Position numbers and translations under genes: made by a program. Source: a marine bacterium B5-7 (lineage in GTDB: Bacteria > Pseudomonadota > Gammaproteobacteria > Arenicellales > CAJQKF01). Taken from it: a stretch of 60,689 nucleotides of DNA. Below, piece by piece: positions 1 to 60,689 of the stretch (its first letter is position 1; every line of letters begins with the position of its first letter). The notes below the pieces were generated by a model. The model worked only from the letters and a program-made list of their open reading frames with translations, was not told the DNA's origin and did no database searches. The stretch spans positions 1-60,689 of the forward strand of contig BQJD01000022.1 in assembly GCA_021604525.1 (NCBI GenBank), written 5' to 3'.

Positions 1-1103
1 GCCTTCATAAACTTGCCGTAATACTTCTCGATCATCCGCACACTGGTCCCGGTGTTCTCTGCTACCACCTGGGCATTAACGCCGGCCAGAAGTGCCCGGC
101 TGATGTGTGTATGTCTCAAGGCGTAGAAAGTAGTATTCCTCGGCAATCTGGCCGATTTAACTACAGCTTTTATATGTCGTTGTTGATGTGATTTACCCCA
201 AGGTTCACCATTGGCCTTGATATGTAAATATGCGCCTGGGAGTTTGTCTTTCGCTAATTTCTTGAAGTGCTGCAATGCTGTATCACTCAAATAACAATCA
301 CGCGATCCTGTTTTTCCAGACAGTCTTAACGCACCTTGATGGGTATCGAGATCTTCAACCTTTGCAGTAATCAATTCTCCATACCGCGCACCACTCAACA
401 GCGCACTCTCTACCAGATCGCCAAATGGCCCCGCTGTGGCCTCTCTGAGCCGCTTGATCTGCTTGTCAGTCAGAATGACCTGCCTAGCTTGCCCAACATC
501 CTTATAGGCTTTGACGGTCCTCCAAGCTCGGTCTATGGCGACGATTTCATTTTGGTATGCGAGATTCAGCGCCGCCTTGAAATAAGACAGAAGGCGATTG
601 GCGCCATCCTTCGACTTGCGAACATCCTCGGGATCATCGGATACGCGCACCAACTGCTCGCGCCAGTCGGAAACTTGTTTTTTAGTGAGTTTCGTTAATG
701 GAATGTCACCAAGAAAGGGAATGACATGCTTTTCGAGCCGCAACCTAGCGTCACGCCCTGATGCAATGCTGTTATTGATTTCCCGATGTTTACAGTAATC
801 CTCAATAGCGTCCCTGACCGAGTACCCGGCTTTATGCTGGTGACCAATGGTGTCAAACCATTGCTGCGCCCTTCGCTTTGCTTCATCAAACTGATCAACC
901 GGGTCGACGCCCTCAAGCCGCAAGGACTGTGTGAGTTGCTTCGAGTCCGCGGTGCGCCACCTGGCAACCCATGTGCCGTCATATCGAGATTTTCTGTATC
1001 CAACATACCCACCTTTTATGACTCGCGCCCAATAGGGCTCACGCCTCGGAGAGAGTCGATCGCGGGCAGATTTTGATGTGATGCTGTTTTTGGATTGAGA
1101 CAC
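1..1103 (-). CDS. Tyrosine-type site-specific integrase (partial, runs off the left edge)
   Basis: Open reading frame on the minus strand that continues past base 1, so the C-terminus is missing. The visible 367 residues have an SAM-like N-terminal DNA-binding part and a tyrosine recombinase catalytic domain. I see the first catalytic Arg in ARYGEL (about residue 240), Lys in GKTGSR, the second Arg in YALRHTH (about 330, with Tyr in place of the box-II His, which is common in phage integrases) and the nucleophile region EKYYGKF (Tyr361/362). There is no ATG near the expected N-terminus. I place the start at the GTG at 1103, because MSQSKNSITSKSARDRL then begins like related integrases; another GTG lies at 1112. 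It lies next to a tRNA-Glu remnant and therefore belongs to an integrated element lying to the left. Confidence 0.9.
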   Translation of the reverse strand, partial: MSQSKNSITSKSARDRLSPRREPYWARVIKGGYVGYRKSRYDGTWVARWRTADSKQLTQSLRLEGVDPVDQFDEAKRRAQQWFDTIGHQHKAGYSVRDAIEDYCKHREINNSIASGRDARLRLEKHVIPFLGDIPLTKLTKKQVSDWREQLVRVSDDPEDVRKSKDGANRLLSYFKAALNLAYQNEIVAIDRAWRTVKAYKDVGQARQVILTDKQIKRLREATAGPFGDLVESALLSGARYGELITAKVEDLDTHQGALRLSGKTGSRDCYLSDTALQHFKKLAKDKLPGAYLHIKANGEPWGKSHQQRHIKAVVKSARLPRNTTFYALRHTHISRALLAGVNAQVVAENTGTSVRMIEKYYGKFMK

Positions 1104-1115
1104 CGGTAACACCTC

Positions 1116-1137
1116 GTACGGAAAAAGTACGGAAAAA
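1116..1137. repeat. Two tandem copies of an 11-bp repeat upstream of the integrase
   Basis: GTACGGAAAAA occurs twice head to tail (1116-1126 and 1127-1137), exactly, between the integrase start and the attachment site. A perfect 10-bp palindrome, CAGTGCACTG, follows at 1141-1150. Short direct repeats here are where integrases of this class have arm-type binding sites; the palindrome could bind a repressor or excisionase. Both roles are inferred from position. Confidence 0.5.
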
Positions 1138-1230
1138 TTGCAGTGCACTGGTGTGGATGTTACTGGACTCGCACATAATAAATCAATGGTTTATATGGTA
1201 CACACGAGTCCATAAACGTGCATATTTTGG

Positions 1231-1275
1231 CCTCTCACGCCGGTAACAGGGGTTCGAATCCCCTAGGGAGCGCCA
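1231..1275 (+). other. Attachment-site junction: 3' half of a tRNA-Glu gene
   Basis: This stretch reproduces the 3' half of tRNA-Glu: anticodon loop CTCTCAC (anticodon CTC), variable region GTAAC, T-arm AGGGG-TTCGAAT-CCCCT, acceptor strand AGGGAGC, discriminator G and CCA. No D-arm or 5' acceptor strand is present upstream, so it is not a complete gene. Elements that insert into the 3' end of a tRNA gene leave such a copy at the far end. The fragment points away from the integrase, so the integrated element should extend leftward, with the complete tRNA-Glu at its other end, outside this window. Confidence 0.8.
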
Positions 1276-1345
1276 GATTACAACGGCTTAGTGAATTACC
1301 CCGAACATCTGTCGAGAGTTATCAGAAATTTATCCCATGCAGATT

Positions 1346-1367
1346 AGTTTGGTTTCTCAACCAAACT
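1346..1367 (-). terminator. Stem-loop downstream of the metallo-hydrolase gene
   Basis: A perfect 9-bp inverted repeat (AGTTTGGTT / AACCAAACT) with a 4-base loop lies 15 bases after the stop codon of the leftward gene that ends at 1382. It lacks a clear T-run on either strand, so termination is likely but not certain. Confidence 0.4.
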
Positions 1368-1381
1368 ATTAAACACGAAAT

Positions 1382-2773
1382 CTAGAGCTCGATCTTGTGG
1401 CCTTTTCGTCCACGAATCACTTCGGCATGTAATTCACTCGTAAGTCGCTCAGAAAGAGCATCCATGGCACGTGGTTCACCATGGACCAAGGCAACCGGTG
1501 GTCTGTCAATGAATCCCGAGTACCAATCAATCAAACCTTGCTGATCTGCATGTGCTGATAGTCCGCCGATGGTATGGATCTGTGCGCGCACATCATATTC
1601 GCGTCCCATCAGACGAATCCTGGTTGCGCCATCAACTAACGCGCGACCTGTTGTGCCAAACGCCTGAAAACCGACAATCACAACGTGTGACTGTCTACGT
1701 TCGATATTATTGCGCAAGTGGTGACGGATACGACCACCGGTGCACATACCACTACCGGCAATGATGATCGCACCGGATGAAATCTGATTGATCGCCATGG
1801 ACTGCTCAGTCGTGTCGGTGAGATGCAAATTGTCAAGATTGAATAATGTACCGGTTTCTTGTTGCAAAATACCCGCTTGTTTATCGAATATATCTTCATT
1901 TTGTTGGTATATATTCGTGGCGTGAATTGCCATAGGGCTGTCGAGGAAAATCTGCCAGTTCCCAATACCCCAAGCATCGTAGTTTTTGGATAACAGGTAC
2001 AAGAGTTCCTGCGTTCGACCTACCGCAAAAGCTGGAATCAGAATATTGCCGCGTGCCGCGCGAGCATTGGTGAGTATCTTTCCGAGTTCATCCCATGTAC
2101 TTGACCATGGTCTGTGAAGACGATCGCCATAGGTACTTTCCATCAGCACCAGATCAGCCGAGCGCAGAGTGTGCGGATCGCGGAGAATCGGAGCACCCTT
2201 GTGACCGAGATCGCCACTGAAAACCAGTCGTCGAGACGTTCCATTCTCGGCTACAGTTAACTCGACAATTGCGGATCCGAGTATATGCCCGGCGTCATAA
2301 AGGCATATTTCAACGCCGGGCAATATTTCCATTCGCTGCTGGTAGTCCAGTAGTTCAAATAATGATTGAACCGCACGCGCATCGTCTCGAGTGTACAGTG
2401 GTTCAACAGGGGGGCCATTTCCCCTACTGATGCGTCGATTAATCCATTCGGCATCCTTCTCGTGAATATACGCCGAATCCTGCAACATGATGTCACACAA
2501 CTCTGCCGTAGCCCGATGAGTAAACACCTCACCGCGATAACCGCGTTGTACCAACAATGGCAATCGACCACTATGATCGATGTGTGCATGAGACAGGACG
2601 ACGACGTCGATGTCTTCGATAGCGAAAGGGAATGGATCACGATTTTGCCGCTCGTTAACATCACCACCTTGAAAGAGGCCACACTCAAGTAAGATGTTAC
2701 CTCTTGCGGTTCGTAGCAGATGGCATGAACCAGTGACTTGCGACGTCGCACCGTGAAACTCCAGTGTAGCCAT
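1382..2773 (-). CDS. MBL-fold, beta-CASP metallo-hydrolase (RNA-processing type)
   Basis: Predicted cytoplasmic zinc-dependent hydrolase of the metallo-beta-lactamase/beta-CASP family (463 residues, normal length). The zinc motif HAHIDH is at residues 62-67. Further metal-ligand and beta-CASP motifs follow: DAGHILGSA, SGDLGHKG, ESTYGDR, then PAFAVGRTQE, GSGMCTGGR, and the C-terminal GGLSAHADQ and VHGEP motifs of the RNA-specificity region. Members cleave or trim RNA, in bacteria and archaea; the substrate here is unknown. The ATG at 2773 is the only sensible start. It is the first core chromosomal gene right of the attachment site and is followed by a stem-loop. Confidence 0.88.
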   Translation of the reverse strand: MATLEFHGATSQVTGSCHLLRTARGNILLECGLFQGGDVNERQNRDPFPFAIEDIDVVVLSHAHIDHSGRLPLLVQRGYRGEVFTHRATAELCDIMLQDSAYIHEKDAEWINRRISRGNGPPVEPLYTRDDARAVQSLFELLDYQQRMEILPGVEICLYDAGHILGSAIVELTVAENGTSRRLVFSGDLGHKGAPILRDPHTLRSADLVLMESTYGDRLHRPWSSTWDELGKILTNARAARGNILIPAFAVGRTQELLYLLSKNYDAWGIGNWQIFLDSPMAIHATNIYQQNEDIFDKQAGILQQETGTLFNLDNLHLTDTTEQSMAINQISSGAIIIAGSGMCTGGRIRHHLRNNIERRQSHVVIVGFQAFGTTGRALVDGATRIRLMGREYDVRAQIHTIGGLSAHADQQGLIDWYSGFIDRPPVALVHGEPRAMDALSERLTSELHAEVIRGRKGHKIEL

Positions 2774-2828
2774 ATAATATTGATGGCTTCAGGTAAGACC
2801 GCGTGCCAAGCCAATCATATGTAATTAT

Positions 2829-3245
2829 CTACCCCGGATTACCAAGCTTCGCATCCATATCTGCTTTGAGATTTTTCAACCAACCAACGGGCACACCGGG
2901 TACGGGATTATCAACTTGGGGTCCATCGTATTTGGCATCCGAATACAACACAGCGTGATTACCTTCTATCTTGATCGTAACAGTGGCATCGTAATACCGA
3001 TGAACCAGATTACCGACTATCTCGTTATCTGATTGAGAAGTAATCGACCATTCACGACCGAGCAACGCAGCCTCCGCCGCATCGATTACCACGGAATTAT
3101 CAGTTCCGGCTGGAATGGCGACAGTAAATGGCTTCTGGTTGTATTGTTGGGCAGTAAGATCACCATATCTGCCACCACCACAAGCTACGAGAAACAAGCT
3201 CAAGAAGCCGACGAAAAGTACTGTCCTGATAAAATTCCTGTCCAT
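2829..3245 (-). CDS. Small conserved lipoprotein of unknown function
   Basis: 138 residues with a short charged N-terminus, a hydrophobic segment and a lipobox LVAC near residues 19-22 followed by GGG, so it should be an acylated membrane-anchored lipoprotein. The remaining domain carries a pattern (REWSI, EIVGNL, HRYYDATV, YSDAKYDG, GWLKNL) that I recognise from small proteobacterial lipoproteins without a known role. It lies about 130 bases past the last gene of the aryl polyene cluster on the same strand. Such clusters usually include a DUF3261 lipoprotein, but this protein is shorter and does not look like that family, so I do not count it as part of the cluster. Confidence 0.75.
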   Translation of the reverse strand: MDRNFIRTVLFVGFLSLFLVACGGGRYGDLTAQQYNQKPFTVAIPAGTDNSVVIDAAEAALLGREWSITSQSDNEIVGNLVHRYYDATVTIKIEGNHAVLYSDAKYDGPQVDNPVPGVPVGWLKNLKADMDAKLGNPG

Positions 3246-3374
3246 TTAATTACTCCCATTTTAATCATGTTTTAATAAGTTGTTAAAAACTCTAACGTAT
3301 CTGCTTTCACTTGGTAAAGCACTTATTCTTAACTTACATTGTCATCAATCACATAAACCCTAAATACGATAAAT

Positions 3375-4601
3375 TTATGCAGCGTCGTCTTTCGCTGCAA
3401 CCATCCGGCTCAAGGTCCGCAAACGCTTAAGATTACCGTACACCAGTGGATTCTTGTCATCCCACACATATCCGGCAAGTATTGAACTGATGTATTTCCT
3501 GTATTGATCGTCTTTATTCTCCGAATAGATCAATCGTGGCAGCGTGCCTTCATACCATGCCTTGACAAAGGCATGGAATACATTTACTCCACTACGCATG
3601 GGCTTCTCATATTCATCCAGCCAGTTGACCACACTATCCTTGAGTTCACGAACCACGAGAGGCACGGCAGTGATAGCCGATCGACAGGCAATCGCCACTC
3701 CGGATGAAAAAATCGGATCGACAAATTCTGCAGCATTTCCCAGCATGACGAACTTGTCACCGAAGAGCGACTTCACGTTACATGAATAGCCAGTTATATT
3801 TTGTATTTCCGTCAATGGTTGGGAATTTTTTAGCCAACGATCAAGCACATCAACCTTACATATATGCTCTGCGAACACTGTCTCGAAACATCCATCTATT
3901 GCTTCGATGGTATCGCCGACCAGACCTATTGAAGCTGACTGGTCAGCAAAAGGGATAAACCATAACCAAAACGAATGATCTGTCGAACCCTGAGCAATTG
4001 TTATTTTATTCGGATCGAAATCATTGCACGTAATGTTATGTCTGATATGACGGAATATTGCGCTTCGTGGCGGCTGATCACTGGGATATTCCATATCTGC
4101 CAATTTTGACATTACTCGACCAAATCCACTGGCATCCATCACAAAACGACAGTTAACGCTAAACTCTTCGTTCGAGTCTCGGCAGCCCAATACGACTGCG
4201 TCATCAAGTCGATTCCAACTTATAACCCGCGTTCCATAGACTATTCGTGCGCCTGCCTTCTCCGCTTCTTGAGCAAGGATCAAATCGAAATCGGCGCGCT
4301 TTACCTCGTAAGAGTGAAAGGGACCAGCCGCACTTTTCTCCTCAAAAAGAAACGTTTCACCCTGAGTTCCACAAACAAAGTGAGCACCATCCTTATACTG
4401 GAAGCCTGCTTGCTCTACAGCATTGAACATACCAGCGATCTGTAAACATTCCGTAACCTGAGGAAGTAAACTCTCGCCAATTGAAAAGCGTGGGAACCGT
4501 GACGCCTCTATAACGATTACATTGAGGCCCTGGTCGGCCAGCATTTTGGCAGAGACGGACCCAGCAGGCCCTGCACCGATAACGGCAACATCACATTCCA
4601 T
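3375..4601 (-). CDS. FAD-dependent oxidoreductase of the aryl polyene cluster (halogenase/geranylgeranyl-reductase-like fold)
   Basis: 408-residue flavoprotein. The Rossmann motif GAGPAG is at residues 9-14, followed by the loop RFSIGESLLP typical of the tryptophan-halogenase-like monooxygenase/reductase group, and later GNAAEFVDPIFSSG, which contributes to FAD binding. Clusters of this type regularly carry such an enzyme; its reaction on the polyene is not settled. I chose the ATG at 4601 because MECDVAVIGAGPAG fits family N-termini and AAGGA lies upstream; an ATG at 4613 is also possible, and a frame open to 4721 would overlap the exporter gene by far more. It overlaps the upstream MMPL gene by 11 bases and is the last gene of the cluster. 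Confidence 0.85.
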   Translation of the reverse strand: MECDVAVIGAGPAGSVSAKMLADQGLNVIVIEASRFPRFSIGESLLPQVTECLQIAGMFNAVEQAGFQYKDGAHFVCGTQGETFLFEEKSAAGPFHSYEVKRADFDLILAQEAEKAGARIVYGTRVISWNRLDDAVVLGCRDSNEEFSVNCRFVMDASGFGRVMSKLADMEYPSDQPPRSAIFRHIRHNITCNDFDPNKITIAQGSTDHSFWLWFIPFADQSASIGLVGDTIEAIDGCFETVFAEHICKVDVLDRWLKNSQPLTEIQNITGYSCNVKSLFGDKFVMLGNAAEFVDPIFSSGVAIACRSAITAVPLVVRELKDSVVNWLDEYEKPMRSGVNVFHAFVKAWYEGTLPRLIYSENKDDQYRKYISSILAGYVWDDKNPLVYGNLKRLRTLSRMVAAKDDAA

Positions 4602-6969
4602 AAGAATCTTCATCCTTTTGTTCTGCCGAAGACGGACTTGATCCTGGCTTGGCAATGATAGATTGAATGATAAAAACAAGAAAAAGCATAATAGGTAGTC
4701 CAACAACGATCGGCGTGGCAAGCATCTTCACTGCAGGTGTTATGCTAAAAAGAAGCATCCCGAATGCAAGCAAAGTAGTTGCGGCAGATAATATAAATGC
4801 GACCCAGATATATTTTCTGTGATCCTGCGACTCCAGTACAAATACAAGATAGTCAACAGACAAGCCAAGCAACACAAACAATCCTCCGGTACCAAATAAA
4901 GTCAACGGAAAACCAAGACTTCGAGGAATTGTAATAGCACCGAGCACTACCAGCGTAAGTGCGAGACCGGCAAGAATACCGCGTGAACGGTAACGCAGTA
5001 AAAACACAAGCGCCACAATTAGTAGTGCGGCCTGCAGTGCAGTACGCATGGAACGATGCGTACTCGACAACACTTTTCCCAATGACCCAATAGAGTCAAT
5101 CAGGCGACAACCTGCTTGTTCGTTACACCATTTACCAAGAGCCAGCCAATCTACATCGTGGGACAAGAATACTGCAGACCATACAGGGTAGTTATCGTGT
5201 TGGGAAATATCGAACGGCGGTAGTAGTGCTTCATATTCAGCGGGCAAATCTTCCGGATCCATATCGGTACCACTTCGACTATCGGAGATCGTAACGCCTT
5301 CGCTTTGCAGGATTTTCAGGTCCACGCTGCTCAAGGATGCGTAGGCTGACGCTATCAGTTGCCAATTTTGATGTTGACGCTGATGGGAAGGCACAAGGCT
5401 CGATAGTCCGTATGACTTGACTCCGAACTTGTCTTGCAGATCATCGACCAACTTCTCTTGGCGACGCAGCAATTGGTTAACATTATCTGCATCAACAACC
5501 AGGGAATACCGATGACCTGATATATCGAGACGTTGTTGAATTCTCATATCCCTGGCAGCAAGTACGTCATCGACATGGTGCAACGATGCGGGATTATCGT
5601 CTACGAAAATTTGCGCACTGTAAGTATTGTTAAAGATGATGAGAACAATGATCGAGAGTGCAAAAATTATTGAAATGGTTGTCCGCGTCATCAATAACAT
5701 CGGTCGATTCTCAAGCAACCTTATGACGCGACTATTGGCAATTCGACCGATGTGGTTTTCGTCGATTTTCTCTGGAATTATGCTCCCAAGACATACAACC
5801 CCGGCAAATATGGTCAATAACCCGACTATGAGGACAACTGCTACTTGCTGAAGCACGGCCACTTTAACCAGGCCAAGCGCAGCATAACCCAGTGTGGTAC
5901 TCAAGCATCCCCAACTTAGTGCACGAATCATATAGGGCGAGAGACCCTCATCCATTTTAACTGCATAAACACGTGATCTCTTATGAACCTCGCTATGAAT
6001 CAGATAGTCGGCGCCAACTCCGATGACGGGTATCGCCATCAATAACGCGATGACATGGAGCTCTGAAAACAGGTAATCAGCAACCGCAAATCCACACAGC
6101 AAAGCAATAGATATAATGGCAAGAGTTTTCAATACAGGCACCAGAGACCTGAACGCAACGAGGAGTAATGCGAGTATCAATATTGCACTGACGGAACCGA
6201 AAATGCCTGACTCGAACCGCGCTTGTTGTTTACTTGCTGAGGCGTGGAATAGAACGCTGCTTGCGGTTGCTACGACGTTATAGTCATTCTGGATACGATC
6301 AAATATTGCATAAAGGTCAGTACTCAGACGATCGCTCTTGTCACTACCAAGTGATTGTTCTTCAAGATCAGCGAAAATAATGATTGCCGGAGTTGAGTCG
6401 CTATCATCTGCAATCCAGTAAAAGAATCCATCACTTTCAATATTGCCTCGTGAGCCAAATACTTCCTGCAAGAATCGACCCAGCGTACCAAGTGGATCGT
6501 TGGATAGTGTAAGCGGTCTCACAAAAGGATCATCATTCATCCAGTGATCGACAGCAGTCACCGGATCCTCAGTCAATTGGAGACGATCATCTTTTGAGAC
6601 CAGGGAGTTCCGATAAGGAATCAGGCTGGATGCCAGCTCGCGAAATCGGTCAACATCCGGACGGGAATCAATATGTTCAATTCCCGGGGTCAGATCCAGT
6701 TGATTCTGTAACTCTATGGCTGCATCTGTCAAATTATCGACATTCATACCTTCGAGCATGATAATCAAGCGACTACTTGCTTGATTGAGTAAGTAGTCAT
6801 ACATTTTTGCCGACACATCATCCATGTCGCTTACGGGAAGTAACTGGGTAACATCCGTTTGCAATGGATAACCGCGCTCAACCCAATCTCTTAACTGGAG
6901 CAAGGACAACGTCAAAAATATGAGCATGCATAACGTGAGCAACCAACTCAGTGCCTTCTTATGCATCAT
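4591..6969 (-). CDS. MMPL/RND-type inner-membrane exporter of the aryl polyene cluster
   Basis: 792 residues with the layout of RND/MMPL transporters: an N-terminal transmembrane helix, a large periplasmic loop (about 40-260), a block of hydrophobic helices (about 260-440), a second periplasmic loop and a final block of helices. MMPL proteins of this length occur in aryl polyene clusters and are thought to move the lipid-linked polyene out of the inner membrane, working with LolA-like carriers. It sits between the LolA-like gene, which it overlaps by 11 bases, and the flavoprotein gene, so translation is probably coupled. The first two codons are both ATG; I use 6969. Confidence 0.9.
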   Translation of the reverse strand: MMHKKALSWLLTLCMLIFLTLSLLQLRDWVERGYPLQTDVTQLLPVSDMDDVSAKMYDYLLNQASSRLIIMLEGMNVDNLTDAAIELQNQLDLTPGIEHIDSRPDVDRFRELASSLIPYRNSLVSKDDRLQLTEDPVTAVDHWMNDDPFVRPLTLSNDPLGTLGRFLQEVFGSRGNIESDGFFYWIADDSDSTPAIIIFADLEEQSLGSDKSDRLSTDLYAIFDRIQNDYNVVATASSVLFHASASKQQARFESGIFGSVSAILILALLLVAFRSLVPVLKTLAIISIALLCGFAVADYLFSELHVIALLMAIPVIGVGADYLIHSEVHKRSRVYAVKMDEGLSPYMIRALSWGCLSTTLGYAALGLVKVAVLQQVAVVLIVGLLTIFAGVVCLGSIIPEKIDENHIGRIANSRVIRLLENRPMLLMTRTTISIIFALSIIVLIIFNNTYSAQIFVDDNPASLHHVDDVLAARDMRIQQRLDISGHRYSLVVDADNVNQLLRRQEKLVDDLQDKFGVKSYGLSSLVPSHQRQHQNWQLIASAYASLSSVDLKILQSEGVTISDSRSGTDMDPEDLPAEYEALLPPFDISQHDNYPVWSAVFLSHDVDWLALGKWCNEQAGCRLIDSIGSLGKVLSSTHRSMRTALQAALLIVALVFLLRYRSRGILAGLALTLVVLGAITIPRSLGFPLTLFGTGGLFVLLGLSVDYLVFVLESQDHRKYIWVAFILSAATTLLAFGMLLFSITPAVKMLATPIVVGLPIMLFLVFIIQSIIAKPGSSPSSAEQKDEDSYGM

Positions 6970-7540
6970 GGCTTAATGACAGTTCCATTATTCGTCCGTC
7001 AGGAAGCTCCATTGTCACCTCATCGACCAGCCGCTCACCCTTGAGAACGACTCTGCCTGCTTGATTCTCCCAACCTTTTCTTGCGATTAACGTGAAATAA
7101 AAACCGTTGTCCGTTCTTGCCTGTTCCACGGTGTAGTATCTATTGAGCACTTTTCGATCTAAAGACACCATTGCCATTACGAGACGACCTACTGTTCGCC
7201 TTTTCAGATGACGCATGCCACCCAGATCACCACTGACTTCGATTTCACCATTACTTTGTACAATCAATTTTCCATGGTTTGGATCCTGTATTTCCCAAAC
7301 CAGGCCACTTTGTGGTGAGTACTCATAACGCCCCTTGTATTGACGAATCTGCTGGCTGTGACGTGAGCTTAATGTTTGCACAAAGCTCCCGTGCATGTCC
7401 GTTCGTGAGCGATAGTTTGCAACGATTTCATCAAGAATATCACCGCGCACAATGCCCGGATGCGCGATAGAAAAGATAATGACAAAGCAATACACAAGCC
7501 GTGTCGGGAAATACCCTTGAGTCCACAATATCCGGCTCAT
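6959..7540 (-). CDS. LolA-like periplasmic carrier protein of the aryl polyene cluster
   Basis: 193 residues with an N-terminal signal sequence (hydrophobic residues about 13-31) and a beta-rich domain of the outer-membrane lipoprotein carrier family: SFVQTLSSR, KGRYEYSPQSGLVWEI and a C-terminal MELPDGR-type strand. LolA homologues in these clusters are expected to carry the hydrophobic product across the periplasm after the MMPL exporter. The start codon overlaps the thioesterase stop (ATGA, 4 bases). It is not the housekeeping LolA, since it lies inside the cluster and lacks an ftsK or rarA neighbour. Confidence 0.85.
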   Translation of the reverse strand: MSRILWTQGYFPTRLVYCFVIIFSIAHPGIVRGDILDEIVANYRSRTDMHGSFVQTLSSRHSQQIRQYKGRYEYSPQSGLVWEIQDPNHGKLIVQSNGEIEVSGDLGGMRHLKRRTVGRLVMAMVSLDRKVLNRYYTVEQARTDNGFYFTLIARKGWENQAGRVVLKGERLVDEVTMELPDGRIMELSLSHDA

Positions 7541-7953
7541 AAGTATCCTGACTGCTTGAGTTGCTGCTCTAATATCGCTGGACTTCCAAGACAGGTTTCT
7601 GAAGTTTCCATGTTAACTGCAACTTGAGTTGAAGACGCTTTACACAAACCATGCCCTGTAACGATATCCATGATTTCGTAATTTATGACGAGTCTGTATT
7701 CCCACTCTGTCATTCTTGCAATGACATTCAGTGATTGACCAAATATCGCCGGTCGAGCATAGCGTAGTGATAGTTTGATTACAGGCCACGCATATCCGGA
7801 TTGTTTCATTGCCGCATAGCCGTAGTTAATATTATCAAGCAAAACGCAACGTGCCCGTTCCAGATACTTGACATAATGACCGTGCCAGACCACGTTCATA
7901 CTATCAACATCGTAGAACGGAACAGCAATTTCACATTGTGCCTGCGGTAACAT
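7537..7953 (-). CDS. Hotdog-fold acyl thioesterase (4HBT family)
   Basis: 138-residue single-domain hotdog protein. The 4HBT signature is clear: FYDVDSMNVVWHGHYVKYLE, with catalytic Asp17 and the WHGHY helix start. Such enzymes hydrolyse acyl-CoA or acyl-ACP thioesters; in aryl polyene clusters a thioesterase of this type probably frees stalled or finished chains. The longer frame to 7992 would overlap the acyltransferase gene; the ATG at 7953 shares bases with that gene's stop (TAATG), the usual sign of translational coupling. Confidence 0.9.
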   Translation of the reverse strand: MLPQAQCEIAVPFYDVDSMNVVWHGHYVKYLERARCVLLDNINYGYAAMKQSGYAWPVIKLSLRYARPAIFGQSLNVIARMTEWEYRLVINYEIMDIVTGHGLCKASSTQVAVNMETSETCLGSPAILEQQLKQSGYL

Positions 7954-8894
7954 TAATTTTCTCCTTGCCAATACTTGTAGAAGTTGTACCACTGCTCGGG
8001 ATACTCAACAACAACCTCCTCCATGAAGTGAGCATACGACTGCACGATCTCCTGCAAATTTTTATTACGTGATCGTCGATCTCCAAACCCAAGACCATCA
8101 CTTAAACGACGAGTGATTACCCGATATTTCTCTTTTTCACGACAAATAAATACGGCAACTACAGGACACTTTAATACATGAGCCATAATCCATGGTCCTG
8201 TAGGCAAATGGATCTGTCCATCTAAAAATCTGATATCGACTGCTGCGTTTCTCTTGCCTCCAATCCGGTCAACCGGAATAACCACGACATCTCCATCATC
8301 CATGGCCTGATATAGCTGCATCGCTGAATCGATGCCGAAGTTATCGGTATCATAAAAGAACAGTCGATCATTTTGCATAGCTGCAAAGCGTTCGCTATTG
8401 AATCGACGTGTCCCGAAATGATCAATCAGTATGTGATACGTTCTGTCGGTCTTTGAAACACCCGCCGTCATCGCCAGATCGAAATTACCAAGATGTGATA
8501 CAACCAGAACCGCACCACGGTTAGAGGGCAAGTCTTTAAGAAGTTTATCGACTTCATTTACATCCTGCAGTGCTATCGGCTCATAATCACCACACCATGC
8601 TGCATATTTTTCTGCCATGGACAGCGCGAATGAATATATATGCCGATATGAACTTAACCACCCCTTGTTCAAGGCACATTTGAGATTGTGTTTTGCACAG
8701 TATCGATTGAGATGATCCAGATAGTCGAACGAAGCGTTGCGTGCAATCCGATGAGTTACGAGGTAGTACAGGGCAACGGGAATAAGTACAACTCGCAGCA
8801 CTGTCAATCCGCCAACCTTCAACACAACCTGCAGGATCGACACACCCATGTGAGATCCTCGTTCTGGAATATCCCGCCACTTTGCCGTTGTCAT
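7953..8894 (-). CDS. LpxL/HtrB-like lysophospholipid acyltransferase
   Basis: 313 residues. A hydrophobic N-terminal segment (about 17-45) should anchor it in the inner membrane. The HX4D acyltransferase motif appears as HLGNFD near residue 145, followed by IPVDR and the motif block LPTGPWIMAH typical of lipid A late acyltransferases. In aryl polyene clusters this activity is usually in one polypeptide with a glycosyltransferase; here the two are adjacent separate genes, and the ATG follows the stop of the glycosyltransferase gene directly. It probably links the polyene or a fatty acid to a lipid carrier. Confidence 0.87.
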   Translation of the reverse strand: MTTAKWRDIPERGSHMGVSILQVVLKVGGLTVLRVVLIPVALYYLVTHRIARNASFDYLDHLNRYCAKHNLKCALNKGWLSSYRHIYSFALSMAEKYAAWCGDYEPIALQDVNEVDKLLKDLPSNRGAVLVVSHLGNFDLAMTAGVSKTDRTYHILIDHFGTRRFNSERFAAMQNDRLFFYDTDNFGIDSAMQLYQAMDDGDVVVIPVDRIGGKRNAAVDIRFLDGQIHLPTGPWIMAHVLKCPVVAVFICREKEKYRVITRRLSDGLGFGDRRSRNKNLQEIVQSYAHFMEEVVVEYPEQWYNFYKYWQGEN

Positions 8895-9677
8895 CTAGTG
8901 ATTCCGAAGTACTCTCGCAATCAAACGCGGCGCTCTTGTGAGCATGCCGAAAAAACAGCGTATATGCATTCGGACAATTTCCAGATTGTCCAACAACGGT
9001 CTGAAGTGAGAAATACCTTCAGAAGGGTAGAAAACCCGAACCGGGATATTCAAAATCTGAATTCCAGCCCACACACTTCGAACACATATTTCTATATCAA
9101 ACCCCATGTGTGTGGCGATACGACCGCTTGATGCAGTAATGATGCTCAATGTTTGTGCAACAGGATAAATACGTAAGCCACACATCGAATCTCCCACGTC
9201 ACGTGACAGGCTGTTGATGCACACCCAGAAATGAGTCAGATACCGTCCATAATATCGAATCTTGGGCATAGAGCTGTCAAAATATGGTTTGCCGAGTACC
9301 AATGCGTTCGGCAGAACCCTACTTCGTTCAAGAAATTTCGGTATCTCATTAAGGTCATGTTGGGAATCAGCATCAACCTGAATCGCATGGGTATAACCTT
9401 GTTGCGCAGCATAACGAAGTCCGGATACTACGGCACCTCCCTTTCCGAGGTTTTCTTCATGTTGAATGAGATTTAGTGCAGACAATGGCGCGTCGTTAAC
9501 TATCTGGTCACAGATATCGCTGACTACTTTCCTGACAGTTAACGGGCTACCGTCATCTACAACGATCACCGGAATATTCAGACTACAGACGTATTCGACC
9601 ACCTTACCCAGAGTATTTTCATGATTGTAGTGCGGGATGATTGCACAACAACGATATGACGCTTGCTGGTCATGCAT
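8895..9677 (-). CDS. Family 2 glycosyltransferase (dolichol-phosphate-mannose-synthase-like) of the aryl polyene cluster
   Basis: 260 residues with the GT-A fold: IIPHYNHE at the start, VVDDGSP (about 39-45), NLGKGGAV, and the metal-binding DAD at 102-104 in QVDADSQHD. The C-terminal half contains GFDIEICVRSVW and FYPSEG, as in GT2 enzymes that use lipid-linked acceptors. It probably glycosylates the polyene lipid. Its start overlaps the end of the ligase-dehydratase gene by 8 bases. Confidence 0.88.
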   Translation of the reverse strand: MHDQQASYRCCAIIPHYNHENTLGKVVEYVCSLNIPVIVVDDGSPLTVRKVVSDICDQIVNDAPLSALNLIQHEENLGKGGAVVSGLRYAAQQGYTHAIQVDADSQHDLNEIPKFLERSRVLPNALVLGKPYFDSSMPKIRYYGRYLTHFWVCINSLSRDVGDSMCGLRIYPVAQTLSIITASSGRIATHMGFDIEICVRSVWAGIQILNIPVRVFYPSEGISHFRPLLDNLEIVRMHIRCFFGMLTRAPRLIARVLRNH

Positions 9678-11367
9678 CCAGTTCGATTATCCCTTTGGAA
9701 CAGATAATACCGTTACGCATATACTGGGTTTGTAGTTGACTATCGGATACCGCTAGTGAGAGATCAAGCTGATCCAGTGGATGAAGTACTTGCATAAATT
9801 TGAGGTTGATCAGTCGACGAACATTGGGATTAACTCCAAGATATGCTTGAGCGAATCTCATTGCCCAGTGAACAAGGGCCACCCCGGGAACTATGGCTGT
9901 TTCCTGGAAATGTCCATCAAGCACATAAAGGTCCGGATCAATCAATATTTTAATTCTTACTGAACTCACATCCCGATTAACTTCAAGAACGCTCGGCAGA
10001 AATCGGGCACCTTCAGTGAATGCTGCAGATAAAAGACCATGATCTATCTTTCCCTGGGCGTTTACTGGTAATGCCCCCAGATATCGAATAACACGAGGCA
10101 CCAGTACTGCCTCCAGGGATTCGGCAAGTACATGACGAAGCAACCGGTCGACGTGTTGCTTTCCTTCAGAACGCAGTATCCCGAGTCCCTTCTCCGTTAA
10201 TACGACAGCGAGTGCAACACTAATGCGCATATCTTCATGTAACTTGGCTGTACAGCTCTCAACACATTCGATTTGCTGAACTAAATTTTCAATCTCCTGT
10301 AATGAAACGCGTTTACCTTCAACCTTGACTACCCGGTCGACTCGACCTACTAATTTGAAAGACTGACCAACCGACTCAACCAGATCGGAGCTTAAATACT
10401 TACTCGCAACTTCCCTGGCATGATAGTTTGCCTGAATGGTGAGTCTGCCTTCGGTTATTTGCAAATCAACCCCGGGCAATGCTTCCCAACTGCTGTCAAT
10501 ATCGGCACGACGGGTTGCAACGGCACCAGTTTCCGAACTTCCATATATCTCATGGACGGGACACGAAAGAAGTTTACTGACAATCGATGATTTCTCATTA
10601 TCAAGAGGTGAACCGGCACTGAATACCCGGTCGATCTTCACTGGATGATCATAAAGATCCACCAGGTTGGCAAGCGCGAAACTTTTACTTGCACGATGAA
10701 TATATGTCGGACTTGAAATCAGGCAGATTTTTCGATTGACTGTGTTATCGAGTGTTGAGATATCAGGGACAGGAAAGGGCGCAGCCTGAAGAACGCGTGC
10801 TCCACACGACAATGGCCACAATACGCCAAACATGAGACCGTACATATGGTGATGGGAGACCATCGATACCGTCACGATACTATCGTTAAGTGACCACTTT
10901 CCCTGAAGTGTAGACGCCTCTTCAAGAAAAGTATGGAGATACCGACTCAATTGTTTGCGAACACCGGTGCTTCCCGACGTCAAAACAATAATAATTCCGG
11001 GGCGAATATCGGGCAAAGACTCATCATCCATATCGTTTAGCGTTATAGAAGAATGATCCTGATTATTTGTGAAATAAAGGCCCACCTGCCGAACCATCAC
11101 ATCTGTGGAAATCAGACTGGGAGCCAATTGTTTGGTCGAGTGAGCATCTGGTAATAGCGTGATACTGCCGCCACCCAGGGTAACCCCATAAAGACAAACA
11201 CTGAACCAGAAAATATCCGGTTCGTGCAACAACCAATCCCCGCCACCGTGATAGGCAACGTAACGAGCCATCGCAGCAATATGACGTCTAAGACTTGTAG
11301 CGTCGAGCGTACCCTCACATACAGTGGTTGTTTCAGCAACAAGTTGCGATAGCTCAAGTCTTGTCAT
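9670..11367 (-). CDS. Fused acyl/aryl-AMP ligase and ApeI-like thioester dehydratase
   Basis: 565 residues with two domains. Residues 1 to about 450 form an AMP-binding ligase: P-loop TSGSTGVRK (130-138), YGSSETGAV, and GRVDRVVKVEGKRV. Residues from about 465 form a FabZ/ApeI-like hotdog domain with GHFQETAIVPGVALV, where His486 matches the catalytic His of dehydratases. The ligase should activate the aromatic starter acid and load it on an ACP (role of ApeH); the hotdog domain should remove water during chain extension (role of ApeI). In E. coli these are separate genes. The start overlaps the preceding gene by 4 bases (ATGA). Confidence 0.88.
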   Translation of the reverse strand: MTRLELSQLVAETTTVCEGTLDATSLRRHIAAMARYVAYHGGGDWLLHEPDIFWFSVCLYGVTLGGGSITLLPDAHSTKQLAPSLISTDVMVRQVGLYFTNNQDHSSITLNDMDDESLPDIRPGIIIVLTSGSTGVRKQLSRYLHTFLEEASTLQGKWSLNDSIVTVSMVSHHHMYGLMFGVLWPLSCGARVLQAAPFPVPDISTLDNTVNRKICLISSPTYIHRASKSFALANLVDLYDHPVKIDRVFSAGSPLDNEKSSIVSKLLSCPVHEIYGSSETGAVATRRADIDSSWEALPGVDLQITEGRLTIQANYHAREVASKYLSSDLVESVGQSFKLVGRVDRVVKVEGKRVSLQEIENLVQQIECVESCTAKLHEDMRISVALAVVLTEKGLGILRSEGKQHVDRLLRHVLAESLEAVLVPRVIRYLGALPVNAQGKIDHGLLSAAFTEGARFLPSVLEVNRDVSSVRIKILIDPDLYVLDGHFQETAIVPGVALVHWAMRFAQAYLGVNPNVRRLINLKFMQVLHPLDQLDLSLAVSDSQLQTQYMRNGIICSKGIIELDA

Positions 11368-11918
11368 GGATTAATTTCGTGAACAGCTTTTTTCATTCTT
11401 ACTCGACGGTATAGAAACTCACCGGCAGCGAATCCACCCACAAAAAGATAGGCACCGAGTCCATTCCACCATATCCATAAAGTCAGGTTGCCGTGTAGCG
11501 CGGTTAGTAGAGAGAGAATCAGATTAACCAGGAAGATTCCACACCACACAAGAGTCAATCTACGCATGTATCGTTGTTTATGACTAACTGCAATATCTTC
11601 CGGTGGTGCCAGACGTTCAATGACAGTTGGCGGTTGAACCCAGCTATAGAACCAAATGATTAACAGCGCGAGATTTACAAAAACAGGATAGTAAAGAGTT
11701 GTTCGATTTGAACCGATTGCAATGAGTACTGCAAAGAAGATAGCAATTACTCCTTGCAATACAACAAAGCCAGATCTCGCGCCTGCCAGACGAAGCGCAC
11801 CCACAGCAAAAAGAATAGCCACGATCCATGTGGAATCAAGCCCCTTCCACCAGATAAAAAACGGAAGTAGCGCCGTCAGTGAAATAGCAAGCGCACTACA
11901 TACCTTTTTGTAGTTCAC
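11364..11918 (-). CDS. COG4648-type membrane protein of the aryl polyene cluster
   Basis: 184 residues, almost entirely hydrophobic, with five to six predicted transmembrane segments (first near residues 7-25) and a basic cytoplasmic C-terminus (YRRVRMKKAV). Small polytopic proteins of this type are found next to the ACP and ligase genes in aryl polyene clusters; their function is not known. The start is GTG with a poor ribosome binding site, 13 bases after the ACP stop, suggesting coupled or weak translation. Confidence 0.78.
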   Translation of the reverse strand: MNYKKVCSALAISLTALLPFFIWWKGLDSTWIVAILFAVGALRLAGARSGFVVLQGVIAIFFAVLIAIGSNRTTLYYPVFVNLALLIIWFYSWVQPPTVIERLAPPEDIAVSHKQRYMRRLTLVWCGIFLVNLILSLLTALHGNLTLWIWWNGLGAYLFVGGFAAGEFLYRRVRMKKAVHEINP

Positions 11919-11931
11919 CGTCGTTCGTGGA

Positions 11932-12177
11932 TCAGGAACCCAACAGCTCAGTCATTTTATCTACAATATCATTGACGGTACGCACCTCGCGAAACTTTTC
12001 CGGAGACAGTCTTTTACCAGTCTTCTCCCGCAAACTTGCAAGCAAATCGATTGCGTCAATACTGTCAATATCCAGATCCGCATAAAGATCCGTTTCGGGA
12101 TGAATTTGGTCAGGATCCAACTCGAACATATCGACCAGAATTTGGCGAAGCTCCTGAAAATATTCTTCTTGACTCAT
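11932..12177 (-). CDS. apeF: Acyl carrier protein of the aryl polyene cluster (second)
   Basis: 81-residue acidic ACP. The phosphopantetheine attachment site is Ser39 in LDIDSIDAIDL. I chose the ATG at 12177 (preceded by GGAG at good spacing) over a GTG at 12195 because it gives a normal ACP N-terminus. It lies directly downstream of another ACP gene, as apeE and apeF do; the symbol follows this order and the sequence does not prove which is which. It should carry the growing polyene chain. Confidence 0.85.
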   Translation of the reverse strand: MSQEEYFQELRQILVDMFELDPDQIHPETDLYADLDIDSIDAIDLLASLREKTGKRLSPEKFREVRTVNDIVDKMTELLGS

Positions 12178-12191
12178 TACCTGCTCCGAAA

Positions 12192-12455
12192 TCACGCCGG
12201 TGATGCCAGTTCGCTCTCGACAAAGTTTGCGAGAGATCGTGCAGTCTCAAAATGTTCACGAACCTCCTCTGTTCGCCCTTTAAGATTGAGCTTGAATCTT
12301 TCCTGTAGTGCAACCCCAAGCTCAAGGGCGTCGATGGAGTCCAGCCCCAAACCGTCACCATCAAAAAGACGTTGATCCGGATCGACATCATCCGCCGTCA
12401 TGTCTGGTAGATTCAAACTGGTGACGATCAACTCCTGTATCTCACGTAATATCAT
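12192..12455 (-). CDS. apeE: Acyl carrier protein of the aryl polyene cluster (first)
   Basis: 87-residue ACP with the modified serine at Ser40 in LGLDSIDALEL. A Shine-Dalgarno AAGGA lies 6 bases before the ATG at 12455. It is the first gene after a 288-bp gap in the cluster, so a second promoter may begin here. Two distinct ACPs are normal for these systems, one probably for starter loading and the other for extension. The symbol follows gene order. Confidence 0.85.
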   Translation of the reverse strand: MILREIQELIVTSLNLPDMTADDVDPDQRLFDGDGLGLDSIDALELGVALQERFKLNLKGRTEEVREHFETARSLANFVESELASPA

Positions 12456-12743
12456 TCCATTTCCTTAATTTTGTATTCGCCCTTGTAAATGAAGTCCACA
12501 TCACATCCCATAGATTTATCCGGGAAAATTATGGCCTGATTCTAGCAGAATCAATCACATAATTACCCTGATTATGTATATGTATATGAACTTCAACGAG
12601 AACCGGACCCGACTGTAGATTTATATCCTATTGTAAAACCTAACCATATTTATGCAGCTTGGGTCCGGTATTGTGCGCACATGGTGCTGTTACTCTTTCC
12701 CAAAACCAATTCGGTGGCAGATTGGTTGATTCTCATACTAGGT
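12456..12743. promoter_or_regulatory. Intergenic region inside the aryl polyene cluster with several inverted repeats
   Basis: No convincing gene is present in this 288-bp gap, the only long one in the cluster. It contains GATTCT-AGC-AGAATC (12538-12552), ACATAAT-7 bases-ATTATGT (12557-12577) and a 9-bp inverted repeat with a 50-base loop, ACCGGACCC (12602-12610) and GGGTCCGGT (12661-12669). On the minus strand, TTGATT and an AT-rich hexamer about 17 bases away could form a promoter. I infer a second promoter with operators for the genes from the ACPs to the flavoprotein; the large hairpin could attenuate transcription arriving from upstream. Confidence 0.45.
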
Positions 12744-13523
12744 TCACTTCACTGTCGAGGATTCAAGGTGCTCAACAAACCAGCATTCAAGCCACCCTGT
12801 CAGACTCCGCGAACGAAGCGAGTTGGGTTCCCGTGATTGTCTGCAATGATCGATATTAAGACATGGCTCAACCACGATTCGATAGTTAATTTTTTTCTCC
12901 GGTATTCGATACCAGTGATCTCCCTTGGCCAGGGAATGTGGATTACAGTGAATAAGTACGGGTCTTAATGGGGCACTGGATAAAAGTATGATGCGAGCAG
13001 TGCCTCGTAGAAAAACTGGCCGTTGACCCCGTCGTGTCCGCGTGCCTTCTGGGAAGATAATCAATGAGCGCCCACTTTCCAATCTTCTGGCGCATTCTTT
13101 GACCAATTCCTCTGCAGAATCATTTCGAATATAGTCCGCCAGCCAAACCTGCAACGATACAAAAGGATTTCGCGATAGTTGCTGCTTGATGACGCAATCG
13201 ACATTAGGCAATCTGGATATGAGTATGACCACATCTAGCAATGATGGATGGTTGGCAATAATGAGTTGTCCAGGATGGCGCAATTCAGCGTCGTTGGTGA
13301 TTTGAACGCTTAATACACCCAACCACTCAGCAGCTTTCAGAAACATGGCAAATGAAATCTGCACTGATTTTCTGAAACAGCGCACTCGCAGTTTTGGGGA
13401 AAAGAACAAAATGATCGAAAGAGGAAACATCACAAGTGCCATCAAAACAATGCTACCTGCACCAAATACAACATACAGCAGTGCTGTCGCTATCAGTCTC
13501 CAGATACGATCAGGCGTCCACAT
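12744..13523 (-). CDS. PlsC-family 1-acyl-glycerol-3-phosphate-type acyltransferase
   Basis: 259 residues. An N-terminal hydrophobic region (about 8-45) precedes the catalytic motif NHPSLLD (His92, Asp97), then the substrate motif FPEGTR (about 157-162). It is a membrane-associated acyltransferase and should act in building the lipid anchor of the polyene. The frame is open to 13592, but the ATG at 13523 (MWTPDRIWRL) gives a normal N-terminus and a 14-base overlap with the chain-length-factor gene. Confidence 0.85.
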   Translation of the reverse strand: MWTPDRIWRLIATALLYVVFGAGSIVLMALVMFPLSIILFFSPKLRVRCFRKSVQISFAMFLKAAEWLGVLSVQITNDAELRHPGQLIIANHPSLLDVVILISRLPNVDCVIKQQLSRNPFVSLQVWLADYIRNDSAEELVKECARRLESGRSLIIFPEGTRTRRGQRPVFLRGTARIILLSSAPLRPVLIHCNPHSLAKGDHWYRIPEKKINYRIVVEPCLNIDHCRQSREPNSLRSRSLTGWLECWFVEHLESSTVK

Positions 13524-14235
13524 GCGACCAATACCATCCGTTGTTGCCGATAAATGTATCCGCTTTCCGTGTAATAAATGACAACCACTCAAGCGTTCGG
13601 GGAAACGTTAAATTTCCTTGCGAATAATCAGATTTCCGTTCAAGCAATACAGATGAAGGGGCATCTTTGTTCAGGACAACACCTACCATGTGTTCGGGTG
13701 CCGGCCCGCCACACCAGTTCGCATAGTGATGATCTATTTCCGGCTCAAATATCAGCACCAGGACTCTTTTTGCCGAGTCCAGTTCGCTTAACGCCTCAAT
13801 AAGCCCGATTTCAAGACTGCCATTACATCCCGTGCTGGCCCCGCCCCGACATGGCAATCCGAGGTTGATACAAACCTGACCGAGTATATGATTATGAACG
13901 GAAGCCGCAAATTTCTGCGGAGAAACTGCCCTCCCGGCAACGACGCTTTCGATTAAAGCATCATTGTTTTCAAGCTCACCAAATTCACTCACTGTCACCA
14001 CGGAAAGGGATTGGACGTCTGGTTTACTGCCAAGGAGTTGCCTTGAAATCGCGACGGCTGCATTGCCCAAACTACCGGCTCGGCGCAGCATCATGGGATT
14101 TATTCCTGGAACCCTTTCCACGCTGATTTTCTTCGATAATTCTTGGGGATTAGCGAGCCATTGACGCCAATCGGACTCCGAAGCTAGATCGCCCGCTCGT
14201 GCTGCCCAGCTTTCAATCGGTATTATAAAACGCAT
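13510..14235 (-). CDS. apeC: Beta-ketoacyl synthase chain-length factor
   Basis: 241 residues, about half the length of a full ketosynthase, beginning MRFIIPIESWAAR, as in the Ketoacyl-synt_2 family. The conserved HNHILGQ and RGGASTGCNGS regions are present, but the second catalytic half (the two His motifs) is missing, so it should not condense by itself. In E. coli the equivalent ApeC pairs with the ketosynthase ApeO and sets chain length. The ATG at 14235 overlaps the PPTase gene by 23 bases. Confidence 0.82.
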   Translation of the reverse strand: MRFIIPIESWAARAGDLASESDWRQWLANPQELSKKISVERVPGINPMMLRRAGSLGNAAVAISRQLLGSKPDVQSLSVVTVSEFGELENNDALIESVVAGRAVSPQKFAASVHNHILGQVCINLGLPCRGGASTGCNGSLEIGLIEALSELDSAKRVLVLIFEPEIDHHYANWCGGPAPEHMVGVVLNKDAPSSVLLERKSDYSQGNLTFPRTLEWLSFITRKADTFIGNNGWYWSHVDA

Positions 14236-14941
14236 CGTCGTCTTTGATGGAAAATACAAAACCAGGCTGGCGGGAAATGTCATCGAAAGACAAATCGTAA
14301 CATGCAATCCGTGACTCCATTCGTACAGCGCTCTTTCGTCGACACACAGCGCTTACCCATGCCGAATCCACCATGACGTCTATATTGAGATCATTGTTGT
14401 GAACACCTGTATTACAAGCATGGTTTAATCGCGGGTGATACAAACAGTTAAATATGGAGCGCCGGTAGAATTTTGAATAGGCTTCGCGCGCAGTCCAGAT
14501 CGCCAGGAAGCGTTGTTTGGTTTCAACGTCGGACGATTCACCGTTTTGGCCTATTATCCAGTTGATGTCTGATTCATTAAATACGTTCAGCATAATCTTG
14601 CGCCACGACACCGACACATCGGCGCATTCCACGTCGACGCCAATCTCACCAAAGTCACTAAGGGCAACCGCAGCGAAGTGTTTTGAGTGTGCAATACTCA
14701 GTCCAAGTGATGACTTTCCATCCTGGTATCGAGGCCCGTTGCGATGCCATGACAGGGGACGGACAGAACGTTGCATATGCTTTTGCAACGCGTAGCGCAT
14801 CAGACGACGACTTACGCTCACTTCACGATGTCGCTTGATGCTTTCGCACTGTTTCAATACAGTTGTTTCATCCTTCGAAAGTGGCGTCTGCCTTATAACC
14901 TCTGGGGGAGATTCAAGACTGCATAAAACCAGCACATCCAT
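14213..14941 (-). CDS. Sfp-type 4'-phosphopantetheinyl transferase
   Basis: 242 residues. Family motifs are intact: LSIAHSKHFAAVA, GVDVE (Asp103, Glu105, magnesium binding) and WTAREAYSK (Glu153, Lys157). It should attach phosphopantetheine from CoA to the two ACPs encoded nearby, making the cluster self-sufficient for ACP activation. It sits between the ketosynthase and chain-length-factor genes; the following gene overlaps it. Confidence 0.9.
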   Translation of the reverse strand: MDVLVLCSLESPPEVIRQTPLSKDETTVLKQCESIKRHREVSVSRRLMRYALQKHMQRSVRPLSWHRNGPRYQDGKSSLGLSIAHSKHFAAVALSDFGEIGVDVECADVSVSWRKIMLNVFNESDINWIIGQNGESSDVETKQRFLAIWTAREAYSKFYRRSIFNCLYHPRLNHACNTGVHNNDLNIDVMVDSAWVSAVCRRKSAVRMESRIACYDLSFDDISRQPGFVFSIKDDDAFYNTD

Positions 14942-14987
14942 AGTTACAACAGGCGTTGTTTAAACGAATGCGGGGTAAGTCGTTGTG

Positions 14988-16253
14988 TCATTGGCTATCG
15001 CCCGAACCCGACGGACCAGTGCCGTCATATCGGGAAAATATAATCGATGTGTTTACGCCACCAAAGGCAAAATTGTTGGTCATAAATCGTTGGCATGATA
15101 ATTCAACACCCTCGGATCCCATGATGTAATCAAGCTTTCCACATTCGGGATCAATATTCTCCAGCATACGATTGCCTGCAAACCATCCGTGATTCATCAT
15201 TTCAATACCAAGCCAGGCTTCCAGTGCACCACAGGCGCCCAGCGTATGGCCGAAGTAACCCTTTAGTGAACTGACAGGCACATGCCGACCCAAGGCGCTC
15301 TCAGTGGCATTGGATTCGGCGATGTCACCAGTTAACGTGGCCGTGGCGTGTGCCGATACATAATCTATCTGTCCCTGTTCAAGATTGGCATCAGCCATTG
15401 CCATGCACATTACCCGTTGCATGGTCTCAGCCGTTGGTTGTGTTACATGACGACCATCGCTGTTGGTCGCAACACCTTCAACCTCCGCCAGAATCGTCGC
15501 GCCACGCGCTAACGCATGCTCAAGAGATTCCAACACGACCGCTGCGGAACCTTCGCCAATGACCAAGCCGTCACGGTTGGCGTCGAACGGTCTAGGCGTT
15601 TCATCTGGCGTGTCATGCTTCGTTGAAGTGGCATACAGCAGATCGAATACCGCAGCATGGGTTGGCTCCAGTTCATCAGCACCACCGGCGATCATGATGT
15701 CCTGGTATCCATGCCGAATCGCCTCCGTTGCGAACACGATTGCCTGGCTACTGGATGTACAGGCACTGCTGGTTGGAATTAATCTCCCCTTCAGTCCAAA
15801 GTACATCCCGACGTTCGCCACAAGTGTATGCGGCATCATTCGGATATAACTGGTCGCACTCAACGTACCGAGAGAACGATTGATAAGTACTCCACCAAAC
15901 TCAAGTACCGCTTCGACGCTTCCCGACGATGAGCCGAATGCGGCACCCGTAGCACCGCTTTCAAGAACTGGATCACTCAATAACCCCGCCTGGTCTACAG
16001 CCGATACTGCTGCGGCTATGGAGAATTGCGCCGAGCGTCCCATACCTCTTTTATGTTTACGCTTGATAACGGCAGATTGTTGAAAATCCACGACAGGCGC
16101 ACCCAGCAGGCAACCAAGACCCTCAATATCACTCCACTGGGGCATGTAGCGAATCGCACTATCGCCATTTTTAAGGCGTATACAAATTGACTCCCAGTCC
16201 GAGCCCAAGGCGCTCACCCCACCCATACCAGTGACGACAACCCGACGTCTCAT
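14988..16253 (-). CDS. apeO: Beta-ketoacyl-ACP synthase of the aryl polyene cluster (FabF-like)
   Basis: 421-residue FabF-type ketosynthase. It starts RRVVVTGMGGVSALG, has the active-site Cys165 in SSACTSSSQ and the two catalytic His regions VSAHATAT and YFGHTLGACGA. This is the likely chain-extending partner of the chain-length factor two genes downstream. Its start overlaps the ketoreductase stop by 4 bases (ATGA). The symbol is assigned by analogy to the E. coli cluster order. Confidence 0.88.
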   Translation of the reverse strand: MRRRVVVTGMGGVSALGSDWESICIRLKNGDSAIRYMPQWSDIEGLGCLLGAPVVDFQQSAVIKRKHKRGMGRSAQFSIAAAVSAVDQAGLLSDPVLESGATGAAFGSSSGSVEAVLEFGGVLINRSLGTLSATSYIRMMPHTLVANVGMYFGLKGRLIPTSSACTSSSQAIVFATEAIRHGYQDIMIAGGADELEPTHAAVFDLLYATSTKHDTPDETPRPFDANRDGLVIGEGSAAVVLESLEHALARGATILAEVEGVATNSDGRHVTQPTAETMQRVMCMAMADANLEQGQIDYVSAHATATLTGDIAESNATESALGRHVPVSSLKGYFGHTLGACGALEAWLGIEMMNHGWFAGNRMLENIDPECGKLDYIMGSEGVELSCQRFMTNNFAFGGVNTSIIFSRYDGTGPSGSGDSQ

Positions 16254-16987
16254 GCCAGCCCACCATTAACCGAGATAACCTGGCGAGTCACATAGCCAGC
16301 ATCTTCTCCAAGCAGATAGCTGACCGCCCCGGCAACTTCATCCACTGTTCCTGCACGCCTGATGGGTACATGTTTCAATATTTCAGCCATTAATTCCGGT
16401 TTGACCATATCCGTTTCTATTATGCCCGGAGCGACACAGTTAACCGTAATCTGGCGTTTCGCCAGTTCCACTGCCAATGCCTTGGTAGCTGCAATCACAC
16501 CGCCTTTGGCAGCACTGTAATTCACCTGACCACGATTTCCAATAAGACCGGAAACCGATGCGATAGTGATAATTCGCCCGGCGCTTCGCCGGCGAACCAT
16601 GGGCATTACAACTGGCTTCAGTACATTGTAAAAACCATTTAGACCGACATCGATCACATTATCCCACTCACTATCTGTCATCGCCGGAAAAGCCGCATCA
16701 TGGGTGATGCCCGCATTACAGACGACACCGTAGTAAGCTTCGTGCTCTTCAATATCGGTTTCAAGAGCGTGTCGCGCCAGATCCCGGTCACAGACATCAA
16801 AAACCAGCACCCGGGCACTTACGCCCATAGCACGAGCGGCGTCTGCGGTACTTTCGGCAAGTGTGCGCTGCTGCCGACAATGCACGACAACATTAAATCC
16901 ATCGCGCGCTGCACGTAGTGCCACCGCCCGACCAATTCCACGACTCGAACCGGTAACCAGCACCCATTTATCAGTAAACGTATCCAT
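16250..16987 (-). CDS. apeQ: 3-ketoacyl-ACP reductase (FabG-like)
   Basis: 245-residue short-chain dehydrogenase. NADPH motif TGSSRGIG is at 12-19, NAG at 91-93, and the catalytic Ser144, Tyr157 and Lys161 are in place (YSAAKGG). It should reduce the 3-keto group after each condensation. It follows the dehydratase gene by 8 bases and overlaps the ketosynthase gene, as in other aryl polyene clusters. Confidence 0.9.
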   Translation of the reverse strand: MDTFTDKWVLVTGSSRGIGRAVALRAARDGFNVVVHCRQQRTLAESTADAARAMGVSARVLVFDVCDRDLARHALETDIEEHEAYYGVVCNAGITHDAAFPAMTDSEWDNVIDVGLNGFYNVLKPVVMPMVRRRSAGRIITIASVSGLIGNRGQVNYSAAKGGVIAATKALAVELAKRQITVNCVAPGIIETDMVKPELMAEILKHVPIRRAGTVDEVAGAVSYLLGEDAGYVTRQVISVNGGLA

Positions 16988-16995
16988 GTGATGAC

Positions 16996-17463
16996 CTAAG
17001 CCTGCCCGGTTGATGCCGCATGTTCGACAGAATCAGGCCAATATTCAGTCTCGTAGACCGATAGAACTCCACTGGCAATTTTCCGGCCAGCCAGCCAGGC
17101 ACAGCCTTTGAAATTCCCAAGCTTATCCAGTTGCAGAATTTCTTCCACATGCAGATCAAGACGGTCTTCTACTGAGGGCAAAACATCCTCAAATTCCATC
17201 CGCCGACAGCCGAGCAAAAGGCCATGAAGATATTGATCTCCAGCCGTAAGACGAAGATAACCCGCAAGAGTTGCAACAGCCTGGGCAATATATTCGAGCA
17301 GAGCCCATGCAGGAAGATGACCATCCATCAAGAACGGATTGTCGCGACGAACATATCCGACACAGTGCGCGGTACGGTCGGCCACGCTAACCAACTCGTC
17401 AATGAGCAGCATTGATCCACGATGTTCAATCAGGCTTTCCGGTCGAGGAAGACAATTGTTCAT
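16996..17463 (-). CDS. apeP: ApeP-like 3-hydroxyacyl-ACP dehydratase (hotdog fold)
   Basis: 155 residues. A hotdog protein with HRGSMLLIDEL at the start and GHLPAWALLEYIAQA in the central helix, which resembles FabA/FabZ helices but is specific to the ApeP group. It should dehydrate 3-hydroxyacyl-ACP to the trans double bond of the polyene, alongside the ApeI-like domain fused to the ligase. It lies 29 bases after the ketosynthase gene. Confidence 0.85.
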   Translation of the reverse strand: MNNCLPRPESLIEHRGSMLLIDELVSVADRTAHCVGYVRRDNPFLMDGHLPAWALLEYIAQAVATLAGYLRLTAGDQYLHGLLLGCRRMEFEDVLPSVEDRLDLHVEEILQLDKLGNFKGCAWLAGRKIASGVLSVYETEYWPDSVEHAASTGQA

Positions 17464-17492
17464 GACAAATTCCTTTTTGCGAGCATCTGGAT

Positions 17493-18647
17493 CTAGGAAG
17501 TCAGCACAAGTGACGTGTTATGTCCACCAAACCCGCAGGAATTGGACATAATCGCACGTCGTTGTAGCATCGTTTCATCGCGCAGGATAACTTTCAGATC
17601 GTCAATCTGCGGGTCTTGCAATAGCATTCCATGCTGGACAGGCAATCCACCAAGGTCACCCTTGGCCAGAGCATAACAAATTGTCGCCTCCAAAGCGCCA
17701 GCGCCGGCGAGAGTATGCCCGGTCATTGGTTTTGTCGAGCTGACGGGCACCTTTGAACCTAGCACTCGTAGTACTGCCCAGGCCTCCATAACGTCATTGT
17801 GAGGTGTCGCTGTGCCGTGCATGTTGATATAGCCAATATTTTCTGGTGTACACATGGCCATGGACAATGCATCTTGCATTGCGGTGGCAATACCATTGCC
17901 TTGGGGATGGGGTGCGGAAAGATGCCAGGCATCCATCGACTCGCCATAGCCGGCAACTTCTACAACATTTTTCTTATCCGCCTGTCTACTGGATAGCACC
18001 AGTAACGCCCCGCCTTCGCCGAGATTAATTCCGTCACGATGCTGATCAAAGGGCTTGCAATAACCTTCAGACAACGCCTCGAGTGATGCAAACCCCTTGA
18101 CCGTCGTATCACACATTACGTCAGCCCCACCAACAATCGCCAAATCACACCAACCAAGCTCAAGCCAGCGCATCCCAAGGCCAATCGCACGCGCACCGGA
18201 AGTACACGCTGTCGATACGCCCGTGACCAGGCCACATGCATTTAGTTCTTTAGCAACAAAACGTGCAGGGGTACTGAGTCGCTGAAAACGGAAGTCATAT
18301 TCGGGGCCGAACTGGTGACCTGGCTTGCGAGACCCCTCGGCTTCCGCCATGCCACCCGCTGTCGATCCTATAACAACGGCAACCCGTTCAGGATCCACAG
18401 CCATGAGGCATCTGTCGATTTGCTGACGTTGCTGCGCAATCAACGCAAGCATCAGTTTCTCGGAACGACTGGCGCCCGCATGAATCGGCGAATGCTCCTC
18501 AAGCAGGGTATGATCGATTAGTCCACAAGTGTAGTCCGAATCGGCATTCATGACGTCGTGAGGCACACTCGTGCGCAAATGCCGGAGCATCTGCCAATAG
18601 TCGCCAAGGCAGGACAAAGCGCTCACACATTCAATTCTAACGGTCAC
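17493..18647 (-). CDS. apeR: Beta-ketoacyl-ACP synthase of the aryl polyene cluster (ApeR-like)
   Basis: 384-residue ketosynthase with active-site Cys148 in GVSTACTSG and both His motifs (NMHGTATPHND and MTGHTLAGAGA). It is the first gene of the leftward cluster. In E. coli ApeR acts beside the ApeO-ApeC pair, probably in early condensations. The start is GTG at 18647 with AGGA three bases upstream. The promoter for the first half of the cluster should lie in 18648-18770, but I see no strong match. Confidence 0.87.
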   Translation of the reverse strand: MTVRIECVSALSCLGDYWQMLRHLRTSVPHDVMNADSDYTCGLIDHTLLEEHSPIHAGASRSEKLMLALIAQQRQQIDRCLMAVDPERVAVVIGSTAGGMAEAEGSRKPGHQFGPEYDFRFQRLSTPARFVAKELNACGLVTGVSTACTSGARAIGLGMRWLELGWCDLAIVGGADVMCDTTVKGFASLEALSEGYCKPFDQHRDGINLGEGGALLVLSSRQADKKNVVEVAGYGESMDAWHLSAPHPQGNGIATAMQDALSMAMCTPENIGYINMHGTATPHNDVMEAWAVLRVLGSKVPVSSTKPMTGHTLAGAGALEATICYALAKGDLGGLPVQHGMLLQDPQIDDLKVILRDETMLQRRAIMSNSCGFGGHNTSLVLTS

Positions 18648-18770
18648 GATCCTGCCTAATCAGATGAGTTACGAATCAAAACCCATGAACACGTTCGAAC
18701 AATCGACCGATTGAGGAACCCCGATAGAGGTTTGACAGGTCGTACAATTTGATTGTGGTGGCGTATTTGC

Positions 18771-19205
18771 CTATTTCAGAATGACGACCGTTCCTTCCAG
18801 ATAAACCTTGGCGACCACGTTCCCAGCCCGGCAGGTATATTCAGTTGTACTACTGTCAACAGAGCCTGTGGTCACGCTCTTGATATTAATTACCGCGTTT
18901 CCGCCTTCCGATTGTGCCCGCTCCCAGAATGTTTTTATGGCAGAAAGAAATCCCCAGTCACAGGCTTCCTTTTCTGACTTCCCAAATGCATTTGTGGTAC
19001 GGCGTGTAGAATACATGCCGATATTGCGGGCGACCGCAGGATGAGGTTGATCGCCAAAATAAAATTTTACACCGGTAAGTGACGTCGCAGTCGAGGTATT
19101 CATTGGATCAACTATCGGAAATTTACGGGTATCGTCTCTTGCAATCGCCGGGTTGGTCATCGCAATACCTAACACAAGTATCGATGACAATATGTTTATG
19201 TGCAT
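18771..19205 (-). CDS. Conserved periplasmic protein (often mislabelled excinuclease ATPase subunit)
   Basis: 144 residues with a signal peptide (MHINILSSILVLGIAMTNPAIA). The mature part has KFYFGDQPHPAVA, TNAFGKSEKEACDW, ERAQSEGGNAVINIKS and a late Cys in EYTCRAG. I recognise this family from Pseudomonas and relatives, where it is wrongly named as an excinuclease subunit; it has no ATPase motif. The GGNAVINI strand and the paired cysteines resemble RcsF/YbjQ-type folds, so an envelope role is plausible. I prefer the ATG at 19205 to an upstream TTG at 19217. Confidence 0.75.
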   Translation of the reverse strand: MHINILSSILVLGIAMTNPAIARDDTRKFPIVDPMNTSTATSLTGVKFYFGDQPHPAVARNIGMYSTRRTTNAFGKSEKEACDWGFLSAIKTFWERAQSEGGNAVINIKSVTTGSVDSSTTEYTCRAGNVVAKVYLEGTVVILK

Positions 19206-19341
19206 TTTAAATTTCAATATTCTTCACTCTGTCCAGTATTTAACAAGAAATCATGTCCATATCCAGCAGCTTATAACACCAATCGCCATCGATTAACCAA
19301 GCTTGCATTCGATTTTCATCACGTAAAAATTGTCGTGAATA

Positions 19342-19755
19342 TTAACTGCCAAATAGCTTCCCGAGATTAGCAAAACCTGATTGGTAGATTCCTTCAATTA
19401 TTTTCATCGCATCGTTTTCAGGTGCGCCGCTTGCCTCAAAATGACCACTCCAGGTTGCCTTGCAGCCGCCCTTGCCGTCATCTTCCAGTTTTATGGTAGC
19501 CGAATAGTTCGCCACCGGTAGAGGCGAATCGACAATCGAATAGGTATAACTGTACTCATTATCGTCCTGCTTTTCGAGACGCTCAACTATTTCAGCGCCA
19601 CCGGCAAGCTTTAAACGTCGAATAGAACCACCCTCTTCCAACTCGCTTTTCTCAACTGCGGGGTGCCATTGGGGCAGCGCGTTGAATCCACCGATCAGTT
19701 CCCATACTTTCTCCGGAGACACCGGATAATTATTGGTTACAGTAACGTCTGACAT
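19342..19755 (-). CDS. SRPBCC-fold (START-like, polyketide cyclase/MxaD-type) protein
   Basis: 137 residues: VTNNYPVSPEKVWELIGGFNALPQWHPAVEKSELEEGG is the classic N-terminal strand-helix of SRPBCC proteins, ending with a long C-terminal helix (AMKIIEGIYQSGFANLGKLFG). Members bind hydrophobic ligands in a central cavity; the ligand here is unknown. No signal peptide. It is a separate unit upstream of the divergent proS. Confidence 0.8.
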   Translation of the reverse strand: MSDVTVTNNYPVSPEKVWELIGGFNALPQWHPAVEKSELEEGGSIRRLKLAGGAEIVERLEKQDDNEYSYTYSIVDSPLPVANYSATIKLEDDGKGGCKATWSGHFEASGAPENDAMKIIEGIYQSGFANLGKLFGS

Positions 19756-19969
19756 CGCATCTTCTCCTTTTGTTTTCTAACGCCGCGGTTATCATAGCGC
19801 ATTGACACACATATACGAGTTCGATCAACCCATTTTACGTTTCGGATTTCTCCCCAGACACGTCTGCAAACAGGACCAATAGCGGGAAAATCAGGGATTT
19901 TGGGGAGTGAAAATCATCAATACGTGTTAAACTGATTTATTAACTATGCACAGGAACTAACTGCCGTTT

Positions 19970-21700
19970 ATGGCTAAACACGTCATTAAAACGTCGAGGT
20001 TTCTCCTCGCGACATTAAAAGAAACACCCTCTGACGCGGAGATCCTATCTCACCAGTTAATGCTTCGCGCCGGCATGATCCGTCGTGTCGCTGCCGGTGT
20101 TTATAACTGGCTACCGCTCGGCCATCGAGTGCTGTCACGGGTAAAGAGTATTATCCGTGAGGAAATGAATGCATCCCTTGCACAAGAAGTATTGATGCCT
20201 GCAGTACAGCCGGCCGAGCTGTGGCAGGATTCCGGCCGCTGGGAAGATTACGGCCCCGAGCTGCTCCGATTCACTGATCGTCATGATCGAGATTTCTGTT
20301 TCGGACCGACGCACGAGGAAGTCGTCACAATCATAGCCCGGAACGAAATACGCAGTTATCGGCAGCTACCGATAAATCTCTATCAGGTTCAAACCAAATT
20401 TCGCGATGAGATACGTCCACGTTTCGGCATCATGCGTGGCCGCGAATTCATTATGAAAGACGCCTATTCATTCGACCTCGACCGCGAAGGAATGGAACAA
20501 TCTTACGAAGTCATGCGTGAGACCTATGTGCGTATATTCAGCCGACTCGGACTTGATGCACGAGCAGTACGTGCAGACTCCGGTGCTATCGGTGGCAGTT
20601 TCTCGCATGAATTCCATGTGCTTGCGGATTCCGGTGAAGATGGTATCGCCTTGTGCGACGAGGTTCAGTTCGCCGCCAATGTGGAAACTATCGATCTGGC
20701 GCCGCCAACGAACGACCGGGATGATCCGAATCAATCTTTGAAAGAAGTCCATACACCCGCTGTACACACCATAGATGACCTATGTGCATTCTTGAATATA
20801 CAGCCACAACAAACCGTTAAAACACTAGTGTTTGATGGTATCGATGCCCCGATTGCCATCGTACTTCGAGGCGATCACGAGCTGAATGCCGTCAAGGCGG
20901 AACGAATAGACGGCATTGCCAAACCTATCAGAATGACCAGTAGCGCAACTATAGAACAGATATGTGGCACAGAGCCCGGCTCCATCGGCCCGAAAGATCT
21001 GACAATCCGGGTAATCGCCGACCAGGACGCAGCACTTCTTTCCGATTTTGTTTGTGGCGCAAACCGTGCCGAATATCATCTTACCGGCGTCAACTGGGGC
21101 CGTGATATCGACGAACCGGAAGTCATGGACCTGCGTAAAGCCATAGACGGGGATCCATGTCCGGATGCACCGAAGGAAAGCATTACTGTTCGCCGTGGAA
21201 TTGAAGTCGGGCATATATTTCAACTGGGCACCAAGTACAGTAAAGCGCTGGAAGCCACCTGTCTGGATGAAACAGGCCGTGCCCAGCCAATGTACATGGG
21301 TTGCTACGGAATCGGTGTAACTCGTGTTGTCGCCGCGGCTATTGAACAGCACAACGACACCCACGGGATCATGTGGCCTGACAGCATCGCACCTTTCGAC
21401 GTATGCATCGTACCTATCGGTTATCAAAAATCAGATAGTGTGCGTAGTGCCGCTGACGACCTTGGTGATACACTGGTAGAGGCCGGTTTTGAAGTTCTGC
21501 TCGACGATCGTAATGAACGCCCCGGCGTGATGTTTGCGGAAATGGATCTAATCGGAATTCCACACCGCTTCGTTGTTGGGCAACGTGGGCTCGAAAAAGG
21601 TGTGATCGAATATCGCAATCGACGCAGCAGCGACAGCAGCGACATAGCACAATCGGACATTGGTGAATTTATCGCCAGCCTGTCCCTTAGTCGCGACTGA
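19970..21700 (+). CDS. proS: Prolyl-tRNA synthetase (bacterial type)
   Basis: 576 residues, the normal length for the bacterial form. Class II motifs are seen in order: the N-terminal LATLKETPSDAE, motif 2 region around FRDEIRPRFGIMRGREFIMKD, a YbaK-like editing insertion (about 240-380), motif 3 MGCYGIGVTRVVAAA, and a C-terminal anticodon-binding domain (about 470-576). It charges tRNA-Pro in the cytoplasm. It is divergent from the SRPBCC gene with 214 bases between; a transglycosylase gene follows 18 bases later. Confidence 0.97.
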   Translation: MAKHVIKTSRFLLATLKETPSDAEILSHQLMLRAGMIRRVAAGVYNWLPLGHRVLSRVKSIIREEMNASLAQEVLMPAVQPAELWQDSGRWEDYGPELLRFTDRHDRDFCFGPTHEEVVTIIARNEIRSYRQLPINLYQVQTKFRDEIRPRFGIMRGREFIMKDAYSFDLDREGMEQSYEVMRETYVRIFSRLGLDARAVRADSGAIGGSFSHEFHVLADSGEDGIALCDEVQFAANVETIDLAPPTNDRDDPNQSLKEVHTPAVHTIDDLCAFLNIQPQQTVKTLVFDGIDAPIAIVLRGDHELNAVKAERIDGIAKPIRMTSSATIEQICGTEPGSIGPKDLTIRVIADQDAALLSDFVCGANRAEYHLTGVNWGRDIDEPEVMDLRKAIDGDPCPDAPKESITVRRGIEVGHIFQLGTKYSKALEATCLDETGRAQPMYMGCYGIGVTRVVAAAIEQHNDTHGIMWPDSIAPFDVCIVPIGYQKSDSVRSAADDLGDTLVEAGFEVLLDDRNERPGVMFAEMDLIGIPHRFVVGQRGLEKGVIEYRNRRSSDSSDIAQSDIGEFIASLSLSRD

Positions 21701-21718
21701 TCAGGCGAGGAATAACAG

Positions 21719-22282
21719 ATGCGGCAAACAAGAAGAAAAATTCTTTTTTGCGCAACAATACTGTTGTCCGCACCACTTCGTACAATCGCATCGGCAGACG
21801 CCTTGTCTCTGGCTCTATATCAGTCTGCACGGGATGCGGACAGCTTCGACTCCGAAACCGAAGCCCTTGCCTGGCTAAACAAGATGTCCAGGCGATTGCG
21901 ATTTCAGATTCGTGATCCATTCTATCGCTGCGAACTATTACGGCTGATACATCGCGAGGCAACCCGGGCAGGTCTTGCCCCAGAGTTGGTTATGGGCGTA
22001 ATTCAGGTGGAAAGCTCGTTTAATCGATTTGCGGTATCCGACCGGGGAGCACGAGGATTAATGCAGTTGATGCCATTCTGGATGAAGGAAATCGGTTTAC
22101 CCAATGATGACCTGTTCAATCCCGCAATCAATCTCCGCTACGGTTGTCTGGTGTTGCGTGACTACTTAAAACGCTCCCATGGCAACGTCGATCAGGCTTT
22201 AAGCATGTACCACGGCTCGTTAACCAATCGGCAATACGCCAACCGTGTTCGAAGTGCGATGCAATCATTTACCGTAAGCTGA
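21719..22282 (+). CDS. Lytic transglycosylase, SLT domain
   Basis: 187 residues with a signal sequence (about 1-27) and a C-terminal SLT domain: catalytic Glu98 in IQVESSFNRFAVSDRGARGLMQLMP, then NLRYGC and ALSMYHGS. It should cleave peptidoglycan glycan strands in the periplasm. A good ribosome binding site (GAGGA) precedes the ATG. It probably shares a transcript with proS. Confidence 0.9.
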   Translation: MRQTRRKILFCATILLSAPLRTIASADALSLALYQSARDADSFDSETEALAWLNKMSRRLRFQIRDPFYRCELLRLIHREATRAGLAPELVMGVIQVESSFNRFAVSDRGARGLMQLMPFWMKEIGLPNDDLFNPAINLRYGCLVLRDYLKRSHGNVDQALSMYHGSLTNRQYANRVRSAMQSFTVS

Positions 22283-22296
22283 ATCCATATTTCCTT

Positions 22297-22563
22297 TCAG
22301 CGAATCTCGAACCCTTTCGGGCATTCCATCTCTACAATATGACTTTCTACCTTATCAACCCTTGCCGATGGCGGACCACTGTTCAGCCAGAACCGTAGCT
22401 GGCGGATATCTGCCTCGTCACCACAGGCACATACCTCAACACTACCGTCTTTGAGATTGCAACACCAACCATCGAGTCCAAGTTCATCTGCGACATCCAT
22501 GGTTGATTGCCGAAAGAAAACGCCCTGTACTCTGCCGGTTATCAGGAATCGCTTACAAATCAA
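22297..22563 (-). CDS. Acylphosphatase
   Basis: 88 residues, normal length. The catalytic Arg18 is in GRVQGVFFR and Asn36 in CNLKDGSVEV. It hydrolyses acyl phosphates in the cytoplasm. The start codon is TTG, sharing bases with the stop of the adaptor gene (TTGA), so translation is coupled. Its presence at the end of an envelope operon is odd and may be incidental. Confidence 0.87.
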   Translation of the reverse strand: MICKRFLITGRVQGVFFRQSTMDVADELGLDGWCCNLKDGSVEVCACGDEADIRQLRFWLNSGPPSARVDKVESHIVEMECPKGFEIR

Positions 22564-23348
22564 GGCAGCTCAACCTCAACTTCCATACCGGGCACCCACC
22601 ATTCATTATCCGAATCGAAGAACACACCAACACGCCAGGATTGATCATTAGCCAACTCGTGATAACCAATCAATCCAATCCTGGCAGCGATACTTTCACT
22701 ACCTGAAATCACACGGGCATCACCACCAATTTGTAACGACCTGCGAACCTGTGGATCAATCTCAATAATCGCCGAGTATTTGTCCCGCTCGGCAATACGG
22801 GCAATCACAGGCGCATCGTCTACCGCATTAACATACTCTCCATGCCTACCAACAACATTAAGCACCACTCCATCAAACGGCGCTTCAATTCGGGCGAGGT
22901 TGGCACGATTCTGCGCCTTGAGAAAATCGATCTCAGCAGCTTTATTGTGAGCACGGGCGCGCTCGAGTGCCAACCGTTCGCGATCGAATTCGACTAATGC
23001 CAATGAGCCTTCATCAAACAGGATTTGTTCTCTTTCGAATTTTTTCTCGGCATCATCCAGTTCATCTTTGGATAACTGATAGCGATGAGTGACTTGCGAT
23101 AGCACTGCCTTGTAAGTGGATTCATCGATGGTGGATAACACCGTGTCTTTGCTGAACTCCATCCCGGCAACTAGTGGTAACTGTTCTAATCTGCCACTCA
23201 CGCCGGCTCGAATCTCAACGATATTTCGCCACTCAAGTTGACCTTTGACGGAAGCAGCCTGAACTGGCATCGTCAGTGTCAACGATGTCACGCAAATAGT
23301 GGAGCATAGCCATCGCAAAATACCTGGGCTAAATACAGCATGGGCCAT
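22560..23348 (-). CDS. Periplasmic adaptor (membrane fusion) protein
   Basis: 262 residues: signal peptide (about 1-31), first lipoyl half (EIRAGVSGRLEQLPLVAGMEFSKDTVL), a helical hairpin (about 75-140), second lipoyl half (ARIEAPFDGVVLNVVGRHGEYVN) and a short beta-barrel. It should connect an inner-membrane transporter to a TolC channel. No pump gene follows. It overlaps the TolC-like gene (TAATG). Confidence 0.85.
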   Translation of the reverse strand: MAHAVFSPGILRWLCSTICVTSLTLTMPVQAASVKGQLEWRNIVEIRAGVSGRLEQLPLVAGMEFSKDTVLSTIDESTYKAVLSQVTHRYQLSKDELDDAEKKFEREQILFDEGSLALVEFDRERLALERARAHNKAAEIDFLKAQNRANLARIEAPFDGVVLNVVGRHGEYVNAVDDAPVIARIAERDKYSAIIEIDPQVRRSLQIGGDARVISGSESIAARIGLIGYHELANDQSWRVGVFFDSDNEWWVPGMEVEVELP

Positions 23349-24676
23349 TATCGAGTCTCCTCACGGGAAAATATGACAGGTGCTATTCCTCGCATAGCGT
23401 CAATTCGGGCCCAGGTAATCGCACGTTCAGTCAGCACACGCGCTGTGCGCCAGGTTGCCTCGGCCTGCCGTGCCTGGGAGTCACCCAGGTCAGCTCGTAC
23501 TTCAAGCTGATAGAGGGTTCGACTTCGATCAAGATATAGATCACGGTAGGTTTCATTAACTGCCGCCGCCTCAGCTTCAAAATTTAGCTCATCAAGTCGC
23601 TGAAGCAACTCCAGCAATTGCTCGCGAAGCTCGTATTCGAGACCATGAATATCCGCCTGAATTTTAGCCTGTTCGGCCATCGCTTCAGCAATTCGCGCAT
23701 CATGCGCTGAATCACCACCTAACGGTACCAACAGCCGTAAACCGGCGACATAGGCATCACGATTGCCCCGCTCGAAACTCCATTCATTTGCTTCAAATTC
23801 AACCGACAACTCCGGACGCCGGGCTAGTTGATATTGGCGTACCGTATCTTCAGCAGCTACGAGGAGGAGCCGTCCGGACACAATTAGCGGGTTTTTCTCA
23901 AGTACCTCATCAAGAAGTTCATCGTAGTCAGGTACCGGGCGATTGTATTCATCAAGCGGTGAAAAATGCACATTATTGATAACATCGTTGGGGCGCCCCA
24001 TCGACAATGCCAGCAATCGACGGGCATGACGCTGGCGATTCGCACTGGCCATACGTACAACCCGTCGATTGCGAAATACACTTTCGAGTTCGAGTTCATC
24101 AATCCGGGAACGTTCCTCAAATCTTTCACGACGTTCGCGTACTTGGTCGTAACGAAGAAATGCCAGAGTCATATCTTCATCGTCGACAAAGAATCTCTGA
24201 TCCGCAAGATAGACATCAAAAAATTTTTCCATGATATCTAAATCGTGTGCGCGTCGCTGATAATCGAGGATATACCGGACCGACTCCGCCCGACTTTGCT
24301 CCGAATCTATCGCAGCGCGACTTCTGCCAAAATCCAAAAGCAGTTTGTGTACAAAGATGGATGCGCGACTGTCATCACGGAAATAGTGTCCTGGTTCCAG
24401 GATCTTGTCTACTGTACGCGCATCCAGATCGAGATAGGCATTCCAATCGAAGCGCCCCTCGGCAAGACTGACACGGGATTCAGCCAAAGACAGGTCGGCT
24501 AGCACCCGTTCAATACGGGGATGGTCATCACGAGAGAGATTTATCGCGTCGACCAGAGTCAAGGGATCCGGCAAAGGGGTCTGTAAATTGTCAACTTCAG
24601 TTGGGTCACTCTGCTGCGCGAGTGCGGTAGCGGCGGCGAGAGATAACAGCATCGCGACGATGACACGTGCAGCCAA
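23348..24676 (-). CDS. TolC-family outer-membrane channel protein
   Basis: 442 residues with a signal peptide ending near ALAQQ and long heptad-rich helices typical of TolC (for example residues 65-110 and 330-420). The family NPL motif is present as EKNPLIVSGRL. It should form the outer-membrane channel for the adaptor encoded downstream. The start is TTG at 24676; an internal ATG would remove the charged part of the signal peptide. Confidence 0.82.
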   Translation of the reverse strand: MAARVIVAMLLSLAAATALAQQSDPTEVDNLQTPLPDPLTLVDAINLSRDDHPRIERVLADLSLAESRVSLAEGRFDWNAYLDLDARTVDKILEPGHYFRDDSRASIFVHKLLLDFGRSRAAIDSEQSRAESVRYILDYQRRAHDLDIMEKFFDVYLADQRFFVDDEDMTLAFLRYDQVRERRERFEERSRIDELELESVFRNRRVVRMASANRQRHARRLLALSMGRPNDVINNVHFSPLDEYNRPVPDYDELLDEVLEKNPLIVSGRLLLVAAEDTVRQYQLARRPELSVEFEANEWSFERGNRDAYVAGLRLLVPLGGDSAHDARIAEAMAEQAKIQADIHGLEYELREQLLELLQRLDELNFEAEAAAVNETYRDLYLDRSRTLYQLEVRADLGDSQARQAEATWRTARVLTERAITWARIDAMRGIAPVIFSREETR

Positions 24677-24690
24677 CTTTAAACACCCGT

Positions 24691-25230
24691 TCAGGAAGAT
24701 TGCTTCTGACGCTTATAGACGTTGAAGCGTTCGTCTTTATAGTGACCGTCTACTACAAACGTGGATAGTAATAAAAACTCATCAATATCTTTCACTGCAC
24801 CGGTATAGCGCGTTAACAAATTACCTTGCGTATCGAAGAATACAAATACTGGCGTTGCGCGTATTCGGTTGTACTTGAGCGCGAAGTCTTTCTCAATAAT
24901 TTCCGCACCGTCAAATCCGGTTATCAACGTCTCGCCTTCGGTATTCAGGCTGATTATACGAAAATATTGGTGATATCTGTCTTGCACCCGTGCACGATTG
25001 AGTACCGTTTCCTTCATCCGCTTGCACCACGGGCAATCATCGGTTTCAAACATGAGTAAAACACCGATTTTACCCTCGTCTTGCGCTTGTGCCGCTTCTT
25101 CGCTCAGATCACCAAATGTTTCATCAAAAAATTCCGAGGCATTTCGTATCTCTTCTGCAATCACAGAATTTGTTGACATAGATGTCAGCAATAACAGTGT
25201 CAAACCAATATGTTTAAATCTGTATTTCAT
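24691..25230 (-). CDS. Periplasmic thioredoxin-fold protein with CPWC
   Basis: 179 residues. Signal peptide (about 1-25), then a thioredoxin-like fold with redox motif CPWC at Cys66-Cys69 and a cis-Pro region RATPVFVFFD. It resembles SoxW/thioredoxin-like proteins that reduce or protect thiols in the periplasm. A strong ribosome binding site (AGGAGG) precedes it. It is the first gene of the TolC-adaptor-acylphosphatase operon. Confidence 0.83.
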   Translation of the reverse strand: MKYRFKHIGLTLLLLTSMSTNSVIAEEIRNASEFFDETFGDLSEEAAQAQDEGKIGVLLMFETDDCPWCKRMKETVLNRARVQDRYHQYFRIISLNTEGETLITGFDGAEIIEKDFALKYNRIRATPVFVFFDTQGNLLTRYTGAVKDIDEFLLLSTFVVDGHYKDERFNVYKRQKQSS

Positions 25231-25316
25231 ATCAACCTCCTGGTTGAATGAGAACGGTAACGTGAAATTGTTTTTCGTGTATACCGTTGTCTCAGAATTT
25301 TGAGACTTACTACGAC

Positions 25317-26150
25317 TTACCGGGTTGTCGATGCATCTTCGTCGGTCTTCGCTGCTTCAAGACGCGCCGCATAGTGAGCGCCAATGAGAATGACAAGCCA
25401 GGAAATATATATCCACACTAAAAATATCGGGATAACCCCGAGTGTGCCGTAAATAACTTCATAACTGTTGAATTCGCTAACGTACAAAGAAAATCCGATT
25501 TTCGCAATCTCGAATAATATTGCAGCGATAACTGCGCCAATCAACGCATTGACGAAGCGTGTTCGGCAATTAGGTACCAGATAATACAACACAACAAATG
25601 TGGCGACCTCCAGCAGAAATGGCAATGGGGGTATAAGGTAATTCAGCGCCCACGAAGTGCTTTCAATCGAGGTATTCAGAAATGCATTGGTTAGCAAACT
25701 GGATGAGAATGCCAGGCTGGCGACGATGAGGATCGGCCCTAAAGTCACCAATGTCCAGTAAATCATCAAACGTTGACCAGTCGACCGACCTCTATGAACT
25801 TTCCAGATACGATTCATCGCATCCTCAATGGTCGCCAACAGTAAAACGGCTGTCAATAAAAGCACTACCAGTCCGATCGCCGTCAGTTGTCCTGCCTGTG
25901 AGCTGAATTCCTGAAGATAGTCGCTGACAACCTGGCCGGACGCCGGTACAAAGTTTTGAAAAATAAACTGTTCGATAAGCTCCGTCCATTCATCAAACAC
26001 AGGAAACAATGACAGTGTGGAGAAAACGACCGTAATCAACGGAACGAGCGCAATCAGGGTCGTGTAAGCCAGTGATGCAGATAACTGGAAAATATCGCCA
26101 CCAAAATTTGGTCGCAGAAATTCAATAATTTTTCGACGGTGCCAAAACAT
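25317..26150 (-). CDS. YihY/BrkB-family inner-membrane protein
   Basis: 277 residues with six predicted membrane segments. Family motifs include ASLAYTTLIALVPLITVVFS near the start, ALLLATIEDAMNRIW, and YGTLGVIPIFLVWIYISWLVIL near the end. Members were once called RNase BN; that is wrong and their role is uncertain. The upstream LysM gene ends at a terminator, so this gene has its own promoter between. Confidence 0.9.
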   Translation of the reverse strand: MFWHRRKIIEFLRPNFGGDIFQLSASLAYTTLIALVPLITVVFSTLSLFPVFDEWTELIEQFIFQNFVPASGQVVSDYLQEFSSQAGQLTAIGLVVLLLTAVLLLATIEDAMNRIWKVHRGRSTGQRLMIYWTLVTLGPILIVASLAFSSSLLTNAFLNTSIESTSWALNYLIPPLPFLLEVATFVVLYYLVPNCRTRFVNALIGAVIAAILFEIAKIGFSLYVSEFNSYEVIYGTLGVIPIFLVWIYISWLVILIGAHYAARLEAAKTDEDASTTR

Positions 26151-26171
26151 ATAAACGGTGTAAGCGGGTAT

Positions 26172-26199
26172 AAAAAAGCCCCGCCATAGCGGGGCTTTT
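26172..26199 (-). terminator. Rho-independent terminator after the LysM lipoprotein gene
   Basis: Stem GCCCCGC (26178-26184) / GCGGGGC (26189-26195), loop CATA, flanked by A and T runs. On the minus strand it ends in six T residues, 26 bases after the stop of the gene ending at 26225. The symmetry would let it work on the plus strand too. Confidence 0.9.
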
Positions 26200-26224
26200 C
26201 GTCGCGCCTGAATGGCCGACTGCG

Positions 26225-26680
26225 TCAGTTAGAGTTTGACAAGTAGTCGAGATCCGATGCTTCCGTCGGGCCGAGAGACCAGGCACCGCGCATCTTGGCA
26301 TGCTGAATCGCCTGTTGGACTTGCGCATCTGTCATATCGCGCTGGATTTTGAGTTCCTGCCCCGGATAGATCAGGTCAGCATCTTCAATCTGGTCGCGAT
26401 TGTGCTTGAAAATAAGCGGCCACTGATATGGATCGTTGTATACCTGACTGTATCCTGAAATACCCCACAAATGTTCACCGGCAACTACAACGTGGATATC
26501 ATCTTTCGGCGCCATGGTCTCAGGTGCCGCGACGGCCGGAGCGGGTGCTGGAGCCGGAGCGGGTGCCGGCGCTGCTTCCGCAGTTGCCGGAGCCTGTTTG
26601 GCACTGGCACAGCCAGCCAGCAGTACTGCAGAGATAATTCCCGCACTGATAGCCTTGTACACACCGTTAAATTCTTTCAT
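26225..26680 (-). CDS. LysM-domain lipoprotein with Ala-Pro linker
   Basis: 151 residues. A lipobox (LLAGC near residues 20-24) marks an envelope lipoprotein. An Ala-Pro repeat (about 36-50) forms an extended spacer, followed by a LysM domain (about 60-113; IHVVVAGEHLWGISG ... PLIFKHNRDQI). It should bind peptidoglycan from a membrane anchor. The C-terminal tail is short and ends DLDYLSNSN. It is a single-gene unit closed by a terminator. Confidence 0.87.
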   Translation of the reverse strand: MKEFNGVYKAISAGIISAVLLAGCASAKQAPATAEAAPAPAPAPAPAPAVAAPETMAPKDDIHVVVAGEHLWGISGYSQVYNDPYQWPLIFKHNRDQIEDADLIYPGQELKIQRDMTDAQVQQAIQHAKMRGAWSLGPTEASDLDYLSNSN

Positions 26681-26904
26681 TTGTCACTAACCTCCACTCA
26701 GGTCTATATTTTGATTGGTCTCCGGCCACTAGTATATTGAAAAGCAGTAGAATAAAAAAGGGTTAACTACCAATAATTTAAATGGGTATATTTCATTAAA
26801 TATGTTAGATCGGTCGAAAAGGATGCCTTAAATTCAACCGCCTTGCATCGTGCCAGACTAATGATGATATTCGCCCAACTCACCTACTGGACAATAAAGT
26901 ACCC

Positions 26905-28530
<1,626 letters not shown>

Positions 28531-28644
28531 GTGATGACTCTACACTGAGATATCGACAATTGCGGATTCAGGATCAGTACGCTCTTGAATCGGTAGAGAG
28601 CTATCATGGGCATTTATCCGGACTCCATGGTCAGCGCACCCCAC

Positions 28645-29193
28645 TTAACGCGCCCGTTTGCTTTCCTCGCGGATGCCCCAGTACCAGACATAGTGGGCGC
28701 CGCTCAGAAGCGTAGTGACAGTGACGCAACCGATCAACAGGGGCAGGAATACGCCGACTGACACCCAACCGGTTTTATCGAGCAGAACCGCGATGACAAG
28801 TGTAATCTGTAAAAACGTGTTGATCTTGCTGACGACGCTGGGCTGCATTTGTACATCGCCCTCCAGCGTCTCAAGGATCAAGTAACCACCGACAATCATC
28901 AGGTCACGAAACCCCACCAACAAGAATAGCCAGAATGGAATATCGCCCAAAACTGCCAGCATCACGTATGCACTGACAATCAGCATCTTGTCGGCGATTG
29001 GATCAAGGATCGCGCCAAGCCTGGAAATAAAATTAAATCGTTTGGCAATATAACCGTCGAGACCATCCGTTACGCCGGCAATGATAAACAGCAATAGCGC
29101 ACTCTCGTAGGCACGATCACGCAAAAGCAGGACCATCACCGGGGTAGCGGCGATTCGGGCAAACGTCAAAAAGTTGGGAATTTGCGAAATCAA
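28645..29193 (-). CDS. CDP-alcohol phosphatidyltransferase (PgsA-like)
   Basis: 182-residue integral membrane enzyme. The CDP-OH-P motif is complete: Asp43, Asp46, Gly47, Ala50, Lys51 (Arg in most), Gly60, Asp64, Asp68. It probably makes phosphatidylglycerophosphate from CDP-diacylglycerol and glycerol 3-phosphate, but related enzymes of this neighbourhood (between hda and purM) are not all tested. The start is TTG at 29193. Confidence 0.85.
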   Translation of the reverse strand: MISQIPNFLTFARIAATPVMVLLLRDRAYESALLLFIIAGVTDGLDGYIAKRFNFISRLGAILDPIADKMLIVSAYVMLAVLGDIPFWLFLLVGFRDLMIVGGYLILETLEGDVQMQPSVVSKINTFLQITLVIAVLLDKTGWVSVGVFLPLLIGCVTVTTLLSGAHYVWYWGIREESKRAR

Positions 29194-29333
29194 TGGAGGA
29201 TGAGAAGTCTTAATGTTACGGTTTGCTCAATGCCGAAGTCACGATGCCGGCGCTTGGACTATAATCGCCGATCATGCGCCCAGCGCGGTCGCGATTAGAT
29301 CATATTTTATACTCAGGATCATCCGCTGATCAG

Positions 29334-30371
29334 ATGACTTCAGATTTACCTTCATCCTTGTCCTACAAACAGGCCGGCGTTGATATTGATGCCGGAGATG
29401 CTTTAGTCGAACGCATCAAGCCACTTGCCCAAAGTACATCACGAGTGGAGTGTATCGGCGGCCTTGGCGGCTTCGGTGGATTATTTGAGCTCGCCGCCAA
29501 TAAATATCGCAATCCTGTACTTGTTTCCGGCACGGACGGTGTCGGCACCAAACTCAGGCTTGCCATCGAAACCAACCGTCACAATACGGTGGGAATCGAC
29601 CTTGTTGCCATGTGTGTCAATGATATCGTCGTCTGCGGTGCAGAACCCCTGTTTTTTCTCGATTATTTTGCTACCGGCAAACTTGATCCAATACAGGGTG
29701 AATCGGTCATTGCCGGTATTGCAGAGGGGTGCCGACAGGCAGGCACGGCACTGCTTGGTGGCGAAACCGCGGAAATGCCAGGCATGTACCACGGCTCAGA
29801 TTATGATCTTGCCGGCTTTGCCGTTGGCGTGGTCGAAAAAGAGCAGATTATCGATGGACAACAAATCGAATATGGCGATGTGTTGATCGGTATCGCCTCA
29901 AGCGGTGCCCACTCCAATGGCTTTTCACTGATTCGCCAAGTCATAGACAAGAGCGGCCTGCCGCTGGACACTCCGTTTGGCAAATCCACGCTCATCGACA
30001 CGCTACTCGAGCCGACACGTATTTACGTGGCTGCGCTGCGCAGTCTCATCGAAAAAACGACAGTCCACGGGATCGCTCATATCACAGGCGGTGGTCTACC
30101 CGGAAATGTCTCGCGAATTCTAGGTGACCGACACCACGCCATAATTGATGGCAGCGCGTGGCCTGAAACAGAGTTATTCACCTGGTTGAAAAAGACAGGT
30201 GGTATCGAAGAGTCGGAAATGCTGCGCACCTTCAACTGTGGAATCGGCATGGTGCTTGTAGTGCCACCTTCGTCTGCCGATATGGCATTGGTCAGCCTCG
30301 CATCAAGTGGTGAGACAGCTTTCATCATTGGTCATATTGAAGACGGCGAACAAGGCGTTGAAGTCCGCTAG
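29334..30371 (+). CDS. purM: Phosphoribosylformylglycinamidine cyclo-ligase (AIR synthetase)
   Basis: 345 residues from the ATG at 29334, which gives the standard N-terminus [14 protein letters not shown]; the frame is open 60 bases further. Motifs include [31 protein letters not shown] and [10 protein letters not shown]. Fifth step of purine synthesis. It is followed by purN, about 100 bases on, the standard gammaproteobacterial order. Confidence 0.97.
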
Positions 30372-30473
30372 CGCCATTCGGTTACCTGCCGGTGCGGCCA
30401 ATATTAATAAAGCATAACGGCCGATACGGATTCCCTTACTAAACATAGTTGACGCAAACCCCGGAACACGGAT

Positions 30474-31133
30474 TTGAACGATCGGCTCAAGGCAGCGGTA
30501 TTAATATCAGGCAACGGTACCAATCTCGATGCCATCATCAATCACCTCTCCACTCACGATGTACCATGCAATATTCAGGTTGTAGTCAGCAATAATCCAT
30601 CAGCATATGGACTATTACGTGCTACTCGTGCGGGAATTCCAACAGCAGTGGTGAATCATCGTGACTATCCCGATCGATACACTTTCGACCAACAGCTTCT
30701 GAAAACCCTTAACAAGCACCAAACGCACACTGTCATCCTGGCGGGTTTCATGCGCATACTGACTACAGATTTTGTTGAACATTTTAAGGGGCGAATGTTA
30801 AATATCCACCCTTCCCTGTTACCAAAGTTGAAGGGCCTCGACACCCACAAACGGGCAATCGAAGAAGGCCATGAATTTCATGGTGCCAGCGTTCACTTCG
30901 TCACGCCGGAACTGGACTCAGGCGCGGTCATCATACGCGGGCGTTTACGTGTAAATGCACAAGACACCGCTGAATCACTTGCACAACGTGTCCATCAACT
31001 TGAATACAGAATATACCCCCAGGCGGTTGAATGGCTTGCCAAGGGCCGCCTCCGCCTCGATAACAACAATGTCTATCTCGACGACGAGGTACTACCACCC
31101 GAAGGCGTGGAGGTTATTGATGAAAACCCATAA
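30474..31133 (+). CDS. purN: Phosphoribosylglycinamide formyltransferase
   Basis: 219 residues. VLISGNGTNLDAII near the start binds the phosphoribosyl substrate; GFMRILTTDFV and NIHPSLLPKLKGLDTH, which holds the catalytic Asn-His pair, and Asp144 in PELDSG follow. It formylates GAR with 10-formyl-THF. The start is TTG at 30474, in a frame with no better start. Its 3' end overlaps the next gene by 14 bases. Confidence 0.95.
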   Translation: MNDRLKAAVLISGNGTNLDAIINHLSTHDVPCNIQVVVSNNPSAYGLLRATRAGIPTAVVNHRDYPDRYTFDQQLLKTLNKHQTHTVILAGFMRILTTDFVEHFKGRMLNIHPSLLPKLKGLDTHKRAIEEGHEFHGASVHFVTPELDSGAVIIRGRLRVNAQDTAESLAQRVHQLEYRIYPQAVEWLAKGRLRLDNNNVYLDDEVLPPEGVEVIDENP

Positions 31134-31860
31134 TTACCAATCAAACCATGGTTCAAAATTCATCGGATCACTTGTCGGAGCTTTGGTCGCTGTTGTATTC
31201 ACCCTGGCGTCAATTTCGAGCCCTGCAACGGCAGCGCAAACAGACATGCCATTAAACCTGACGTATCGGGTCCAATTGGGAGTCAAATCACTCGGAACGA
31301 TCGAAGTACAACTGAAACGGAATGAAGAACTGCACACCATTCGGTCAGTGACCCGACCTGAAGGGATCGTGCGTCTGTTTGGTGGCGACGTAGTTGAGAG
31401 TTTTGATTACACACCCACTGGAAAAAGCTGGTTAGCGAACTCTTACGAAGAACAGTCAGAGCGCAAAGACAAAGACTTTACGGTGCAATTCGAAAACGGC
31501 GCCCAGCTCACTGCAAAACTGAATGAAACCATGGAAAAGTTTCCCGCTAACAGCATCGTCGAGCCGCAGGCGTTTCCATTGGCAGCCTATTATTTTACTG
31601 ATGAAATTCTCGATAAGCAGAAAGTACTGATCCCCAGTCGACATGGTATTCGTACTTACCAATATGACTTGGTCGGTGAAGAAACACTGACTATAGACAA
31701 ACAATCGTACAACGCAACGAAGTGGACGCGGCGACGGATAGATAAAGACGACAGGTGGGTGGAAATCTGGATCGACACGAAATCAAGAATTCCGCTTCGT
31801 ATCGACACAGTAAGAGGCGATCGTACTGTCACTGCAGAACTAATCGAAAACGGGTCTTAA
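31120..31860 (+). CDS. DUF3108-family periplasmic protein
   Basis: 246 residues from the ATG at 31120 inside the end of purN. A signal peptide (about 10-36, ending ATAAQ) leads into a beta-rich domain of the DUF3108 type: LTYRVQLGVKSLGTIEVQLK, PLAAYYFTDEI, YNATKWTRRR and a final SRIPLRID. Function unknown; envelope location. It commonly follows purN in Gammaproteobacteria. Confidence 0.85.
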   Translation: MKTHNYQSNHGSKFIGSLVGALVAVVFTLASISSPATAAQTDMPLNLTYRVQLGVKSLGTIEVQLKRNEELHTIRSVTRPEGIVRLFGGDVVESFDYTPTGKSWLANSYEEQSERKDKDFTVQFENGAQLTAKLNETMEKFPANSIVEPQAFPLAAYYFTDEILDKQKVLIPSRHGIRTYQYDLVGEETLTIDKQSYNATKWTRRRIDKDDRWVEIWIDTKSRIPLRIDTVRGDRTVTAELIENGS

Positions 31861-31950
31861 AATTACAGATCTCGTTCAGTCACAACAAGCCGATTTTCAG
31901 CACATCAATATTCAGCATAACAACGGACATATTGGTCTACGTTCCCGATT

Positions 31951-34212
31951 TTATTTCCCTTCTGGCGGGGAAATGTCGAAATCAAGCTTATCGTCATTAA
32001 CGCTGACTTTTACCAACCCGCCCTTTTCAAGACGCCCGAACAGTAGTTCATCAGCCAGTTCACGTTTGATTTTGTCCTTGATTAGTCGCGCCATCGGACG
32101 CGCACCCATTGCAGGATCGAAACCGTGCTTTGCCAACCACTTGCGGGCGTTTGAATCAACTTCGATCTGTACATTTTTCTCCAGCAATTGCTGCTCCAGC
32201 TCAAGGATAAACTTGTCAACCACATGAGCGATGGTGTCCTCGTTGAGGGCAGCAAAGTGAATAATCGAGTCAATTCGATTTCTAAACTCCGGAGTAAACG
32301 TTTTTTCAACCGCAATTTGTGATTCGCCACTGTGATCCTGGGTTACAAACCCCATGGAACTACGCGACATCTGAGTCGCTCCGGCATTGGTTGTCATGAC
32401 GATAATGACATTCCTGAAGTCAGTCTTGCGACCATTGTTATCGGTCAATGTTCCGTAGTCCATAACCTGCAGCAAGATATTAAAGACCTCGGGATGGGCT
32501 TTTTCTATCTCATCAAGTAATAACACGGCATGAGGGTTACGTGTGATCGCCTCCGTTAGCAGTCCACCCTGATCGAACCCTACATACCCCGGAGGCGCAC
32601 CGATCAATCTGGAAACTGTATGTCGTTCCATGTATTCAGACATATCGAAGCGAACCAGTTCGATACCGAGGGTCATGGCCAACTGCCTGGTTACCTCGGT
32701 TTTACCGACACCGGTCGGCCCTGAGAACAGAAATGAGGATATCGGCCGATCATCATTCCCAAGACCCGCCCGCGACAGCTTGATGGCGGTTACCAGAGCG
32801 TCTATGGCGTCGTCCTGACCAAACACCACCATCTTGAGATCGCGATCAAGGCTGGCAAGCACCTCACGATCCGTTACCGACACGCTTTTGGTTGGAATTC
32901 TTGCAATCTTGGAAACAACAGTTTCGATATCGCGAACCGAAATCTTGCGCTTGCGCTTCGACGGCGACGATAATCGATTAAGTGCTCCCGCCTCATCGAT
33001 TACATCGATTGCTTTATCCGGCAGGTATCGATCATTAATGTAGCGCGCCGATAACTCAGCCGCACTTCGTAGCGACGGCTGGGTAAATGTAACTTCATGA
33101 TGATCCTCAAAACGACTTTTAAGGCCTCTTAAAATTTCGACCGTTTCATCAACACTCGGTTCGGTGATATCGATTTTCTGGAAGCGACGTGACAACGCCC
33201 GATCCTTTTCAAATATCGTTCGATACTCCTGATATGTCGTCGAACCAATACATTTGATCCTGCCTGATGCCAGTAGCGGTTTAAGTAGATTGGATGCATC
33301 CATAGCACCACCAGACGCTGATCCTGCACCGATAATGGTATGTATCTCATCGATAAAAAGTATGGCGCCTTCGGTTTCGGTCAACTCCTTGAGAACTGCC
33401 TTGAGACGCTGCTCGAAGTCGCCACGATATTTTGTCCCGGCCACTAATAATCCAAGGTCGAGGGCAAAGATTGTGCTATTTTCAAGAACTTCCGGCACTT
33501 CGTCATCGACGATCTTCTTGGCGAGCCCTTCGGCTATAGCCGTTTTACCAACCCCGGCCTCACCGACCATAAGCGGATTATTCTTACGTCGACGACATAA
33601 GATTTGTATGGTCCGCTCAACTTCCGCGGCACGACCGATCAGTGGATCTATTCGTCCTGCACTCGCCTGCTCATTGAGGTTAATGGCAAACGCCTTGAGC
33701 GGGCTCTCGCCCTTGTCCGTGTCGCCGCCTTCACTGTCCTCCTCAATCGCCTTGGGCGATTCATCGCCCTCGACCGAATGCTTTGCGATTCCATGTGAAA
33801 TGTAATTCACAACATCCAGGCGGCTGATGTCCTGCTGTTGTAGAAAGTAAACGGCATGAGACTCGCGTTCGGAAAAGATCGCAACCAGTACGTTACTACC
33901 GGTCACTTCCTTTTTGCCGGAACTCTGGACATGGAGTATCGCGCGCTGAATAACACGCTGAAATCCGAGAGCCGGCTGCGGATCGACGTCGCCCTCGGAT
34001 TCGGGCTGATGGGGTACTTGTTCTTCGAGAAAGCGTTCGAGCTGTTCGCGAAGCTTATCGGTATGTGCACCACATGCCGCCATCACCTTCGAAGCCGATG
34101 GGTTATCAAGCAACGAGATTAACAAGTGCTCGACCGTTATATATTCGTGACGTGATGCTCGCGCATATTGAATGGCGAGATTCAATGAGACTTCAAGATC
34201 GCGTGCCAACAT
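31951..34212 (-). CDS. clpA: ATP-dependent Clp protease ATP-binding subunit ClpA
   Basis: 753 residues: N-domain (1-145), D1 AAA+ (Walker A GEAGVGKT near residue 216), D2 AAA+ (GPTGVGKT near 496) and C-terminal Clp_D2-small. The ClpP-docking tripeptide, usually IGL or IGF, is MGF here (SSMGFVTQD). It unfolds substrates for ClpP; the adaptor ClpS is encoded just upstream, its stop touching the clpA start. Convergent with the DUF3108 gene. Confidence 0.96.
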   Translation of the reverse strand: MLARDLEVSLNLAIQYARASRHEYITVEHLLISLLDNPSASKVMAACGAHTDKLREQLERFLEEQVPHQPESEGDVDPQPALGFQRVIQRAILHVQSSGKKEVTGSNVLVAIFSERESHAVYFLQQQDISRLDVVNYISHGIAKHSVEGDESPKAIEEDSEGGDTDKGESPLKAFAINLNEQASAGRIDPLIGRAAEVERTIQILCRRRKNNPLMVGEAGVGKTAIAEGLAKKIVDDEVPEVLENSTIFALDLGLLVAGTKYRGDFEQRLKAVLKELTETEGAILFIDEIHTIIGAGSASGGAMDASNLLKPLLASGRIKCIGSTTYQEYRTIFEKDRALSRRFQKIDITEPSVDETVEILRGLKSRFEDHHEVTFTQPSLRSAAELSARYINDRYLPDKAIDVIDEAGALNRLSSPSKRKRKISVRDIETVVSKIARIPTKSVSVTDREVLASLDRDLKMVVFGQDDAIDALVTAIKLSRAGLGNDDRPISSFLFSGPTGVGKTEVTRQLAMTLGIELVRFDMSEYMERHTVSRLIGAPPGYVGFDQGGLLTEAITRNPHAVLLLDEIEKAHPEVFNILLQVMDYGTLTDNNGRKTDFRNVIIVMTTNAGATQMSRSSMGFVTQDHSGESQIAVEKTFTPEFRNRIDSIIHFAALNEDTIAHVVDKFILELEQQLLEKNVQIEVDSNARKWLAKHGFDPAMGARPMARLIKDKIKRELADELLFGRLEKGGLVKVSVNDDKLDFDISPPEGK

Positions 34213-34532
34213 TATTCAGGCTCCATCGTGCATTGCAGTGGATGCTGGTTTTCCTGGGCGTAACCCAGCACCTGCTGAACCTTCGTCTCAGCAATTTCGA
34301 AAGGAAACACACCACAAATGCCGCTACCTTTGTGATGGATCGTTAGCATTATCTGTACGGCCTGCTCGCGGTTTTTCTGAAAGAACCTTTCCAGCACAAT
34401 AACCACGAAATCCATCGGCGTATAGTCATCATTTAGCAAAACGACCTTGTACAGTCGCGGCTTTTTGACCTTCGGTTTCGCCTCTTTAAGAGAGGTTCCT
34501 CCGGTTCGCTGAATTTCCCTGGAATCACTCAT
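34212..34532 (-). CDS. clpS: ClpAP adaptor ClpS
   Basis: 106 residues. The family core is present: [17 protein letters not shown] (binding pocket for N-degrons), [20 protein letters not shown] and a C-terminal Glu-rich end. It delivers N-end-rule substrates to ClpAP. It is the first gene of the clpS-clpA pair, 1 base from clpA. No cspD gene lies upstream, unlike in E. coli. Confidence 0.96.
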
Positions 34533-34713
34533 CTGGACCGTACAAGTTTAACCCTGTGAATCATACAACCGGATATGTCGGGTGATGACATCAATCGACG
34601 CGCATTCATCGCTTCATGAAAATAAATCCATTCGAGACATTTCTCAAGACCTGAGGCTAACTATTCATCAACAATATAACGATTCCTGACCGTGGATACC
34701 TTAACTTTTACGC

Positions 34714-34745
34714 AAAAAAGCCGCCCTGGTATGGGCGGCTTTTCA
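34714..34745 (-). terminator. Bidirectional rho-independent terminator after aceA
   Basis: Stem AGCCGCCC (34719-34726) / GGGCGGCT (34733-34740), loop TGGTAT, with A-run and T-run on both sides. On the minus strand, six T residues follow, 24 bases past the aceA stop codon. Confidence 0.9.
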
Positions 34746-34768
34746 GCTAGTGCACTATCTCTGAAATA

Positions 34769-36058
34769 TTAACCATCCGTGCCAAACTGGGCCTCCTCTG
34801 TGGAGCCGGTCATCGCTGTAACCGATGATCGACCGGCCTGAATAACGTTAGTGACGCTATCAAAATACCCGGCGCCTACTTCAGCCTGATGGCTCGCAAA
34901 CGTATAGCCTCTGGATTTGGCTGCGAATTCGCGCTCCTGAACCATTTCGACGTATGCGGTCATCCCGTCCTTGACGTAATTTTGTGCCAGATCGAACATG
35001 TTGTACCACATACTGTGAATGCCTGCGAGGGTGATGAACTGATACTTGTAGCCCATGGCGCCAAGCTCGCGCTGGAACCGTGCAATCGTTGCATCGTCAA
35101 GATTTCGCTTCCAGTTAAATGACGGCGAGCAGTTGTAGGCGAGTAGCTGATTCGGAAATTCCTTGTGAATAGCCTCAGCGAAGGTTTTTGCCTGCTCCAG
35201 ATCAGGAACAGCCGTCTCGCACCAGATGAGGTCGGCATATGGCGCATAAGCCAATCCACGTGATATGGACTGATCGATCCCCGGCCGGGTCACCCAGAAT
35301 CCTTCCGGAGTGCGATCGCCAGTTACAAACGGTTTATCTCGTTCGTCTATATCGGACGTCAGCAGGGCCGCTGCATCGGCGTCGGTTCGTGCCAGCACGA
35401 TCGTGGGCACGCCCATGACATCAGCAGCAAGTCGAGCCGCAACCAGTTTCTGGATCGCTTCCTGGGTTGGCACCAACACTTTACCGCCCATGTGGCCACA
35501 TTTCTTGACCGAGGCGAGCTGATCTTCGAAGTGTACGCCGGCCGCACCGGCTTCGATCATGCCCTTCATGAGCTCAAATGCATTCAATACTCCGCCGAAA
35601 CCGGCTTCGGCATCAGCAACAATCGGCACAAAGTAATCGACGTCGCTCTTACCCGCCGCACACTGGATCTCATCAGCACGCTTGAACGCATTGTTGATCC
35701 GTTTTACCACCGTTGGCACCGAATCGACCGCGTACAAGGATTGATCAGGGTACATGGTCTCACTGGTATTGGCATCGGCTGCAACCTGCCACCCGGACAA
35801 ATAGATGGCTTTAATACCCGCTTTGACCTGTTGCAAGGCCTGGCCACCGGTAAGTGCACCTAGGCAATTTACATAATCTTCGGTATTAATCCGGCGCCAC
35901 AGTTTTTCGGCTCCCATTCGCGCCAGGGTATGCTCAATGTGCACCGAACCGCGAAGCCTGACGACATCGGCCGATGTGTAATCACGGGTCACATCTTTCC
36001 AGCGGGGATTTTCTGCCCATTCTTGCTCCAGCAGCTTGGCGGATTCGGTTAAATTCAT
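34769..36058 (-). CDS. aceA: Isocitrate lyase
   Basis: 429 residues. The catalytic signature KKCGHMGGK is at 185-193 (Cys187 is the base), and NYVK-like active-site loops follow. It splits isocitrate into succinate and glyoxylate in the glyoxylate shunt. The aceB/glcB malate synthase gene is not nearby. The gene is divergent from a LysR regulator and ends at a terminator, so it is a single-gene unit. Its product, glyoxylate, is also what the GlcDEF enzyme makes from glycolate elsewhere in the window. Confidence 0.95.
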
Positions 36059-36178
36059 GGTTTGGCCTCAAAGGTTAGGATATCGAATTCGGGAGTTCCA
36101 GCACTCGGCGCCAACGCGATTTGCGTATCGGCTGTACCCGAAATAAGTGGTAAAAATTACAAGAGGATGCTTCAAACA

Positions 36179-36192
36179 TTACATACCTGTAA
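36179..36192. promoter_or_regulatory. Inverted repeat between aceA and the LysR gene
   Basis: TTACA-TACC-TGTAA, a perfect 5-bp inverted repeat with a 4-base centre, has the T-N11-A-like form of a LysR binding site and lies in the 158-bp divergent region. Promoter-like TTGACA (36217-36222) and TTTACT (36240-36245), 17 bases apart, follow in the direction of the regulator gene. Confidence 0.4.
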
Positions 36193-36216
36193 GCGATTCT
36201 ATTAAGTCACCATTAT

Positions 36217-37224
36217 TTGACAATCCAATTATTTCAATGTTTACTATTGGGCTGTTCAATTCTTGATGCTGTCTCCTTGTCCGGAAACTCTGCCCCCTAC
36301 TACAAGCAAAACAGACTTAAGCAGTTACGCGCGTTTTGTACCACTGCCAGATGCGGTAGTATTTCCAAGGCAGCGGAAAAACTGTTCTTAAGTCAACCGT
36401 CCGTATCCCTGCAAATACAAGCACTTGAGCGTGAACTCGATACGACACTTTTCGAAAGGCGCGGTCCAAGTATCCGTCTGACACCGGAAGGAAAGACGCT
36501 CCTTGAGATATCCCTGCCCCTGGTTCAAGGAATCGATTCGCTGACTGACACATTCACGGAACGCAGCGGAAATCTTGAACAAGGCGAGCTGAATATTGCC
36601 GCCGGCGAATCCACGATCCTCTATATCCTGCCTGATGTCATCAAGAACTTCTCGGTGGAATTTCCGGGAATACGAATCAAACTCCACAATGTCACCGGGC
36701 GTGACGGCATGGAGATGCTGCGCTTGGACCTGGCCGATTTCGCAATTGGATCAATGCTCGAGATACCGGATGACATTAATTATCATCCGATTTTTCAGTT
36801 CAATCCAAAACTGATCACACCGCTCGACCATCCGTTGTCAAAATCCTCTGACATCAGGCTCGAGGAGATAGGTCCGCACGGATTGATATTGCCACCACGG
36901 CATTTGAGTACCTGGCGAATGGTGGATGTGGTATTTCACCAGCACAATATCCCCTACACCGTAACTCTTGAGGCAGGCGGCTGGGAAGTCATTAAAAAAT
37001 ACGTCGAAATCGGGCTAGGTATATCCATCGTCACCGATATCTGCCTGACGGGTGAAGAACGCCTGGTATCGATCTCGCTGGATCGCTACTTCCCGACGCG
37101 GAGTTATGGAGCCGTCATTCGTCGCGGGAAGTATCTCAGTATCGCCGCGCGTACTTTTCTCACCATGATGGATCCTAATTTCAATGAAATCCCAAATCCC
37201 AAGCGTAGAACCCGGGCAAGTTGA
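36217..37224 (+). CDS. LysR-family transcriptional regulator (CysB-like), divergent from aceA
   Basis: Up to 335 residues. The N-terminal helix-turn-helix reads LKQLRAFCTTARCGSISKAAEKLFLSQPSVSLQIQALE, and the substrate domain follows (about 125-330). The start is unclear: the first TTG (36217) lies in a probable -35 box, and other TTG codons at 36247 or 36277 are in frame; no ATG exists. The 5' boundary may therefore be later. By position it may control the isocitrate lyase gene. Confidence 0.85.
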   Translation: MTIQLFQCLLLGCSILDAVSLSGNSAPYYKQNRLKQLRAFCTTARCGSISKAAEKLFLSQPSVSLQIQALERELDTTLFERRGPSIRLTPEGKTLLEISLPLVQGIDSLTDTFTERSGNLEQGELNIAAGESTILYILPDVIKNFSVEFPGIRIKLHNVTGRDGMEMLRLDLADFAIGSMLEIPDDINYHPIFQFNPKLITPLDHPLSKSSDIRLEEIGPHGLILPPRHLSTWRMVDVVFHQHNIPYTVTLEAGGWEVIKKYVEIGLGISIVTDICLTGEERLVSISLDRYFPTRSYGAVIRRGKYLSIAARTFLTMMDPNFNEIPNPKRRTRAS

Positions 37225-37285
37225 CTCAATCGGTATCCAGATGCGCTAAAATTGGAGCCATCTTCCATATTATCGGAATATATTT

Positions 37286-37966
37286 GTGATTCGATTTCTC
37301 GCAACTGCAATTATTTTCTTCAGCCTGGTGGCGCCAACGCCATCTATTGCTGCAATCGGCATTGGTCCCGTGCCTGTGTGCTATGACTTCGGCTGCAAAA
37401 CAAAGGACATGGTGCAAATCACCCCCGAAGAATGGCGTGAGGTGAGCGGCTGGTTTACGCCTGTAGCGCAAACTTCAGAAGAAGAGCGACAGCAGATCAA
37501 GCAAGCCATCGGCTGGATGGAAGTGGTCGTTGGTAAACATACGCCCACTTACCGGGATACCGGCCTAGACCTTCAATATCATGGCGAATTTCCCGGGCAA
37601 CTCGATTGTATCGATGAATCGCTCAACACCACCACTTACTTGCGATTATTCGAGTCACAAGGACTTTTCAAGTATCACAAGGTGCATGACAGGGCTTATC
37701 GACGCGCCATTCTCGATCAGCACTGGGCAGGACAGATCGAGGATCTTTCCACGGGCAAACGCTATGCGGTCGATTCCTGGTTTCAGCGCAACGGTATACT
37801 GCCTTACATGCAGGAATTAACAGCTTGGGAAGATATCCCCTACTTCTTCTCATCTTACGTCGATAATTCTGACGAGTACGAAAATGATGGAGACGCGCAG
37901 GCACGTCAGTCGATGTGGCAAAGTATAAAAAAACGTTTTAAAGGGGTCAGCGGCAGTTCGAATTAG
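37286..37966 (+). CDS. Conserved periplasmic protein of unknown function
   Basis: 226 residues with a signal sequence (about 1-24) and a conserved domain: ITPEEWREV, IGWMEVVVGKHTPTYRDTG, GQLDCIDESLNTTTYLRLFE and AVDSWFQRNG. I recognise this pattern as a family of secreted proteins of unknown role in Gammaproteobacteria. The cysteines (in CYDFGC and DCID) could form disulfides. The start is GTG at 37286. Confidence 0.78.
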   Translation: MIRFLATAIIFFSLVAPTPSIAAIGIGPVPVCYDFGCKTKDMVQITPEEWREVSGWFTPVAQTSEEERQQIKQAIGWMEVVVGKHTPTYRDTGLDLQYHGEFPGQLDCIDESLNTTTYLRLFESQGLFKYHKVHDRAYRRAILDQHWAGQIEDLSTGKRYAVDSWFQRNGILPYMQELTAWEDIPYFFSSYVDNSDEYENDGDAQARQSMWQSIKKRFKGVSGSSN

Positions 37967-38101
37967 CCTTGTAGAAAACGCTTCACTATAATTATTTAAA
38001 GACGGACTCCGAGTGTGAATGCACCAGTCACCCGGGGTTCAGTTGACACCTACGCCTGAATGCTTGTCGGCGGAAATACGCCTTTTTGGAACCGGATTAA
38101 A

Positions 38102-39205
38102 ATGACAACCAGCAAGCCCAGGGTCGTGGTCGGTATATCAGGCGGGGTCGACTCATCGGTCGCCGCTCACCTCCTCAAAGAATCCGGTTACGAAGTCATC
38201 GGGCTTTTCATGAAAAACTGGGAGGAGGACGACGAACAGGAATACTGCGCAGCGGCGGAGGATATGGTGTATGCCGAAGAGGTATGCGACACACTGAAGA
38301 TTCCCCTTCGCACCATCAACTTCTCTCATGAATACTGGGAGCGAGTATTTTCCAACTTCCTCAGCGAACACCAGGCCGGACGTACACCAAACCCTGATGT
38401 CCTGTGTAACAAGGAAATAAAGTTTAAGGAATTTCTGGACTACGCAGATTCATTGGGGGCCGATTACATCGCCACGGGCCACTATGTCAGGCGTGCTGTG
38501 AGTGGCCGTAACATCCAGTTACTGAAAGGCGTGGATTCAAATAAGGATCAGTCCTATTTTCTCTATACCTTACAGCAGCGCGCTTTACGCCGCAGTCTGT
38601 TTCCTTTAGGTGAGCATAATAAGGAAGATATACGCAAAATCGCTGCCGACCTTGGTTTATCCAACCACGACCGCAAGGACAGCACCGGAATATGCTTTAT
38701 CGGGGAACGTAAATTTCGGCAGTTCCTGTCGGTGTATCTGCCACCGAAGCCAGGTGAGATTCGCACACTTGATGATGATGAGGTCATCGGCAAACACGAG
38801 GGATTGATGTACTACACCATCGGTCAACGACAGGGACTTGGCATAGGGGGCACTGGTGGATCAGGTGATGCCTGGTATGTCGCCGACAAGGATTTGAGCC
38901 GCAAGGTATTGTACGTCGTTCAGGGCCGCGAACACCCCTATTTATTACGCTCACACGTGTATGCTGGTCAGGTTTCCTGGATAACGGAGCTGCCGCCGCG
39001 GATTCCTTATCGTTGCACTGCTCGCATTCGCTACCGTCAGCAGGATCAGGCGGGCATCGTCACCCGTGTTGGCAGTAACAGTGCCAAGGTCGAATTTGAC
39101 GAACCGCAATGGGCCGTCACCCCAGGGCAATCCATTGTAATTTACGATCAGGATGTGTGTCTGGGTGGTGGGATTATCGAAAACGCCCTTGAACCGGAAG
39201 ACTAG
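38102..39205 (+). CDS. mnmA: tRNA-specific 2-thiouridylase
   Basis: 367 residues from the ATG at 38102. PP-loop SGGVDSS (13-19); the catalytic cysteines are Cys102 in [12 protein letters not shown] and Cys198 in TGICFIGER. It thiolates U34 of the tRNAs for Lys, Glu and Gln. The frame is open to 38060. A TATAAT box at 37987-37992 could serve it. Confidence 0.97.
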
Positions 39206-39269
39206 GCAAACTATTTGTGCGCGCTAATTTTTAAGCTTACAAGATTCAAGACATGGCTCAGATAGCGAA

Positions 39270-40010
39270 TCAGTTTCGCCCTCGACCAGTTAGTAAAAAT
39301 CGCGACGCATTTCTGAACAACACGCCTGTTCCGCGCGCCAACCGCGCCAGATAACCCTCTCTTTCAACAACTGCTGCATCAGCATCCAGTAATGCCGGGC
39401 ATACCGTACGTTTCTGTTTATCGATAGCCGATCTGTCAACTTCGCACATCCTGTTGAATATCCACCTGGAAATGAAGTTCCATCTGCCTTTACGGGTGTA
39501 GCTGGCGACAAAGTCGACAATTACCGGCTGCCCTTCGACTGTCATCAGCGTGTTGTCCGGGCTTCTCAAATCACAGTGAGCGACGCCAAGGCGGTGCATG
39601 CCATCTACCAGTCGCTGCATTTTTTCGAAAAAACTCGCCCATTCGGATTCGGATAAATCCTGTTGACGATAGGGTACTGCATCAAATTTCGACATGACAA
39701 ATGCCCTTTTATCGATCACTTGCAATATTTTCGGAACACCACATAAGGACTTGAGGCGGGTTAACGCGCGAACTTCGCGCCTTGCAAGCATCGGGCCCAA
39801 CCAGTAGGCGAAACCGGGATCAGCGCCTGCATGATCCTTGATCACATATTCGCTGCGGTCAATAATAACGACAGCAACATGGGGCCTTGAACCGGATCCA
39901 ACACGAAGCATTTGAACGATGCGGGCATCGGCGCCGACATACTCGAGGCGGGCTTTAAGGCGGTCGTGCGCAGCCAGAATATCGGCGGCAGTCGGTTGAG
40001 GTTTGGGCAT
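39270..40010 (-). CDS. RIO/Kdo-kinase-like protein kinase-fold protein
   Basis: 246 residues. Kinase-fold marks are a catalytic loop HCDLRSPDN (His145, Asp147, Asn153) and a metal motif VDF (Asp166) in place of DFG. The N-lobe Lys may be in SEYVIKDH (Lys58). Most similar in type to lipopolysaccharide kinases and RIO-like kinases; substrate unknown. It is a single gene convergent with mnmA, with the sugar- or lipid-kinase role only inferred. Confidence 0.72.
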   Translation of the reverse strand: MPKPQPTAADILAAHDRLKARLEYVGADARIVQMLRVGSGSRPHVAVVIIDRSEYVIKDHAGADPGFAYWLGPMLARREVRALTRLKSLCGVPKILQVIDKRAFVMSKFDAVPYRQQDLSESEWASFFEKMQRLVDGMHRLGVAHCDLRSPDNTLMTVEGQPVIVDFVASYTRKGRWNFISRWIFNRMCEVDRSAIDKQKRTVCPALLDADAAVVEREGYLARLARGTGVLFRNASRFLLTGRGRN

Positions 40011-40219
40011 AGGCTATCGATCAATCCGTTAACCATGACATCATACCGCATGATGCCACTTACGATCTTATATGCTTTGCAATTGTTGTGTGTATCTTGC
40101 TAGTAAAAAACGTTTAAACTGAACATCAACAATATCACCGGGTATTCGATACTTTAAGACATACTTATATCGTGCTCGTGACTATCCGACACCAGAACAA
40201 CCGCATGAAGGATTGCAAA

Positions 40220-40939
40220 ATGAAACCGAACAAGTCCACTATCAACTTCCTCCTCGCAGTTTTCACACTTCTGCTGGTGCCGACTTCCCATGCAGCCAAA
40301 CCCACTATTGGTGTAGCTGAATTTACAAATACCGCCACCGGCGTTTATTGGTGGGGTGGTGGTGTAGGTTGGGAATTATCCAGCATGGTCAGCAATGAAC
40401 TATCCAACACCGGATCATTTCGTGTTGTAGAACGGGCCAAACTCGAACCTGTATTACGTGAACAAAATCTTGCTGCATCAGGACGGATCAGTGCTGCATC
40501 CGGCGCTAAAATTGGCGAGATGACCGGCGCGCAATATCTGGTTCTTGGCACCCTGACATCGTTCGAAAATAATGTGCAGAGTACGGGTGGCGGTATCAGT
40601 ATTGGTGGCGTTTCAATTGGCGGCAAAAAGAAAAGTGCCTACATTGCTGTCGATCTCAGGGTGGTAGATTCAACCACGGGTGAAATTGCCTATTCACGTA
40701 CCGTCGAAGGTCGTTCCAGCGGCACGGGAATCAGTCTCGGCGTCTTTCGCGGCGGATTTGGCGGAAGGCTGAACGACGAGAAGAAAACACCCGTGGGTAA
40801 GGCGATTCGTGCTGTCATTGTTGAGATTACCGATTATCTTGAGTGTGTCATGGTGGATGGCGGATCCTGCGAAGCCGAGTACCAGGCAAAGGAAGAGAAG
40901 CGTCGTTCAGGACTTAAAGGGCTTATCAATCTGGATTAA
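40220..40939 (+). CDS. CsgG/HfaB-family protein without a lipobox
   Basis: 239 residues from the ATG at 40220, which has AAGGA seven bases upstream. The N-terminal signal peptide ends in TSHAAK and has no lipobox cysteine. The CsgG pattern follows: TIGVAEFTNTATG, SSMVSNELSNTGSFRVVERAKL, GAQYLVLGTLTSFE and VDLRVVDSTTGEI. Curli-type outer-membrane secretin CsgG is a lipoprotein; this protein is thus more like soluble periplasmic CsgG-domain proteins. No curli genes are near. Confidence 0.82.
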   Translation: MKPNKSTINFLLAVFTLLLVPTSHAAKPTIGVAEFTNTATGVYWWGGGVGWELSSMVSNELSNTGSFRVVERAKLEPVLREQNLAASGRISAASGAKIGEMTGAQYLVLGTLTSFENNVQSTGGGISIGGVSIGGKKKSAYIAVDLRVVDSTTGEIAYSRTVEGRSSGTGISLGVFRGGFGGRLNDEKKTPVGKAIRAVIVEITDYLECVMVDGGSCEAEYQAKEEKRRSGLKGLINLD

Positions 40940-41006
40940 GCCATCCCGATCACCTTGAGACGCTAACTATCCAGTTAAAGAATCGCTGAACGGTATCCAC
41001 ACCGGG

Positions 41007-41717
41007 TTAATTCGATTTGAAATCGATGACCCGGTTTAGCGGGGACAAGTTAATCTCATCGAACACAGTACCCGAAGGCGCATTCAACACCAGGGTCACT
41101 GCGTCGGCGATGTCCTTGGCACGCAAATGCTCTGCATCCCCTTTACCCGGCGCGAATCCCTGGCCGGCATAGAAGTCGGTTTGTGTCATGCCGGGATTAA
41201 TCAAACAAACCCGGATGCCACGTGATGCGCATTCGATTCGAAGTGATTTTACGAAACCACGTAGACCGAATTTGGAGGCCGAATAGGCCGTGCCTCGTTG
41301 ACCCGCCTGATGACCTGCCTCCGACCCGATAAAGACAAAATTGCCCTGACGTCTTTTCTTGAATATCGGTACGAATGCACGGGCGATCAGCATCGGGGCT
41401 AACAGGTTCAAATTCAACTGATATCGTATATCGTCCACACCCAGTGACTCGAGCGGAGCAAAACGACCGGCACCTGCGCACGAAATGATGGTATCTGCAT
41501 CTTCCTGTTCACGCGCGAGGCGGGTTGCGAAAGCAACGATGGAATCAGGGTTCGACAGATCCTGCTCAATGACATGATCAAATAGCCCCGTATCAATACC
41601 ACTTGGTAAGCTGCGAGCAATGCCAACCAGATCAAAACCTTCGTGATGCAGCGTCTGACAAATAGCGAGTCCTATACCTCGACTGGCGCCAGTCACTATG
41701 GCTTTCCGCTTGTTCAC
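41007..41717 (-). CDS. Short-chain dehydrogenase/reductase
   Basis: 236 residues. NAD(P) motif TGASRGIG (9-16), a CAGAG version of NAG, and catalytic Ser (EAGHQ region), Tyr and Lys in YSASKFG. Substrate unknown. It is the last gene of a tight operon with the photoproduct-lyase-like, phosphorylase-like and glycosyltransferase genes: the GTG start overlaps the previous stop by 4 bases (GTGA). Confidence 0.85.
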   Translation of the reverse strand: MNKRKAIVTGASRGIGLAICQTLHHEGFDLVGIARSLPSGIDTGLFDHVIEQDLSNPDSIVAFATRLAREQEDADTIISCAGAGRFAPLESLGVDDIRYQLNLNLLAPMLIARAFVPIFKKRRQGNFVFIGSEAGHQAGQRGTAYSASKFGLRGFVKSLRIECASRGIRVCLINPGMTQTDFYAGQGFAPGKGDAEHLRAKDIADAVTLVLNAPSGTVFDEINLSPLNRVIDFKSN

Positions 41718-42718
41718 GATGCCCCCTCTTCAATTCGATATATCGAATCCTTATCAACGTACTGCTCAATACTATTTGACGCGGCCTCTAACAGGTCAGC
41801 TTCTATCTCAGCACAATAGCCAACCATCCCATTATTATCTTCAAGGCAATGGATAAACAATGGTTCCTTTGGATAGAGTTTGCGCATTCTTTTATAAAAA
41901 TCACGCGGTAATCTAAAGCCGCCAACTGATACTGAATGAACAAGCGATGAGTTCAGATGGGAGAAAATCCGCTCACATAGTGCCGCAAATTCTGACTTGA
42001 AATTCGGGTGATAAATTAACGGGTCAAACCGTAGTGCAACAGGCCATCCATGACGCTGCAATGCCGCCAATGCATCCATGCGTCGTTCACTATTCGGTAC
42101 CTTATGCTCAAGCGTCCGCGATGCAGGTTCCGTCGTAAAGCTGAATGCCACAACTACGTTTGAAAGTGGCTCTCGTGACAGCAACGAACGGATTTGCGTG
42201 CTTTTTGTTCTTAACTCAAGCCAGTTGCTCGGTAGTTCCTCAAAGACAGGTAATACCGATTCTACAAACCCGGTTAACGGTTCAAGCGCCAGGGAGTCAC
42301 AATCGTATCCTGAGAAAAACCAGTTTTCGTCACCAGGTGGAGCGCTAGCCGCTAGTCCACGAATCGAATCGAAAAATTCCTCATAGTTGACGTACAAAAC
42401 ATAGTTGGCCGAACGATATATCCCTTGCAGAAAGCAATACCGGCAGTCATACAAGCAATTGAGCATATGCGAAAAATAGTAGTTGTTTTTGCCACCAACC
42501 GAATACTCTTGAGGTGCAGGCAAAACCTTTGTTCCATGCTTGATCGCAAGGATGAGTGCAGGACGATTTTTCTGTAAGCGAAAATTCTGGCCTGAGCGAT
42601 TGAATAATTCCCCATAACGTTCACATTCAACAACTTCAGCACGAGGATATTGATTTAGAATTTTTTGGGTTCGAGGATGATCTATCGCCTCACGTTCCAG
42701 ATAAATCAAGTCAATCAT
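41714..42718 (-). CDS. Spore photoproduct lyase-like radical SAM protein
   Basis: 334 residues. The radical SAM cysteines are Cys88, Cys92 and Cys95 (CLYDCRYC). A further Cys140 in GYDCDSLALEPLTG lies 52 residues on, at about the place of the hydrogen-donor cysteine of Bacillus photoproduct lyase. Such enzymes repair a thymine dimer in spores; a Gammaproteobacterium makes no spores, so the true substrate may differ. It overlaps its neighbours on both sides (TAATG at the start). Confidence 0.83.
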   Translation of the reverse strand: MIDLIYLEREAIDHPRTQKILNQYPRAEVVECERYGELFNRSGQNFRLQKNRPALILAIKHGTKVLPAPQEYSVGGKNNYYFSHMLNCLYDCRYCFLQGIYRSANYVLYVNYEEFFDSIRGLAASAPPGDENWFFSGYDCDSLALEPLTGFVESVLPVFEELPSNWLELRTKSTQIRSLLSREPLSNVVVAFSFTTEPASRTLEHKVPNSERRMDALAALQRHGWPVALRFDPLIYHPNFKSEFAALCERIFSHLNSSLVHSVSVGGFRLPRDFYKRMRKLYPKEPLFIHCLEDNNGMVGYCAEIEADLLEAASNSIEQYVDKDSIYRIEEGAS

Positions 42719-43539
42719 TATTCACTCCATGTCGGTTTGAGTGAATCAAGGCGCGTGTTTAACTGATTGATTACTTCACGAGCTGAGTGACATTTATTGA
42801 ACTCATCCGGGAAAGGTATCTTGCCGGCATTGACCGCAGCGATATCAAATAACAGTGCGCGCAAACGATGAGTATTGGTGACCGTGAAATGCCAACGATC
42901 AGTAAACTCGTGAACATCAATTTCTGCGTTATCGTCTCGGATGATTGTTGCCAGATCCAGCAGCGGATTAATGAATGTTTGTATGATGGTTTCGAGGCGT
43001 GAGTTGATCAGATCGCTGATGGCGTGTCGATCAAGATCGGACCAACTATGGACACGATTATCAGATACAACCTTGACCGCATGGACCAGATCGACCGGGG
43101 AGAACCGTCGTGCGGCGCCAAAATACCCCGCGCACTCCATATCGTAAAGCATTTGATCGGCATACTCCGACTCCACAGTATCAACCGTTAGGCACTCAGC
43201 ACTGAACAGCTTCAATGGAATCGGGATCGATGGGTAATGGAATTCGGATTGGTTCACATATCGACTTTTGTTGACCACGACCACAGTGCCGCGAGGAAGA
43301 TCCGGGTGACCCGCAATACCTGCATTGATCCAGACACACTCCGGTCCTGTCTGAAAATGACCCGCAAGAAAGCCGGTGGCTGCAGCACACGCATTTTGAC
43401 CAATCCCGCTGACGACAAGGGCAATATCATCGCTTGTATAGGCTTTGAATCCGAAACTTGCAATCGGCTTCAGTCCATAGTGTTCTATCCAGGGGCGGGC
43501 CTCACAGGATAACGCCGTGACCAAACACAATTTACTCAC
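42718..43539 (-). CDS. Nucleoside phosphorylase/nucleosidase-fold protein
   Basis: 273 residues. VTALSCEARPWIEHY and VVSGIGQNACAAATG, WINAGIAGH and a late AVKVVSDN are characteristic of the phosphorylase superfamily (as in MTA/SAH nucleosidase). Metabolite unknown. The GTG start overlaps the upstream stop, and the stop shares bases with the radical SAM start, so the two proteins are made together; this suggests action on a modified nucleoside or hopanoid-type substrate, without proof. Confidence 0.8.
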   Translation of the reverse strand: MSKLCLVTALSCEARPWIEHYGLKPIASFGFKAYTSDDIALVVSGIGQNACAAATGFLAGHFQTGPECVWINAGIAGHPDLPRGTVVVVNKSRYVNQSEFHYPSIPIPLKLFSAECLTVDTVESEYADQMLYDMECAGYFGAARRFSPVDLVHAVKVVSDNRVHSWSDLDRHAISDLINSRLETIIQTFINPLLDLATIIRDDNAEIDVHEFTDRWHFTVTNTHRLRALLFDIAAVNAGKIPFPDEFNKCHSAREVINQLNTRLDSLKPTWSE

Positions 43540-44399
43540 ATCGAAACATCAGACATGGATAGTGATTTTGGCTGTGTATATCTATCAGCCATACTACGGA
43601 GCTGGTCAGCCCACAGGTAATTCCGACGTTTTATAGCGCCTTGTTCAAGGATACTTACTTTTTGCAGAAAGGTACGGATTACTGCCTCGCGCATGGCAGT
43701 CGTCAGGTGATCAGAGTCGAGTAGCTTTTGAAGGGCAACGATGCGAAATCGATCCATTCCCCAATACCGACGTGAAAGTTGATCGTCATGCCCACCTTGT
43801 TTAATGACAAGTGCTTCAGAGACAAACTCAACCTCGGTTACTACGCACATGCGTAGCCACAAATCGTAGTCTTCACACGCCGGCAATGATTCGTCGAAGC
43901 CATCATGTTCGTGAAAGAAGTCTCGCTCAATCATAACGGTGGATGGAGAAATAACACAAAGCGGTAAGCAATGCTCGAATATATATCCACCTCTTTTTCG
44001 ATGCTTGTTCTTCGGGTTGACTCGCACCCCACGACGAAACCAGATCTCGTCCGTATGGCAGATTCGCGTACCGCGCCTTCTGGTGATCGCCCTGGATTGA
44101 TGACTCAGTTTGTCCGGCAACCACTCATCGTCAGAATCAAGAAAAGCAATCCAGTCGCCGCGTGCCGCCGCAACACCACGGTTACGTGAAACACTCACTC
44201 CACTATTAACGGGATTCTTAATAAGCCGAACTGCGGGAAATTCTCTTGCGACACGAGTAGCAGTCGCGTCGCTCGAAGCATCATCAACGACAATCACCTC
44301 AAGTGGCTTCAGGGTTTGGCGATTGACGGATTCGATGGCACGAGCGACGCTCTCGGGCCGATTATGTACAGGGATGACGACTGAAATCTGCAACGTCAT
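43536..44399 (-). CDS. Family 2 glycosyltransferase
   Basis: 287 residues: ISVVIPVHNRPESVARAIES at the N-terminus, VVDDASSD, then the metal motif DSDDEW (88-93) and a C-terminal part with ACEDYDLWLRM, which is typical of GT2 enzymes for cell-surface glycans. Donor and acceptor unknown. It starts 28 bases after the mdh stop, so it may be read from the mdh promoter, and its stop overlaps the phosphorylase start. Confidence 0.85.
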   Translation of the reverse strand: MTLQISVVIPVHNRPESVARAIESVNRQTLKPLEVIVVDDASSDATATRVAREFPAVRLIKNPVNSGVSVSRNRGVAAARGDWIAFLDSDDEWLPDKLSHQSRAITRRRGTRICHTDEIWFRRGVRVNPKNKHRKRGGYIFEHCLPLCVISPSTVMIERDFFHEHDGFDESLPACEDYDLWLRMCVVTEVEFVSEALVIKQGGHDDQLSRRYWGMDRFRIVALQKLLDSDHLTTAMREAVIRTFLQKVSILEQGAIKRRNYLWADQLRSMADRYTQPKSLSMSDVSM

Positions 44400-44427
44400 C
44401 CAGCATTACCTGGAACGACTCATACGC

Positions 44428-45405
44428 CTAGAGCAATTCCGATATTGCCGCGCGCTCCTCGCGAAGCTCTTTTTCAGTTGCCGACATCTTTTCACGACTG
44501 AAATCGTTGATATCGAGACCTTGAACAATCTCATAACCACCGTTCTTGCACACCACCGGATATGAATAGATGATTCCAGGTTCGATTCCATAGCTGCCGT
44601 CACTTGGGATGGACATACTGACCCAGTCATCATCAGCCGTTCCATGAACCCAGGTGCGCATATGGCCTATGGCGGCAGACCCCGCGGACGCTGCACTTGA
44701 CGCACCACGTGCTTTAATAATGGCGGCTCCTCGCTGTTGAACCACCGGAATAAACTCATCTTTCATCCAGCCCTGGTCCACGCAATCAATGGCCGGCTTG
44801 TCATCGACAAGCGCATGGTGAAGGTCTGGGTACTGTGTCGCAGAATGATTCCCCCAGATGATCATTTTTCGAATTGCCGTTGAATGAACTCCTGCTTTGG
44901 CCGCTAACTGACTGATTGCACGATTGTGATCTAGACGGGTCATGGCGGTAATTTGCGACGAATTGATATCCGGTGCATTGGCCGAGGTGATGAGCGCATT
45001 GGTATTGGCTGGATTACCAACAACCAGCACCTTGACATCTTTACTGGCCACCTTGTTTAACGCTTTCCCCTGAACCGAAAAGATTTGCGCGTTGGCAGTT
45101 AGAAGATCCTTTCGCTCCATCCCCGGTCCACGTGGACGCGCACCGACCAGCAGCGCATAATCGACATCCTTGAACGCAACATTTGCATCATCCGAAATTT
45201 CAATTCCCGCGAGAGTCGGAAACGCACAGTCGTCAAGCTCCATCACAACACCCTGGAGCGCCTCCATAGCTGGCGTAATTTCAAGCAGTTGCAAAATAAC
45301 CGGCTGATCGGCACCAAGCATTTCGCCAGCGGCAATTCGGAACAGCATCGAATAACTGATTTGACCGGCTGCACCTGTCACTGCAACACGTACGGGTTGT
45401 TTCAT
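44428..45405 (-). CDS. mdh: Malate dehydrogenase
   Basis: 325 residues, the cytosol-like type (as in Thermus and Burkholderia) rather than the 312-residue enteric type. GAAGQI (11-16) binds NAD; the substrate arginines are in [10 protein letters not shown] and TRLDHNRA, and the catalytic His is in [11 protein letters not shown]. It interconverts malate and oxaloacetate in the TCA cycle. A 12-bp palindrome lies 30 bases upstream. Confidence 0.95.
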
Positions 45406-45434
45406 ATATATGCTCCTGTGAATGGAAAATAAGA

Positions 45435-45446
45435 CTGAAATTTCAG
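45435..45446. promoter_or_regulatory. 12-bp palindrome upstream of mdh
   Basis: CTGAAATTTCAG is a perfect palindrome 30 bases before the mdh start codon, where an operator or transcript-leader site might act. One such palindrome in 60 kb could arise by chance, so the assignment is weak. The remaining 250-bp gap (45406-45659) holds no gene that I trust. Confidence 0.25.
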
Positions 45447-45659
45447 AAGGGAATCATGATTAATTTGTGCAACGCATCATTTTATCGTGTGAGTGCGACT
45501 TTGCAATCAAAACACCGTTATTTATGGATATTTCGATGGTGGGCGGGAGACCAATTCCAACCGCTTAAATTACGCGGATATCTCGATTATTAAACCGACC
45601 AACACAACCAGACAGCAGGAGTATGCTTTCATGGCAACTACTCACGATGCGAATCAACA

Positions 45660-46754
45660 TCAAGGCCGACCTTCCTCATATTTCTTTAAAAGCACGCCTT
45701 CGTCACCACAACAACTCGCGGTACATTTTTTTACTGCGCTGATCGATTCGACGGAGTCATCCAAAAATACCGAAACCGGCAAATTCTCCGTGGCACAATC
45801 ACAACCCTGATCAGCGTAGACATAAACATTAGTCAATCCTGCCGCGCGGGCGACCTTCTCAGCACGATATAACAAATCAACCGGCGTTGCCGGTAAATGA
45901 GATAGTTGATAGGCAGGGAAAAAACGTGTTAAGTGCCAGGGACTGTCGGCACCGAGATGATCGCGGATCCAGTGTGCTGCGCGCGCAATGTTGTCCAGAC
46001 CATCATTACGAGTGGGAATAATATTCGTCCGTGTTTCGACATGAAAACCCAGGCTGTCTGCATACTCGAGCGAATCGAGAACATCAGCCACGCCCGCCTT
46101 GCCACAGATACTCTTGTAAAAAGAATCTTCCATGCTCTTGATGTCCGAACACAAGACATCAACCGATCCTACAAGGCAGTCGAGCGCCTCGTGAGTGACA
46201 AAACTGTTACTGACATACACGGTGTACAGTCCCTTGTCATGCGCAACCGCGCAGACATCGAGCACGTATTCCATCCAGATAACCGGCTCGGAGTAAGTAA
46301 ACGCTATACCTTGACAGCCATGACGTATTGCCGCTTCTACAATTGATTCAGGTGTGACGAATGGTTGGGTTGAACGACCACGCGCCAACCGATCGAGTTC
46401 AGCCTCACCCCACGATATTTCCAGGTTATGGCAGCCGGTGCAGCGGAAGCTGCAACCATAACCGCCCACAGACATGACCTTCGTTCCAGGTTGGTAATGA
46501 CGTACCGGTTTATCCTCGATTACGCCGATATCGATGCTTGATACGATGCCGTAACTTAAGTTGTAGAGCGTGCCATTTCGATTAACGTGCGCCTGACAGA
46601 ATCCACGTTGTCCATGACGAAGTCGACAGCGCCATGGACACAGATTACAACGTGTCGTGCCGTCGTCCAGCTTTTCCTGGAGACGCGTAGGCACCAGTTG
46701 GTACGTTGACGGTAACTCCCGTGAGGTGGTTTCTACTGCAGGTATATTCGACAT
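45660..46754 (-). CDS. AmmeMemoRadiSam-type radical SAM enzyme
   Basis: 364 residues. N-terminal auxiliary cysteines (Cys36, 39, 43 and 53 in CNLCPWRC ... FC) precede the radical SAM motif Cys101-X3-Cys105-X2-Cys108 (CSFRCTGC). The rest (FTYSEPVIWMEY, CSDIKSM, ETRTNIIP) fits the AmmeMemoRadiSam group. Its C-terminus has unusual cysteines (CDC, CTASCCG). The usual partners (Memo-like and AMMECR1-like genes) are not in this window. The ATG at 46754 is chosen over a TTG at 46760. Confidence 0.85.
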   Translation of the reverse strand: MSNIPAVETTSRELPSTYQLVPTRLQEKLDDGTTRCNLCPWRCRLRHGQRGFCQAHVNRNGTLYNLSYGIVSSIDIGVIEDKPVRHYQPGTKVMSVGGYGCSFRCTGCHNLEISWGEAELDRLARGRSTQPFVTPESIVEAAIRHGCQGIAFTYSEPVIWMEYVLDVCAVAHDKGLYTVYVSNSFVTHEALDCLVGSVDVLCSDIKSMEDSFYKSICGKAGVADVLDSLEYADSLGFHVETRTNIIPTRNDGLDNIARAAHWIRDHLGADSPWHLTRFFPAYQLSHLPATPVDLLYRAEKVARAAGLTNVYVYADQGCDCATENLPVSVFLDDSVESISAVKKCTASCCGDEGVLLKKYEEGRP

Positions 46755-47011
46755 ATTCAACTATCGTGATATCAGATACGAGATTCGCATGAGATTTTGT
46801 CTGTAAACAGTGTTTGGACTATTTCAACTGGTCGTATCGGATTGTAACCGCCTAATACTGACAACAACAAAAGAGTCGCAAAATATACGCTAACAATCGA
46901 TAGTGGCGATTCGATAAATCAACCTAACCGGCTGGCATAACGCGGAATAAAGCTTGAAGTGGCAATAATCCATCCACCTCGAATCTGTCAACAAATGCAG
47001 ACGAGAGTATA

Positions 47012-47085
47012 TGGCTGGGGGAGAGGGATTCGAACCCCCGCTGGCGGAGTCAGAGTCCGCAGTCCTACCACTAGACGATCCCCCA
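47012..47085 (-). tRNA. tRNA-Gln, anticodon CTG
   Basis: A 74-nt cloverleaf is readable on the minus strand: acceptor TGGGGGA / TCCCCCA, anticodon arm GCGGA-CTCTGAC-TCCGC with anticodon CTG, T-arm GGGGG-TTCGAAT-CCCTC region, discriminator G and encoded CCA. All stems pair well. The anticodon identifies glutamine. The stretch between it and the radical SAM gene (46755-47011) is non-coding. Confidence 0.96.
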
Positions 47086-47119
47086 GTGGTATGCGTATAT
47101 GAGGATAGCAGAATAGACT

Positions 47120-47140
47120 GCCCCGCGAGAACTGCGGGGC
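47120..47140 (-). terminator. Stem-loop after rpsI
   Basis: GCCCCGC / GCGGGGC (47120-47126 / 47134-47140) with a 7-base loop lies 16 bases past the rpsI stop. It is followed on the minus strand by AGTCTATTCT, a weak T-rich tail; probably a terminator between rpsI and the tRNA gene. Confidence 0.6.
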
Positions 47141-47156
47141 GAAGCAGGATATCGGA

Positions 47157-47552
47157 TTAACGCTTGGAGAACTGAGGGCTCTTGCGTGCCTTCTTGTACC
47201 CGACTTTCTTGCGTTCAACTTCGCGTGGGTCGCGGGTGACATAGCCCGCCTTACGAAGAGACCCTCTCAGGCTTTCGTCATATTCGAGTAGGGCTCGGGT
47301 AATACCGTGACGAATTGCACCGGCCTGGCCACTATTACCACCACCGGAAACGGTAATTCGAATATCCAGCTTGTCCATCAAATCAGCAAGCTCAAGCGGC
47401 TGGCGAACAACCATGCGCGCCGTTTCGCGACCAAAATATTCGTCCAGGGAGCGGTTGTTAACTTTGATTTCGCCGCTGCCCGAGCGCACGAAAACACGCG
47501 CGGTGGACGATTTTCGTCGTCCTGTTCCGTAATATGTTTGTTGGGTCGCCAT
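47157..47552 (-). CDS. rpsI: 30S ribosomal protein S9
   Basis: 131 residues. [16 protein letters not shown] at the start, [19 protein letters not shown] in the middle and the basic tail [18 protein letters not shown] are diagnostic. It is the second gene of the rplM-rpsI operon, 27 bases after rplM. Confidence 0.98.
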
Positions 47553-47579
47553 ATGTGGAATCCTGATTGGTTCTGAAGC

Positions 47580-48008
47580 TTAAACTTCTAAAGTTTTGGG
47601 CTGCTGGGCCGAATGCACGTGCTCCGGGCCAGGATATACTTTAAGTTTGCCGATCATCGCTCGACCGAGTGGATTTTTCGGCAGCATGCCACGCACTGCA
47701 GTTTCTATGATCGCAGCAGGATTTTTTGCCAACTGCTTTTCGAAGCTTATTTCACGAATACCGCCCGGAAATCCGGTGTGGTGATGGTACAGTTTGTCAC
47801 TAGTCTTATTGCCGGTTACACGAACCTTGCTGGCGTTGACAACAACAATGTAGTCACCCGTATCTACATGGGGTGTGTATTCCGGCTTATGCTTGCCACG
47901 AAGGCGCCGTGCGACTTCAGTCGCCAGGCGGCCAAGGACCTTGTCGGTCGCGTCGATCACAAACCAGTCACGACGTACGGTTTCTGGTTTGGCGGAGAAT
48001 GTCTTCAT
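47580..48008 (-). CDS. rplM: 50S ribosomal protein L13
   Basis: 142 residues from the ATG at 48008, the normal length; the frame is open to 48032. [38 protein letters not shown] and [12 protein letters not shown] are diagnostic. It is the first gene of the L13-S9 operon; in related bacteria the mRNA leader is a target of feedback by L13. Confidence 0.98.
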
Positions 48009-48420
48009 TGTCAGACCTGATGTTCGGGACATTTGGCCGTGTTAAATCCGGCCCGGAAAAGCCGGCGGATCTTACTAGACGACGACGCTGTTTACAAGTG
48101 TATGGAATGAATTTGCGTTGATTTGGTCACACATTAAATATCCAGCATGATCCGAATTTCCGTTTCAACATAATATCAATGAAAAGCGTGGCTTAAAGTT
48201 GATCCGCCACTCAAATCACATCAAGATGATCGATCTTACTTGCCGTTCTGCGTGAATGGATTTTCCCCTCAATCACACTTCCACCCTGACCTATTAATTT
48301 CGGGCACCTGACGACCTCTTACATCGTAATACCCTATTACCCATATGGATATATGGTTTATCGGCCTGACGTTGGTATATCGTTAACTTGGCAGAATTTC
48401 TTTATATGTGGAGATATCAC
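48009..48420. promoter_or_regulatory. Divergent intergenic region between rplM and the next gene
   Basis: 412 bases with no credible gene. It must hold the rplM-rpsI promoter and leader (leftward) and the promoter for the gene at 48421. Two back-to-back inverted repeats lie near the right end: GTAATA-CCC-TATTAC (48326-48340) and CCATAT-GGAT-ATATGG (48341-48356). Their location, about 65-95 bases before the rightward start codon, fits operators. I see no clear paired -35 and -10 boxes. Confidence 0.35.
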
Positions 48421-49107
48421 ATGCGTTTTAACGGATTTCAGGCGACCTCGCACGCCATCATACTGATCTTTACACTCACCTTGGCAGGTAACGTATTGGC
48501 TCAACAGGATAATACGCCATCTGAGCTGACATCCCGTCAGGTACAAATGGAACACAAATTTGAGAAAGCCAAAACATATTATGGCGAGTGCAAGCACACC
48601 GAAGCAGCGGAATTCGACGAAATCCGCCCTTATCTCAAAGGTTTCACTGATGTCGAGGTGTTGTCTGAATTAATGGCGAATCCCGTATCCGCCACGCGTT
48701 TAATGCAAATTGTCAGCGATCCCCGAACTATTCACGTCATGATGAAGTGTTCAACCGAGCCAGTGATGTGGGACACCTGGATGCGTGGAATGACTGATTT
48801 CAGCAAAATGATGCGTGCCTCCATGATATTCATGAATCCCATGACTTACCTGAACTGGATGATGGCGCCTGTAAATCCTTCCGTTTACTCTGCGATGTTC
48901 GGCATGGTTTCGCCCGAAAATCTGGACCGCTGGGGAACTGCTTTGGTCAATCCGGAATTTTACCAACCCATGGTGCAACCCCTGACTAGTCTTGATTGGT
49001 ACTCCACACGACTCGCGTGGATTGCCGACCCTGAGTCTTATGCACCGTTAATTGACTTACTCAGGTCAGGATTCACACCTGCCACAGTCGATCAGCCGAT
49101 GGAATAG
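48421..49107 (+). CDS. Secreted protein with short repeats, function unknown
   Basis: 228 residues from the ATG at 48421 (GGAG seven bases upstream). A signal peptide (about 1-28, ending VLAQQ) is followed by a helical region and by a C-terminal repeat of about 20-25 residues built on NPxxYxxM/W or DPxSYxPL (for example NPMTYLNWM, NPSVYSAMF, NPEFYQPMV, DPESYAPLI). The composition is rich in Met, Trp and Tyr. I do not recognise the family. Confidence 0.72.
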   Translation: MRFNGFQATSHAIILIFTLTLAGNVLAQQDNTPSELTSRQVQMEHKFEKAKTYYGECKHTEAAEFDEIRPYLKGFTDVEVLSELMANPVSATRLMQIVSDPRTIHVMMKCSTEPVMWDTWMRGMTDFSKMMRASMIFMNPMTYLNWMMAPVNPSVYSAMFGMVSPENLDRWGTALVNPEFYQPMVQPLTSLDWYSTRLAWIADPESYAPLIDLLRSGFTPATVDQPME

Positions 49108-49154
49108 CTGAACGATTCGTTGCATATCCATCAGTACCAGGAGATAAACGCCAG

Positions 49155-49177
49155 ACGGGCTGCACACGGCAGCCCGT
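49155..49177 (+). terminator. Stem-loop after the secreted repeat protein gene
   Basis: A 9-bp perfect stem (ACGGGCTGC / GCAGCCCGT) with a 5-base loop lies about 48 bases past the stop of the rightward gene. The following TTAGTCATAT is only weakly T-rich. It can serve as a terminator on either strand. Confidence 0.55.
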
Positions 49178-49248
49178 TAGTCATATAAAAGTCAAATTAA
49201 TTATCGCTTCAGACAGGTGGTCCGCCCAGGATTTCGGAATGATAGCAA

Positions 49249-49572
49249 CTATGAATTCGCCAACCGGAGGCGTTCTACAACAGAACCGTGTACGAGGTGG
49301 TTGTCGATAATGTCATCGATATCCTGATGATCTATATACGTGTACCAGGTCTCTTCCGGATATACCACGATAACCGGACCCAGTTCACACCGATCCAGGC
49401 ATCCTGACTGGTTTATTCGAACCCCCTTCGGTCCATTTAAACCAAGTTCCTTTATCCGCTTTTTAGCGTAATCGCGCATTGATTGCGCACCATGATCCTG
49501 ACAACAAGCTTCACAATTTGTACGCTGGTTAGTGCAAAAGAACACGTGGTATTTGTAATAGCTTTCACTCAT
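49249..49572 (-). CDS. Thioredoxin-like 2Fe-2S ferredoxin
   Basis: 107 residues. Cluster-binding cysteines are Cys13, Cys20 (or 23/24) and Cys58, Cys62 in SGCLDRCELGP, a fold of the thioredoxin-like ferredoxin family. It lies 23 bases after glcF on the same strand and thus probably belongs to the glycolate operon, where it could accept or pass on electrons. Such a ferredoxin often appears as a stand-alone protein of this length. Confidence 0.85.
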   Translation of the reverse strand: MSESYYKYHVFFCTNQRTNCEACCQDHGAQSMRDYAKKRIKELGLNGPKGVRINQSGCLDRCELGPVIVVYPEETWYTYIDHQDIDDIIDNHLVHGSVVERLRLANS

Positions 49573-49595
49573 TAATCTGTAATTGCTTTAAGGTT

Positions 49596-50819
49596 TCAGA
49601 CAGCAACCTGTAAATCTTCAGCAACAAGTTCTGCCCAATGTTTTACCGGAACCCCGGAGCGGGTCATGAGGTATGTCTGACAACCGACATTGGCCGTTAC
49701 TATAACCTCAGGGTCACCCGCCATCAGGTTACCGAGTTTATTACGCAGCAACTGCCCGGATAGTTCCGCCTGCAACACACTGTAGGTACCGGCTGATCCG
49801 CAGCATAAATGTGCATCGGTAACCATTGTTAGTTGGTAACCCAGCATCTGAAGCAATCTTTCAACCTGTCCGGTTAGTTTCAGGCCATGTTGATACGTAC
49901 ACGGCGCATGAAACGCAATTCGGGACACGCTGGGTTTAATATTCACCTGCTCGATATCGTCACTAACGAACTCACAGAGATCCCGGACCAGTTCGCTAAC
50001 CCGCTGCGCGCGCACCGCGTAAGCCGAGTCGTCTTTCATGACGTGGCCATAATCCTTTACCATCAATTGGCAACCACTGGCGGTAACTATGAGGGCCTCA
50101 ACCCCGTTTTCAATATGAGGCCACCACGCATCAATATTACGGCGAATTTGTTGCCGTGCCCGATTCGCGAATGAAAGATGCTGACTAAGTGAGCCGCAAC
50201 AGCCTGCAGCAGCGACGGTAACCGTCTCAATACCCAGGCGGTCAAGAATAAGCTTCGCAGCCTGATTGGTCCGCGGTGTCAGAGTTGGTTGCACACAACC
50301 GTCAAGCATTAGCACCCGACGATCATGAGACCCTGTGACAACCTCGAAATTTTTCTGGGTTGGAGTAATCTTTGCCTTGATCGATGACGGCAGGACCGGA
50401 CGCACCAGACGGGCCAGAGTGAATGATACGCGAGCGAGTTGGGGTTGGCCGAGAAAGCGGTCCAGCATCAGTCGAGTAAAAGACTCTAGCGCTGGTCGAC
50501 GGGTCTTTTGTTCAACAATCAACCGCCCAATATCCAGTAACTTGCCATATTCCACGCCAGATGGACAGGTTGTCTCGCAGGATCTACAGGTCAGACAACG
50601 ATCCAGATGAAGTCGTGTGGTGTTGGTAGGTTCGGTTCCTTCAAGTACCTGCTTGATCTGATAAATCCGCCCACGCGGTCCGTCGAGCTCATCGCCGAGT
50701 AGCTGATAGGTAGGACATGTTGCCGTGCAAAAACCACAGTGAACACATTTTCGCAGAATATCTTCAGCTTCCTCTCCCTGGGGTGTATTGCGAAATTCTT
50801 CAACAAGATTTGTTTGCAT
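49596..50819 (-). CDS. glcF: Glycolate oxidase iron-sulfur subunit
   Basis: 407 residues. Two 4Fe-4S motifs are in the N-terminus (Cys25-28-31-35 and Cys75-78-81-85, each ending in a CP). Two CCG domains follow (DGCVQPT ... AGCCGSLSQH and HAPCTYQH ... LCCGSAGTYS). It passes electrons from the flavin subunits to the quinone pool. It starts 3 bases before the end of glcE's stop region and is coupled to it. Confidence 0.95.
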   Translation of the reverse strand: MQTNLVEEFRNTPQGEEAEDILRKCVHCGFCTATCPTYQLLGDELDGPRGRIYQIKQVLEGTEPTNTTRLHLDRCLTCRSCETTCPSGVEYGKLLDIGRLIVEQKTRRPALESFTRLMLDRFLGQPQLARVSFTLARLVRPVLPSSIKAKITPTQKNFEVVTGSHDRRVLMLDGCVQPTLTPRTNQAAKLILDRLGIETVTVAAAGCCGSLSQHLSFANRARQQIRRNIDAWWPHIENGVEALIVTASGCQLMVKDYGHVMKDDSAYAVRAQRVSELVRDLCEFVSDDIEQVNIKPSVSRIAFHAPCTYQHGLKLTGQVERLLQMLGYQLTMVTDAHLCCGSAGTYSVLQAELSGQLLRNKLGNLMAGDPEVIVTANVGCQTYLMTRSGVPVKHWAELVAEDLQVAV

Positions 50820-50821
50820 GG

Positions 50822-51970
50822 CTACAGATCCCGATACAGTCGCCCGGGGTTAAGAATCCCGGCTGGGTCGAAACTGGCTTTAAGATTCTCGAACAACCGT
50901 CGACTCACACTATCTGCAGGTGGATTCATCTCTGCCTCACGATCAATAGAGCGAAACCGTATGGCATGTCCGCCGTGCTTTTTGCAGAGTGATTCAATCT
51001 CGTCATGATCAAATTCCTGGAAACGAACGCGCAGCCAACGCACTGCCCCACCCCACTCAACCAATGTCGGCGGTTCAACTGGCAGCACGGGTGTCGCTGG
51101 TGGAAGTGATAACCTCCATAGATCGATATCATCATCAGCGGTATCGTTTTGCGTGAAGAACTCGTGATTCTGGTTACGTAGTGAGCGCCATAACTCATCA
51201 CCCGCATCGAATTGCTCACCCCCCACTGCTGCTTCACCGGCGCCAACACCTGATTCGGAGCCTGAAAGCCGTATATAAAGCTGCCCATCGTAATAGCATG
51301 TGGCGTCAATCGGTGTCGGTGTAGCCAACATTCGTTTCAGAAATTGATGTGCGCTGTCCTCATCCATCTCGAGCATGCGGGTGGCAACCTTGATTGGTGC
51401 AGGCAGAACCTTGAACGACGCCTCGACGACGACACCGAGTGTACCCAGCGAACCCGTCATGAGCCGTGACACGTCATAACCAGCAACGTTTTTCATCACC
51501 TGCCCACCAAACTTCAATACCTCACCACAACCATTCACGCATACGGTTCCAAGTATGTAATCACGTACCGAACCAGACCATGGCCGCCGTGGCCCCGACA
51601 GACCCGCTGCCACCATCCCTCCCACAGTCGATGAACCTGAGGGTGTTTTCTCCGATTCAGAATCAGCATCACGGCTATGCGAACCTCGGTCATTGCTCAT
51701 GCCATGTTCAAACAGTGGTGGCTCAAACGGCAGCATTTGACCATGTTCCCGAAGTAGCGACTCAACCTCTTCAACAGGCGTTCCACAGCGTGCGGTAAGA
51801 ACCAACTCGGCAGGATCGTAGTCCACAATGCCGTGATATTCAGTGGTCAGGAGTGTTTGCCCCATTGGTGTTCGACCGAGAAAGTCTTTACTGCCTCCAC
51901 CTCGAATACACAACGGCGTTTTGTTTTTGAAAGCCGTTATGACTTGCCCGGCAATATCCTCAATATGCAT
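50822..51970 (-). CDS. glcE: Glycolate oxidase FAD-binding subunit GlcE
   Basis: 382 residues with a FAD_binding_4 domain: CIRGGGSKDFLG and a glycine motif in the VGGMVAAGLSGPRR region. Two low-complexity insertions are visible: a Ser/Asp-rich stretch after MSNDRG (about residues 92-112) and a Gly/Ala stretch before EQFDAGDELW. The start overlaps the glcD stop (TGATG). It works with GlcD and GlcF. Confidence 0.92.
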   Translation of the reverse strand: MHIEDIAGQVITAFKNKTPLCIRGGGSKDFLGRTPMGQTLLTTEYHGIVDYDPAELVLTARCGTPVEEVESLLREHGQMLPFEPPLFEHGMSNDRGSHSRDADSESEKTPSGSSTVGGMVAAGLSGPRRPWSGSVRDYILGTVCVNGCGEVLKFGGQVMKNVAGYDVSRLMTGSLGTLGVVVEASFKVLPAPIKVATRMLEMDEDSAHQFLKRMLATPTPIDATCYYDGQLYIRLSGSESGVGAGEAAVGGEQFDAGDELWRSLRNQNHEFFTQNDTADDDIDLWRLSLPPATPVLPVEPPTLVEWGGAVRWLRVRFQEFDHDEIESLCKKHGGHAIRFRSIDREAEMNPPADSVSRRLFENLKASFDPAGILNPGRLYRDL

Positions 51971-53463
51971 CAGAATCGCTCGATATCGGGATGTGGCAAT
52001 GTACCTCCGTGGACATGCATGGCATTGAACTCAGCGCAACGGGCAAGCGTCGGAATTGCCTTGCCAGGGTTAAGCAACAAATGAGGATCGAATGCGTGCT
52101 TGATGCGATGAAACTGTTCCAGTTCCTTATCATTGAACTGCACACACATCTGGTTAATCTTCTCGACACCCACTCCGTGTTCACCGGTAATCGTTCCACC
52201 AGCTTCGACACAGGCCTCGAGAATCGCTCCACCCAAAGCCTCGGTACGCTCAAACTCACCGGGTTTATTCGCATCGTAGAGAATCAATGGATGCAAATTG
52301 CCGTCACCAGCGTGAAAAACGTTGGCTACTGCGAGGCCGTATTCACCGGAAAGTCGTGAAATATTTTCAAGAATTCCTGCCAACTGTCGCCGTGGTATCG
52401 TGCCATCGATACAGTAGTAGTCCGGTGAGATTCGACCAACTGCCGGAAACGCATTCTTGCGGCCTGACCAGAATCTAACCCGTTCAGCCTCATCACAGGA
52501 AACGCGTATATCAACAGCGCCAGCATCAGTGAGGACATGGCGAACCTGTTCAATCTGATCCTCAACTTCCTCGTCTATTCCGTCGAGTTCACAAATCAAA
52601 ATTGCCGCCGCATCCAGCGGATAACCGGCGTGAACAAAATCTTCGGTGGCGCGGATTGCCGGGTTGTCCATCATTTCAAGACCAGCCGGCAGTATGCCGT
52701 TGGATATAATACTTGCGACCGCATTACCGGCCGTTTGCACATCATCAAAGCTCGCTAGCACAGCGCGCGCACTGGTGGGTTTCGGTAACAGTCGCACCGT
52801 AACCTCAACCACGATACCCAATAAGCCTTCAGACCCTGTCATCAATGCAAGCAAATCATAGCCGGGAGTATCGAGTGCATCGGAACCGACTTCGAATAAT
52901 TCCCCTTGCACCGTCACAACCTTTAACTTGATGAGGTTATGCACCGTCAGGCCATACTTCAGGCAATGGACCCCACCGGCGTTTTCAGCCACGTTACCAC
53001 CAATTGAGCAGGCAATTTGAGAGGATGGGTCAGGTGCATAATACATTCCAAGATGCTGAACGGCTTCTGAAATTGCCAGATTCCTCACACCGGGTTGAAC
53101 AATCGCAGTTCGATTATCAGCATCGATTGACACAATACGATTGAAACGTGACATGCCCAGTAAGATACCGTTCTTATAGGGCAACGCACCGCCTGATAGT
53201 CCTGTTCCAGCACCCCGCGCGACCACCGGAATTGAATGATCGCTGCAAAAACGCATGATTGTACAGACCTCATCGACAGTACCAGGCAGCACAACCGCAA
53301 GTGGCAGCTCCTGGTAAGCACTCAAGCCGTCGCATTCGTACGGTGCGAGTTCCTCCTGCGCGGTCAATACGTAACGTGCGTCGACAATTTGCTTCAAGCC
53401 GGTTGCGATTTCTGCGCGTGTTAAAGTCGATTCAACATTGATATCAGATACAAAAGTCGCCAT
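51970..53463 (-). CDS. glcD: Glycolate oxidase subunit GlcD (FAD-linked)
   Basis: 497 residues. FAD_binding_4 motif VVARGAGTGLSGGALP and the PQ-type loop YYAPDPSSQ are clear, and FAD-oxidase_C ends with GTITGEHGVGVEKI. It oxidises glycolate to glyoxylate. I place the start at the ATG at 53463; an adjacent TTG at 53466 is poorer. A TATAAT box on the minus strand (53535-53530) lies upstream. It begins the glcDEF-ferredoxin operon. Confidence 0.95.
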   Translation of the reverse strand: MATFVSDINVESTLTRAEIATGLKQIVDARYVLTAQEELAPYECDGLSAYQELPLAVVLPGTVDEVCTIMRFCSDHSIPVVARGAGTGLSGGALPYKNGILLGMSRFNRIVSIDADNRTAIVQPGVRNLAISEAVQHLGMYYAPDPSSQIACSIGGNVAENAGGVHCLKYGLTVHNLIKLKVVTVQGELFEVGSDALDTPGYDLLALMTGSEGLLGIVVEVTVRLLPKPTSARAVLASFDDVQTAGNAVASIISNGILPAGLEMMDNPAIRATEDFVHAGYPLDAAAILICELDGIDEEVEDQIEQVRHVLTDAGAVDIRVSCDEAERVRFWSGRKNAFPAVGRISPDYYCIDGTIPRRQLAGILENISRLSGEYGLAVANVFHAGDGNLHPLILYDANKPGEFERTEALGGAILEACVEAGGTITGEHGVGVEKINQMCVQFNDKELEQFHRIKHAFDPHLLLNPGKAIPTLARCAEFNAMHVHGGTLPHPDIERF

Positions 53464-53624
53464 CAAATAATCTCGTGGTAAATGTGCGTGTCACATTCCG
53501 GTGTGTCTGTCGCGTCAGCTCCTGAGTGGATTATAGTCGAAGATATGCCTATGATTCGGAACTCAATACAGCATAGACCGATCCTGATTTAAACCTTACT
53601 TCCTGTCCCGAATTAGTTATACCC

Positions 53625-56600
53625 GTGCAACATTCCATTCGTTTTGATTTCAAACGCCTGCAGACCTGTGAAGGACTCCAGGAGCTGACTCATCAGTTCA
53701 ATACTTATGTCGAGGAGAATCATCCTCAAATTGCTGAAAGACTTGAGGCATACCGCGCAGCCGATAATGTTTTCAGTAAGCTTGAGGAGAGTAAAGTCAT
53801 TCTTGAAACGGCACCGCTACTTGATTCTTTCGTTGCACATTTATTCGGCGTCCATCATGAAGTCAAGGATCTGGCGGAAGAAATTCAACGCGAAACACGT
53901 ATCGACTGGTTCAAAAAAAACGTTATCCAGAAGCGAGTCAGACGCTACCGCCAACCAATTGATTTTAAATTTGAAGACCTTGATCATTGGCTGGATGAGA
54001 CACTTTCGAAACATCTAATCGACACCACTGATCGGGAATACGCAGTTGCAAGTCTCGCTCAAAGTCTGCATACAAGTAATAGCGAAGATGAGTCTTTTGA
54101 AAAACTGCTGCAATGGTGTGTGTTAGCAGATAAACATGACGATGCCTGTACATCATGGGTATCCTTTAAATCGCCTAAAAGGATCGATCATGCTCATCTG
54201 GTCTCTCTTGAACAAATCAAGGGCGATACCATCGAACGACGCCAGGGAAAGAGCAACGCTTTCCGGCAGCGTTCGGATTTCTCGTTGACTGATCACAGAA
54301 TGAGTCAACGTGAAGTCTTGAACGAGATTAATTACTGTGTTTTTTGTCATGACCACGATGGTGACTTTTGTTCTATTGGTTTTCCGGAAAAGAAGAAACA
54401 ACCAGGGCTTGGGCTCAAAAAAAATCCTCTTGGCGTGACTCTGACCGGCTGCCCGCTGGAAGAAAAAATATCCGAGATGCACGTGCTAAAGCGGGATGGA
54501 CATACCATCGCCGCCTTGGCGGTAGCAATGATAGACAATCCCATGATTCCGGCTACCGGGCATCGCATCTGCAACGACTGCATGAAGGCATGCGTCTATC
54601 AGAAAAAAGATCCGGTTGATATTCCGCAAACCGAAACCCGTATTCTTACAGATGTCCTTAATCTCAGTTACGGCGTTGAGATTTATGATTTGTTGTGTCG
54701 GTGGAATCCACTACGCAAACAACAGCAGATGATGAAACCGTATCGTGGCCGCAATGTCCTGGTAGTTGGCATGGGCCCAGCAGGATTTACTATCGCTCAT
54801 CATCTGACCATGGAAGGCTGTGCGGTAGTTGGCATCGATGGACTAAAAATTGAGCCGCTACCGGAGGAGTTAATCAATCAACCCATTCGGGATTTCTCGA
54901 GTATCTGTGAAAATCTTGACGACCGCATTTTGGGCGGTTTTGGCGGTGTTGCCGAGTATGGCATCACGGTTCGTTGGGATAAGAACTTCCTCAAATTAAT
55001 CTATTTGACACTCGCTCGACGCTCACTGTTTCGAGTGCACGGCGGTGTACGTTTCGGTGGTACCGTAACCCTGGCTGATGCTGAGAGACTGGGTTTCGAT
55101 CATGTCTGCATCGCCACCGGTGCAGGATTACCGCGTGTCATCGGCATGGGTAATAGCCTCGCCCGCGGGATGCGCCAGGCAAGCGATTTCCTCATGGCGC
55201 TACAGCTTACCGGGGCTGCGAAGGACGATAGTCTGGCTAATCTTCAAATACGCATGCCCGCAGTAGTAATCGGTGGCGGACTGACTGCGGTTGATACTGC
55301 TACTGAAGTCCAGGTTTATTACCTCAAACAGATTCGCAAGATTCACCATCGATACCAAACTCTTATCGATCATTTCGGTGAAGAACACGTTACTGGCGGA
55401 CTGGATGAAGAAAGTCGCGAGATATTAAAGGAATATCTTAACCACGCTGAGCAATTGCATGATGAGGAATCAGCGGCCAAGAGGGAGTCGCGACAACCTG
55501 ACTATGTGGGACTGATGCGACGCTGGGGCGGAGTGACTATTGTTTATCGAAAAGGCATCAATGAATCGCCTGCCTACCAGAGAAATCATGAGGAACTCAT
55601 CAAAGCGCTTGAGGAAGGGATCTATTATGCGGAAGGACTCAATCCGGTCCGTCTGGAACTTGATGAATTCAAACATGTAAAGTCATTGATATGTTGCCGC
55701 ATGCACCAGGAAGACGGGCGTTGGCTGAGAACCAGTGAACAGGTGTTTGTTCCCGCCCGTGCGGTGTTGGTAGCAGCCGGTACGCTTCCAAACACCATTT
55801 ACGAAAATGAACATCCAGGTACTTTCATGATGGATGGCAGTCATTTTCTACCACATGTCGACCACGATCATGAACTGCAACCCGTACAGGTTGCCGAGCA
55901 TAGCAAGGCAGCAAGATTCGGACCATTCACATCGTATCAACGCGAAGGCTTTCGGGTCAGCTTTCTCGGTGATACGCATCCTGTATTTAATGGCAGTGTG
56001 GTGAAAGCAATTGCCTCAGCAGCAAGAAGTTATCCTGAGATCATTGGATCTTTTCACGAAGCAATCAAACCTGTTGATGAGTTATCCAAAATCAATCCCG
56101 ACGATTTTTTGAGCAAGATGGACGACCAACTGGCTACCACGGTGCTATCAGTAAATGATTCACACCCGGTAGTGCTTGAAATGTGGGTTCGTTCGCCGCT
56201 AGCCGCACATAACTTTCACGCCGGACAATTCTTTAGAATGCAAACCTTTGAAAGCAAAAGCAAAATCGTTGAGAACACACGCTTGCAAATACCACTGCAA
56301 ACCGTCAGTGGTGCCGGTGTGCGTGGAGACGTCATACGCTTAATGTTACTCAAATGGGGGGCCAATGCACGACTTGCATCCATGCTTAACGAAGGCGACC
56401 CCCTTGTTTTGATGGGTCCAACCGGTGCACCCATGGATGTTGGCGAAGGCAAGACATTTCTGATTGTCTCAGGCACTTGGGGGGCGGCAGTCATGCTGGG
56501 TCTGGGTCCTGTATTGAGAGCAGCGGGAAATCGGGTAATTTACGTAGCTTCGTATACCGATCAAAGTCAGTTGTACAGCAAGCAGGAACTTGAAGCAGCG

Positions 56601-57128
56601 ACCGATGCCATCATCTGGGCAGTTGGTACAGGTGAGCGAATCAAGCCGGCTCGTCCGCAGGATTGCTCGGTAGTCACTGGTAACATGATCCAGCTATTGA
56701 AAGACTATGCCAGTGGCGATGTCAGTCCGGATAATCGTTTGCTGAAGGCACCTTTGGATGAGGTCGATGAGGTGTTGGTAATGGGTTCGACAGGATTATT
56801 GAAAGGCATGCAAGCCGCATTCAGGGAAGGCCTTGCACAATTGTTTAGAGCCGATGTAAAAATAAACGGTACCGTGGGAAGCCCAATGCAATGCATGATG
56901 AAAGGTGTTTGCGGTCAGTGCTTGCAGTGGCAGATCGACCCGGATTCCGGTGAACGAACACGCGCTGTGTTCTCCTGTGCCATGCAAGATCAACCACTGA
57001 TGTGGATCGATCTCGATAATCTTGCAGCACGACAAGGTCAAACCCGGCTACAGGAGCAACTGACCACACTTTGGGTTAACCACGTTTTGAGTAAAGTAGA
57101 AAAACCAGTTGTAACTGAGCTTAACTGA
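53625..57128 (+). CDS. Large NfnB/GltD-like plus NfnA/PyrK-like fusion oxidoreductase
   Basis: 1167 residues. Order: an uncharacterised helical N-terminus (1-230); a Cys-rich 4Fe-4S domain (CVFCHDHDGDFC near 238, GCPLEE near 275, CNDCMKAC near 315); a FAD/NAD(P) Rossmann domain (GMGPAG near 382, and a second nucleotide site GGGLTAVDTATEV near 549), as in GltD and NfnB; then from about 826 a ferredoxin-reductase/PyrK-like half with a FAD and NAD domain and a C-terminal 2Fe-2S motif (CMMKGVCGQC, then a Cys 18 residues later). Together these are the two halves of NADH-dependent ferredoxin:NADP oxidoreductase in one chain. GTG start; divergent from glcD. Confidence 0.82.
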   Translation: MQHSIRFDFKRLQTCEGLQELTHQFNTYVEENHPQIAERLEAYRAADNVFSKLEESKVILETAPLLDSFVAHLFGVHHEVKDLAEEIQRETRIDWFKKNVIQKRVRRYRQPIDFKFEDLDHWLDETLSKHLIDTTDREYAVASLAQSLHTSNSEDESFEKLLQWCVLADKHDDACTSWVSFKSPKRIDHAHLVSLEQIKGDTIERRQGKSNAFRQRSDFSLTDHRMSQREVLNEINYCVFCHDHDGDFCSIGFPEKKKQPGLGLKKNPLGVTLTGCPLEEKISEMHVLKRDGHTIAALAVAMIDNPMIPATGHRICNDCMKACVYQKKDPVDIPQTETRILTDVLNLSYGVEIYDLLCRWNPLRKQQQMMKPYRGRNVLVVGMGPAGFTIAHHLTMEGCAVVGIDGLKIEPLPEELINQPIRDFSSICENLDDRILGGFGGVAEYGITVRWDKNFLKLIYLTLARRSLFRVHGGVRFGGTVTLADAERLGFDHVCIATGAGLPRVIGMGNSLARGMRQASDFLMALQLTGAAKDDSLANLQIRMPAVVIGGGLTAVDTATEVQVYYLKQIRKIHHRYQTLIDHFGEEHVTGGLDEESREILKEYLNHAEQLHDEESAAKRESRQPDYVGLMRRWGGVTIVYRKGINESPAYQRNHEELIKALEEGIYYAEGLNPVRLELDEFKHVKSLICCRMHQEDGRWLRTSEQVFVPARAVLVAAGTLPNTIYENEHPGTFMMDGSHFLPHVDHDHELQPVQVAEHSKAARFGPFTSYQREGFRVSFLGDTHPVFNGSVVKAIASAARSYPEIIGSFHEAIKPVDELSKINPDDFLSKMDDQLATTVLSVNDSHPVVLEMWVRSPLAAHNFHAGQFFRMQTFESKSKIVENTRLQIPLQTVSGAGVRGDVIRLMLLKWGANARLASMLNEGDPLVLMGPTGAPMDVGEGKTFLIVSGTWGAAVMLGLGPVLRAAGNRVIYVASYTDQSQLYSKQELEAATDAIIWAVGTGERIKPARPQDCSVVTGNMIQLLKDYASGDVSPDNRLLKAPLDEVDEVLVMGSTGLLKGMQAAFREGLAQLFRADVKINGTVGSPMQCMMKGVCGQCLQWQIDPDSGERTRAVFSCAMQDQPLMWIDLDNLAARQGQTRLQEQLTTLWVNHVLSKVEKPVVTELN

Positions 57129-57175
57129 ATCAATCCAACTGGCCCGGATATAAAAACCGTACGACAGAATTTTTC

Positions 57176-57745
57176 TTAACACGGGATACTCGCAAGAAGG
57201 CGCTGCCAATCAAAATATGGCCCCGGATCAGTTTTACGCCCCGGCGCAATGTCAGAGTGCCCGAATAACCGATCTGGTCCTAACCATGGCCAACGCGATC
57301 GAAACGTTCGCACCAGTAATGCGAGATTGTCATATTGCGCCAGCGTGAATGATTCATGATCGCAACCCTCAAGCTCGATTCCGATCGAGAAATCGTTCAC
57401 ACAATCCCTGCCAAGACATTCTGACACACCAGCATGCCAAGCCCGTTTATCAACTGCCACAAACTGGGTCAGCAATCCGCTGCGCCGGATATAAAAATGC
57501 GCGGATACCTTTAAAGATTCAATATCCTTGAAATATGGATGCCCGCTGCTATCAAGACGATTGGTAAATAACGCCTCTACGTAATCACCGCCATATGCTG
57601 TTGGTGGCAAACTGATGGCATGAATAATGACTGCTTCAGGCTCAGAGTAATCGGGCCTTTCATCATAATTATCTGATTCAATACAACGCACGGGTGCATC
57701 AAGCCAATTACCTTGCCAGCAAAGGATCGTTTCGGCCAAATTCAT
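57176..57745 (-). CDS. ampD: 1,6-anhydro-N-acetylmuramyl-L-alanine amidase AmpD
   Basis: 189 residues, amidase_2 fold. Zinc ligands are His42 (VIIHAIS), His163 (FGHSDIAPGRKTDPGPYFDW) and Asp173, with Lys171 in place. It releases the peptide from anhydromuropeptides in the cytoplasm during peptidoglycan recycling. Its start overlaps the stop of the glutamate-synthase-like gene (TGATG), an odd coupling. Confidence 0.94.
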   Translation of the reverse strand: MNLAETILCWQGNWLDAPVRCIESDNYDERPDYSEPEAVIIHAISLPPTAYGGDYVEALFTNRLDSSGHPYFKDIESLKVSAHFYIRRSGLLTQFVAVDKRAWHAGVSECLGRDCVNDFSIGIELEGCDHESFTLAQYDNLALLVRTFRSRWPWLGPDRLFGHSDIAPGRKTDPGPYFDWQRLLASIPC

Positions 57746-59262
57746 CAGACAGCACTATTGGATCTTTCCACCACCGGGTAGGGATATCGATCCTCCAGCG
57801 ACATGGAACTGCCGTTAGAAATCACCACTCTGGCATGCTCACGTTTCAGTTCACGAGGTTCTCCGACGCCACATGAATGGGCGATCATGCCGACATCGTG
57901 AGTAATATTTCTAATATAGTTGGCAACCCGAACTGCTTTATCTTCGACGACGAGGCCTTTTTGTAAATCCGGATCATGGGTTGTGATACCAGTCGGACAC
58001 GTATTCTTATTACATTGCATTGCCTGGATACATCCGAGGGCAAACATATTGCCGCGCGCTGAATTAATAAAGTCAGCGCCTAGACATAGTGCCCAGGCTA
58101 CCTCAACCGGAGTGATTAACTTGCCAGATGCGATAACCCGGATTCTATCCTTCAAACCGTATTCAAGTAGTTTGTCAACCAACATGGGCAGACTCTCGTT
58201 AAGCGGCAAGCCCACGTTGTCCATCAATGCCATTGGCGCCGCACCAGTACCCCCCTCTGCACTATCAACCGTTATAAAATCGGGCGCTTTATCAATGCCC
58301 CTGTCTATAATTCTCTGCATTAGAGTATCAAGCCAATTATAGCCACCAAGTACCGCCTTAAAACCGACCGGCAGTCCACTAACTGAACGTATGTGATGTA
58401 GCATATCCAGCAAATCATCTGCCGAAGCGATTTCAGGATGCCGGTTCGGACTAATCGAGTCGTGTCCAGCGGGAATGCCTCGTATCTCGGCAATCTCATC
58501 GGTTACCTTATTGCCAGGTAAGATACCGCCTTTCCCCGGCTTGGCACCCTGGCTCAGTTTTAGTTCGATCATCTTCACGGACTTGTGACTCGACAACTTA
58601 CGTAGTTTGTCATCAGACAAACCACCACTTGAATTCCGCACGCCGTACTTGGCTGTACCGATCTGAAAGACGATATCAGCGCCACCTTCCAGATGATATT
58701 TCGATAATCCACCTTCTCCCGTGTTTAACCATGAACCAACTTGGGCGGCACCACGCGATAGTGCACGAATTGCCGGTACTGACAACGCACCGAAGCTCAT
58801 CGCTGAGATATTGAACAACGCCTCAGTCGTATAAGGATGTAAACAATTCGGACCTATGGTCACCGCTCGAGTAGGTGTAGCGTCTTCCTCAAGCGTTGGA
58901 AATGGAGTATTTACGAAGTAGACGGTACCGGTAGCATGTAAATTACGTGTGGTACCGAAAGCCACCGTATTGTCGACATTCTTGGCAGCGCGATAAACCC
59001 AACTACGCTCAGCTCGATTGAATGGCAACTCTTCTCGATCCATAGCAAAAAAGTACTGACGAAAAAACTCACCAAGATGCTCGAATATGTACCGAAATCG
59101 ACCGACAACAGGATAATTTCGGCGAATTGCATGCTTGGTCTGAGTAACATCAATCACGTACATGATGATAATTGCCATGATCCCACTTCCAAGAAAGAGC
59201 AGAAACAATCCCGACATGACTTCAAGAAACACCAGAAAATACTGGCTTAGTTCAACAGACAT
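57745..59262 (-). CDS. FMN-binding glutamate synthase-family protein with N-terminal membrane segments
   Basis: 505 residues from the ATG at 59262. Two hydrophobic segments (about 8-35) precede a GltS central/FMN domain: FNISAMSFGALS, a TGEGG loop, KPGKGGILPG and a GADFINSARG turn. The 3Fe-4S cysteines are in QCNKNTCP. No glutaminase or GltD-like subunit is in the same operon, though a GltD-like enzyme is encoded on the other strand upstream of ampD. Reaction unknown; membrane attachment is inferred from the N-terminus. Confidence 0.87.
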   Translation of the reverse strand: MSVELSQYFLVFLEVMSGLFLLFLGSGIMAIIIMYVIDVTQTKHAIRRNYPVVGRFRYIFEHLGEFFRQYFFAMDREELPFNRAERSWVYRAAKNVDNTVAFGTTRNLHATGTVYFVNTPFPTLEEDATPTRAVTIGPNCLHPYTTEALFNISAMSFGALSVPAIRALSRGAAQVGSWLNTGEGGLSKYHLEGGADIVFQIGTAKYGVRNSSGGLSDDKLRKLSSHKSVKMIELKLSQGAKPGKGGILPGNKVTDEIAEIRGIPAGHDSISPNRHPEIASADDLLDMLHHIRSVSGLPVGFKAVLGGYNWLDTLMQRIIDRGIDKAPDFITVDSAEGGTGAAPMALMDNVGLPLNESLPMLVDKLLEYGLKDRIRVIASGKLITPVEVAWALCLGADFINSARGNMFALGCIQAMQCNKNTCPTGITTHDPDLQKGLVVEDKAVRVANYIRNITHDVGMIAHSCGVGEPRELKREHARVVISNGSSMSLEDRYPYPVVERSNSAV

Positions 59263-59434
59263 CGTATTTCCTCTTTGATAATCCGACCAGCAACGGGGTC
59301 CAGACATTTATCATACTGAATCGCCAGACATCGAATATGCCATCCTCGATGCATAAACATTCAGACGAACAACGGATCTGCTTCCCTCTGCACCAACGAT
59401 TCCACGTTTAAATTATGCTTTAAGAACAAAAATT

Positions 59435-60689
59435 GTAACCGTTCGGTCATTCCCTGTTGACGTTTGTCTTCCAGTTGTGTGGCAGGAGTTGATCAAGCTG
59501 TGAGTAGGTAATGGTCGGCAACCGTTCCATCACATTATTTAGATAGGCGTGCGGGTCGATACCATTGATCTTGGCCGACTGGATCAGTGTCATGATATTG
59601 GCGGCGCGTTGGCCACTTCGCAGCGAGCCGGCAAACAACCAGTTGGAGCGGCCCAGCGCCCACGGCCGGATCTGGTTCTCCACCCAGTTGTTGTCGATGG
59701 GTACCGCCCCATCATCGAGGTAACGGGTCAAGGCCCGCCAACGCTTCAGGCTGTAGTCGATGGCTTTCGCGATGGCCGTGCCATCGGTCACCTGTTCGCG
59801 TTGTCCGATCATCCATGATCGGAGTTTATCGAGGATCGGTTTGGCCCGATCCAGGCGTATTCGCTGGCGCGTTTCAGTGTCTTGATCGGCTGTATCCCGC
59901 TCGATATCGTAGAGTAAGCCGATGGTTGTCAGAGCCCTTTGTGCAATCGGGCTCTGATTGGCCACATGCAGGTCATGGAACTTGCGCCGCGCATGGGCCA
60001 TGCAGCCGATTTCGGTGATACCCAGTCCGAAGCTGGCCTTGTATCCCTGATAATCATCGCACACCAGTTTGCCCCTCCAGCCGTTGAGGAACGTACGCAC
60101 CTCCTTGCCGGCCCGGCTCGGTCGGAAGTCATAGACAACACCCTGTATAGGCGCAAAGCGCGTCGTGGCATAGGCCCACACATAGGCACGATGCGTGCGT
60201 TTCTTGCCGGGCGCCAGCATCGATACCGGCGTCTCGTCGGCATGCAATACGGATTGCCGCTGTAATATCTCTCGAAGTCGATTCACCAGTGGTGTGAGTT
60301 CCACACTACACCGACCCACCCAGTCCGACAGGGTGGAACGGGGCAGATCCAATCCGGCTCGGGCATAAATCTGCTGCTGACGGTACAGCGGCAGGGGGTC
60401 TGCATACTTGGATACCAGCACCTGGGACAACAGGTTCGTCGTCGGGATACCTTTGTCGATGATATGCGGTGCCACTGGCACCTGAACCAGAGTGTCGCAG
60501 GTCCGGCAGGCCCACTTGCCTCGGATATGTCGCTCGACGCTGAAGGTACCGGGGGTATAGTCGAGTTTCTCGCTGACCTCTTCACCGATGCGTTCCATCT
60601 GACAACCGCAAGCACATAGGGTCGAGTCGGGTTCATGGTGGATGAAGGTACGAGGTAACTGCGGGGGTAACGGCTGGCGTCTTGCTTTT
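59435..60689 (-). mobile_element. IS66-family insertion sequence (partial, right part beyond the window)
   Basis: The transposase gene fills this stretch. The element edge is probably near 59435, where GTAACCGTTCGGTCATTCCC begins with the GTAA of IS66 terminal repeats and lies just beyond the transposase stop. The other end is outside the window, so its repeat and the target duplication cannot be checked. Confidence 0.7.
59447..60689 (-). CDS. IS66-family transposase TnpC (partial)
   Basis: 414 visible residues; the frame runs past the right edge. A zinc-finger region (CACGCQ ... CRTCD), the DDE transposase core (LHADETPV, VCDDYQGYK and NNWVENQIRPWALGR, with Asp-Asp-Glu) and a GCMAHARRKF block are typical. 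The N-terminal coiled coil lies outside. IS66 elements move by cut-and-paste or copying with TnpA and TnpB, which are not visible. Confidence 0.93.
   Translation of the reverse strand, partial: KARRQPLPPQLPRTFIHHEPDSTLCACGCQMERIGEEVSEKLDYTPGTFSVERHIRGKWACRTCDTLVQVPVAPHIIDKGIPTTNLLSQVLVSKYADPLPLYRQQQIYARAGLDLPRSTLSDWVGRCSVELTPLVNRLREILQRQSVLHADETPVSMLAPGKKRTHRAYVWAYATTRFAPIQGVVYDFRPSRAGKEVRTFLNGWRGKLVCDDYQGYKASFGLGITEIGCMAHARRKFHDLHVANQSPIAQRALTTIGLLYDIERDTADQDTETRQRIRLDRAKPILDKLRSWMIGQREQVTDGTAIAKAIDYSLKRWRALTRYLDDGAVPIDNNWVENQIRPWALGRSNWLFAGSLRSGQRAANIMTLIQSAKINGIDPHAYLNNVMERLPTITYSQLDQLLPHNWKTNVNRE

Follow-up and report, generated by a model that had tools for sequence, protein, structure and literature searches.

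A single-chain, Nfn-like oxidoreductase common in Gammaproteobacteria that probably couples NADP(H) to ferredoxin

The stretch of DNA analysed here (the window; 60,689 nucleotides, contig BQJD01000022.1 of the marine gammaproteobacterium B5-7) carries at positions 53,625 to 57,128 of the forward strand, stop codon included, a gene for a 1167-residue, NfnB+NfnA-like oxidoreductase, recognized from its open reading frame, family models, PDB matches and an AlphaFold2 model and referred to below as the Nfn-fusion gene. Divergent from it across a 158 bp intergenic region lies glcD (51,970 to 53,466, reverse strand), neighboured by glcE, glcF and a thioredoxin-like [2Fe-2S] ferredoxin gene (49,249 to 51,970, reverse strand). 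On its other side, behind ampD, is the gene for a 520-residue Glu_synthase-domain protein (PF01645; 57,745 to 59,307, reverse strand). An earlier note, made from the sequence alone, had placed divergent glcDEF, a 2Fe-2S ferredoxin gene and a GltS-like gene around a one-chain Nfn fusion. The glcDEF genes are as it described, GlcE and GlcF scoring over their family cut-offs and GlcD under (836 vs 897); the small 2Fe-2S gene is present, thioredoxin-like and with models under cut-off; and the supposed GltS-like gene is indeed nearby, its identity being that of the Glu_synthase-domain protein.

The joining of an NfnB/GltD-like half to an NfnA/PyrK-like half in one chain, as proposed in that note, is borne out by the open reading frame, the sequence matches and the predicted structure alike. 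The frame has no internal stop and its GTG is the first ATG, GTG or TTG; alignments with homologues begin at or before residue 16 in 110 of 121 relatives, and the chain is full length in a single frame in 109 of the 121, so the fusion is no assembly artefact. The layout runs from a helical N-terminus through the NfnB-like half to the NfnA-like half, and AlphaFold2 modelled the whole chain with a mean pLDDT of 87.8 and a pTM of 0.91 (pLDDT below 50 at residues 442–446, 1092–1100 and 1160–1167). Structure prediction, a check that the earlier note had suggested, matched residues 183–812 to NfnI-L (5jfc; Z 20.7, rmsd 2.3 over 441) and residues 832–1154 to Thermotoga maritima NfnA (4yry_C; Z 15.8, rmsd 3.0 over 260). 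By sequence, the PDB matches were NfnI and NfnAB chains plus 8oh5_C, labelled a formate dehydrogenase subunit in one source and a StnABC chain in another; among Pfam models, Pyr_redox_2 passes its cut-off and Fer4_20 falls short (20 vs 25.8). Conservation was counted in an alignment of 86 rows, made up of the window's protein and its full-length relatives after removal of redundancy (85 of 87, without L048 and L090), in which 105 of the 117 invariant residues fall within the NfnB-like half.

Much of that half is common to GltD- and DPD-type proteins, and its best structural match, NfnI-L, is ahead of GltD (2vdc_G, Z 18.4) and DPD (17.3); thioredoxin reductases reach Z values of up to 18.1 over 278 residues. 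The two-[4Fe-4S] domain (residues 211–365; 54,255 to 54,719, forward strand) is the most conserved part of the protein (68.8%). Eight ligands are predicted there, C238, C241, C249, C276, C316, C319, C323 and the proximal glutamate E337 (54,336 to 54,635), each present in 86/86 rows; assigned by the NfnB numbering given in PMC7596348, they make up a complete predicted set for two clusters of the Nfn type. The first-cluster motif, gapped by hhalign and paired manually, departs from Nfn in its spacing (C-x2-C-x7-C-x26-C). Structure and alignment place the FAD and NADP(H) Rossmann domains at residues 366–820 (54,720 to 56,084, forward strand). Here R450 (codon 54,972 to 54,974) is aligned by hhalign with the arginine of the NfnB motif GIPEFR, which we take to be the one that contacts N5 of the bifurcating FAD, a role described in PMC6405883; missing NfnB flavin-site residues had been named in the earlier note as evidence against its reading, and R450 is retained in 86/86 rows. 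The NADP phosphate motif, YRR in NfnB, is YRK in the window (Y641, R642 and K643; codons 55,545 to 55,553), with R642 in 86/86 rows and position 643 occupied by R in 51, K in 34 and Q in one. A helical insert in the NADP domain (about residues 577–632; about 55,353 to 55,520) does not occur in the NfnB references.

The NfnA-like half keeps its predicted fold and has lost several of its motifs. In the a-FAD-type β-barrel, placed by structure and alignment at residues 832–940 (56,118 to 56,444, forward strand), the ERxPxT strand is lost across columns 885–893, with P890 in 34 and T893 in 33 of 86 rows. The NAD-type Rossmann subdomain (residues 941–1080; 56,445 to 56,864) is weakly conserved (37.0%), and its GGGVG loop is eroded: glycine occurs at 949 in 50, at 950 in 62 and at 953 in 59 of 86 rows, and the window has S949. 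One relative, L201, has gaps at 68 of the 140 residues of this subdomain, about half of which is thus absent, and nevertheless retains the four-cysteine 2Fe-2S site. That site lies in the [2Fe-2S] domain, which with the C-terminal helix occupies residues 1081–1160 (56,865 to 57,104; structure and alignment); its cysteines C1090, C1096, C1099 and C1118 (56,892 to 56,978) are each present in 86/86 rows, so that the aspartate ligand of Nfn (DGTGMCGxC), located close to the first of these positions, is replaced by a fourth cysteine throughout. The NAD(H) site is less conserved among Nfn themselves (PMC6405883). The partner of the present NfnA-like half is probably not NAD(H) in every member.

The N-terminal domain (residues 1–210; 53,625 to 54,254, forward strand) is the least conserved part, with a mean pairwise identity of 32.6%. 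Folded separately it is helical (pLDDT 89.9, pTM 0.77), and Foldseek and VIA-align returned no credible match (Foldseek E no lower than 1.4, Z no higher than 5.0), which agrees with its description in the earlier note as of unknown kind and is no proof of a new fold. Homology to the N-terminus of PRK12779-type fused Nfn was rejected at an hhalign probability of 1.1%, obtained with a template of only seven close sequences.

The best family model, NF005128/PRK06567, is titled 'putative bifunctional glutamate synthase subunit beta/2-polyprenylphenol hydroxylase', an inherited and misleading name for this family. The window protein scores 588 bits against a cut-off of 1072, N-terminus covered, and the cut-off is reached in none of 398 genomes of the phylum; L201, with its shortened NAD subdomain, covers the 1031 model positions almost end to end. 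The next models over the two halves (PyrK-GltD fusion, GltD and SudB-type) are all under cut-off, as are the GltD models TIGR01317 (36 vs 447.7 bits) and TIGR01318 (25 vs 482.95 bits) and the fused-Nfn model NF009415/PRK12779 (78 vs 1519 bits). A search of open-licence papers found no description or tested member of the family, the nearest being Pattern C of PMC6405883. The gene is present in 53 of 274 sampled Gammaproteobacteria genomes, from 35 families, where a fragmented gene (G259) was scored as present and 12 weak matches (best 6.7e-9; 11 to the GltD-like part and one, in G230, to the N-terminal part) as absent.

Across these genomes the gene is associated with a ferredoxin. An FdxA match (E ≤1e-25) was found in 53/53 carriers and 165/221 non-carriers (Fisher p 1.2e-6, with no correction for phylogeny; carrier counts for this and the CysI, CysJ and Glu_synthase comparisons were tallied by eye), although FdxA is widespread regardless (218/274 genomes of the class). 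Among 60 sampled loci, fdxA lies in the flank of eight, in six of them within about 2 kb; no FdxA-type gene was present in the flank read at the other 52, and in 13 of the 60 loci one flank or both were shorter than 2 kb. The gene sits near the Nfn-fusion gene in several different gene orders, and on a tree of 106 rows the label 'fdxA within ~4 kb' (14 rows) requires at least six changes, the tree being from FastTree only, with long branches (L196, L197, L201 and L183) and short-flank rows scored as lacking fdxA; the locus sets overlap in part. One such order, on Acidithiobacillus caldus pTcM1, reads gntR, flavoprotein, 4Fe-4S protein, HEAT protein, fdxA, Nfn-fusion gene, and recurs at least partly in L098 and L057. 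Its flavoprotein fits best the fumarate reductase/succinate dehydrogenase model PRK08275 (1044.9 bits), and an APS reductase alpha model ranks behind it, under its cut-off (312.9 vs 557); a figure legend in PMC12375680 terms this module ferredoxin/APS reductase/GntR, listed beside a sulfonate transporter.

Other loci place the gene in cys operons or near cys genes: sulfite reductase, a siroheme gene, cysH, cysD, cysNC and the Nfn-fusion gene in L198, cysD, cysNC and the Nfn-fusion gene in L204, and cys genes about 4 kb away in L202. The L198 sulfite reductase passes only PRK13504, named for an NADPH-dependent hemoprotein subunit (676 bits); its scores of 542.9 with the ferredoxin-dependent model and 525.5 with the CysI model are under cut-off, and ferredoxin dependence there is thus unsupported. 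In the class as a whole a link to sulfite reductase fails (CysI in 10/53 carriers and 23/221 others, p 0.10), and because all ten CysI-bearing carriers also match CysJ, a role as CysJ replacement was rejected and the cys-operon cases are lineage-specific.

Taken together, we favour, with a probability of roughly 0.64, an NADP(H):ferredoxin oxidoreductase that follows the Nfn plan in a single chain. The FAD of the NfnB-like half would be reduced by NADPH and would pass electrons on, via the two [4Fe-4S] clusters, to a ferredoxin, the FdxA type being the likeliest, and the reduced ferredoxin would in turn supply ferredoxin-dependent enzymes; the NfnA-like half, with its 2Fe-2S site and second FAD-type barrel, would form a second electron branch. 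Sequence and predicted structure give the fold, the conserved ligands, the aligned arginine, the NADP motif and the FdxA association; the loading of cofactors, the flow from NADPH to ferredoxin, the choice of FdxA and any bifurcation are inferred. The Nfn-type, two-half reading of the earlier note is kept, and its glycolate link is local.

Whether this NADP(H):ferredoxin oxidoreductase bifurcates is a narrower question, and we lean against an active sub-case, possible as it is, in which electrons from NADPH are split between ferredoxin and an acceptor other than NAD+, reached through the 2Fe-2S site and second FAD. Such an acceptor has been suggested for NfnII/Xfn; the aligned arginine and the proximal-cluster Glu and Cys ligands are invariant, and the four cysteines outlast about half of the NAD subdomain in L201. 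On the other side, the aspartate ligand tied to a high 2Fe-2S potential has become cysteine, and the family keeps neither ERxPxT nor an intact NAD loop. Conserved flavin residues, taken alone, are no demonstration of bifurcation, and DPD carries a similar arginine and is not known to bifurcate. According to PMC6405883, all Nfn homologues conserve the arginine, which the paper reads as an indication that the residue matters for bifurcation; it also notes that non-bifurcating Etfs keep the corresponding residue and that a short-lived anionic semiquinone is insufficient. The large survey of Poudel 2018 reports Nfn in one aerobe only (PMC6085437).

An NADH-dependent transhydrogenase of the canonical Nfn kind (NADH + reduced ferredoxin + 2 NADP+) would account for the Nfn fold of both halves and is nonetheless unlikely: with none of the NAD loop, ERxPxT and the aspartate ligand kept, and a poorly conserved NAD subdomain of which L201 lacks about half, classical NADH-dependent Nfn chemistry is unsupported.

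Similarly improbable is the earlier note's proposal that the enzyme balances redox during glycolate oxidation. The glcDEF-fdx genes adjoin the Nfn-fusion gene in all four genomes of the window's family (the window's own, G657, G658 and G659), where the block fdx-glcF-glcE-glcD, Nfn-fusion gene, ampD and Glu_synthase-domain gene is kept, split over two contigs in one, at an Nfn-fusion protein identity of 67–77%. However, ribosomal genes border the block, which suggests that gene order changes slowly there, and glycolate dehydrogenase normally passes its electrons to the quinone pool. BLAST found no glcD, glcE or glcF at the other loci of two overlapping sets (124 and 61 loci, window included) or in seven further relatives of the order, with flanks that were uneven and often short (both at least 2 kb in 47/60 of the second set, about 1.5 kb in the class and phylum survey loci; L209/G691 was excluded from the reading of context). 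As a general partner glcDEF was therefore rejected, being seen just in the window's family among such loci. Promoter-like sites in the divergent region were set aside as well, one occurring where 0.7 are expected. The ferredoxin link is better supported than the glycolate link.

Least probable of all is a glutamate-synthase-like pair in which the protein feeds electrons, GltD-like, to the Glu_synthase-domain neighbour directly or via ferredoxin: that gene is close by in all four genomes of the window's family and, arranged differently, in L062, L063 and L068, and has a C-x5-C-x4-C motif, spotted by eye, that we take to be the 3Fe-4S motif of GltB, but genome-level association is nil (29/53 carriers vs 116/221 others at E ≤1e-60, p 0.88) and gltB- and gltD-like ORFs adjoin elsewhere in the same genome (contig C2, with a 1563-residue Glu_synthase frame and a 500-residue Fer4_20 frame). 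The first of these results counts against the neighbour as a general partner, and the second against the Nfn-fusion protein as a replacement for GltD.

If the NADP(H):ferredoxin oxidoreductase does bifurcate, it could, still more tentatively, be a widespread and overlooked ferredoxin reductase that works by flavin bifurcation in Gammaproteobacteria, a largely aerobic set. Its bifurcating half would be intact, and the high-potential branch, linked to NAD in Nfn, would have been remodelled to serve a different acceptor. Cells without anaerobic sources of ferredoxin could then produce low-potential ferredoxin from NADPH. The Nfn-fusion gene would offer a conserved, single-gene candidate for such ferredoxin reduction in aerobes, carried by about a fifth of the class genomes sampled and masked by its name. 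It would also be a naturally occurring version of the bifurcation machine whose exergonic branch has changed.

Compared with NfnAB/NfnSL, an electron-bifurcating enzyme of anaerobes (Pyrococcus furiosus NfnI, T. maritima NfnAB), the Nfn-fusion protein has the same predicted fold in both halves. It also shares the predicted 4Fe-4S ligands and the arginine aligned with the one at N5, and at the NADP phosphate motif it has mostly YR[R/K] where NfnB has YRR. It differs in being a single chain of B-A order with an extra helical N-terminus and an NADP-domain insert, in a Cys4 rather than Asp-Cys3 2Fe-2S site, and in the loss of ERxPxT and the NAD loop. PRK12779-type fused Nfn (L130-L136), which we assume to be equivalent to Pattern C, shares the single chain, the C-terminal a-FAD/2Fe-2S half and an N-terminal extension; unlike the Nfn-fusion protein, its member L130 retains DATGMCG, IPLT and GGVG, as judged by eye. 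GltD, which partners with GltB, DPD, which has a pyrimidine-reducing domain, and DsrL have the GltD-type core of 4Fe-4S, FAD and NAD(P) domains in common with it, and in DsrL a ferredoxin domain at the C-terminus, together with a linker, takes the place of the NfnA-like half. Pattern C itself was described by Liang et al. 2019 (PMC6405883). The same paper reports P. furiosus NfnII/Xfn to be without NAD-dependent activity and its acceptor to be possibly different; NfnII (5vj7) shares the fold (Z 20.2) and is an archaeal protein of two subunits.

Whether the gene at 53625-57128 on the forward strand encodes both halves of an Nfn-type enzyme, as the earlier note proposed, was assessed by structural comparison. 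Its 1167 open codons begin with GTG, and a protein search of its own genome returned this single match. With 588 bits and its best stretch at residues 3-690, the top family model (NF005128/PRK06567) falls short of its cut-off of 1072 and is followed by models of a PyrK-GltD fusion and GltD; we take its name, 'glutamate synthase beta/2-polyprenylphenol hydroxylase', to be an inherited label rather than a tested function. An AlphaFold2 model built from an alignment of 57 sequences (A2) had a mean pLDDT of 87.8 and a pTM of 0.91, with low confidence at residues 442-446, which adjoin the flavin-site loop, at 1092-1100 in the 2Fe-2S loop and at the last residues. The best structural match in the PDB was the P. 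furiosus NfnI large subunit (5jfc_L; Z 20.7, rmsd 2.3, 441 residues, 26% identity), ahead of the Xfn large subunit (5vj7_A, Z 20.2) and T. maritima NfnB (4ylf_B, Z 19.7); GltD (18.4), thioredoxin reductase (18.1, two domains, 278 residues) and DPD (17.3) ranked below these Nfn chains. Because T. maritima NfnA (4yry_C) in turn matches residues 832-1154 (Z 15.8, rmsd 3.0, 260 residues), a single chain carries both Nfn halves, as proposed, with B preceding A. The N-terminal 233 residues, modelled alone from 56 sequences (A3), are mostly helical (pLDDT 89.9, pTM 0.77) and had no credible match among PDB structures. A 112-aa frame at G230:C1:238830-239051 matches residues 9-82 of this domain only (34%, E 2.3e-5) and is perhaps a stand-alone relative of it.

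Conservation was evaluated over 86 sequences, comprising the protein and 85 full-length relatives (A1). The predicted [4Fe-4S] ligands C238, C241, C249, C276, C316, C319, C323 and E337 are each present in 86/86; their pairing with the T. maritima NfnB ligands (Cys39, 42, 47, 51, 90, 96, 100 and Glu117, numbered as in PMC7596348) is our own, as hhalign aligned the second cluster motif and left the first gapped. R450, also 86/86, was aligned by hhalign to the arginine of GIPEFR. An arginine bonded to N5 of the bifurcating FAD is described as conserved across all Nfn in PMC6405883, and in our reading would be that of GIPEFR. At the NADP phosphate motif the family reads YR[R/K]. Unlike Nfn, in which Asp and three Cys ligate the 2Fe-2S cluster, the family has four Cys (86/86); it has also not kept the Nfn ERxPxT motif, and its NAD loop is eroded. 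These three differences count against Nfn membership.

The stretch 211-820 holds 105 of the 117 invariant residues, whereas the flavin/NAD part has 4 and the 2Fe-2S part 8. Pairs of sequences share on average 32.6% identity in the N-terminus, 68.8% in the 4Fe-4S and 57.9% in the FAD/NADP parts, then 45.5% in the a-FAD barrel, 37.0% in the NAD subdomain and 57.3% in the 2Fe-2S part. One relative (L201, 7477-10545, 1023 aa), encoded in a single-contig genome of 1.39 Mb, is gapped at 68 of the NAD subdomain's 140 residues; its other gapped positions number 37 (B half), 18 (barrel), 17 (N-terminus) and 15 (2Fe-2S part). By eye, it retains E337 and the cysteines of the clusters. Residue conservation and the L201 gaps together suggest that the conserved machine comprises NADP(H), FAD and two 4Fe-4S clusters plus a 2Fe-2S side branch, and make NAD(H) an improbable second partner for the family as a whole.

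Most likely, NADPH would deliver hydride to the B-half FAD, from which one or both electrons may pass through the proximal, Glu-ligated 4Fe-4S cluster and the distal one to FdxA; the exit for the other electron would be the 2Fe-2S cluster and the second flavin-type barrel. We infer the direction from NADPH to ferredoxin because sulfur-reducing genes neighbour the gene in some lineages and such hosts have no evident other source of reduced ferredoxin. The conserved arginine favours coupled branches, that is, bifurcation, but the altered ligation of the 2Fe-2S cluster and the changed NAD site argue against its textbook version.

The family has no fixed operon, and three kinds of link recur: to fdxA, to an AprA/FrdA-type flavoprotein module and to sulfate assimilation. 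fdxA lies within the available flank in 8 of 60 sampled loci. On a 106-row FastTree tree, the state 'fdxA within about 4 kb' (14 rows) requires no fewer than 6 changes; one arrangement is fdxA-grxD-gene-nadA (grxD and nadA named by eye), in part with a thioredoxin-like 2Fe-2S ferredoxin. An FdxA match was found in 53/53 gene carriers versus 165/221 non-carriers (Fisher p 1.2e-6, kinship ignored). The flavoprotein module is near the gene in L098, L057 and plasmid pTcM1 of A. caldus, and 3-5 kb off in L192. On pTcM1 (6361-14032) it comprises a GntR regulator, also seen in L098, the flavoprotein (PRK08275), a HEAT-repeat protein, FdxA and the oxidoreductase, and adjoins ABC transporter genes. The best model for the flavoprotein is named fumarate reductase/succinate dehydrogenase flavoprotein; a figure legend in PMC12375680 calls it APS reductase, and that paper mentions operons on related plasmids by which organosulfonates are taken up and assimilated.

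At L198 (G327:C5, 1658-10914), genes for sulfite reductase and siroheme, cysH, cysD and cysNC precede the oxidoreductase gene, which at L204 (G614:C4, 6577-13211) directly follows cysD and cysNC. The L198 sulfite reductase passes only PRK13504, named as the NADPH-dependent hemoprotein subunit (676 bits), and falls below the cut-offs of ferredoxin-dependent Sir (542.9) and CysI (525.5). No cysJ was evident by eye among the ORFs of these two loci, and the oxidoreductase is a candidate electron supply for their assimilatory sulfate-reduction sets. These sulfate-assimilation links have no bearing on the window's genome, in which CysI had no match. In L125 (G000:C14, about 78 kb), a second GltD-like protein of that genome, with a C-terminal cysteine-rich ferredoxin-like part, adjoins a DsrK-like protein; the pair is possibly DsrKL of a sulfur oxidiser, a label that draws in part on PMC7596348.

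The glycolate setting, from which the earlier note suggested a role in redox balance, proved real but local. Divergent from the gene, glcD-glcE-glcF and then a thioredoxin-like 2Fe-2S ferredoxin gene (49249-53466) recur in 4/4 family genomes read. With the convergent ampD and Glu_synthase-domain genes they form a block that the three other genomes sampled from this genus or family also have (G658, G659 and G657, the last with its gene broken across two contigs; identity of the oxidoreductase 67-77%). The block was not found around the gene in the 7 order relatives read (8 others carry the gene; G691 was left out), nor around it in the other locus sets, many of whose flanks are short. Ribosomal protein genes, some named by eye, flank the block; gene order around such genes is generally slow to change. 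The Glu_synthase-domain protein (57745-59307, 520 aa) has a hydrophobic N-terminus and, by eye, a GltB-like C-x5-C-x4-C motif, and relatives with E up to 1e-60 occur in 145/274 class genomes. A transposase-like ORF (59447-60688) runs off the window end; in two relatives' loci (L233, L236) the Glu_synthase-domain gene is followed, by eye, by genes for ribosomal proteins and rpoA instead, so the window probably has an insertion at this place.

Searching one genome per species gave at least 578 confirmed relatives among at least 584 candidate stretches; titles among the best 80 include Acidithiobacillus, Ignatzschineria, Methyloglobulus, Sulfuricella and a Coxiella MAG, with many titled Gammaproteobacteria. 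Several named hosts are aerobes. An even draw from the window's class, judged from those titles to be Gammaproteobacteria, had the gene in 53 of 274 genomes, with weak matches only in 12 more, and the 60 nearest genomes (own included) had near-full-length or split copies in 12 and weak matches only in 8. The PRK06567 model matched 17 of 398 phylum genomes at 1e-30, none above its cut-off. Among 72,556 plasmid records, pTcM1 alone carries most of the protein.

Our search of open-licence papers found none on this one-chain family. Fused Nfn had already been noted in 2019: PMC6405883 describes an uncharacterised Pattern C, whose C-terminal part is the A half, in Actinobacteria and Alpha- and Gammaproteobacteria, among Nfn homologues with 40-90% identity to C. 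kluyveri NfnAB. Nfn was found in only one aerobe, according to Poudel 2018 (PMC6085437). Fused Nfn proteins of the PRK12779 type, which we assume to represent Pattern C, have an N-terminus and an NAD site unlike those of the family and ligate the 2Fe-2S cluster in another way. Given this earlier record, these differences and the outcome of the literature search, the family would be Nfn-like in the predicted working of its conserved half, yet stand apart from canonical Nfn.
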